Below are positions 1 to 33,929 of a stretch of DNA of 33,929 nt, in pieces; the stretch's first letter is position 1; the number at the start of each line of letters is the position of its first letter. The DNA comes from Sphingopyxis sp. (lineage in GTDB: Bacteria; Pseudomonadota; Alphaproteobacteria; Sphingomonadales; Sphingomonadaceae): the NCBI RefSeq assembly GCF_016793825.1, contig NZ_JAEULM010000016.1, forward strand, positions 1 to 33,929, in the 5' to 3' direction. The position numbers were made by a program, and so were the translations under genes. The notes below the pieces were generated by a model that was given only the letters and a program-made list of their open reading frames with translations, ran no database searches and was not told the origin of the DNA.

Positions 1-138
1 GCGCGCCTCCGGTCGGGCTACGCCCGCCCTCCGCCGCACGCAGCGCAAGGCCATCTTCAACAAACCAGCATCATATTATCCGAAAAGGGGGTCCCTCTTC
101 GACGCCGATCGGGGGTCCCTTTTGAACGCCGTTTGACA
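1..138. mobile_element. Possible right terminus of an IS21-family element
   Basis: Two near-identical 21-bp direct repeats (87-107 and 111-131, each starting GGGGGTCCCT and ending GACGCCG or AACGCCG) are followed at once by TTGACA, ending at 138. IS21-family elements typically carry several terminal repeats and end in a CA dinucleotide such as TGACA. A short GC-rich inverted repeat (CGGGC/GCCCG) lies near 14-27. No transposase is visible; istA and istB would lie to the left of the window. The element name and its boundary are inferred from recalled terminus patterns, so this could also be an unrelated tandem repeat. Confidence 0.38.
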
Positions 139-403
139 ATCATAACGGAAGTGGGGGTGGCGAACGGGCCACCAATAAGTCCGTTCCGGATAAATAAAAA
201 TATTATCAGAAACATAGCCTTAGCATTGGCTTCCTCTTCTGGGCACCATTTCTTCACATTGTCGAGTGCGCGTGGAAATCGTCGGTAAGACGGTCTCCGA
301 CGCGCGTTGGTCCTACGACTGCCGATCGACATAGCGGAACGGGCAAAGCGGGCCGAGGATCGCATTCGGGCGTCCGCTGCGCAGGTCACTGGGATATGTG
401 GAA
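139..403. other. Gene-free spacer between putative IS end and tRNA-Thr
   Basis: I see no credible coding region here. Part of it (about 185-240) is clearly more AT-rich than the rest of the window, with runs such as AAATAAAAATATTATC. This is what one might expect of decayed or foreign DNA beside a mobile element. The reading frames present have no ribosome-binding site and no recognisable protein. Confidence 0.5.
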
Positions 404-478
404 TGGTGCCGCTTCAGGACTCGAACCTGTGGCCCCATCATTACGAATGATGTGCTCTACCAACTGAGCTAAAGCGGC
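404..478 (-). tRNA. tRNA-Thr (anticodon CGT)
   Basis: Read on the minus strand, the segment folds as a full cloverleaf. The 7-bp acceptor stem is GCCGCTT/AAGCGGC, the D stem is GCTC/GAGC, the anticodon stem is CATCA/TGATG around loop TTCGTAA, and the T arm has TTCGAGT as its loop. The anticodon is CGT, which reads the threonine codon ACG. The CCA end is encoded (TGG at 404-406 on the plus strand). The outermost T-stem pair is an A-A mismatch. The 3' end faces the putative mobile element on the left. Confidence 0.95.
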
Positions 479-885
479 AACGAGGGGCGCCTCTATCAGC
501 GAGCCGCGGCGAAGACAAGCATAGTCGCGCAGAATCTGGTCCCGGTCGGTATTTGACAATTCGCCTGGCGATTCGCGCATGCCGGCGGCCAGCGGCTGAC
601 GGAGTTTCCAGGGAAAAATCGGGCTTCTGACATGGGCCCCGACTGTGTGGCGGATGGTAAGAAGCTTCGAACGGGAATGACCGCCCGTAGATTCACTCAC
701 CGCGTGCGGAGCAGCGGAGGCGCAGCCGCAGTCGTCGCTCGCCTGTCGGACGGACCACAGGGGCTTGCGCCGCGAAGCGACGAGGCAAGAATTTGGTGCC
801 TGCTATCCACGATAGCAGAGCCGGTCATATTCGAGAATCGCGCAGCATGTCGGGCGGCCGCTGGCCGCCCCCGAAACCGATCAAA
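479..885. other. Intergenic region, about 400 bp, no gene seen
   Basis: No supported coding sequence lies between the tRNA and the PEP-CTERM gene; open frames here lack a ribosome-binding site and any protein-like composition. Two structures stand out. One is a perfect 7-bp hairpin with a 3-nt loop at 801-817 (TGCTATC/GATAGCA). The other is the 8-bp GC hairpin at 852-870, annotated separately as a terminator candidate. The region must also hold the tRNA promoter, on the side just beyond 478, but I cannot point to clear -35/-10 boxes. Confidence 0.5.
852..870 (-). terminator. Hairpin after the PEP-CTERM gene, possible terminator
   Basis: A perfect inverted repeat, GGGCGGCC / GGCCGCCC with a 3-nt loop, begins 15 bp past the stop codon of the PEP-CTERM gene in its direction of transcription. 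There is no T-run after it, so intrinsic termination would be weak; it may instead protect the mRNA 3' end. Confidence 0.4.
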
Positions 886-1482
886 TTATGCGTAGCGAAC
901 CGATGCCGTCGTGCGCTTGCGGCGCATCAGGCCGCCGATCGCGCCGATCCCGACGATCATCATCATCCATGCGGCGGGTTCGGGCACAGCGGCAACCGAA
1001 AGCGACACGCCGCCCGAATTGTCGCTCAGGTTGTCGTCATAGATGAAGAAGGTCACTTCGCTGGCGGTGTCCAGCTTGAACGAGCCCTGGTATATGCCCG
1101 AGTTCGCGAACGACAGTGCGGCAGAGCTGTAATAGCCGTCGCCAACGCCAAGCGGACCAAGCCCGCCGGACCCGGCGCCGTCACCGAAGAGGTAAGTCGT
1201 GCCGTCGATGATATAGCGCGCGCTGTTTTCCCAGCCCTGAACGCAGTTCTTGCCAGCGCCGTCGCAGCCCGCGACCGAGCTGAAGCGGGTGAAAGCGAGG
1301 TTGGGACTGTTAAGGAACGACAGGTTGTAGGTTCCGGCGTCGAGGGTGACCTTCACGCCATTCGTGCCGGTCAGCGAAGCGTTGGCGACGCCGTTCAGAT
1401 TGACGATAGTCGCCGCCTGAGCCGGCAAAGCAGTCATGGTCGCAAGCGCTGCAGCGGCGAACGCGGTCAATGCGAACTTCAT
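886..1482 (-). CDS. PEP-CTERM (PEPxxW type) sorted exported protein
   Basis: This 198-residue protein has a Sec signal peptide (MKFALTAFAAAAL..., cleavage near PAQAA). Its C-terminus is a textbook sorting tag at about residues 167-191: the PEP motif, then AAW, a hydrophobic helix (MMMIVGIGAIGGLM) and the basic cluster RRKR. Proteins of this kind are exported, then processed by an exosortase that recognises the PEP tag, usually in species making extracellular polysaccharide. The middle is Gly/Asn/Ser-rich and predicted to be beta-rich, with two cysteines (CDGAGKNC) that could form a disulfide loop. I chose the ATG at 1482 because GGGGG lies 7 bp upstream and the signal peptide begins there; an in-frame ATG 24 bp earlier would add MGFIGGLS. 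No exosortase gene is in the window. The function of the mature domain is unknown. Confidence 0.88.
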   Translation of the reverse strand: MKFALTAFAAAALATMTALPAQAATIVNLNGVANASLTGTNGVKVTLDAGTYNLSFLNSPNLAFTRFSSVAGCDGAGKNCVQGWENSARYIIDGTTYLFGDGAGSGGLGPLGVGDGYYSSAALSFANSGIYQGSFKLDTASEVTFFIYDDNLSDNSGGVSLSVAAVPEPAAWMMMIVGIGAIGGLMRRKRTTASVRYA

Positions 1483-1563
1483 CGATAAACCCCCTATAAA
1501 CCCCACCTCGGGAATGATTCGTCTCCGTTAGCAAATCGTTGAGATCGCGTTAATCTTTTTTTT

Positions 1564-1578
1564 GTCTCATATTGAGAC
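1564..1578. promoter_or_regulatory. Perfect palindrome upstream of the PEP-CTERM gene
   Basis: GTCTCA-TAT-TGAGAC is a perfect 6-bp inverted repeat with a 3-bp centre, next to a run of eight T (1556-1563). It lies 82 bp upstream of the start codon at 1482 and between two genes transcribed in the same direction. A symmetric site of this size suits a dimeric regulator. The binding protein is unknown. Confidence 0.35.
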
Positions 1579-1650
1579 GGAATGCCATTCGTGCCGCGAA
1601 AGGCACATGGCGAAGCCGGGTTTACCGGTCGCAGCGGCGTCTGCCTGACG

Positions 1651-2517
1651 CTAGACGGCGGCGAGTGCTGCCATCACCTGCCGCCCATCGCGAGCGAAAG
1701 CGCCGATCTCGACCGCATCGTCGCCGCCGCGTAGCACGAGGTGCAGTTCCTCGCCGCAGATCGCGGGCGATGTGCCGCGAAAATCGAAGCGCCGGACGGC
1801 ATTGTCGCCAAACCGCCGCTGCGCCAGGTCGAGGAGCAGGGTCGCGGTAAGCGGTCCGTGGACGACGAGGCCGCGGTAGCCTTCTTCCTGCGTCGCATAG
1901 GGCAGGTCGTAGTGGATGCGGTGGCTGTTGAAGGTCAGCGCCGAGTAGCGGAACAGCAGCGCCTCCGACGGCACGAGCGTCCGGTGCACATCCCAGCTCG
2001 ACGGGTCGAAGTCGCCAGCGCCGGGCGGCGGCGGGGCGGCGGGGGCTCCGGCGGGCGCAGGCTCGCGGAAGACGATCGACTGGATTTCACGGACGGCGAG
2101 GGTGCCGTCTCCATGCGTTTCATGCGCGATCTCGGCGAAGACCAGCTTGCCGGTACCGCCCTGCTTTTCGGTGATCGAGACAACGCGCGAGCTGCGCATC
2201 ACCGACTGACCGGGGCGCAGCGGGGCGATAAATTCGACCTTGCTCGCCGCCCACATCCGGCGCGGCAGGGGGATCGGCGGTAGGAAGCTGTCGTCGCTGT
2301 CCTCGCGTACCGGATGGCCGTCGGCACCGAGGATCGCCGTCGGCGCGTCGGGCAGGCACAGGCACCAGTGATAGGCCTGCGGGACACTGCCGTCGGCGGG
2401 CGCCGCGCGGTCGAGCGTCGCGAGCCAGCGCTTCACCGCCGACGCCTCGACGTGATCGTGGCGGACATCCTCGCGGCCGATCCATGCATGCCAGTCGTTC
2501 GTAATTTGGGCGCCCAT
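1651..2517 (-). CDS. MaoC/FAS1-like double hot-dog hydratase, mesaconyl-C4-CoA hydratase (Meh)-like
   Basis: The 288-residue protein is a two-domain hot-dog hydratase. A degenerate N-terminal half (about 1-150) is joined by an Ala/Pro-rich linker (153-170) to a C-terminal catalytic half. The active-site segment is FNSHRIHYD at 196-204: Asn197 stands where the classic MaoC motif (SGDxNPxH) has Asp, and His202 and Asp204 are kept. This variant is typical of the FAS1-like/HTD2 group, which includes mesaconyl-C4-CoA hydratase and itaconyl-CoA hydratase of about 280 residues. The expected reaction is hydration of an enoyl-CoA, perhaps mesaconyl-C4-CoA to citramalyl-CoA. The ATG at 2517 shares one base with the stop of the upstream dehydrogenase (TGATG) and has GAGGA 8 bp before it, so the two are translationally coupled. 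A general (3R)-enoyl-CoA hydratase is the main alternative. Confidence 0.72.
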   Translation of the reverse strand: MGAQITNDWHAWIGREDVRHDHVEASAVKRWLATLDRAAPADGSVPQAYHWCLCLPDAPTAILGADGHPVREDSDDSFLPPIPLPRRMWAASKVEFIAPLRPGQSVMRSSRVVSITEKQGGTGKLVFAEIAHETHGDGTLAVREIQSIVFREPAPAGAPAAPPPPGAGDFDPSSWDVHRTLVPSEALLFRYSALTFNSHRIHYDLPYATQEEGYRGLVVHGPLTATLLLDLAQRRFGDNAVRRFDFRGTSPAICGEELHLVLRGGDDAVEIGAFARDGRQVMAALAAV

Positions 2518-4112
2518 CAATTGCGTCCTCCGGTCAGCCCGCGCGCGATCACCTGCGCCTGAATCTCCGCTGCGCCCTCGAAGATATTGAGAATGCGCGC
2601 ATCACAGAGGATGCGACTGATCTCATATTCGAGCGCATAGCCGTTGCCGCCATGGATTTGCAGCGCGGCGTCGGCGTTCGACCATGCGGCGCGCGCGCCG
2701 AGCAGCTTCGCCATGCCCGCCTCGATATCGCAGCGCTTGCCCGAATCCTTGGCGCGCGCGGCGGCGTAACTCAGCTCGCGCGCCATGACGAAATCGACGA
2801 GGCTCATCGCGAGCTTGTCCGACACGCGCGGGAAAGCGATGATGGCCTTGCCGAATTGCTTGCGGGTCAGGGCATAATCGAGACCCAGCTCCAGCGCCCG
2901 GCGTGCGACGCCGACTGCGCGCGCCGCGGTCTGGATGCGGGCGCCCTCGAAGGTGCGCATGAGCTGCTTGAAGCCTTGCCCCTCCTCACCGCCGAGCAGG
3001 GCGTCGGCGGGTGCCGCGATCCCGTCGAACTGCAGCGCATATTCGCGCATCCCGCGATAGCCGAGCACCTCGATCTCGCTGCCGGTCATGCCGGCGGCAG
3101 GGAAGGGATCGGCCTCGGTCCCGCGCGGCTTGGGGACGAGCAGCATCGACAGCCCGGAATAGCCTTTGGCGTCGGGCAGGGTGCGTGCAAGCAAAGTCAT
3201 CAGGTCCGAGCGCGCGGCGTGGGTGATCCAGGTCTTGGCGCCATCGATGACCCAATGATGGCCGTCGCGCCGGGCTTTGGTTTGCAGCGAACCGAGGTCG
3301 GAGCCCACATCGGGTTCGGTGAACACGGCCGTTGGAAGGATTTCGCCGCTTGCGATTTTCGGCAGCCATTTGGCTTTCTGCGCGTCGGTGCCGCCCATCG
3401 CGATCAGTTCGCCGGCAATCTCGGATCGCGTTCCAAGCGAGCCGGCGCCGATCCAGCCGCGCGACAATTCTTCGGTGACGATGCACATGACGAGCTTGCC
3501 GAGGCCCAGCCCGCCATATTCCTCAGGAATGCAGACGCCGAAGGTGCCGAGTTCGGCCATCGCCGCGACCGTTGTATCGGGGATCAGGTCGTTGGCGAGG
3601 TGCCAGCCGTGCGCGTGGGGCAGGATCGCGGTGTCGGTGAAGCGGCGATACTGGTCGCGGATCGCGTCGAGGTCGGCGTCGTGCAGCGTCTCGCTGGGCC
3701 AATGACCTTCCGCGAGCGCGGCGGCGATCCCGGCGCGGGTTCTGGCATGGTCGGTGTCGAGCAGGTCAGCGTACGCTTCGGCGAGTGTTCGCGCGGCGGC
3801 ACCGAGACCGAGGTCGGCGGGACGGAAAATCTCATTCTGCCCCATCGGAAGGCCGCCGGCGAGCTGACCGATGCTTTCGGCAAAGGCGAGGGTGGCGACC
3901 TTTGCGTCGAGCGGGTTCGAGTCCTGGCCGGACTCGAGCCAGTCGAGCGTCGCCTCCAGCGCCGCGACGGTCGTCGCGACCCATGCGAAGCCATGCGCCG
4001 CGCGTTGCTCGCTATCGATCGGGCTGGCGGCCAGCCGTTCTGCGAGTGCGGCCTGCGTGGCGCTCCGATAGGCTTGAGCGGCGGTCAGCGCGTTGTTCAG
4101 ATCGGCCCGCAT
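2517..4112 (-). CDS. Long acyl-CoA dehydrogenase with N-terminal extension, methylsuccinyl-CoA dehydrogenase (Mcd)-like
   Basis: At 531 residues this is about 140 longer than a normal acyl-CoA dehydrogenase. Residues about 140-525 form the usual FAD fold, with the FTEPDVGSD flavin/substrate loop, the arginine-containing RKQFGKAI helix, QIHGGNGY, and Glu512 in IFEGAAEIQ at the usual catalytic-base position. The extra N-terminal domain (1-130) contains EQRAAHGFAWVAT and GGLPMGQNEIFRPADLGL. As I recall it, methylsuccinyl-CoA dehydrogenase of the ethylmalonyl-CoA pathway has the same kind of extension and very similar segments. That enzyme oxidises (2S)-methylsuccinyl-CoA to mesaconyl-C1-CoA and passes electrons to ETF. 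The start at 4112 has AGGA 8 bp upstream. The gene follows a 31-bp-arm inverted repeat in the spacer after the thiolase gene and is coupled to the hydratase. Being a dehydrogenase is near certain; the substrate is inferred. Confidence 0.75.
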   Translation of the reverse strand: MRADLNNALTAAQAYRSATQAALAERLAASPIDSEQRAAHGFAWVATTVAALEATLDWLESGQDSNPLDAKVATLAFAESIGQLAGGLPMGQNEIFRPADLGLGAAARTLAEAYADLLDTDHARTRAGIAAALAEGHWPSETLHDADLDAIRDQYRRFTDTAILPHAHGWHLANDLIPDTTVAAMAELGTFGVCIPEEYGGLGLGKLVMCIVTEELSRGWIGAGSLGTRSEIAGELIAMGGTDAQKAKWLPKIASGEILPTAVFTEPDVGSDLGSLQTKARRDGHHWVIDGAKTWITHAARSDLMTLLARTLPDAKGYSGLSMLLVPKPRGTEADPFPAAGMTGSEIEVLGYRGMREYALQFDGIAAPADALLGGEEGQGFKQLMRTFEGARIQTAARAVGVARRALELGLDYALTRKQFGKAIIAFPRVSDKLAMSLVDFVMARELSYAAARAKDSGKRCDIEAGMAKLLGARAAWSNADAALQIHGGNGYALEYEISRILCDARILNIFEGAAEIQAQVIARGLTGGRN

Positions 4113-4125
4113 CGTTATTTCCTAT

Positions 4126-4201
4126 CGTCACCCCGGACTTGATCCGGGGCCCCGCTCAGCGACGGTGAAAAGCGGGGCCCCGGATCAAGTCCGGGGTGAC
4201 G
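4126..4201. repeat. Long perfect inverted repeat in operon spacer (copy 1)
   Basis: Perfect 31-bp arms at 4126-4156 and 4171-4201 flank a 14-bp spacer. The core reads GTCACCCCGGACTTGATCC. It fills most of the gap between the thiolase stop and the start of the long dehydrogenase. The same core recurs at 5474-5550. I recall this element as a common intergenic palindrome of alphaproteobacteria. In RNA it would form a very stable hairpin. Confidence 0.9.
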
Positions 4202-4221
4202 AGGAAGGAGGTCGTTCACGC

Positions 4222-5436
4222 TCAGGCGGCACGTTCAAAGATCGCGGCGATGCCCTGACCGCCGCCGATGCACATGGTTTCAAGGCCATAGCGACCCTCG
4301 CGGCGAACCAGCTCGCGCGTCAGATTGGCGAGGATGCGCCCGCCGGTCGCGCCGATCGGATGGCCGAGCGAGATGCCCGATCCGTTGACGTTGAGGATTT
4401 CGTTCCGGCTGTCGTCGTCGGACCAGCCCCAGCCTTTGAGCACTGCGAGCACCTGCGGCGCGAAGGCTTCGTTGAGCTCGACGAGGTCTATGTCGCCCCA
4501 GCCGAGGCCGTTGCGTGCGAAGAGGCGTTCGACGGCAGGGACGGGGCCGATTCCCATGCGGCTGGGGTCGCAGCCCGCCGCCGCCGAGCTGTGATACCAG
4601 GCGATGGGTTCGAGACCGAGTTCGTCGAGCTTGTCCTCGGCGACGACAAGGCACGCGGCGGCGGCGTCATTCTGCTGGCTCGCATTGCCCGCCGTGACCA
4701 CGCCGCCTTCCAGCGCGCGCAGCTTGCCAAGCGTTTCCATGCTCGCGTCGGCGCGATAGCCCTCGTCGTGCGCGAAGACGACCGGATCGCCCTTTTTCTG
4801 GGGGACCGACACCGGCACCAGCTCGTCGTCGAACAGGCCGTTCGCCCACGCGGCGGCGGCGCGCTGGTGGCTGCGGACGGCATAGGCGTCGCACGCCTCG
4901 CGGCTGATATCGTAATCCTTGGCGAGATTTTCGGCGGTCTCGATCATGCCGGTGATGACGCCGAAGCGCTCGACGGGCTGCGACATGACGCGTCCGCGCG
5001 TCAGGCGGTCGTGGAGGGTGAGGTTGCCCGCGCGCACGCCCTTGCGGATATCGGTGCTGTAATGCTCGACGTTGGACATCGATTCGACGCCGCCCGCGAC
5101 GACGACGTCGGACATGCCGGTCTGGACCATCATCGCGGCGTTGACGACCGCCTGAAGCCCCGAGCCGCAGCGGCGGTCGAGTTGGTATCCCGGTACCTCG
5201 AGCGGCAGGCCGGCGGCGAGCCACGACCAATGGCCGATGCTGGGCGCCTCGGCGTTGCCATAGCCCTGCGAAAAGACGACGTCATCGACGCGCGCCGGGT
5301 CGATCTTGGTCCGCTCCATGAGCGCCTTCAGGATGACCGCGCCGAGGTCGCCCGCGGTGATCGACGAGAGCGACCCGCCGAACTTGCCAACGGCGGTACG
5401 GATGGGGGCGACGATGGCGGCGCGGCGCAGGGTCAT
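4222..5436 (-). CDS. Acetyl-CoA C-acyltransferase (thiolase II family)
   Basis: The 404-residue protein carries the complete thiolase active site: Cys90 in DRRCGSGLQ (acyl-enzyme nucleophile), the NEAF motif, His359 in SLGHPIGATGGR, and Cys389 in CIGGGQG. It should cleave 3-ketoacyl-CoA with free CoA, giving acetyl-CoA (or propionyl-CoA) and a shortened acyl-CoA, or act in the condensing direction. Length and motifs are those of ordinary degradative thiolases of the cytoplasm. The ATG at 5436 has GGAGA 7 bp upstream. It sits mid-operon, between two palindromic spacers. Its place beside a CoA-transferase, two acyl-CoA dehydrogenases, a hydratase and a hydroxyacyl-CoA dehydrogenase completes the enzyme set of a beta-oxidation cycle. 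The chain it acts on cannot be read from sequence. Confidence 0.93.
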   Translation of the reverse strand: MTLRRAAIVAPIRTAVGKFGGSLSSITAGDLGAVILKALMERTKIDPARVDDVVFSQGYGNAEAPSIGHWSWLAAGLPLEVPGYQLDRRCGSGLQAVVNAAMMVQTGMSDVVVAGGVESMSNVEHYSTDIRKGVRAGNLTLHDRLTRGRVMSQPVERFGVITGMIETAENLAKDYDISREACDAYAVRSHQRAAAAWANGLFDDELVPVSVPQKKGDPVVFAHDEGYRADASMETLGKLRALEGGVVTAGNASQQNDAAAACLVVAEDKLDELGLEPIAWYHSSAAAGCDPSRMGIGPVPAVERLFARNGLGWGDIDLVELNEAFAPQVLAVLKGWGWSDDDSRNEILNVNGSGISLGHPIGATGGRILANLTRELVRREGRYGLETMCIGGGQGIAAIFERAA

Positions 5437-5473
5437 ATTATGTCTCCGTTGAATATCGAAGGGTAAGCTGGTT

Positions 5474-5550
5474 CGTCACCCCGGACTTGATCCGGGGTCC
5501 ATTCAAAGCAACGTTGAGAGAATGGACCCCGGATCAAGTCCGGGGTGACG
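5474..5550. repeat. Long perfect inverted repeat in operon spacer (copy 2)
   Basis: Perfect 30-bp arms (5474-5503 and 5521-5550) flank a 17-bp centre. The outer 23-24 bp of each arm match copy 1 at 4126-4201; inner arm ends and spacer differ. It lies between the CoA-transferase stop (5563) and the thiolase start (5436), close to the thiolase ribosome-binding site. Confidence 0.9.
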
Positions 5551-5562
5551 AGGGGAAGGGAT

Positions 5563-6759
5563 TCAACCGACACCGACAATCCCCGCGTCGATCAGGCGGG
5601 CGATTTCGCCCGAAGACAACGACAATCGCTCGGCCAGCACCGCTTCGCTATGCTCGCCATTGCGCGGCGCCGGACGCGGCGGCTCGCGCTCCGCTTGCGG
5701 GATCGTCGCGAAGGCGCCCGCGGCAGGATAGGCGAAACCGCTGGGGTTGGCGGCGCTTCCGAAGATCGGATTGTCCGCGACCAACGCCGGGTCGTTCGCG
5801 GCGTCGAGCATCGTGCGATAGGGCGAATGGACGATCCCGCCCGCGTCGAAGGCGGCGGCGAGGTCGGCATGGTCGCGCGCCGCGATCGCCCGCTCGAACA
5901 GCGGATAGAGCGCGTCGCGGTGGGTGAAGCGAAGACCGTCGTCCTTCGCGAAGGAGACGCCGCGCGCCGCCTCGACGGCCGCGACCGCCTCGCCGAGATT
6001 CAATGCGGCGATCAGATTCGCCCATTGGCGCGGAGTGACGACGACGATCATCGTCCGCTGTCCGTCGCGGGTGGTGAAATCGCGCCCGAACAGGCCGTAG
6101 ACCGCATTGCCGAGCCGCGGGCGGTTCTCCCCCGTGTAAAGCACCTCGGCTAGGCCGCCCATATTGGCGACGGTGCCGATCGCGACATCGGAAAGCGGCA
6201 GGCGTACCTCGCCGCCTTCGCCGGTCGCGGCGCGGCGCTGGATCGCGGCGAGCAGCGCGAAGGCGGCATAGGCGCCGGTGAGCAGATCCCAGGCGGGCAG
6301 GACGTGATTGACCGGCTCCGACCCCGCCCCGGTGAGCATCGGATAGCCGACGCTGTTGTTGACCGTATAGTCGAGCGCGGGCGAGCCGTCGGCCCAGCCC
6401 ATCACGCGCACGGTGATCAGGTCGGGACGCCCCTCGGCGAGCAATTCGTGCGACAGGAAGCCGCCGGCGGGGAAGTTGGTGACGAACTGTCCGGTCGCGC
6501 GCACCAGCTCCTGCAACAACTCGCGTCCTTCGGGTCGGCCAAGGTCGAGCGCGACCGATTTCTTCGCGCGGTTGAGGTTTTCCCAATAGAGCGAATTATT
6601 CTCCGCCGTCACCGGCCATCGCCGAAAATCGGGGCCGCCGCCGATCTGGTCGACGCGGATCACCTCGGCGCCGAACTGCGCGAGGTAAAGGCCGGCGGTG
6701 GGGGAGGCGACGAAGGACGACGCCTCGATGACCGGGAGGGCGGAGAGGAGATTATACAT
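5563..6759 (-). CDS. Family III CoA-transferase, mesaconyl-CoA C1-C4 CoA transferase (Mct)-like
   Basis: This 398-residue protein is a CaiB/BaiF-type (family III) CoA-transferase. It has the N-terminal Rossmann-like part (FVASPTAGLYLAQFGAEVIR), the nucleophilic Asp158 in LPAWDLLTGAYAA, and the AATGEG turn. It lacks the active-site histidine of alpha-methylacyl-CoA racemases; the matching segment is DYTVNN. Several segments agree with my recollection of Chloroflexus Mct, the intramolecular transferase of the 3-hydroxypropionate bicycle: GGGPDFRRWPVT, FVTNFPAGGFLS, DYTVN, VNHVLPAWD, YGLFGRDF and SPYRTM. Mct moves CoA from the C1 to the C4 carboxyl of mesaconate. The neighbouring Mcd-like and Meh-like genes make and use just these two isomers, which supports the reading. 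An intermolecular transferase activating a free acid (for example itaconate) is the alternative. Start ATG at 6759, after GGG-rich sequence. Confidence 0.72.
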   Translation of the reverse strand: MYNLLSALPVIEASSFVASPTAGLYLAQFGAEVIRVDQIGGGPDFRRWPVTAENNSLYWENLNRAKKSVALDLGRPEGRELLQELVRATGQFVTNFPAGGFLSHELLAEGRPDLITVRVMGWADGSPALDYTVNNSVGYPMLTGAGSEPVNHVLPAWDLLTGAYAAFALLAAIQRRAATGEGGEVRLPLSDVAIGTVANMGGLAEVLYTGENRPRLGNAVYGLFGRDFTTRDGQRTMIVVVTPRQWANLIAALNLGEAVAAVEAARGVSFAKDDGLRFTHRDALYPLFERAIAARDHADLAAAFDAGGIVHSPYRTMLDAANDPALVADNPIFGSAANPSGFAYPAAGAFATIPQAEREPPRPAPRNGEHSEAVLAERLSLSSGEIARLIDAGIVGVG

Positions 6760-6779
6760 CCCAATCGCTCCCCAGCCCG

Positions 6780-6855
6780 GTCATCCCGGCGAAGGCCGGG
6801 ATCTCACCGTCGCATTTGGATGCACCGGCGAGACCCCGGCTTGCGCCGGGGTGAC
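6780..6855. repeat. Imperfect inverted repeat in operon spacer (second repeat type)
   Basis: Arms 6780-6809 and 6826-6855 pair over about 30 bp with five mismatches. The core is TCATCCCGGCGAAGGCCGGG, related to but different from the two palindromes at 4126 and 5474. It separates the acyl-CoA dehydrogenase from the CoA-transferase gene. I recall this core as another frequent intergenic repeat of alphaproteobacteria. Confidence 0.85.
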
Positions 6856-6889
6856 GGATATCGGAGAGGTGGGCTGGGCTATCCAAGTC

Positions 6890-8059
6890 TCAGTTCGCCG
6901 CCGCGAATTCGCGCAGCATATGCTTGGCGATCTGAAGCTGGAGAATCTGCGTCGTCCCTTCGTAGATGCGATAGATGCGCGCATCGCGGAAAAACCGTTC
7001 GGCGTCATATTCGGCGAGATAGCCGGCGCCGCCATAAACCTGCACACAGGCGTCGACGACGCGGCCGCACATTTCGGATGCGAACACCTTGAACGCCGCA
7101 GCCTTGCGCAGGACATTCTCGCCCGCGTCGGCGCGGCGTGTGACGTCCTCTATCATGCATTCGGCGGCATAGATGTCGATTTCGCTCTGCGCGAGCATCT
7201 GCTGGATAAGCTGGAAGTTCGCGATCGGTTCGCCGAAGGCCTTGCGCTCGGTCGCATAGCGGACCGCACTGTCGAGCGCGCGGCGGGCATAAGCCGTGGC
7301 GGCGGCGCCGACCGACATGCGGCCGTTGTCGAGGCTCATCATTGCGAAAGCGAAGCCCCTGCCAAGCTCGCCGCCGAGCAGCGCCTCGCCGCCGACGCGG
7401 ACATCGTCCATGACGACGTCGGCGATATGGCTGCCCGACTGGCCCATTTTCTTGTCCGACTTGCCGATCGTGACGCCGGGGGCGTCGAAGGGCACGACGA
7501 ACGCCGAGACATGGGCGTTCTTGGGCAGATTCTCCTTGCTCGTCCGCGCCATGATCAGGCCGACCTTCGCGAAGGGCGAGTTGGTGATGTAGCGCTTGGT
7601 GCCGTTCAGCACCCAGCCGTTGTCGGTCTGCGTCGCCGTCGTCTGAAGCCCCGCCGAGTCCGATCCCGATCCGGGTTCGGTGAGGCCGAAGCAGGCGATC
7701 TCGCCCGCCGCGACGCGCGGTAGCCATTCGGCTTTCTGCGCCTCGGTCCCGCCATTCTTGAGGGCCGAGGCGAACATGCCGATGTTGATCGAGATGATCG
7801 AGCGGAACGCCGGCATCGCATAGCTGATCGTGTGGATCGTCTTGACATATTGGCTGACGTTCATCCCCGCGCCGCCATAGTCTTCGGGAATGGTCAGGCC
7901 GAAGAGGCCCATGTCGCGCATTTCGGACAGGATGTCGTCGGGGATGCGGTCGGTTTCGACGATCTCCTTCTCGGCAGGGAGAAGGCGGTCGCGCACATAG
8001 CGTTCGAGCTGTTCGATGAATTGTTCGAAGACGTCCGCGTCCATGCCGGGGTTGCTCAT
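6890..8059 (-). CDS. Acyl-CoA dehydrogenase (standard length)
   Basis: At 389 residues this is a normal-sized FAD acyl-CoA dehydrogenase. It has the FGLTEPGSGSDSAG loop, KRYITNS, the RKAFGEPIANFQ helix, QVYGGAGY, and the catalytic base Glu367 in RIYEGTTQI. It introduces a trans-2 double bond into an acyl-CoA, with ETF as electron acceptor. The start is placed at 8059 (MSNPGMDADVF), where AGGAG lies 7 bp upstream; this leaves only 10 bp after the SDR stop. An earlier in-frame start would overlap the SDR gene and add a poorly conserved leader. The glutamate near the C-terminus points to straight-chain or short branched substrates rather than the isovaleryl type, but specificity is open. Confidence 0.93.
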   Translation of the reverse strand: MSNPGMDADVFEQFIEQLERYVRDRLLPAEKEIVETDRIPDDILSEMRDMGLFGLTIPEDYGGAGMNVSQYVKTIHTISYAMPAFRSIISINIGMFASALKNGGTEAQKAEWLPRVAAGEIACFGLTEPGSGSDSAGLQTTATQTDNGWVLNGTKRYITNSPFAKVGLIMARTSKENLPKNAHVSAFVVPFDAPGVTIGKSDKKMGQSGSHIADVVMDDVRVGGEALLGGELGRGFAFAMMSLDNGRMSVGAAATAYARRALDSAVRYATERKAFGEPIANFQLIQQMLAQSEIDIYAAECMIEDVTRRADAGENVLRKAAAFKVFASEMCGRVVDACVQVYGGAGYLAEYDAERFFRDARIYRIYEGTTQILQLQIAKHMLREFAAAN

Positions 8060-8069
8060 GGGTGGCTCC

Positions 8070-8987
8070 TCAGATGGGGTCATAGGGGAAGACATGCGCC
8101 GACACCTCGTCGGCGCGGGCAAACGCGGGGCGGAAGGCGGGAATCAACTCGTCGGCGATCGCCGCGGCGGTCCAGCCCTCGAGCCTGGTCATCGACCGCA
8201 CCGGGCGGGGTTTCGAAAAGAGCAATATCTCGTTCTTGCGCACGCTGAAAATCTGATTCGTCACATCCTTCGACAGGTCGGAGGCAAGATAAGCAACGAG
8301 CGGCGCAATCTTGTCGGCCGACATCGACTGGAGGCGCTTGACGCGCTCCTGCTCGGCAGGGGTTGTCGCGGGAATCGACGAGGTCATGCGGCTCCACGCG
8401 AACGGTGCGATGCAGTTCGAGCGGACGCCGACGCGCGCCATGTCGAGCGCGATCGACTGCGACAGCGCGACGACGCCCAGTTTCGCTGCAGAATAATTGG
8501 CCTGACCCACGTTGCCGATGAGGCCGCTGGTCGAGGTGAAGTGGATGAAGCTGCCCGACTGCTGTTCGCGGAAATACGGCGTCGCGGCCTTCGAGACGTT
8601 GAAGACGCCGGTCAGATTGACCTCGAGGACGCTCTTCCAGTCCTCATAGCTCATCTTGTGCCAGATGGTATCGCGCAGGATACCCGCGTTGTTCACGACA
8701 GCGTCGATGCGGCCAAATTTTGCGACCGCATCCTCAACGATGCTGGCTGCTTCCTTGGGGTCGGCCACGCTACCGAAATTGGCGGCCGCCCTGCCGCCTG
8801 CGGCGATGATATCGTTCGCGGTGGTTTCGGCCGGGGTGGCGTCGCCGCCGTCGCCGGCCTGTGCGACACCCGGATCGTTGACGACGACCGCTGCGCCCTC
8901 TGCGGCGCAATGCAGGGCGAGTTCGCGGCCGATACCGCGGCCCGCTCCGGTTATGGCTACGACCTTTCCATCAAGGCATCCGCTCAT
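8070..8987 (-). CDS. SDR 3-hydroxyacyl-CoA dehydrogenase (MFE-2/HSD17B4-like)
   Basis: The 305-residue short-chain dehydrogenase has TGAGRGIG (13-20) for NAD(P), NNAG (99-102), Asn124, and the catalytic triad Ser152, Tyr165, Lys169. The start of the fold (VVVNDPG after the nucleotide loop) and the roughly 60-residue tail beyond the catalytic domain are like the (3R)-hydroxyacyl-CoA dehydrogenase domain of peroxisomal multifunctional enzyme 2. It would oxidise a (3R)-hydroxyacyl-CoA to the 3-keto form, the thiolase substrate. MaoC-fold hydratases usually give (3R) products, so the two enzymes are stereochemically matched. It is the first gene of the operon; the ATG at 8987 has GGGAGA 6 bp upstream and faces the IclR gene across a 106-bp gap. 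Another SDR substrate cannot be excluded. Confidence 0.85.
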   Translation of the reverse strand: MSGCLDGKVVAITGAGRGIGRELALHCAAEGAAVVVNDPGVAQAGDGGDATPAETTANDIIAAGGRAAANFGSVADPKEAASIVEDAVAKFGRIDAVVNNAGILRDTIWHKMSYEDWKSVLEVNLTGVFNVSKAATPYFREQQSGSFIHFTSTSGLIGNVGQANYSAAKLGVVALSQSIALDMARVGVRSNCIAPFAWSRMTSSIPATTPAEQERVKRLQSMSADKIAPLVAYLASDLSKDVTNQIFSVRKNEILLFSKPRPVRSMTRLEGWTAAAIADELIPAFRPAFARADEVSAHVFPYDPI

Positions 8988-9062
8988 CGCCGTTCTCCCG
9001 TCCGACTCGTGTCGATAGCGCGATATGAGCTTGGCTGCATCATTTCAACATTCAGAATTGAT

Positions 9063-9080
9063 TTTTCATTATACTGAAAA
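9063..9080. promoter_or_regulatory. Candidate IclR operator in the divergent promoter
   Basis: TTTTCA-TTATAC-TGAAAA is a 6-bp inverted repeat with a 6-bp centre, lying just before the IclR start. TATACT (9070-9075) inside it could be a -10 box for the regulator gene. Similar half-sites (TTCA/TGA) recur at 9044-9062. IclR proteins commonly bind AT-rich palindromes that overlap the promoters of divergent genes. The assignment is positional only. Confidence 0.42.
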
Positions 9081-9093
9081 TAGGCAGGCGGAC

Positions 9094-9834
9094 ATGACCG
9101 GCCCCGTGCGCTCCGTCTCGCAAGCCTTTGCGATCCTCCGTCTGCTGGCCGATTCGAGCGCGCTGACGCTGTCGGATATCGGCCGCTTCGTCGGCCTCAG
9201 CCCGTCGAGCTGTCTCAACCTGCTGAAAACGCTGGTTGCGGAGGGGGTGGTCGAGCGGGATTCGCGAACGAAACTTTATCGCCTGTCGCCTCCATGGTGT
9301 GCGGCCGACGCTCTGCGTGACAGCCGTCCGGCGCGCCTCGTCGATCGGGCGCGGCCGCTCATGGCTGCCTTTGCCCAGCGCAGCGAAGCGGCCGTCGGGC
9401 TGTGGAAGATCGTCTCGCGCGACCGCATGCAGCTTGCGGTCCATGCCGAAAGCGACGCGGGGATGCGCCTCAGCCTCGCGGACGATCAGCGCCAGCCGCT
9501 GGGCAGCGGCGCGGCGGGGCGAGCGATTGCGGCGGTGCAGGATGTCGGTGAGGTCGAACTCGCGCGTCGCTATGCGCCCGTGCGCTGGCAGGCGGACCTG
9601 CCGTTCGCACGCTATGCGCGACAGGTGCGCGAAGCCTCCGCGCGCGGCTTTGCCCTTGATCAGGGTTTTACCCACCGGGGCGTGTGGACGGTGGCCGCTG
9701 GCATTGCCGATGTCGCGCCAGGATATTGCCTGTCCGCTTCGGTGGTCGCAGGTTCGCGCAGCGAGGCTGAAACCGAGGCGCTCGGCGCGGCCTTGATCGG
9801 GCTGCGCGAGGAGCTAATCCTGCAGACGGGGTAG
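9094..9834 (+). CDS. IclR-family transcriptional regulator
   Basis: This 246-residue protein has an N-terminal winged helix-turn-helix (about residues 5-65; VRSVSQAFAILRLLAD, then SDIGRFVGLSPSSCLNLLK) followed by the C-terminal effector-binding domain typical of IclR proteins. Such regulators bind a small acid or CoA ester and control the adjacent catabolic operon as repressor or activator. It is divergent from the six-gene acyl-CoA operon, whose first start is 106 bp away, so that operon is the likely target. The ATG at 9094 was chosen because the HTH domain begins directly after it; a frame extending to 9025 would run through the presumed operator. The effector-domain residues do not reveal the ligand. 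Confidence 0.88.
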   Translation: MTGPVRSVSQAFAILRLLADSSALTLSDIGRFVGLSPSSCLNLLKTLVAEGVVERDSRTKLYRLSPPWCAADALRDSRPARLVDRARPLMAAFAQRSEAAVGLWKIVSRDRMQLAVHAESDAGMRLSLADDQRQPLGSGAAGRAIAAVQDVGEVELARRYAPVRWQADLPFARYARQVREASARGFALDQGFTHRGVWTVAAGIADVAPGYCLSASVVAGSRSEAETEALGAALIGLREELILQTG

Positions 9835-9909
9835 CCGATCTTTGTTGTGCGGACATTCGGGTCGTGCAAGGGACGCGCCTGAAATCGAGCGTGCCGTAGC
9901 GGAGGAAAT

Positions 9910-11133
9910 ATGAAGTTCGACGTGGTGATCGTGGGGGCCGGACATGGCGGCGCTCAGGTGGCGGTTATGCTGCGCACGCAAAAGTTCGAAGGCAGTATCG
10001 CGATGATCGGCGACGAGCCCGAGCTTCCCTATGAGCGACCGCCGCTGTCAAAGGAATATTTCGCGGGGGAGAAGGAGTTCGAGCGCATCCAGCTCCGCCC
10101 GGCAAAATATTGGGACGAGCGCGCGGTAACGATGCTGCTCGGCAAGCGTGTCGTGTCGGTCGATCCCGCGGCGCATACGGTGACCACCGACGGCGGCGAG
10201 ACCATCGGTTATGGCAAGCTCGTCTGGGCGACCGGCGGTAGCCCGCGGATGCTGCCGATTCCCGGCGGCGACCTGCCCGGCGTGCAGGGGGTGCGAACTC
10301 GCGCCGATGCCGATGCGATGAAGGCGGCGTCGGAAACCGCGAAGCAGATCGTCGTGATCGGCGGCGGCTATATCGGGCTGGAAGCGGCGGCGGTGCTGAC
10401 CAAGGCGGGCAAGAAGGTCGTGCTGCTCGAAGCGCTGGATCGCGTCCTCGCGCGGGTCGCGGGAGTCGAGCTTTCGCGCTTCTATGAAAAGGAACATCGC
10501 GATCACGGTGTCGACTTGCGCCTGGGCGTGTCGGTCGCGGCGATCGAAGGCGAGGACCATGTGACGGGCGTGCGTCTGGCTGATGGTGAACTGATCCCCG
10601 CCGATCTGGTCATCGTCGGCATCGGTATTGTTCCTGCCGTCGAACCGCTGATCGCGGCGGGGGCCGAGGGTGGCAATGGGGTGCTTGTCGACCGGCACTG
10701 CAAGACGAGCCTTCCGGACATCTATGCGATCGGCGACTGTGCGGCACACGAAAATCATTTTGCCGAAGGGGCGACCATTCGTCTTGAATCGGTCCAAAAT
10801 GCCAACGACCAGGCGAATGTCGTCGCCAAGGGCATCGTCGGCGATGAAGCGCCCTATCATGCGATTCCCTGGTTCTGGTCCAACCAGTACGACCTGAAGC
10901 TCCAAACGGCGGGGCTGTCGACCGGTCACGACCATGCGGTGCTTCGCGGTGATGTCGCGAGCCGCAGCTTTTCGATCGTCTATCTGAAAGCCGGCAAGGT
11001 CATCGCGCTGGACTGCGTCAATGCCACCAGAGATTATGTCCAGGGCCGGATGATCGTCACCGCGGGGCTCGCTGCCACCCCCGAACAGCTTGCCGATGTC
11101 GATAAGCCGCTCAAGGAATTGCTGCCTTCCTAG
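9910..11133 (+). CDS. FAD-dependent ferredoxin/rubredoxin reductase
   Basis: The 407-residue flavoprotein has two dinucleotide-binding sites: GAGHGG at 9-14 for FAD and GGGYIG at 151-156 for NAD(P)H. It also has the [10 protein letters not shown] segment and the ATGG and YAIGDCAAH motifs that contact FAD. This is the putidaredoxin/rhodocoxin reductase type, which moves electrons from NADH to a small 2Fe-2S ferredoxin serving a P450 or Rieske oxygenase. The C-terminal dimerisation-type domain (from about 325, [12 protein letters not shown]) is present. GGAGG lies 5 bp before the ATG. No ferredoxin, P450 or oxygenase is in the window, so its partner is elsewhere. It follows the IclR gene by 75 bp and may be co-regulated. 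The stop codon overlaps that of the convergent DUF4126 gene. Confidence 0.88.
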
Positions 11134-11765
11134 GCGGGTGGGAGCGTGGCGCTTTCGGCCGGTTCGTCGCCTAGCGCCCTTTTCAACGTCGCCTTGATAT
11201 TACGGAGCAGGCGGCGGAGCGCGATGGTCACGACGATCGCTGCGACCAGCATGACGATAGCGATTACGATGGCAAGCGGCGGATAGGCGATCGCCAGCGC
11301 AAGAAGGCCACCGGTCGCGACATCCTCGCCCGTCGATACCGCGGCATTGCTGAACGGTTCGGGGCTGATATTGACGACCGCGCGTGTCGTTGCTTTTGCG
11401 CCGTGGCTTAGCAGAGCACCGCCGCCGCCCAGCAGGAAAGCGACGACCTGCCACGCGGGATCCGACGTATCGACGAGGGCGAGCGCAAGCAGTGCGCCGC
11501 CGAGCGGTCGGATGATGCTGTGGATTGTATCCCACGCCGAATCGACCCATGCTATCTTGTCGGCGAAGAATTCCGCGAGCGTGCCTACCGTTGCGACGCC
11601 GAGAACCCATGGGTTGGCGAGGATCTGGAGCGCTTTCAAATGTTCCGGAAGCGGCAGCCAGCCGAAATGCATCGCGATTCCGGTCGCGAGAATGGTCAGG
11701 TAGAGGCGCCAGCCCGCCAACAGGCTGAGGCTGCCGGCAACACCCAGAATCTCCAATATTCCCAT
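11130..11765 (-). CDS. DUF4126 family membrane protein
   Basis: The 211-residue protein has four or five hydrophobic helices (near the N-terminus, about 55-75, 90-105, 110-130 and a long one at about 160-190) and a basic C-terminal tail. The [20 protein letters not shown] and GATKATTR-like ([19 protein letters not shown]) segments match the DUF4126 family as I know it. The function is unknown; an inner-membrane location is likely. ATG 11765 was chosen because GGGGAG lies 7 bp upstream and the first helix begins there; a longer frame to 11858 has no membrane character at its start. Its stop (TAG) shares the palindrome CTAG at 11130-11133 with the stop of the convergent ferredoxin reductase. 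Confidence 0.8.
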
Positions 11766-11887
11766 GGCCCTGCTCCCCACATCGGCCGCTTGACGGTGTG
11801 TCATCTTGCACCGCCGAGCGCGTTGGAGCAATGGTTCGTCAACCTCGTCGGATGACAAGCCGGCGAAGCCCGTTTATCGATTCGCGC

Positions 11888-12673
11888 ATGACAGATACTG
11901 TACCGTCCGCCCCCGTGCTGCCCGAAGGAGCCATCCCTGCCGCGACGCTCGTCATCATGCGACCTGCGGCGCACGGCGGGCCTGACGAGATATTGATGGT
12001 GAAGCGATCGACCACCATGGCGTTTGCTGCGGGCGCGGTGGTCTTTCCCGGGGGACGGGTCGATCCCGACGACCATGTCGTCGCGCGCCGGCACGGCTTC
12101 GCCGACGAAGCCGAGGGCGCGTCGCGCGTCGCGGCGCTGCGCGAGACGCTGGAGGAGACGGGGCTTGCGGTCGGTTGGCCGGCGCTGGCCGAGCGCGATC
12201 TGGCGGGCGTCCGGCAGGCGTTGCTTGCCGGTACGCTGTTGTCGGACATCCTCGAATCACGCGGCGAACGAATCGCACTGGATTCGCTCGTTCCTTTCGC
12301 GCGCTGGTGCCCCAATTTCAAAGAAGCCCGAACCTTCGACACGAGATTTTATGCCGTCATGGCGCCACCGCACGGACATGAACTGACGGTCGAGGAGGCC
12401 GAACATAGCCATATCTTCTGGTCTTCCGCACCCGACACGCTGGCGATGGCCGACCGGGGCGAAGTGTCGGTGATCTTCCCGACCCGGCGGAATCTGGAGC
12501 GCCTCGCAAGCCACCCGGATTTTCCCAGCTTTTCCCAGCATGCGGGTCAATTTCCTGTCGATCTGGTCACGCCATGGATCGAGGATCGCGATGGCCAGCC
12601 GCACCTGTGTATCCCCGCCGATCTTGGCTACCCTGTCACCAGCGAACCCTTCGATCGTATCCGGCGTGGATGA
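11888..12673 (+). CDS. NUDIX hydrolase (NUDT19/RDOX-like)
   Basis: This 261-residue protein carries a split Nudix box: FPGG at 53-56, an insertion of about 20 residues, then RETLEETGL (Arg85-Glu86, Glu89-Glu90), which supplies the metal-binding glutamates. The insert and the length well beyond a minimal Nudix domain (about 140) fit the NUDT19/NUDT7-like group, some members of which hydrolyse CoA and acyl-CoA to 3'-phosphoadenosine phosphate and 4'-phosphopantetheine. The C-terminal part (RWCPNFKEARTFDTRFY) is also typical of that group. The substrate is not proven. ATG 11888 gives a natural N-terminus; a start at 11852 is possible and neither has a strong Shine-Dalgarno. It is divergent from the DUF4126 gene with 122 bp between them. 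Confidence 0.82.
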   Translation: MTDTVPSAPVLPEGAIPAATLVIMRPAAHGGPDEILMVKRSTTMAFAAGAVVFPGGRVDPDDHVVARRHGFADEAEGASRVAALRETLEETGLAVGWPALAERDLAGVRQALLAGTLLSDILESRGERIALDSLVPFARWCPNFKEARTFDTRFYAVMAPPHGHELTVEEAEHSHIFWSSAPDTLAMADRGEVSVIFPTRRNLERLASHPDFPSFSQHAGQFPVDLVTPWIEDRDGQPHLCIPADLGYPVTSEPFDRIRRG

Positions 12674-12853
12674 ATTGTCGCCGATTTGGCCGGATTATGT
12701 AGGTTTAGCAAATTCATAACAATTGGCGGGTAGGGCAAATCGTCGTTGCAATTACCAGCGACACTGCCTACACAGGCAACGCAGATTCACGGCGATAGCG
12801 AAAAACTGCGGCGTGTTTCGAGAAGACTAGTTTTCCAGTGGACGGAGAATATG

Positions 12854-13075
12854 ATGAACCTGTTTAAGAAAGCTGCTGTCTCCCTCGCAGCAGTGTCGAT
12901 GCTTGCGGCTCCGGTCGTTGCTTCGGCTCAAACCCGTGCGACGTCGGACGTTGCCGGCGAAAGCGAACTCGAAGGCAGCACTGCCTGGATCGTCGCGATT
13001 GTCGCGCTCGCTGCCATCATCGGCGGCATTGTCCTGGCTTCGGACAACAACAGCGACACCCCGACCAGCCCGTAA
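12854..13075 (+). CDS. Small exported or membrane protein, 73 residues
   Basis: This is a very short protein. A signal peptide covers about residues 1-25 (MNLFKKAAVSLAAVSMLAAP..., cleavage after ASA). A Thr/Ser/Glu-rich stretch follows, then one transmembrane helix (about 43-62, STAWIVAIVALAAIIGGIVL) and a polar tail, DNNSDTPTSP. If the signal is cleaved, the mature form is a single-span protein of about 48 residues with a short periplasmic N-terminus. Codon third positions are mainly G or C, as in neighbouring genes. Of two adjacent ATGs I favour 12854, since GGAGA (12844-12848) is 5 bp upstream; 12851 would be too close. It stands alone and is followed by a hairpin. I do not recognise a named family, though such proteins are common in sphingomonads. 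Confidence 0.78.
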   Translation: MNLFKKAAVSLAAVSMLAAPVVASAQTRATSDVAGESELEGSTAWIVAIVALAAIIGGIVLASDNNSDTPTSP

Positions 13076-13099
13076 TCACGGCTGTTTCGCGTGAAATAC

Positions 13100-13133
13100 C
13101 GAAAGGCTCCGCGCTCCGGCTCGGGGCCTTTCG
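13100..13133 (+). terminator. Hairpin after the small exported protein
   Basis: CGAAAGGC (13100-13107) pairs perfectly with GCCTTTCG (13126-13133) around an 18-nt GC-rich loop, 25 bp past the stop codon. The T-tract after it is poor, so it is an atypical intrinsic terminator. A second weak candidate for the convergent amidase gene is CTTCCCGGGAAG at 13201-13212, followed on the minus strand by TATTTTT. Confidence 0.5.
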
Positions 13134-13265
13134 TGCGTCTGGAGATGGCGTGGGCGCAGAACCTTCGGGAAATCCGCTTCCAGCGGCCGGGAAAAATAGC
13201 CTTCCCGGGAAGCGCATTGTCGCGATAGGGCTAAGGCCGTGGTACTGTCACGAAATGTGCGGGCG

Positions 13266-14126
13266 TCATAATTTGATAGCGCGGACGCTGCGTGACCGTG
13301 CAAGCGGTATCGCCTGACGTGCGCGGGTCAGCGCGCCGGCATCGACTGCGGCGAGCAGCAGATCATACCCCATATCACCTGCATGATTCGTCGCGGCGGC
13401 TTCGGCGATGACCGTGCCCCAGGGATCGATGATCACACTGTGTGCATAGGTCGCGCGGCCATCGGCATGCGTTCCGGCTTGCGCTGCCGCAAGGATGTGA
13501 CAACCGGTTTCGATCGCGCGGGCGCGTAGCAGGACGTGCCAGTGGGCTTCGCCGGTCGAAACGGTAAAGGCCGCGGGAACCGCAACCAGTTCGGCACCCT
13601 GATCGACAAGCGCGCGATACAGTTCGGGAAAGCGCAGATCGTAGCAGATGCTGAGGCCGAGGCGGCCGAGCGGCGTATCGACCACCTCGATGGCTGTGCC
13701 GCCTGCATAGGCTGCCGATTCGGTCCAGTTCTCACCCGACGGCAGCGCCACGTCGAACATATGGATCTTGTCATAACGCGCCATGATCCGTCCGTCGGCG
13801 GCGATCACATGGCTGCGATTGACGCGCCGGTCGCCATCGTCGGAAAGCAGCGGCATCGACCCCGAATGGAGCCAGATCGCGTGGCGCCGGGCTATGTCCT
13901 GCAGCGCCGCAGGCCATGTGCTGTCGGCTTCACGGAGGATGTGCGCGGCCGAACGCTGGCGGTCGCGGTCGAGCAATAGCGACATTTCGGGCAGGAACAC
14001 CATGGACGCGCCACGGCCGGCGGCATCGGCGACCGCGCGATCGATGGTCGCGAGATTGACGGCGGGGTCGATGCCGCTGGTCATCTGGACCAGCGCGGCG
14101 AGCGGTGCGGACGAGGGCGTTTCCAT
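13266..14126 (-). CDS. Nitrilase-superfamily amidase (Nit1/Nit2-like)
   Basis: The 286-residue carbon-nitrogen hydrolase has the full catalytic triad of the superfamily: Glu47 in FLPEM, Lys120 in YDKIHMFD and Cys161 in SICYDLRFPELYR. The CYDLRFPELYR signature and the short length (no extra domain) place it in the Nit1/Nit2 branch, which includes deaminated-glutathione amidase and omega-amidase, both metabolite-repair enzymes of the cytosol. It would cleave an amide to the acid and ammonia through a cysteine thioester. A plain nitrilase is less likely. The gene is divergent from the M16 protease with about 90 bp between starts. The ribosome-binding site is weak (ACGGG just before the ATG at 14126). 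Confidence 0.87.
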   Translation of the reverse strand: METPSSAPLAALVQMTSGIDPAVNLATIDRAVADAAGRGASMVFLPEMSLLLDRDRQRSAAHILREADSTWPAALQDIARRHAIWLHSGSMPLLSDDGDRRVNRSHVIAADGRIMARYDKIHMFDVALPSGENWTESAAYAGGTAIEVVDTPLGRLGLSICYDLRFPELYRALVDQGAELVAVPAAFTVSTGEAHWHVLLRARAIETGCHILAAAQAGTHADGRATYAHSVIIDPWGTVIAEAAATNHAGDMGYDLLLAAVDAGALTRARQAIPLARSRSVRAIKL

Positions 14127-14215
14127 CCCGTCTGGCTAAGCCCCCAGGCGGGCAGGGGCAAGGCGTCCGTCGAAGTTCAGTGGCCAGCAAGGTTTGAAGA
14201 CGATAAGGTTTGCCT

Positions 14216-17152
14216 ATGTCCTATTCTCCCGCGTCGACGCCGCGTCGCCTTGCCCGATCCGCCCTCCTTTCCTGCGCTGCTGCCTTTGCGATCCTGCTCA
14301 CGCCCGCCACGACGGCCCAGAATGTCTCGTCGCCGGTCGCCGCCCAGTCGGACGTCAAGAACGACTGGCTTTATGCGGGCAGCGACATTCCGCGCGACGC
14401 GGCGTGGCAATTTGGTGTGCTCCCCAATGGCGTGCGCTATGCCGTGCGCAACAACGGCGTGCCGCCGGGGCAGGTGTCGATCCGCGTTCGCATGGATGTC
14501 GGATCGATATTCGAAACCGATCGGGAACGGGGCTTCGCGCATTTGCTCGAGCATCTGACGTTTCGGGGTTCGGAGCATATTCCCGACGGCGAAGCCAAGC
14601 GCATCTGGCAGCGTTTCGGCGTGACATTCGGCAGCGATTCTAATGCGCAGACGACGCCGACGCAGACCGTGTATCAACTCGATCTGCCCAGCGTCACGCC
14701 GACCACCCTCGACGAAAGCATGAAGCTGCTTTCGGGCATGGTGCGCGAGCCGCTGATTTCCGAAACCGCGGTTGCGGCCGAGCGCGGGGTTGTCATGTCG
14801 GAACTTCGCGAATCCGATGGTCCGCAAAAACGCATCGCCGATGCGACCACCGCACACCTGTTCGCGGGGCAGCTGCTGGGCGACCGGTCGCCGATCGGGA
14901 CCAATGAGTCGCTTGCAGCGGCTCAGGCCCAGTCCGTGCGTGCTTTCCACGATCGCTGGTACCGCCCCGACCGCGCGGTGGTGGTGATCGTCGGCGATGG
15001 CGACCCGGCCGAATTCGCGCGGCTCATCGCGAAATATTATGGTGACTGGAAGCCCGACGGTCCGGCGCCGAGGCAGCCCGACTTCGGCAAACCAAACCCC
15101 AAGGCGCCGGTCGCGAAGGCGATCGTAGAGGCGAACCAGCCGCTGGCGCTGACGCTGGCGATGGTCCGCCCCTGGCGAAAGCGGGTCGATACGGTCGAAA
15201 ATACCCGGCGGCTCTATCTTGAATATATCGCCCAGGCGCTCGTCAACCGGCGGCTCGAAAATCGGGCGCGCAGCGGCGGCAGCTACCTCGTCGCAACGGT
15301 GGAACAACAATATGTCAGCCGCAGCGCCGACGTCACCATGGCACAGATCGTCCCCTTGTCAGACTGGAAGGCAGCGCTGGCCGACGTGCGCGGCGTCATC
15401 GCCGATGCGGTGACGACACCGCCGTCACAGGCCGATATCGACCGTGAAGCGAACGAGATCGAGGCGTTTCTCGCCAAGGAACTGGAGAATGCCCGCAACG
15501 AGCCGGGCGCCCGGCTGGCCGATGACATGGTGCGTGCGGTCGATATCAACGAAACGGTTACTAGCCCGCAAGGCCAGGTCGACATGTTCCGCGCGATTCG
15601 GGCCGCGGCGACGCCCGCCGCAATGCTCGATATCAGTCGCGCCATCTTCAAGGCACCGGTGACGCGCGTCGTTTTGACGACCCCGACCCCGACCCCAGGT
15701 GGGGACAAGGCGCTACTCGCCGCGCTTGCGGCGCCGGCGAAGATACGCGACGACCGGCTTGCGGCGCTCCAGGCCGACTGGAGCCAGCTTCCGGCGTTCG
15801 GTCCACCGGGAACCATCGTCTCGACGGCCCGGCTGGGTGGGCTGCGCGCCGAGCGGATCGAATTCGCCAATGGCGTCACCGCGCTGGTGTCGGACAACAA
15901 GGTCGAACCCGGCAAGGTTCGGGTCAATGTCCGTTTCGGAACCGGAAACCGCAGCGTTGCGGCCGATGCACCGAACTTGCTGTGGACCGGCGACTATGCG
16001 TTGACCGCGAGCGGGATCGGACCGTGGGGACAGAATGAACTGGACCAGCTCACCAACGGGCGCCAGATTCAGATGAGCTTCTCGGTCGAGGATGACGCCT
16101 TCGAACTGAGTGCCGAAAGCAAGCCCGCCGATCTTGCCGACCAGATGAAGCTGATCGCAGGCAAGCTGGCGTTCCCGCGGTGGGATGCCGCGCCGGTCGA
16201 GCGACTGCGGGTCGGGTATCTCACCGGTTACGAACTGAACGATGCTACACCCAACTCCGTTCTCGACCGCAATCTCAAGGGCTGGCTGACCGACAATGAT
16301 GCGCGTTGGGCGGCCCCCGACAAGGCCGAGATTTCGGCGCTGACGCCCGCCGCCTTCCGTGCCTTTTGGGAACCACGCCTCGCGAGCGGTCCGATCGAGG
16401 TGCAGTTGTTTGGCGATCTGTCGTCGGTCGATTATCGGAAAATCCTAGCCGAAACGGTAGGCGCTCTTGCTCCGCGCAGTCCGCTTGCACCGCCTTCGGG
16501 GCAATCGGTCGCCTTTGCAAAGCATAGTGCGGCGCCCGCGCTCGCGTATCACAATGGGGACAAGGGGCAGGCGGCGGCGATGACGGCGTGGCCGACGGGC
16601 GGCGGTCTTGCCAACCCGCACGACGCACGCGCGATGGAAGTGCTCGCCGCCATTTTCAACGACCGGCTCTTCGATCGCCTTCGCGCCGAACAGGGTGCGA
16701 GCTATGGGCCGGTCGTCGACAGCCACTGGCCGACGGGATTTGAAAACAGCGGCGGCTATCTGCTCGTCGGCAGCCTGCTTGCCCCCAAGGACATCGATCG
16801 CTTCTATGGCATTGCAAAGGACATCGCGGCGGATCTGGTGGTGACGCCGGTCGGCGCCGATGAACTGGCCCGCAACGCCGTTCCGATCCGGGAGCAGGTA
16901 TCCCGCGCCTCGACCGGAAATGTCTTCTGGATGTTCCAGTTGGAGGGTGCGACGCGCGATCCGCGGGTGGCGCAGGCCGCATTGTCCATGGAGGCGGATA
17001 TCAACGGGGTGACGCCGGCCGATATCCAACGGCTTGCGCGGCAATATCTGTTGCCCGCGCGCCAGTGGTCGCTCGCGATCCTGCCAAAGGGGATGACGCT
17101 GGCCGACGCTTCTGCGCAGAACATGCCTGCCGCAGCGGGAGGTGGACGCTAA
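14216..17152 (+). CDS. M16 family zinc metalloprotease (pitrilysin-like), exported
   Basis: This large protein of 978 residues starts with a signal peptide (basic TPRRLARS, then a hydrophobic stretch to about residue 35, ending TTAQ). The first M16 domain holds the inverted zinc motif HLLEH (His109, Glu112, His113) and the distal ligand Glu189 in AAERGVVMSEL, 76 residues on as in active family members. Two to three further M16-like domains follow, lacking the motif, and form the second half of the clamshell; the R/Y pair near the C-terminus is seen in RAEQGASYGP. It should degrade peptides in the periplasm. I place the start at ATG 14216, with AAGG 7 bp upstream; a TTG at 14210 is in frame but has no need. 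Its stop is separated by one base from the stop of the convergent antiporter. Confidence 0.9.
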   Translation: MSYSPASTPRRLARSALLSCAAAFAILLTPATTAQNVSSPVAAQSDVKNDWLYAGSDIPRDAAWQFGVLPNGVRYAVRNNGVPPGQVSIRVRMDVGSIFETDRERGFAHLLEHLTFRGSEHIPDGEAKRIWQRFGVTFGSDSNAQTTPTQTVYQLDLPSVTPTTLDESMKLLSGMVREPLISETAVAAERGVVMSELRESDGPQKRIADATTAHLFAGQLLGDRSPIGTNESLAAAQAQSVRAFHDRWYRPDRAVVVIVGDGDPAEFARLIAKYYGDWKPDGPAPRQPDFGKPNPKAPVAKAIVEANQPLALTLAMVRPWRKRVDTVENTRRLYLEYIAQALVNRRLENRARSGGSYLVATVEQQYVSRSADVTMAQIVPLSDWKAALADVRGVIADAVTTPPSQADIDREANEIEAFLAKELENARNEPGARLADDMVRAVDINETVTSPQGQVDMFRAIRAAATPAAMLDISRAIFKAPVTRVVLTTPTPTPGGDKALLAALAAPAKIRDDRLAALQADWSQLPAFGPPGTIVSTARLGGLRAERIEFANGVTALVSDNKVEPGKVRVNVRFGTGNRSVAADAPNLLWTGDYALTASGIGPWGQNELDQLTNGRQIQMSFSVEDDAFELSAESKPADLADQMKLIAGKLAFPRWDAAPVERLRVGYLTGYELNDATPNSVLDRNLKGWLTDNDARWAAPDKAEISALTPAAFRAFWEPRLASGPIEVQLFGDLSSVDYRKILAETVGALAPRSPLAPPSGQSVAFAKHSAAPALAYHNGDKGQAAAMTAWPTGGGLANPHDARAMEVLAAIFNDRLFDRLRAEQGASYGPVVDSHWPTGFENSGGYLLVGSLLAPKDIDRFYGIAKDIAADLVVTPVGADELARNAVPIREQVSRASTGNVFWMFQLEGATRDPRVAQAALSMEADINGVTPADIQRLARQYLLPARQWSLAILPKGMTLADASAQNMPAAAGGGR

Positions 17153-17153
17153 C

Positions 17154-18938
17154 TCAGGCGGTTCCGCCGGGTTCGCTCCGCCGCGTCCGGCGGATTCGTG
17201 GCTCGCGGTCGAGCTGGCCCTTGGTCATGATGTCTTGGCGCATCTTGGCGCGGACGTCATGGATCGATGCGATCACCGGTCCCATCGCGACGCCCAGGTC
17301 GATCAGCACCGCCTCGGCAAGCTGCAGCGAGCTTTCGAGCGTTTCGGGCACCGCGTCGCTTGCGCCCGCCTGATACAGCGCCGCTGCATGATCGGCGCCG
17401 CGCGCGCGCGAAATGATCGGCAGATCGGGGTGCTTGGTGCGCAGATGGCGCGTCATGCGGAGTTGTTGCACGGGGTCGTCCATGGTCAGGACGACCGCTT
17501 CGACATTCTCGATGACCAGCTTGTCGAGGCTTCCCGGGCGTGCGACGTCAGTGAAACGGACAACGAAGCCGTCGCGTCGGGCCGCCGCCACCGTGTCGAT
17601 GTCGGCATCGACCGCGATATAGGACCGGCCATGTTCGCGGAGCAGTTCGGCGACAATCCGTCCGACGCGGCCAAAACCGACGATCACGGTCCTTCGCGGC
17701 GAGCTTTCTTCCTCGGTCTCCGTCTCGGCGTTTCGCATTTCAATGCGCCGCGCGATGTCATGACCTATCCGCGCCAGCAGCGGGGTGATCGTCAGGCCGA
17801 TCGCGGTGACGAGCTGCCAGAATTCGGCCGTGTCGCGGCTGATGAGCTGTGCCTGCAAGGCGGTTGCGAGGACGATCAAGGTGGTCTCGGACGGGCTCGC
17901 CATCAGCAGTCCGACCTCGGCGGCGGTCCCGCGCCGTGCCGCGCCGGAAAAACGCAGCAGCGCGGCAGTGACGCCCGCCTTGACGATCACTACGCCGACA
18001 ACTGCCGCGATCAGTTGCGGCCAAAGCGCGACGATGCTCTTGAGATTGAGCCCCATGCCGACGCTGATCAGGAAAACCCCCAGCGCCAGTCCCTTGAACG
18101 GCGCGGTGATCGCTTCGACCTCTTCGTGATATTCGGTCTCGGCGATCATCAGCCCCGACAAAAGCGCGCCGACTATAGGCGACAGACCGACCGCTGCGGT
18201 CGCGAGCGCCGCGACGATCACGACCAGAAGGCTCGCCGCGAGGAAAAGCTCCGGATCCTTGGCGCGTGCCGCCTGCGCGAAAATCCTGGGGAGCAGGAAC
18301 CAGCCGCCGATTGCCAGTGCGGCGACGACAACGGCGCCTTGCCACAGGGTGGTCAGCAGCAGTTCGGCGCTATTGCCGGACGTGGCAGGCGAAAAGGCCG
18401 CGAGGATGAAGATGATCGGGACGAGTGCCAGATCCTCGAACAGCAGCATCGAGAAGGCCGAGCGGCCAACCGCAGACCGGGTTCCCGCGATGGGAAGGAC
18501 GAGCGCGGTCGACGACAGCGCGAGCGCGATGCCCAGGCCGTAAGCGGCGGTCGTCGAATAGTCGCCGATCAGGAACAGCGCGCTGCCAAGTATCAGGCCG
18601 CACAGGCCCAGTTCCCCGGCCCCGATACCGAACACCAGCTTGCGAAGTTGCCACAGGCGACGGAACGACAGTTCGAGGCCGATCGAAAAAAGCAGCAGCA
18701 CGATACCCAGTTCGGCGAACAGCGCGATCTCGTCGGCCGATCCGATCGTGACGTGGCGCAACCAGGGATAGTCGGTGGTCAGCGACCCGAGGCCCGACGG
18801 GCCGACGAGCAAGCCGACGAGAATGAAGCCGATGACGGGCGAGATCCTGAAGCGCGCGAAGGCAGGAATGATGATCCCTGCGGCGCCCAACACCACCAGC
18901 GCGTCGCCGATGAGGGATGTTTCGGTTTCCGATACCAT
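17154..18938 (-). CDS. CPA2 cation:proton antiporter with RCK domain (KefB/KefC/YbaL-like)
   Basis: The 594-residue protein begins with about 12-13 membrane helices (residues about 10-395), including FSIGLELSF and LLFEDLALVPI, hallmarks of the CPA2 family (K+/H+ or Na+/H+ exchange). A cytoplasmic RCK/TrkA-N domain follows at about 416-535, with the nucleotide loop GFGRVG (421-426), then a charged, Arg-rich tail. Such systems move K+ or Na+ against protons and are gated by nucleotide or glutathione adducts binding the RCK domain. The YbaL-like branch is my best guess, because the typical KefC glutathione-regulation context (kefF/kefG) is absent. It lies downstream of icd in the same direction. 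A strong hairpin sits directly before its start codon. Confidence 0.9.
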   Translation of the reverse strand: MVSETETSLIGDALVVLGAAGIIIPAFARFRISPVIGFILVGLLVGPSGLGSLTTDYPWLRHVTIGSADEIALFAELGIVLLLFSIGLELSFRRLWQLRKLVFGIGAGELGLCGLILGSALFLIGDYSTTAAYGLGIALALSSTALVLPIAGTRSAVGRSAFSMLLFEDLALVPIIFILAAFSPATSGNSAELLLTTLWQGAVVVAALAIGGWFLLPRIFAQAARAKDPELFLAASLLVVIVAALATAAVGLSPIVGALLSGLMIAETEYHEEVEAITAPFKGLALGVFLISVGMGLNLKSIVALWPQLIAAVVGVVIVKAGVTAALLRFSGAARRGTAAEVGLLMASPSETTLIVLATALQAQLISRDTAEFWQLVTAIGLTITPLLARIGHDIARRIEMRNAETETEEESSPRRTVIVGFGRVGRIVAELLREHGRSYIAVDADIDTVAAARRDGFVVRFTDVARPGSLDKLVIENVEAVVLTMDDPVQQLRMTRHLRTKHPDLPIISRARGADHAAALYQAGASDAVPETLESSLQLAEAVLIDLGVAMGPVIASIHDVRAKMRQDIMTKGQLDREPRIRRTRRSEPGGTA

Positions 18939-18939
18939 A

Positions 18940-18968
18940 TGGGGCCGACCTTATGCAGGCCGGCCCCA
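18940..18968 (-). promoter_or_regulatory. Strong hairpin abutting the antiporter start codon
   Basis: Arms 18940-18950 and 18958-18968 (TGGGGCCGACC / GGCCGGCCCCA on the plus strand) pair over 11 positions with one A-C/G-U type mismatch around a 7-nt loop. The hairpin ends one base before the ATG at 18938. In the mRNA the only Shine-Dalgarno-like AAGG falls in the loop and the 3' arm, so it could block ribosome entry. It could also act as an icd terminator without a U-tract. Confidence 0.6.
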
Positions 18969-19017
18969 ATTGGCTAGATAGCTATCCCAACCTTTTTGGT
19001 TGCTAAGCGGCGTGGCT

Positions 19018-20232
19018 TCAGCCGCCCATCTTCTTGTCGAGATTCTCGACGATCGCCTCGAAGAAGCCTTCGGTCGTCAGCCAGTTCTGATCGGGACCGA
19101 TCAGCAGCGCGAGATCCTTCGTCATCTTGCCGCTTTCGACGGTCGCAACGCAGACCTTTTCCAGGTCGTCGGCGAATTGCGTCACCGCGGGCGTGCCGTC
19201 GAGCTTGCCGCGATGCTTGAGCCCGCCGGTCCAGGCGAAGATCGACGCGATCGGGTTGGTCGAGGTCGCCTTGCCCTGCTGGTGCATGCGATAGTGACGG
19301 GTGACGGTGCCGTGCGCGGCCTCCGATTCGACCGTCTTGCCGTCGGGGGTCATCAACACGCTGGTCATCAGGCCGAGCGAGCCGAAGCCCTGTGCGACGG
19401 TATCCGACTGGACGTCGCCGTCATAATTCTTGCAAGCCCAGACGAACTTGCCAGACCATTTGAGGGCCGATGCGACCATGTCGTCGATCAGGCGATGTTC
19501 GTAGACGATGCCAAGCTCGTCGAACCTGGACTTGAACTCGTCGATGAAGACTTCTTCGAACAGATCCTTGAAGCGGCCATCATAGGCCTTGAGGATCGTG
19601 TTCTTGGTCGAAAGATAGACGGGCCACTGGCGTGCGAGGCCATAGTTCAGGCTGGCGCGCGCAAAGTCGCGGATCGAATCGTCGAGGTTGTACATCCCCA
19701 TCGCAACGCCCGACGACGGAAACTGGAACACTTCCTCGTCGATCAATGTGCCGTCCTCGCCCTCGAACACCAGGCGCAGCTTGCCGGGACCCGGGACGCG
19801 GAAATCGGTCGCCTTGTACTGGTCGCCAAACGCATGGCGTCCGACGACGATCGGGTCGGTCCAGCCGGGGACGAGGCGCGGGACGTTCTTCATCACGATA
19901 GGTTCGCGGAAAACGACGCCGCCCAGAATGTTGCGGATCGTGCCGTTCGGCGACTTCCACATCTTCTTGAGACCAAATTCCTCGACGCGCGCTTCGTCGG
20001 GCGTGATCGTCGCGCACTTCACGCCGACCCCATGCTTCTTGATCGCGTTCGCGGCTTCGACGGTGATCTTGTCATCGGTGCGGTCGCGTTCCTCGATGCC
20101 GAGGTCGTAATAATGAAGGTCCACGTCAAGGTAAGGGAGGATCAGCCGTTCGCGGATCCACTGCCAGATGATCCGGGTCATTTCGTCGCCGTCGAGTTCG
20201 ACGACCGGGTTGGCTACCTTGATCTTGCCCAT
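19018..20232 (-). CDS. icd: NADP-dependent isocitrate dehydrogenase
   Basis: The 404-residue enzyme oxidatively decarboxylates isocitrate to 2-oxoglutarate in the TCA cycle, producing NADPH. Isocitrate-binding residues are seen in KSPNGTIRN (Ser94, Asn96, Arg100) and Arg109. The metal-binding aspartates lie in [14 protein letters not shown], and HGTVTRHYR gives the NADP-specific site. Its size and motifs are those of the eukaryotic-type (subfamily II) homodimer found in alphaproteobacteria, not the 416-residue E. coli type. The start at 20232 (MGKIKVANP) matches the usual N-terminus; a long upstream in-frame extension to 20346 is Arg-rich and unconserved. A purine-rich AGGAAAAAGG lies upstream. 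The gap to psd, which is divergent, is 149 bp and contains an 8-bp inverted repeat (ACGGGGCC 20268-20275 / GGCCCCGT 20303-20310). Confidence 0.96.
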
Positions 20233-20381
20233 GCGTTCAGCCTTTTTCCTTGGGGAGTCGGAGTTGCACGGGGCCTTAGGCAAAGCGGGCCGATTGATCA
20301 ATGGCCCCGTCGCGCGTCGCTTCACGGCCTGTCGGCGCTTATGCATTGTCAGTACGGAACCTGCCCCCTAGAAAGACCGCC

Positions 20382-21116
20382 ATGTCCACAACCATCTCTT
20401 CGAACCGCCCCGGCGGCGGCATCAAATGGCGCTGGCCCTCGGTCCATCCCGAAGGGCGCAAATTCCTGTTGATCGCCGGCGTCGTGACGCTCTGCTTCTG
20501 GCTGCTCGGCTGGGAAATCGCCGGCTGGCTGGCGTTCGGCATCACGATCTGGGTCGCCGCCTTTTTCCGTGACCCGGCGCGTGTTACGCCGACGGGCAAC
20601 GACGTGGTGATCGCACCGGCCGATGGTCTGGTGACCCAGATCGCCGAGGTCGCTCCGCCGCCCGAGATTGCTGGGGCTGATGGATTGAACGATGCGTCGA
20701 TGCTGCGCGTTTCGATTTTCATGAGTGTATTCGACGTCCACATCAATCGTACGCCTATCGCCGGGACGCTACGCAAGCTCGTCTATATTCCGGGCAAGTT
20801 CCTCAACGCCGACCTCGACAAGGCGAGCGAGGAGAATGAGCGGCAGCATTTCGTCGTCGAGCGCGCCGACGGCATTCGCATAGGTTTCACTCAGATCGCG
20901 GGGCTCGTTGCGCGGCGGATCCTGCCCTTCGTCAGCATGGGGACCGAGCTGGCGACCGGCCAGCGCGTCGGCCTCATCCGCTTTGGTAGCCGGGTCGATG
21001 TCTATTTGCCCGCAGGGACGACGCCGCAGGTGCTGCTCGGCCAGCGGACGCTGGCGGGAGAGACCGTCATTGCCCGTATCGGCACGTCCGAAATTCTCGA
21101 CGGTATCGGGCAATAG
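20382..21116 (+). CDS. psd: Phosphatidylserine decarboxylase proenzyme
   Basis: This 244-residue proenzyme decarboxylates phosphatidylserine to phosphatidylethanolamine at the inner membrane. It is the short form: one or two N-terminal membrane helices (about 28-65), [22 protein letters not shown], and the self-cleavage site near the C-terminus, FGSRVD, where Ser203 becomes the pyruvoyl group of the small alpha chain. The ATG at 20382 ([11 protein letters not shown]) is preceded by GAAAGA. The next gene, pssA, starts one base after its stop, so the two steps of phosphatidylethanolamine synthesis form one operon, in the order product enzyme first. Confidence 0.95.
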
Positions 21117-21117
21117 C

Positions 21118-21891
21118 GTGGCGGACGAGCCGCAGACGGGCGTCGGCCGCGACACGCGCCGGCTGGGCGGAATTCCGCTTCGCGCGTTCGCGCCCAACGC
21201 GATCACGGCCCTCGCGCTCTGCTTTGGGTTGACCGGCGTCCGCTTCGCGATCGGCGAGGAATGGGAGAAGGCGCTGGCCGCGATCATCTTCGCGGGCGTG
21301 CTCGACGGGATGGACGGACGCATCGCGCGCCTGCTCCGCGCGCAAAGCAAGTTCGGTGCCGAGCTTGATTCGCTTTCGGACGTCATTGCCTTTGGCGTCG
21401 CGCCGGCGATGATCCTGTTCCTCTGGTCGCTGCAATATGCGCCGAAGTTCGGCTGGACCGCAGCGCTCGCGCTTGCCGTTTGCTGCGCGCTCAGGCTTGC
21501 CCGCTTCAACTCGCGGATGGATGCCGATGTACAACCGCACAAGTCGGCAGGCTTCATGACGGGCATTCCAGCGCCTGCGGGAGCCGGTCTCTCGTTCGTA
21601 CCCGCCTATCTCTGGCTGACCACCGGCAACGATCTGTTTCGCGAATGGTATGTCGTCATGCCGTGGGCACTTGGTGTTGCGATGCTGATGATCTCCGCGC
21701 TGCCGACCTATAGCTGGTCTTCGATCCGCCTTCGCCGCTCGTGGCGGCTGTTCGCTCTTGCGGGCGTCGGGTTGCTCGGCGCGGCGCTTGTGACCGCTCC
21801 GTGGCATACGCTACTCGCGGTCAGCGTCCTTTATGTGGTGATGATCCCGTTCGGACTCGCGAGCTATGCGCGGGTCAGGCAGCGCGGCTGA
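21118..21891 (+). CDS. pssA: CDP-diacylglycerol-serine O-phosphatidyltransferase
   Basis: The 257-residue membrane enzyme makes phosphatidylserine from CDP-diacylglycerol and serine. It has the complete CDP-alcohol phosphotransferase signature with correct spacing: Asp63, Asp66-Gly67, Ala70-Arg71, Gly80, Asp84 and Asp88. Several membrane helices follow. The start is a GTG at 21118, one base after the psd stop (TAGCGTG); the sequence upstream in this frame is the psd coding region read in another phase and makes no sense as protein. Translation is thus probably coupled to psd. Its last 17 bp overlap the 3' end of a small minus-strand gene. The supply of CDP-diacylglycerol would come from CdsA, encoded later in this window. 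Confidence 0.94.
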   Translation: MADEPQTGVGRDTRRLGGIPLRAFAPNAITALALCFGLTGVRFAIGEEWEKALAAIIFAGVLDGMDGRIARLLRAQSKFGAELDSLSDVIAFGVAPAMILFLWSLQYAPKFGWTAALALAVCCALRLARFNSRMDADVQPHKSAGFMTGIPAPAGAGLSFVPAYLWLTTGNDLFREWYVVMPWALGVAMLMISALPTYSWSSIRLRRSWRLFALAGVGLLGAALVTAPWHTLLAVSVLYVVMIPFGLASYARVRQRG

Positions 21892-22120
21892 GCTGCGGCC
21901 GGGTCGTGACCGAACGTGCGACATCGCGGCGGACGGCGTGGCGCAGCGTGATCACCGTAGCGGCGGGGCCGGGGTGCGGCGCCGCCTCGACCGGAAAGGC
22001 GCCTTCGCCGACAAGCGCCGACAAGATGGCATCGGCATTGGTCTTGAGCATCGCGAGGATCACCATCAGGCCAAGCCCGGCGGCGAGAGCGAAGAGGAGA
22101 GCGGCAGCGACCTGAACCAT
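21875..22120 (-). CDS. Small membrane protein, 81 residues, unknown
   Basis: The protein has one N-terminal hydrophobic helix (about residues 3-25, MVQVAAALLFALAAGLGLMV), then a mostly polar part with an Ala/Pro segment (EAAPHPGPAATV) and a basic C-terminus rich in Arg. I believe it is real for two reasons: third codon positions are overwhelmingly G or C, as in neighbouring genes, and GAAAGGA lies about 6 bp before the ATG at 22120. It is convergent with pssA and overlaps its end by 17 bp. It resembles no family I can name. A role in the inner membrane is all that can be said. Confidence 0.7.
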   Translation of the reverse strand: MVQVAAALLFALAAGLGLMVILAMLKTNADAILSALVGEGAFPVEAAPHPGPAATVITLRHAVRRDVARSVTTRPQLSRAA

Positions 22121-22495
22121 GACATGTCCTTTCGGCTTCGTTTCCCGCGAAACCGATAAATGCTACGGTTTCGTTAACCAGTTCGTTCCATGTTCTTGTT
22201 TTGTTCTCAAGCAAAATGCGACGAGTTGAGTCACTTTGTCGCCGGGGCGAGTTTTTCCGTTTGTCCTATTCGGTGGTCGGTACGGCCCGAAACGCCAGCG
22301 TCCGGAGCGGAGAGATCGGCCAGTTCGCCATGCAAGGCGTTCCAGTTCGGCGAAGCAAAGCCTTGCCTTTTGTGCTTCGTCCGTCTAACGGCCCGCCCAT
22401 TCCACATGGAAGGCGCACATAAACCGGTGCCGGGACCATCCGCTTGCGGAACCCGGTTCTTGCTTTCCAGAGGACCAACCGGAAGGAGAAAGACC
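22121..22495 (+). promoter_or_regulatory. rpsB upstream region and structured leader
   Basis: This 375-bp stretch has no credible gene and should hold the promoters of rpsB and of the divergent small gene. The part next to rpsB is structured. One hairpin is CCGGG (22430-22434)/CCCGG (22452-22456) with inner stem TCCG/CGGA and loop CTTG. A competing one is CCGGTT (22453-22458)/AACCGG (22477-22482), which ends directly at the Shine-Dalgarno AAGGAG (22483-22488). The two share 22453-22456, so only one can form at a time. Ribosomal protein S2 autoregulates its operon in other bacteria; a similar role is inferred here. I could not identify convincing -35/-10 boxes. Confidence 0.45.
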
Positions 22496-23347
22496 ATGGC
22501 GGCACCTGTCGTCACGATGCAGAATCTTATCGAAGCTGGCGCCCACTTCGGCCACCAGACCCACCGTTGGAACCCGCGCATGAAGCCGTATATCTTCGGC
22601 GCGCGCAACGGCATCCACATTCTCGACCTGTCGCAGACCGTGCCGCTCTTCGCGCGCGCGCTCGACTTCATTTCGTCGACCTCGGCCGCTGGCGGCAAGG
22701 TGCTGTTCGTCGGCACCAAGCGCCAGGCGCAGGGCCCGATCGCCGACGCGGCTCGCGCTTCGGGTCAGCATTTCGTCAACCATCGCTGGCTGGGCGGCAT
22801 GCTCACCAACTGGAAGACGATCTCGAACTCGATCAAGCGTTTGAAGACGCTCGAAGAGCAGCTTTCGGGCGACACCTCGGGCCTCACCAAGAAGGAAGTC
22901 CTGAATCGCACTCGCGAGCGTGACAAGCTGGAAATGTCGCTTGGCGGCATTCGCGACATGGGCGGCATTCCCGACGTGATGTTCGTGATCGACGCGAACA
23001 AGGAAGAACTCGCGATCAAGGAAGCCAACGTCCTTGGCATCCCCGTCGTCGCGATCCTCGATTCGAACGTCTCGCCCGATGGCATTGCGTTCCCGGTTCC
23101 GGCGAACGACGACGCGGCGCGCGCCATCCGCCTCTATTGTGACGCGGTGGCCCAGGCGGCGACCCGTGGCGGTCAGCAGGCCCGCGCGAACCGCGGCGAG
23201 GATCTGGGCGCAGCGGTCGAACCCGTTGCCGAACCGGCGCTGGTCGAAGAGACCGTCGCTCCTGTCGTCGAAGCCGCTCCGGTGACTGAGGACGAACAGG
23301 TCCCGGCTGAAGCCGCTGCCGAAACCGAACGTCAGGGCGACGCATAA
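22496..23347 (+). CDS. rpsB: 30S ribosomal protein S2
   Basis: The 283-residue protein begins with the conserved [51 protein letters not shown] and [11 protein letters not shown] follow, all S2 signatures. S2 joins the small subunit late and is needed for S1 binding. After about residue 235 there is an acidic, Ala/Val/Glu/Pro-rich tail ([11 protein letters not shown]...), the usual extension in alphaproteobacteria compared with E. coli (241 residues). The strong AAGGAG lies 7 bp before the ATG. It heads the conserved rpsB-tsf-pyrH-frr order. Confidence 0.98.
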
Positions 23348-23363
23348 GCGTTCGTTCGCATGA

Positions 23364-23396
23364 CGGGACGGCGCGGCGACAGCCCGCGCCGTCCCG
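23364..23396 (+). terminator. Strong hairpin between rpsB and tsf (attenuator candidate)
   Basis: Perfect 13-bp GC arms (23364-23376 and 23384-23396) with a 7-nt loop lie 16 bp after the rpsB stop. Only a weak T content follows (GTCATCACTTTGACTT). A hairpin of this kind between rpsB and tsf would partly stop transcription or stabilise the rpsB mRNA, allowing unequal amounts of S2 and EF-Ts. Confidence 0.6.
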
Positions 23397-23481
23397 GTCA
23401 TCACTTTGACTTATCCCGCCGCCATGCGCGCGGCGGACCGCAGGCCGTAATCGCGTCTGCCCTTATTGAAAGGATTATCCC

Positions 23482-24408
23482 ATGGCTGAAATTACGGCCG
23501 CTCTCGTCAAGGAACTGCGCGACCGCACTGGCGCAGGCATGATGGATTGCAAAAAGGCGCTCGCCGAAAATAACGGTGACATCGAAGCATCGATCGACTG
23601 GCTGCGGACCAAGGGCCTGGCCGCCGCCGCCAAGAAGGCTGGCCGCGTGGCGGCCGAGGGCCTCGTCGGCGTTGCGACCGACGGCAACCGCGGGGCGATG
23701 GTCGAAGTGAACAGCGAAACGGATTTCGTTGCGAAGAACGAGCAGTTCCAGGGCTTCGTTCGCGACGTGACCCAGGTCGCGCTTGCCGGCAGCATCACCG
23801 ACATCGACGCTCTCGCTTCGGCCGCTTATCCGACCGGTGGCAGCGTCGCCGAGCAGCTGACGCAGAATATCGCGACGATCGGTGAGAACCAGTCGCTGCG
23901 CCGCACCGCGATCGTCGCGGTGAACTCCGGCGTCGTCACCGGCTATGTCCACAACGCCGCGGCACCGGGCATGGGCAAGATCGGCGTGCTCGTCGCGCTC
24001 GAATCGACCGCTGGCGCCGACGTTCTGGAACCGCTCGGCAAGCAGCTGGCGATGCACGTCGCCGCCGCGAACCCGCTGGCGCTGAACGGCGACGACCTCG
24101 ACGCCGACCTCGTCGCCCGCGAACGCGCGATCGCCGAGGAGAAGGCCGCGCATTCGGGCAAGCCCGCCGAGATCGTTTCGAAGATGGTCGATGGCGCTAT
24201 CGCAAAGTTCCGCAAGGAAAACGCGCTGCTGTCGCAGCTCTTCGTGATGGACGGCAAGACCCCCGTTGCCGAAGTCGTCGCAGCTGCCGGCAAGGATGTC
24301 GGCGCGACGATCACGCTCAAGAGCTTCGTCCGCTTCCAGCTCGGTGAAGGCATCGAGAAGGAAGAAAGCGACTTCGCGGCGGAAGTCGCGGCGGCCGCCG
24401 GCGCCTGA
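23482..24408 (+). CDS. tsf: Elongation factor Ts
   Basis: The 308-residue protein is the guanine-nucleotide exchange factor for EF-Tu. The N-terminal UBA-like domain (about 1-50) has the family signature [16 protein letters not shown], and the core has the conserved [12 protein letters not shown], where the Asp-Phe pair contacts EF-Tu. Two EF-Ts dimerisation domains follow to the C-terminus. The length is the usual one for alphaproteobacteria. GAAAGGA lies upstream of the ATG. The 134-bp spacer from rpsB holds a strong hairpin. Confidence 0.98.
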
Positions 24409-24454
24409 AAATTGGATCGGATTGCTGCGTTTCGGCGCGGCAGTCCGCTTGGCA

Positions 24455-24486
24455 ATGGCGCGTACTCTCTCTAGGGTGCGCGCCAT
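24455..24486 (+). promoter_or_regulatory. Hairpin between tsf and pyrH
   Basis: ATGGCGCG (24455-24462) pairs perfectly with CGCGCCAT (24479-24486) across a 16-nt loop. It lies 46 bp after the tsf stop and 35 bp before pyrH. ATTTATCGAGTTTG follows without a proper T-run. It may be a weak terminator or processing site that separates expression of tsf from pyrH. Confidence 0.4.
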
Positions 24487-24521
24487 TCGCATTTATCGAG
24501 TTTGCAAGAGGTTCCCCCGAC

Positions 24522-25244
24522 ATGGCATTGCCCGGCATGAAACGCATTTTGCTGAAGCTGTCGGGTGAGGCGCTGATGGGTGCGACCCCTTTTGGCATCG
24601 ACCCCGAAACCGTTGCCAGCATGGCCGCCGAGGTGAAGGCGGCAAAGGAACGCGGGCTTGAAATCTGCCTCGTGATCGGTGGCGGCAACATCTTTCGCGG
24701 CATGGCGGGCGCCGCCAAGGGCATGGACCGGGCGCAGGCCGACTATATGGGCATGCTGGCGACGGTCATGAACGCGTTGGCAATGCAGAATGCGCTCGAA
24801 CAGCTTGGTGTGCAGACGCGCGTGCAGTCGGCGATCGAGATGGACAAGGTGTGCGAACCGGTGATCCGCCGCCGGGCCGAACGCCACCTGGAAAAGGGTC
24901 GCGTCGTGATCTTCGCCGCCGGCGTCGGCGCGCCCTATTTCACCACGGACAGCGGCGCGGCACTCCGCGCGGCCGAAATGAAGTGCGATGCGCTGCTCAA
25001 AGGCACCAGCGTCGATGGCGTCTATAACGCCGACCCCAAGAAGGATGCATCGGCGGTCCGTTATGACACGCTCAGCTATGATCGCGTCCTTGCGGACAAT
25101 CTGAAGGTGATGGACGCAAGCGCGGTGGCGCTGTGCCGCGACAATAATATTCCGATCGTCGTATTCAACATCCGCGAGGCCGGCAATCTGGCGCGCGTGC
25201 TGACGGGCGAGGGCGTTGCGACCGTCGTCGGCCGGGGCGACTGA
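24522..25244 (+). CDS. pyrH: Uridylate kinase (UMP kinase)
   Basis: The 240-residue enzyme phosphorylates UMP to UDP with ATP in pyrimidine synthesis. It belongs to the amino-acid-kinase fold: [14 protein letters not shown] near the N-terminus binds phosphate, [10 protein letters not shown] the nucleotide, and the [13 protein letters not shown] and [11 protein letters not shown] segments are typical of bacterial PyrH hexamers regulated by GTP and UTP. I use ATG 24522, with AAGAGG 10 bp upstream; ATG 24537 (MKRILL) is a possible alternative. The gene keeps its usual place between tsf and frr. Confidence 0.97.
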
Positions 25245-25267
25245 CAAGATCAAGAGAGGAAAGACTG

Positions 25268-25822
25268 ATGGCAAAATATGACAAGGCCGACCTCGAACGC
25301 CGCATGCACGGCGCGGTCGAATCGCTGAAGAGCGACCTCGCTGGGCTGCGCACCGGACGCGCGCATACCGCGTTGCTCGATCCGGTGACGGTCGAGGTTT
25401 ATGGCAGTCATATGCCGCTCAACCAGGTCGCTTCGGTCAGTGCGCCCGAACCGCGCATGCTGTCGGTGCAGGTGTGGGACAAATCGAACGTCGGCCCGGT
25501 CGACAAGGCGATCCGTTCGGCGGGTCTTGGTCTCAATCCGATCGTCGATGGCCAGACGCTGCGCCTGCCGATCCCCGAAATGACGCAGGAGCGCCGCAAG
25601 GAATTGTCGAAGCTGGCAGGCCAATACGCCGAAAAGGCCCGCGTCGCGGTCCGCAACGTTCGCCGCGACGGCATGGACAATCTGAAGACCGACGAGAACA
25701 AGAAGGAAATCAGCGAGGACGAACGCAAGCGCCACGAAACCGAGGTGCAGAAGCTGACCGACGCGACGATCGCCGAACTCGACGCCGCCGCGAGTGCCAA
25801 GGAAAAGGAAATCCTGGGCTAA
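25268..25822 (+). CDS. frr: Ribosome recycling factor
   Basis: The 184-residue protein splits the post-termination ribosome together with EF-G. The tRNA-like three-helix body is evident: [25 protein letters not shown] at the start, the hinge and beta domain with [21 protein letters not shown], then [25 protein letters not shown] and a long helical C-terminal part ([13 protein letters not shown]). Length is normal. AGAGAGGAAAG precedes the ATG, and the gap after pyrH is 23 bp. Confidence 0.98.
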
Positions 25823-25849
25823 GTCGATGCGTGACGCTGCGGCCATTGT

Positions 25850-25986
25850 AATCCTCCCCGGCAAGGGGAGGGGGACCATGCAAAGCATGGTGGAGGGGGT
25901 TCGCGTTTCGACGCGAGGCTGCTCGATCACGCCGCCCCCCTCCGCCAGCCCTGTGGGCTGTCACCTCCCCGCGAGCGGGGAGGATT
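25850..25986. repeat. Clustered nested palindromes (intergenic repeat element) before uppS
   Basis: The element is bounded by an 11-bp inverted repeat, AATCCTCCCCG (25850-25860) and CGGGGAGGATT (25976-25986). Inside are further hairpins: CTCCCC/GGGGAG at 25854-25870, CCATGC/GCATGG near 25876-25890, TCGCG/CGCGA at 25901-25915, CAGCC/GGGCTG-type at 25946-25960, and TGGAGGGGG pairing with CCCCCCTCC. I recall very similar elements as frequent intergenic repeats in sphingomonads. Its right end provides the GGAGG ribosome-binding site of uppS. Confidence 0.85.
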
Positions 25987-25987
25987 T

Positions 25988-26674
25988 GTGACTGCAACCG
26001 GTCACGGAGCCCGCCATGTCGCCATCATCATGGATGGCAATGGTCGTTGGGCCAAAAAGCGTTTTCTTCCGCGCGTCGCCGGTCACAAGGCCGGGGTCGA
26101 GGCGGTGCGCGCGATCGTGCGCGCCGCCGGGGATCTCGGTATCGAGGCGATGACGCTCTATGCCTTTTCGTCCGAAAACTGGAAACGGCCCCAGGAAGAG
26201 GTCAGCGATCTCATGGGGCTGATGAAGCGCTTCATCATCAGCGACCTCGACGAATTCGCCGCCAACGACGTACGCCTGAAAGTGATCGGTGACTGGCGGG
26301 GGCTGGCTCCCGATGTCGTCGCGCTGATCGAAAACGCGCTGGAACGGACGGCCGGCAACAAGCGCACGACGCTGGCCGTTGCGCTTAACTATGGCGCGCA
26401 GGACGAACTGGTCCGCGCGGCGAAGGCGGCAGCGGCGGCGGGGGAGATCACCGCGGAGGCGATCGAGGCGAACCTCGATACCGCCGATATGCCTCCGCTC
26501 GACCTGCTGATCCGCACCTCAGGCGAAGTACGGCTGTCGAACTTTCTGCTCTGGCAATCGGCTTATGCCGAACTCTATTTCACCGACCGGTTGTGGCCGG
26601 ATTTCACGCCCGCCGATCTGCAGGCGGCGCTCGATCATTTTGCACGGCGCGAGCGCCGTTACGGGGGACTCTAG
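25988..26674 (+). CDS. uppS: (Z,Z)-undecaprenyl diphosphate synthase (isoprenyl transferase)
   Basis: The 228-residue cis-prenyltransferase builds undecaprenyl diphosphate, the lipid carrier for peptidoglycan. It carries [16 protein letters not shown] (Asp16 catalytic, binding Mg2+), the [11 protein letters not shown] motif, and the C-terminal [19 protein letters not shown] and [14 protein letters not shown] segments. The start is a GTG at 25988, since no ATG lies upstream of the conserved N-terminus. GGGGAGGATTT immediately before it supplies a good ribosome-binding site, which belongs to the repeat element at 25850-25986. cdsA follows after 3 bp. Confidence 0.96.
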
Positions 26675-26677
26675 GAT

Positions 26678-27364
26678 ATGGCGTCAGGCACGACCAAGGC
26701 CGGATCGGACCTGTGGACGCGCGTCGGATCGGCGATCGTGCTGTTCGCGATCGCGGGCACGGCATTGTGGTTCGGGGGCATTGCGTTCGGTCTGTTGCTG
26801 CTCGTTGGCGGGGCGCTGGTGGTGGTCGAATGGCTCGCGCTCGTTCGCGCCATGGGTCTTGGCGGCGGGTCGAGAGCGGCGCTGATGCTGCTCGGACCGG
26901 TCGCGATCCTCGGCGCGATGGCGGGGCTGTGGTTCCTTCGCGACTATCTGGGCATGACCGCCGCGCTCTGGGTCTTCGGCATGGTCTGGGCGACCGATAT
27001 CGGCGCCTATTTCGCGGGCCGCGCGTTCGGGGGCGCGCGCCTGGCGCCGCGGATCAGCCCGTCGAAAACCTGGTCGGGTCTGTTCGGCGGCATGGTCGCA
27101 GCGCTTGTCGTCGGCTCGACGGTCGCCGATCGCGGCGGAATCGTGGGGGTGCCGCTGTGGATCGGGCTGGTAATGGGCTTGGTCGCCCAGCTCGGTGACC
27201 TCGGGGAAAGCTGGATGAAACGTCGCGCGGGAGTCAAGGATTCGGGAAAGCTGATCCCCGGACACGGCGGCCTGTTCGACCGCGTCGATGGCTTGTTGCC
27301 CGTTGCGCTGTTGCTGGGTGGGCTGGCGTTCGCGGGTCAGATCGCCGTACGGGCAGCGGGTTGA
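26678..27364 (+). CDS. cdsA: Phosphatidate cytidylyltransferase
   Basis: The 228-residue membrane protein makes CDP-diacylglycerol from phosphatidate and CTP, the precursor used by PssA encoded upstream in the window. It has about six membrane helices and the CdsA signature near the C-terminus, SWMKRRAGVKDSGKLIPGHGG, which has the essential Lys-Asp and His-Gly-Gly. At 228 residues it is shorter than the E. coli enzyme (285), as is common in alphaproteobacteria. It starts 3 bp after uppS and ends one base before dxr, so translation of the set is coupled. Confidence 0.95.
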   Translation: MASGTTKAGSDLWTRVGSAIVLFAIAGTALWFGGIAFGLLLLVGGALVVVEWLALVRAMGLGGGSRAALMLLGPVAILGAMAGLWFLRDYLGMTAALWVFGMVWATDIGAYFAGRAFGGARLAPRISPSKTWSGLFGGMVAALVVGSTVADRGGIVGVPLWIGLVMGLVAQLGDLGESWMKRRAGVKDSGKLIPGHGGLFDRVDGLLPVALLLGGLAFAGQIAVRAAG

Positions 27365-27365
27365 T

Positions 27366-28529
27366 ATGATGCGCCGCCTCTCGCTGTTCGGTGCAACGGG
27401 ATCGGTCGGGCAGTCGACCCTCGACCTCGTCCGCCGCGACCGCGAGAGCCTTCGGGTCAGCGTGCTGACAGCGAACAGCGATGTCGCCGAACTGGCGCGA
27501 CTGGCGCTGGAATTTCGTCCCGATCTGGTCGTGATTGCCGATGAGAAGCGCTATGACGACCTCAAGCAGGCGCTTGCCGGCACGAATATCGGCGTCGCCG
27601 CAGGGGCAGATGCGCTGATCGAGGCCGCTCAATATCCCACCGACCTGGTGATGGCGGCGATCGTCGGCATCGCCGGCCTTGCGCCAACGATGGCGGCGCT
27701 GGAGGCAGGGGTCGATGTCGCGCTGGCCAACAAGGAGGCGCTGGTGTCGGCAGGCGAACTGATGACCGCCGCGGCGCGCAAATCGGGCGCGACGATCCTG
27801 CCGGTCGACAGCGAACATAACGCCATTTTCCAGTGTCTCGCGGGTGGGCGGATCGATCAGGTGCGCCGCATCATCCTGACCGCGAGCGGTGGACCGTTCC
27901 GGACGATGAGCGCGGACGACATGGCGCGCGCCACGCCCGCGCAGGCGGTCGCGCATCCGAACTGGTCGATGGGCGCGAAGATCAGCGTCGATTCGGCGAC
28001 CATGATGAACAAGGGCCTCGAACTGATCGAGGCGCACCACCTGTTCCCCGTCGGGCTCGATCGCATCGAAATCCTTGTGCACCCGCAGTCGGTGATTCAC
28101 AGTCTGGTCGAGTTTGTCGACTGTTCGACGCTGGCGCAGCTCGGCTCGCCCGACATGCGCATTCCGATCAGCAGTGCACTCGCCTGGCCGCAGCGGATGG
28201 TGACGCCGTGCGCGCCGCTCGACCTCGCCAGCATCGCGCGGCTGGATTTCGAGGCGCCCGACGAAGTGCGCTTTCCAGCGACCGCGCTATGTCGCGCCGC
28301 GATTGCGGAGGGCGGGGCGCGCCCGGCCCAGCTCAACGCCGCGAACGAGGTGGCCGTCGCCGCATTTCTCGCTGGCCGTATTTCCTTTCCGGCGATCGTC
28401 GAAACCGTGCGTCGCGTGATCGATGCGGACGCGCCCGCGACGCCTGCCTCGCTTCAGGACATATTCAGCGTGGATGTCGCATCGCGCGCGGCGGCCCAGT
28501 ATCTTGTGGATCATTTCGAACATGCATAG
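27366..28529 (+). CDS. dxr: 1-deoxy-D-xylulose 5-phosphate reductoisomerase
   Basis: The 387-residue enzyme converts DXP to 2-C-methyl-D-erythritol 4-phosphate in the non-mevalonate isoprenoid pathway, using NADPH and a divalent metal. The NADPH loop GATGSVG is at 9-15. Metal ligands Asp148 and Glu150 (PVDSEHN), and Glu219, together with the substrate residues Ser174, His197, Ser210, Asn215 and Lys216, all align with E. coli Dxr at a constant offset. Its location beside uppS is logical, as both feed undecaprenyl synthesis. Two adjacent ATGs (27366, 27369) follow the cdsA stop by one base. The last 8 bp overlap the rseP start. Confidence 0.97.
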   Translation: MMRRLSLFGATGSVGQSTLDLVRRDRESLRVSVLTANSDVAELARLALEFRPDLVVIADEKRYDDLKQALAGTNIGVAAGADALIEAAQYPTDLVMAAIVGIAGLAPTMAALEAGVDVALANKEALVSAGELMTAAARKSGATILPVDSEHNAIFQCLAGGRIDQVRRIILTASGGPFRTMSADDMARATPAQAVAHPNWSMGAKISVDSATMMNKGLELIEAHHLFPVGLDRIEILVHPQSVIHSLVEFVDCSTLAQLGSPDMRIPISSALAWPQRMVTPCAPLDLASIARLDFEAPDEVRFPATALCRAAIAEGGARPAQLNAANEVAVAAFLAGRISFPAIVETVRRVIDADAPATPASLQDIFSVDVASRAAAQYLVDHFEHA

Positions 28530-29652
28530 CGTGCCGGTCTGGCTCTATTTCGTCGGCTTCCTGCTCGTCCTGGGGCCGCTGGTCTTCGTTCACGAATATG
28601 GACATTATATTGTCGGCCGCTGGTGCGGGGTGAAGGCGGATACCTTCTCGATCGGCTTCGGGCGCAAGATCCTCGGCTGGACCGACAAGCGCGGCACCGA
28701 ATGGAAGATCGGCTGGTTGCCGCTTGGCGGCTATGTCCAGTTCGCGGGAGACCGCGACGCGGTGAGCCAGCCCGACGCCAACTGGCAGGCACTGCCCGCC
28801 GAGGAACGTTCGCATACCTTTCCCGCGCAGGCCGTGTGGAAGCGGGCGCTGATCGTTGCCGCGGGTCCGGTGACCAATTTCCTCTTCGCGGTGCTGATCC
28901 TCGCCGGTTTCGCCGCCTTCGTCGGCACGGCGACGACTCCGGCTGTTGTCGGCGCGGTCCAGGCGGGGTCGGCCGCGGAGATCGCGGGACTCCGTCCCGG
29001 CGACCGGATCCTGTCGATCGACGGCCGTCAGACCGACGTCTTCATGGATATCCCAATGACCATTGCGCATCGTCCCGGCGAGGAGGTGAGCGTTCGCATC
29101 CGGCGCGGGGGTGCCGAACGGGTGGTTCAGGTGACGCCGCGGCTCGTCAAGGACAAGGACCAGTTCGGCAAGGAGTATGAGCGGGCGATCCTGGGTGTTG
29201 CGCCCGGGAAGGTCGTTTTCGAGCGGGTTTCGCTGACGCAGGCGCCGTTTGTCGCGGTCAAGCAGACGGGCCAGATCATTCGCCAGACCGGCGAGGTGCT
29301 TGGTCAATTGCTCTCGGGCAACCGGTCGGTGAAGGATTTGAGCGGCCCCCTCAAGATCGCGCAGGTTTCGGGCGAAGCGGCGAGTGTGGGTCCGGAAGCA
29401 CTGATCTTCCTCGCTGCGATGATTTCCATCAATCTGGGGTTCATCAATCTGTTGCCATTGCCCATGCTCGATGGCGGCCACCTGCTTTTCTATGCCTACG
29501 AGGCGATCCGGCGCCGTCCAGCGCCGCTTCAGGCGCAGGAATGGGCCTTCCGATTCGGTTTTGCGGCGGTCGTAACGTTGATGCTGGTCGTGACTTTCAA
29601 TGATTTGGGCTCATTCGGCCTTTGGGACCGGATCGCGCGCTTGATTGGATAG
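28522..29652 (+). CDS. rseP: RIP metalloprotease RseP/MmpA (site-2 protease)
   Basis: The 376-residue inner-membrane zinc protease has the active-site motif HEYGH (His24, Glu25, His28) in its first helix, a PDZ domain at about 130-200 (GSAAEIAGLRPGDRILSIDG), and the second motif NLLPLPMLDGGHL in a late helix, whose Asp completes the zinc site. It cuts membrane-spanning anti-sigma factors and remnant signal peptides. Alphaproteobacterial versions (MmpA in Caulobacter) also process polarity proteins. It starts inside the dxr 3' end (ATGCATAG overlap), so it is translationally coupled. Only one PDZ is evident, against two in E. coli RseP (450 residues). Confidence 0.95.
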   Translation: MHSVPVWLYFVGFLLVLGPLVFVHEYGHYIVGRWCGVKADTFSIGFGRKILGWTDKRGTEWKIGWLPLGGYVQFAGDRDAVSQPDANWQALPAEERSHTFPAQAVWKRALIVAAGPVTNFLFAVLILAGFAAFVGTATTPAVVGAVQAGSAAEIAGLRPGDRILSIDGRQTDVFMDIPMTIAHRPGEEVSVRIRRGGAERVVQVTPRLVKDKDQFGKEYERAILGVAPGKVVFERVSLTQAPFVAVKQTGQIIRQTGEVLGQLLSGNRSVKDLSGPLKIAQVSGEAASVGPEALIFLAAMISINLGFINLLPLPMLDGGHLLFYAYEAIRRRPAPLQAQEWAFRFGFAAVVTLMLVVTFNDLGSFGLWDRIARLIG

Positions 29653-29723
29653 GCGGACTGGTGCAGGAGTGCGCGCCAACCCGCAGGGAAGCGGGCTTGT
29701 CGCTTTTGAGTTATTTTTGCGGG

Positions 29724-32402
29724 ATGAACAGCGTGGCTTCACAGAAATTCAAGGGCCGGACCCAGCTCTCTGCGTTCCTTTTGGCGGGAACGATGCTGGC
29801 CTGGCCCGTGGCGTCGGTTCAGGCGCAGACCGCTACGCCGCCCGCGGCTCCCGCTTCCGCCGCTCCGGTTCCCGCGACCGAGGCTGCGCCCCGGGCTGCC
29901 ACGATCCAGTCGATCACCGTCGTTGGCAACCAGCGCCTCGAGGCGCAGACGATCCTGTCCTATCTGCGCCTGCGCGTCGGACAATCCTATGACCGCGCGG
30001 TATTGGATCAGGCACTCAAGGACCTGGCGGCGACCGAGCTGTTCAAGGACTATCAGATCAGCGACGACAATGGCGCGCTGACGATCCAGGTCGTCGAAAA
30101 TCCCGTCATCAATCGCGTCATCCTGGAAGGCAACAAGCGCCTGAAGGAAGAAAAAATCCGGCCGGAGATCAAGCTGGCGCCGCGCCAGATCTTCACGCGC
30201 TCGAAGGTGCGTGCCGACGTCGCGCGCATCATCGAACTCTACAAGCGGCAGGGCCGCTTCGCCGCGACGGTCGAACCGAAAATGGTATCGCTCGACCAGA
30301 ACCGTGTCGATGTGGTGTTCGAGATCAACGAAGGACCGAAGTCGAAGGTTCGCCAGATCAACATCATCGGCAACGAGAAATTCAGCGACGGCGACCTCAA
30401 GGACGAAATGGCGACCAAGCAGTCGAGCCTGATGACGATCCTGTCGTCGAACACCAGCTACGACCCCGACCGTCTGGCCTATGACCAGCAGAAGCTGCGC
30501 CTTTTCTACCTGCAGAACGGCTATGCCGACTTCCGCGTCATCTCGGCGGTCGCGGAACTGACGAGCAACAAGCAGGACTTCATCATCACCTATGTCGTCG
30601 AGGAGGGCGAGCGCTACAAGTTCGGCGATATCAACGTGAAGAGCGAACTGCGCGACTTCAAGCCGGAGATGCTGCAAAAACTGCTGCCGATGAAGAAGGA
30701 CGACTGGTACGACGCGAAGCTGGTCGAAGACACCGTTGAAAGCCTCAGCGAGACCGCCGGCCTGTTCGGTTATGCCTTTGCCGACATCAACCCGGAATTC
30801 CACCGTAACGCCGACACGCGGACGATGGATATCACCTTCGATGTTGGCGAAAGCCCGCGAACCTATGTCGAACGCATCGACGTCAACGGCAACACGCTGA
30901 CCCACGACAAGGTGGTTCGCCGCGAATTCCGCCTGAACGAAGGCGACGCCTTCAACAGCTTCGGCGTCAAGCGTACCGAGAACCGCCTCAACAGCCTCGG
31001 CTATTTCCAGGAGAATCTCGAGATCGAGCGCAAGGAGGGCAGCGCCCCCGACCGCATCATCCTCGAAACCAACGTCGAGGAAAAGCCGACGGGCGAGCTT
31101 TCGCTATCGGCCGGCTTCTCGTCGATCGAGAATTTCCTGCTGCAGGCATCGGTGCGCCAGCGCAATTTCCGCGGCCTCGGCCAGCAGCTTCAGGCGTCGG
31201 TCAACTATTCGAGCTATTCCAAATCGGTCGAACTCGGCTTTACCGAACCCTATCTGTTCGATCGCAACATCTCGATCGGCGGCAGCGTCTATCGCCGCGA
31301 CCTCAATTCGTTCAACTTCATCAACAATGATCGCCGGACGACCTTCGAGCAGAGCACGACGGGTTTCCAGATCAACGTCGGCGTCCCGCTGACCGAGTTC
31401 ATGTCGATGTTCGGGCGCTACAGCCTCAACTATGACGATGTATCGCTCGACAAGTCGCTCTATTATTTCGGTAATGCCTGCGACCCGCTCATCGCGGGCC
31501 GTTATCTTTGCGACGCGATCGGCAAGCGGACGACCTCGCTGGTCGGCTATACCTTCGCCTATGATGATCGCGACAACCGCCTGCGCCCAACGCGCGGCCA
31601 ATCCTTCTCGTTCAGCCAGGACTTCGCTGGCCTCGGCGGGAGCGTCAAATATGTCCGGACCCGTGCAAATGCGTCGAAGCATTTCAACCTCGGCAGCCGC
31701 TTCATCCTGAATATTTCGGCTGAAGGCGGTTATATCTATCCTTTTGGCAGCCGACCCACTCCGACGAGCGACAAGGTTCGCCTGACCGACCGCTTCTTCC
31801 TGGGCGAACCGCAGATGCGCGGTTTCGACATCCGCGGCGTCGGTCCGCGCGTCATTCGCTATGCCGATGTCGACCTGACCGATCCCGCCAATCCGATCCT
31901 CAACACCGATCTTAGCCAGCGCAGCGGCCGGGTCGATGACGCGCTCGGCGGCCGGGCCTATTATCAGGGCCGGCTGGAGGTCGATATTCCGCTTGGCACG
32001 GGTGCCAAAGAACTGGGGCTGCGGCCGTCGGTCTTCCTCGACGTCGGGTCGGTGTTCGGCGTGCGTCGTCCGACGCTCACCACGCTCGCGGATTTCCGCG
32101 ACCCGGCGGATAACCTCACGAAATATCTGTGCCGCAACGCCACGACCGGCACCAGCCAGTTCGCGACGCTGACAACCGGCACCACCGCCCAATATACCAC
32201 TTGCCCGGATGGCTTCACGCCACTCGCGCCGTTCGAGGAACGCTATTTCGGCGACACCTGGAAGCCGCGTGTTTCGGTCGGTGCCGGCGTGAACTGGAAT
32301 TCGCCCTTTGGTCCGTTCCGGATCGACTTCGCTTACGCCCTTCGCAAAGAAGAGGGCGATGACACCAAACGCTTCTCATTCAACGTAGGAACCCAATTCT
32401 GA
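29724..32402 (+). CDS. bamA: Outer-membrane protein assembly factor BamA
   Basis: The 892-residue protein folds and inserts beta-barrel proteins into the outer membrane. After a signal peptide (about 1-34, ...SVQAQ) and an Ala/Pro-rich linker, five POTRA domains run from about residue 58 to 420 (first: IQSITVVGNQRLEAQTILSYL). The 16-stranded barrel then starts near ERKEGSAPDRI and ends in FSFNVGTQF, with the terminal Phe recognised by the BAM complex. MRGF at 698-701 is the conserved loop-6 motif (usually VRGF/Y). Cysteines in late loops (residues around 590 and 800) are unlike E. coli BamA. The start codon at 29724 lacks a good Shine-Dalgarno sequence (TTTTTGCGGG precedes it). ompH follows in a one-base TGATG overlap. 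Confidence 0.96.
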   Translation: MNSVASQKFKGRTQLSAFLLAGTMLAWPVASVQAQTATPPAAPASAAPVPATEAAPRAATIQSITVVGNQRLEAQTILSYLRLRVGQSYDRAVLDQALKDLAATELFKDYQISDDNGALTIQVVENPVINRVILEGNKRLKEEKIRPEIKLAPRQIFTRSKVRADVARIIELYKRQGRFAATVEPKMVSLDQNRVDVVFEINEGPKSKVRQINIIGNEKFSDGDLKDEMATKQSSLMTILSSNTSYDPDRLAYDQQKLRLFYLQNGYADFRVISAVAELTSNKQDFIITYVVEEGERYKFGDINVKSELRDFKPEMLQKLLPMKKDDWYDAKLVEDTVESLSETAGLFGYAFADINPEFHRNADTRTMDITFDVGESPRTYVERIDVNGNTLTHDKVVRREFRLNEGDAFNSFGVKRTENRLNSLGYFQENLEIERKEGSAPDRIILETNVEEKPTGELSLSAGFSSIENFLLQASVRQRNFRGLGQQLQASVNYSSYSKSVELGFTEPYLFDRNISIGGSVYRRDLNSFNFINNDRRTTFEQSTTGFQINVGVPLTEFMSMFGRYSLNYDDVSLDKSLYYFGNACDPLIAGRYLCDAIGKRTTSLVGYTFAYDDRDNRLRPTRGQSFSFSQDFAGLGGSVKYVRTRANASKHFNLGSRFILNISAEGGYIYPFGSRPTPTSDKVRLTDRFFLGEPQMRGFDIRGVGPRVIRYADVDLTDPANPILNTDLSQRSGRVDDALGGRAYYQGRLEVDIPLGTGAKELGLRPSVFLDVGSVFGVRRPTLTTLADFRDPADNLTKYLCRNATTGTSQFATLTTGTTAQYTTCPDGFTPLAPFEERYFGDTWKPRVSVGAGVNWNSPFGPFRIDFAYALRKEEGDDTKRFSFNVGTQF

Positions 32403-33088
32403 TGAAGAAAATTCTCACTGCATCGGCGCTCGCCATTGCCGCGCTGTCGGTTTCGCCCATGGTCGCCGTGCCGGCCGCCGCGCAGGCGAAGTCCGTCGCG
32501 CTTGCCGACGTTCGCGCCGCGGCCGCCAAGTCGAACGCCTTCACGGTCGCAACCCAGCAGATCGAGACCACCTACAAGGCGCAGATCGACCAGCAGAACA
32601 CGCGCGGCCAGACGCTGCAGGCGGAAATGAACGTGTTGATCGCGAAGTATAACGAAGAGTCGAAGAAGACTCCGCAGAATCAGGCCGCCTTGCAGGCTGC
32701 GGCCAAGGCTGTTCAGGACAAGCGCCAGGCGGCCAACGCCGAAATCGCGCAGATCGGCGCGCCTGTCGAACTGGCCATCGCCTATGTCGAAGATCAGATC
32801 AGCGTTCGCATGAACGAGGCGATCAAGGCGGCGATGACGGCGAAGAAGGTCGACCTGCTGCTCAACCCCGATGCCATTCTGGCGCGCGAACCCAGCGTCG
32901 ATATCACCGATGCCGTAGTCGCCGAACTCAATCGTATTCTGCCGAACGTGTCGATCGCGGTTCCGGCCGGATATCAGCCCGGCCAGCTCGTCCAGCAGCG
33001 CAACCAGCAACTGATGGACGCAGCGCGTAGTGCGCAGCCCGCTACGGCTCCCGCCGCTCCGACCGGCAGCGCACCGACGACCCGCTAA
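32402..33088 (+). CDS. ompH: OmpH/Skp family periplasmic chaperone
   Basis: The 228-residue protein begins with a signal peptide ([16 protein letters not shown]..., cleavage after AQA near residue 29). The mature part is mostly charged, Ala/Gln-rich helix (about 45-130) fit to form the coiled-coil tentacles of Skp, with [13 protein letters not shown] as the first strand of the body. It holds unfolded outer-membrane proteins during transit to BamA, with which it is coupled by the TGATG overlap. It is longer than E. coli Skp (161), the extra being an Ala/Pro/Thr-rich, probably disordered tail. fabZ follows after 5 bp. Confidence 0.9.
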
Positions 33089-33093
33089 GCATC

Positions 33094-33573
33094 ATGGCGG
33101 ACGGGGAAAGCGCGGGCGAAACCCTGGGTCCGGTGGATATCCGCCGGATACTGGGATTGCTGCCGCATCGTTATCCGATGCTGCTCGTCGATCGGGTGGA
33201 ATCGATGGTGAAGGACACCTCGATCCACGCGGTCAAGGCGGTGACGATGAACGAGCCCTTCTTTCAGGGGCATTTCCCCGGCCGGCCGATTATGCCTGGC
33301 GTCCTGATCGTCGAAGCGCTCGCGCAGGCGGGCGGCGTGTTGGCGATCGAATCGCTCGGGCTCGCGGGCACGGGCAAGCTCGTCTACTTCATGGGGATCG
33401 ACGGGGTGAAGTTCCGCAAACCGGTGGAACCGGGCCATCTGCTCGATCTGCATGTCACGATTCTTCAGGCGAAACGGAACATCTGCCGGTTCGAGGGCAA
33501 GGCAATGCTGGGCGGTCAGTTGGCGACCGAGTGCCAGTTCACCGCGATGATCGCCGATCCGCCAGCCGATTGA
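33094..33573 (+). CDS. fabZ: 3-hydroxyacyl-[acyl-carrier-protein] dehydratase FabZ
   Basis: The 159-residue hot-dog enzyme dehydrates 3-hydroxyacyl-ACP in fatty-acid synthesis. It has [14 protein letters not shown] and the catalytic pair His60 ([14 protein letters not shown]) and Glu74 ([10 protein letters not shown]). Length is normal. In most Gram-negatives fabZ here is preceded by lpxD and followed by lpxA and lpxB. In this genome it directly follows ompH and is followed by rpmE, so the lipid A genes are missing from the cluster. Confidence 0.97.
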
Positions 33574-33673
33574 CCACCAAACCCGCCACCGTCATTCCGG
33601 ATCTGTTCGGGTGCGACGAGGGGGAGGTGTTGCATTTTCCACCATTCAACGTTAGGGGCAGCCGCTTCGCGGG

Positions 33674-33719
33674 CCCCGTGACGGGGACAGCATCGACTCA
33701 GCTTCCGGTCGGTAACCGG
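33674..33719 (+). promoter_or_regulatory. Two hairpins in the rpmE leader
   Basis: Within the 166-bp gap between fabZ and rpmE lie CCCCG-TGA-CGGGG (33674-33686) and CCGGT-CGGTA-ACCGG (33705-33719). The second ends 6 bp before the AGGAG upstream of rpmE. They could end the fabZ transcript or form a leader that regulates L31; no T-run follows either. Autoregulatory leaders are known for L31 genes in other bacteria, and a match to them is not established here. Confidence 0.4.
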
Positions 33720-33739
33720 CGGCGCAGGAGCCAAGAGAC

Positions 33740-33929
33740 ATGAAAAAAGACACGCACCCCGACTATCACATGATCACGGTCAAGATGACCGATGGTACCG
33801 AATATCAGACGCGCTCGACCTGGGGCAAAGAGGGCGACACGATGACGCTCGAAATCGACCCGACCGCGCATCCGGCGTGGACCGGCGGTACCGGCCGTAT
33901 GCTGGACGCGGCGGGCCAGGTCGCGAAGT
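33740..33929 (+). CDS. rpmE: 50S ribosomal protein L31 (partial, runs off the window)
   Basis: The first 63 residues are present: [19 protein letters not shown], then [15 protein letters not shown] and [12 protein letters not shown], all typical of bL31 of alphaproteobacteria. It lacks the zinc-binding Cys-x-x-Cys pair, so it is the zinc-independent (C-minus) form in this part. AGGAG lies 10 bp before the ATG. The 3' end is beyond the window. Confidence 0.93.

Follow-up and report, generated by a model that had tools for sequence, protein, structure and literature searches.

A sphingomonad operon that appears to combine enzymes from two separate carbon pathways in a single route to acetyl-CoA and pyruvate

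Which pathway is served by an operon that carries Mcd, known from the ethylmalonyl-CoA pathway, beside likely counterparts of Mct and Meh from the 3-hydroxypropionate bicycle? The question is raised by a locus of Sphingopyxis sp., lying in a window of 33,929 nucleotides (the whole stretch of DNA analysed; contig NZ_JAEULM010000016.1). Six minus-strand genes (1651-8987), divergent from an IclR regulator gene, encode a MFE-2-type 3-hydroxyacyl-CoA dehydrogenase, an acyl-CoA dehydrogenase, a Mct-like CoA-transferase, a thiolase, Mcd and a Meh/Ich-type hydratase. The first-pass annotation had reported the Mcd-, Mct- and Meh-like genes in one minus-strand operon, and they are indeed found there; it knew of no described pathway with this trio, and our literature searches likewise found no published description of an Mcd-Mct-Meh route. 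Because the genes recur together in relatives and the transferase is found in 59 of 60 same-genus genomes (window genome included), their grouping is more than chance. Judged from sequence, this sphingomonad operon appears to unite enzymes known from two separate carbon pathways, which together would lead from a methyl-branched C5 compound to acetyl-CoA and pyruvate.

The 531-aa dehydrogenase (2517..4112, minus strand) is convincingly assigned by its sequence to Mcd, a predicted (2S)-methylsuccinyl-CoA dehydrogenase. It reaches 615 bits with the Paracoccus Mcd 6es9 over residues 24-526, the next match being at 270 bits, and it does possess the N-terminal extension attributed to it, since the dehydrogenase domains begin near residue 147. 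We checked nine residues selected from the published active site (carboxylate-binding arginines, methyl pocket and catalytic Glu; PMC5798300), i.e., S248, R252, A285, F287, R376, E380, T418, R421 and E535 in PdMCD numbering (PMC5798300), and all are kept in 47 of 47 Mcd rows, window included. The PdMCD loop residue K379 is an Arg in the window protein. Downstream, the predicted mesaconyl-C4-CoA hydratase of Meh/Ich type (1651..2520, minus strand; FAS1-DH/MaoC, PF13452 E 5e-12) has 289 codons from a TTG and 288 from the next ATG, and its frame shares 4 bases or 1 base, respectively, with the end of the Mcd gene. The 288 residues noted earlier correspond to the ATG start, and the motif reads FNSHRIHYD. 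Among solved structures, two chains match best, at 192 bits, and one of these is named itaconyl-CoA hydratase; the protein is 62% identical to the hydratase of a module on the Sphingobium plasmid pSHV1. It belongs to the Meh/Ich family. A tree that includes relatives from Roseiflexus and Accumulibacter, unrooted and with an uncertain Ich reference, places it in a clade of its own and does not separate Meh from Ich. Ich itself hydrates mesaconyl-C4-CoA as well as itaconyl-CoA (PMC12290011).

The Mct-like enzyme (5563..6759, minus strand, 398 aa) is a family III CoA-transferase, as previously described (PF02515 E 1.9e-60), with the catalytic aspartate D158 present. It matches Mct 8apq at 334 bits, whereas outside the two Mct chains no protein exceeds 102 bits. 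With TIGR04253 it scores 350 bits, under the cut-off of 725, followed by the profiles of succinate-glutarate CoA-transferase (121 bits) and succinyl-CoA:mesaconate CoA-transferase (87 bits). Phylogenetically, its kinship with characterised Mct holds at one level and not at the other: the protein falls in a Mct superclade that is separate from the remaining family III enzymes (SH-aLRT 100, measured against 13 outgroup rows, two of these from a Roseiflexus), but beside the characterised Mct branch and not inside it, the sister branch containing the Roseiflexus and Accumulibacter rows (each of the two branches has support 92 in a quick tree). Among the substrate-binding and catalytic residues of Mct (PMC9813914), R47, N95, D130 and D158 are present in 175 of 175 aligned rows, and Y131 of the window protein is replaced by F in 20 of the 175. 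Known intramolecular enzymes carry Leu or Ile where the window transferase has P43; this proline occurs in 45 of 64 sphingomonad-set rows, while 104 of 110 other rows have L or I. The Chloroflexus arginines R75, R104 and R314 also have no counterpart Arg in the window enzyme.

The first-pass annotation suggested that the other genes might shorten a branched chain to methylsuccinyl-CoA. The SDR, being of MFE-2 type, agrees with this idea, as do the neighbouring genes of branched-chain type in relatives, but a branched-chain source can only be presumed. The SDR (8070..8987, minus strand), of peroxisomal MFE-2 or (3R)-hydroxyacyl-CoA dehydrogenase type, has as best PDB matches 2et6, a (3R)-hydroxyacyl-CoA dehydrogenase, and 3oml, a MFE-2, with 17beta-HSD4 among the next. 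The thiolase (4222..5436, minus strand) belongs to the PRK06205 subfamily (677 bits, cut-off 551), its best PDB relative being the beta-ketothiolase 5byv (420 bits). The acyl-CoA dehydrogenase (6890..8122, minus strand) is of short-chain type by its Pfam domains, with SCAD-like but unspecific PDB matches; judging from same-genus ORFs of 389-401 aa, its true start is perhaps near 8059. Among relatives, whose loci were tabulated by tblastn, a MaoC hydratase and a lipid-transfer-like thiolase occur, and the operon of Sphingomonas paeninsulae has the order SDR-MaoC-OBfold-thiolase-ACAD-Mct-Mcd-Meh. The divergent IclR-type regulator (9094..9834, plus strand; PF09339 E 2e-9), which may control the operon, has its longest ORF from 9025, the ATG at 9094 being the likelier start, and its BhcR-like score of 70 bits is below the cut-off of 350. 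Between regulator and operon lies an operator-like palindrome, TTTCA-N6-TGAAA (9064..9079), which is the single match in the window (0 in 100 shuffles); one match each was found in 6 of the 21 relatives' loci scanned (L052, L054, L056, L059, L066 and L112).

From these gene families, we propose that the operon probably encodes the last part of methyl-branched dicarboxylic acid breakdown, via methylsuccinyl-C1-CoA to acetyl-CoA and pyruvate. One round of beta-oxidation would fall to the acyl-CoA dehydrogenase, the MFE-2-type SDR and the thiolase, together with an enoyl-CoA hydratase from outside the operon (some relatives have a separate MaoC gene); 4-methyladipyl-CoA, taken as an example substrate, would give acetyl-CoA and methylsuccinyl-C1-CoA. 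Mcd would then form mesaconyl-C1-CoA, Mct would shift the CoA from C1 to C4, and the Meh/Ich hydratase would produce (S)-citramalyl-CoA. A CitE-type lyase, encoded away from the operon, would finally cleave this product into acetyl-CoA and pyruvate. For this last step, the genome search returned three PF03328 genes (L009, L010 and L011), none of them in the operon. The unlinked CitE-type L010 and L011 are candidates: L011 and L010 score 172 and 120 bits with RipC_Ccl (cut-off 375), L010 slightly higher with citE than with RipC, and L011 adjoins a biotin carboxylase-like ORF. L009 had no match to the other lyases compared by BLAST.

Plasmids of other bacteria provide more compact versions. On Sphingobium pSHV1, Mct, Mcd, Meh and a RipC-like lyase are four adjacent genes, the lyase scoring best with RipC_Ccl (266 bits against a cut-off of 375; the family that follows reaches 122) and being only 32-35% identical to L010 and L011. 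On a Pseudorhizobium flavum plasmid, Mcd, Mct, a Meh-type hydratase and a lyase lie between 12.4 and 39.2 kb, and both plasmids carry a pyruvate carboxylase no more than about 5 kb from the lyase. Speaking against the proposed route, two Novosphingobium plasmids carry Mcd-Meh with no Mct adjoining. On pCADAB1 the sequence past Mcd enters a transposase, with no hydratase or lyase annotated in the 8 kb after Mcd. An origin of these modules in MCPA-type herbicides was set aside: the chemistry as drawn gives the C4 ester, not the C1 ester, which makes a link to these plasmids no more than suggestive. Around the pSHV1 module, the annotation shows no tfd-type gene within 12 kb. Overall, the hybrid Mcd-Mct-Meh route of the first-pass annotation is partly supported: sequence similarity, conserved residues, co-occurrence, synteny and the plasmid with a lyase beside the same three genes speak for it; on the other hand, the transferase stands beside the characterised Mct branch, under its profile cut-off and with Pro replacing Leu/Ile, the hydratase is not separable from itaconyl-CoA hydratase, and the operon has no lyase of its own (two unlinked CitE-type candidates).

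Could the transferase and hydratase act instead on a larger branched dicarboxyl-CoA within the beta-oxidation round, CoA being moved between carboxyls in a ThnP-like manner, and Mcd alone, where present, on the C5 compound? We regard this as unlikely. In its favour, many family loci show the order ACAD-Mct-Thl-Meh, Mcd being absent from the stretch. P43 and the lost CoA-contact arginines hint at an altered entrance, and ThnP is reported as an intramolecular CoA-transferase of naphthalene degradation, a pathway with a larger diacid (PMC11659651). The loci of this order also speak against our main route, as does the lack of Mcd in 58 of 119 Mct-carrying family genomes (at the threshold used) and in 11 of 39 of those in the class sample, Mct having a use without Mcd there. 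Against the rival, Mct is present in 61 of 62 Mcd-bearing family genomes (Fisher p 1e-28, kinship disregarded), a co-occurrence that likewise favours the main route, the two starts being at most 5 kb apart in 34 of the 61; no beta-oxidation genes are annotated beside the pSHV1 Mct-Mcd-Meh-lyase module; and neither the mesaconate-binding R47 nor the catalytic Asp varies, with Y or F at the position of Y136.

Much less probable is a metabolite salvage, in which propionyl-CoA carboxylase and methylmalonyl-CoA mutase misform methylsuccinyl-CoA from butyryl-CoA and the trio clears the product: the nearly genus-wide presence of Mct would be unusual for a niche catabolic trait, but the thiolase, SDR, dehydrogenase and divergent regulator with its operator-like site point to a growth substrate. 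An itaconate degradation operon is highly improbable: the hydratase does match itaconyl-CoA hydratase and Ich has both activities (PMC12290011), but the transferase is Mct-like by its profile scores and the operon has neither a lyase nor a second CoA-transferase. The ethylmalonyl-CoA pathway, or a variant for acetate assimilation, is rejected as scarcely credible even though Mcd is a late enzyme of it and the thiolase and SDR would suit acetoacetyl-CoA formation and reduction, because crotonyl-CoA carboxylase/reductase (Ccr) stays under the cut-off of 378.55 in the window genome (best 69 bits) and exceeds it in 0 of 298 family genomes, so that Mcd hardly serves this pathway here, and because an isocitrate lyase gene is present. 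This gene also weakens the need for an anaplerotic route. In the class sample, Mct accompanies Mcd in 19 of 32 genomes without Ccr versus 9 of 84 with it (p 2e-7), which favours the main route; the 13 Mcd genomes with neither Ccr nor Mct speak against it.

The proposed breakdown route shares parts with several known systems. Mcd is common to the ethylmalonyl-CoA pathway, but here there is no Ccr, and mesaconyl-C1-CoA would go to the C4 ester, not to beta-methylmalyl-CoA. The second half of the 3-hydroxypropionate bicycle has in common the Mct-like transferase, the Meh-type hydratase and the citramalyl-CoA lyase step; its mesaconyl-C1-CoA derives from beta-methylmalyl-CoA, whereas here it would come from methylsuccinyl-CoA oxidation, in a catabolic and not CO2-fixing direction. 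The pseudomonad itaconate/methylsuccinate cluster (Ict, Ich, Ccl, C4-type dehydrogenase and Msi; PMC12290011, PMC9875883) shares an Ich-type hydratase and a Ccl-type lyase, but holds CoA on C4 from the outset and has no Mct, unlike the sphingomonad operon with its ethylmalonyl-type Mcd (C1 ester) and Mct. In the 4-methylmuconolactone (mml) pathway, a thiolase yields methylsuccinyl-CoA and acetyl-CoA (PMC6449761), as is proposed here; our searches found no literature pairing methylsuccinyl-CoA with methyl-3-oxoadipate.

Upstream, peroxisome-type branched-chain beta-oxidation uses MFE-2 and SCPx. The likeness lies in the MFE-2-type SDR of this operon and in the MaoC hydratase and lipid-transfer-like thiolase of relatives; the sphingomonad version differs in being bacterial, in its separate genes and in its coupling to a C5 dicarboxylate module. 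A steroid C/D-ring origin was set aside, as such breakdown should yield propionyl-CoA and succinyl-CoA.

On balance we lean, by a small degree, towards a broader reading: an undescribed sphingomonad pathway, almost genus-wide, that takes methylsuccinyl-C1-CoA to acetyl-CoA and pyruvate through an ethylmalonyl-independent Mcd with catabolic Mct and Meh, forms the general terminal path for 3-methyl-branched dicarboxylates (those from the omega ends of isoprenoids and from methylated aromatics) and is also carried on plasmids of herbicide degraders. For annotation, Mcd by itself is no proof of an ethylmalonyl-CoA pathway, 32 of the 116 Mcd genomes in the class sample having no Ccr match. If true, the proposal would extend the roles of Mcd beyond the ethylmalonyl-CoA pathway and those of Mct and Meh beyond CO2 fixation, and would offer a way out for a CoA ester that another bacterium would be unable to process further (PMC12290011). 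In a large bacterial family, it would also account for the fate of the C5 remnant, methyl group included, that isoprenoids and methylated aromatics leave behind.

Three genes of one minus-strand operon (1651-8987) had been proposed to encode a route in which methylsuccinyl-CoA would be oxidized to mesaconyl-C1-CoA (Mcd), converted to the C4 ester (Mct), hydrated to citramalyl-CoA, and finally cleaved by a lyase into acetyl-CoA and pyruvate. The trio lies where the first-pass annotation had placed it, within a six-gene run. On its sequence, we regard the acyl-CoA dehydrogenase as an Mcd. Indeed, its top match among solved structures is the Paracoccus Mcd 6es9 (615 bits, runner-up at 270 bits), and 8ciw, named (2S)-methylsuccinyl-CoA dehydrogenase, reaches 256 bits. 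PMC5798300 describes three Arg for the free carboxylate, an Ala and a Phe for the methyl pocket, the catalytic Glu, and supporting residues. The nine of these residues that were checked are retained in 47 of 47 Mcd rows (long coverage at ≥50% identity, window included); a further loop residue, K379, is an Arg in the window protein.

The transferase had been proposed as an Mct, and here the proposal holds in part. Two solved Mct chains match it at 334 and 332 bits (next protein, 102 bits), and long transferase matches across the loci analyzed fall into two groups separated by an empty gap, 174 at ≥38% identity and 18 below 30%. In a 69-row tree, built by a quick method and without bootstrap, the Mct-like set forms a single clade (SH-aLRT 100) versus 13 other family III transferases (including two from a Roseiflexus). 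One sub-branch (support 92) groups 20 sphingomonad rows with 3 others, and its sister (support 92, 33 rows) includes the Roseiflexus and Accumulibacter Mct. Among the key residues, taken from PMC9813914 and PMC9196870, Arg47 and the catalytic aspartate are invariant in 175 of 175 rows, and the place of Tyr136 is held by Tyr (155 rows) or Phe (20). On the other hand, the window protein has Pro43 in place of Leu or Ile, lacks Arg at the R75, R104, and R314 places (mapped by hand on the alignment), and scores 350 bits against a curated cut-off of 725; for these reasons, its membership is not certified. The best inference is that it works like Mct. The hydratase belongs to the Meh/Ich family, its two top solved chains both scoring 192 bits and one being named itaconyl-CoA hydratase. 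Our tree does not discriminate between Meh and Ich, and Ich doubles as mesaconyl-C4-CoA hydratase according to PMC12290011.

The ethylmalonyl-CoA pathway is made very unlikely by the lack of any Ccr match above the cut-off (378.55) in the source genome (best, 69 bits) or in the 298 family genomes, the control Caulobacter vibrioides being detected. Across 289 genomes sampled from the class, Mcd was found in 84 of 87 Ccr genomes, as this pathway requires. Mct was present in 19 of 32 Mcd genomes without Ccr vs 9 of 84 with it (Fisher p 2e-7). Thirteen of these 32 also lack Mct, and 11 of 39 Mct genomes lack Mcd. In the family, Mcd occurs in 62 of the 298 genomes, Mct in 119, and both in 61, with starts less than 5 kb apart in 34 of the 61 and less than 10 kb in 40. 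The class and family counts alike disregard genome kinship, which makes p values optimistic, and they vary with the chosen E-value limits. The 58 of 119 Mct genomes without Mcd at the threshold used count against the proposed route. Also against it, Mct is absent within the genus from 1 of 60 genomes (G042, 76% complete), and a separate search found it absent from another small genome, G355.

Synteny is clearest in Sphingobium herbicidovorans, on whose plasmid pSHV1 the Mct, Mcd, hydratase, and aldolase/citrate lyase genes are consecutive, with a divergent regulator ahead and a pyruvate carboxylase gene farther along, after the module. Its Mct, Mcd, and hydratase are 76%, 80%, and 62% identical to their window counterparts, and the lyase of this module scores 266 bits for RipC_Ccl, below the cut-off of 375 (next family, 122). 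A Pseudorhizobium flavum plasmid carries MmgE/PrpD, Mcd, Mct, hydratase, and lyase genes at 11.0-39.2 kb, then ETF and pyruvate carboxylase genes after the lyase region. In pCADAB1, from an MCPA-degrading Sphingomonas, the herbicide genes end about 23 kb away from Mct and Mcd; the terms methylsuccin and acyl-CoA are absent from the main text of PMC3877037. Counting against the route, the two Novosphingobium plasmids inspected, out of three such Mcd records, hold an Mcd-hydratase pair with no Mct nearby (L241:9917-12363, L242:9917-12360), adjoining MarR and efflux-system genes, and none of the 23 Mct-bearing plasmid records is from Novosphingobium.

Of 59 hand-picked family loci, 15 include all three genes by our reading of the sequence retrieved; 14 others include Mct and hydratase but not Mcd, which also counts against the route, Mcd being elsewhere in the genome for some. 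Outside the family, 2 of 20 class loci (L133, L134) hold the trio within about 4 kb. Among the best 80 of 543 Mct-aligned genome loci, 8 lie near an Mcd (identity 45% or more) and 19 near a Meh-type hydratase. In related genera, ACAD, Mct, and thiolase genes, with or without the hydratase, also form a compact operon, and the stretch carries no Mcd (L084, L087, L095, L096, L111, L114, and similar). Separately, in Variovorax and plasmid pAKD34, a distant Mcd-like dehydrogenase adjoins an Mct-like transferase (L122:5319-8218, L121:5296-8206, L191). The L122 and L121 dehydrogenases share 40-43% identity with the window Mcd; together with the transferase, such a dehydrogenase may form a sister dehydrogenase/CoA-isomerase pair that serves another diacid.

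Past the SDR, the plus strand carries genes of the IclR and ferredoxin reductase types. The palindrome TTTCA-N6-TGAAA (9064-9079) is the sole match in the window (0 in 100 shuffles). It falls within the longest IclR ORF, which favors the ATG at 9094 as the start. Among 21 relatives' loci (18 same-genus loci, L112, L113, and L120), it occurs once each in six (L052, L054, L056, L059, L066, L112), at the regulator gene start by locus coordinates. The flavoprotein gene (9910-11133) adjoins the regulator and keeps its position in L052 and L056; it is therefore possibly a P450 or dioxygenase partner. Farther away, genes 25988-33573 resemble what we take to be a conserved envelope cluster (uppS, cdsA, dxr, rseP, bamA, skp, fabZ).

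The literature on methylsuccinyl-CoA, mesaconyl-CoA, and citramalyl-CoA that we searched, mostly outside subscription journals, gives the pseudomonad C4 route, whereas the route proposed here is C1; we did not find the latter described there, nor in titles and abstract openings of Sphingo- papers with methylsuccinyl-CoA, and no mention of methylsuccin was found in the papers retrieved on Sphingobium herbicidovorans and mecoprop. As for the entry compound, the structure of 4-methyladipyl-CoA indicates that it would yield methylsuccinyl-C1-CoA and acetyl-CoA. The nearest solved relatives of the SDR are peroxisomal MFE-2-type (3R)-hydroxyacyl-CoA dehydrogenases, and the operons of some relatives add a MaoC hydratase, an HMG-CoA synthase-related OB-fold protein, and a lipid-transfer-like thiolase, the full set being found in Sphingomonas paeninsulae. 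The latter two genes form a pair at L113:5122-7828 and are repeatedly seen beside Mct in sphingomonads. With the SDR, this set is an established tool kit for methyl-branched chains. The source genome holds six P450 genes, and both of the two compared are CYP153-like. Taken with the SDR type and the relatives' branched-chain genes, these P450s make isoprenoid or methylated compounds plausible substrates.
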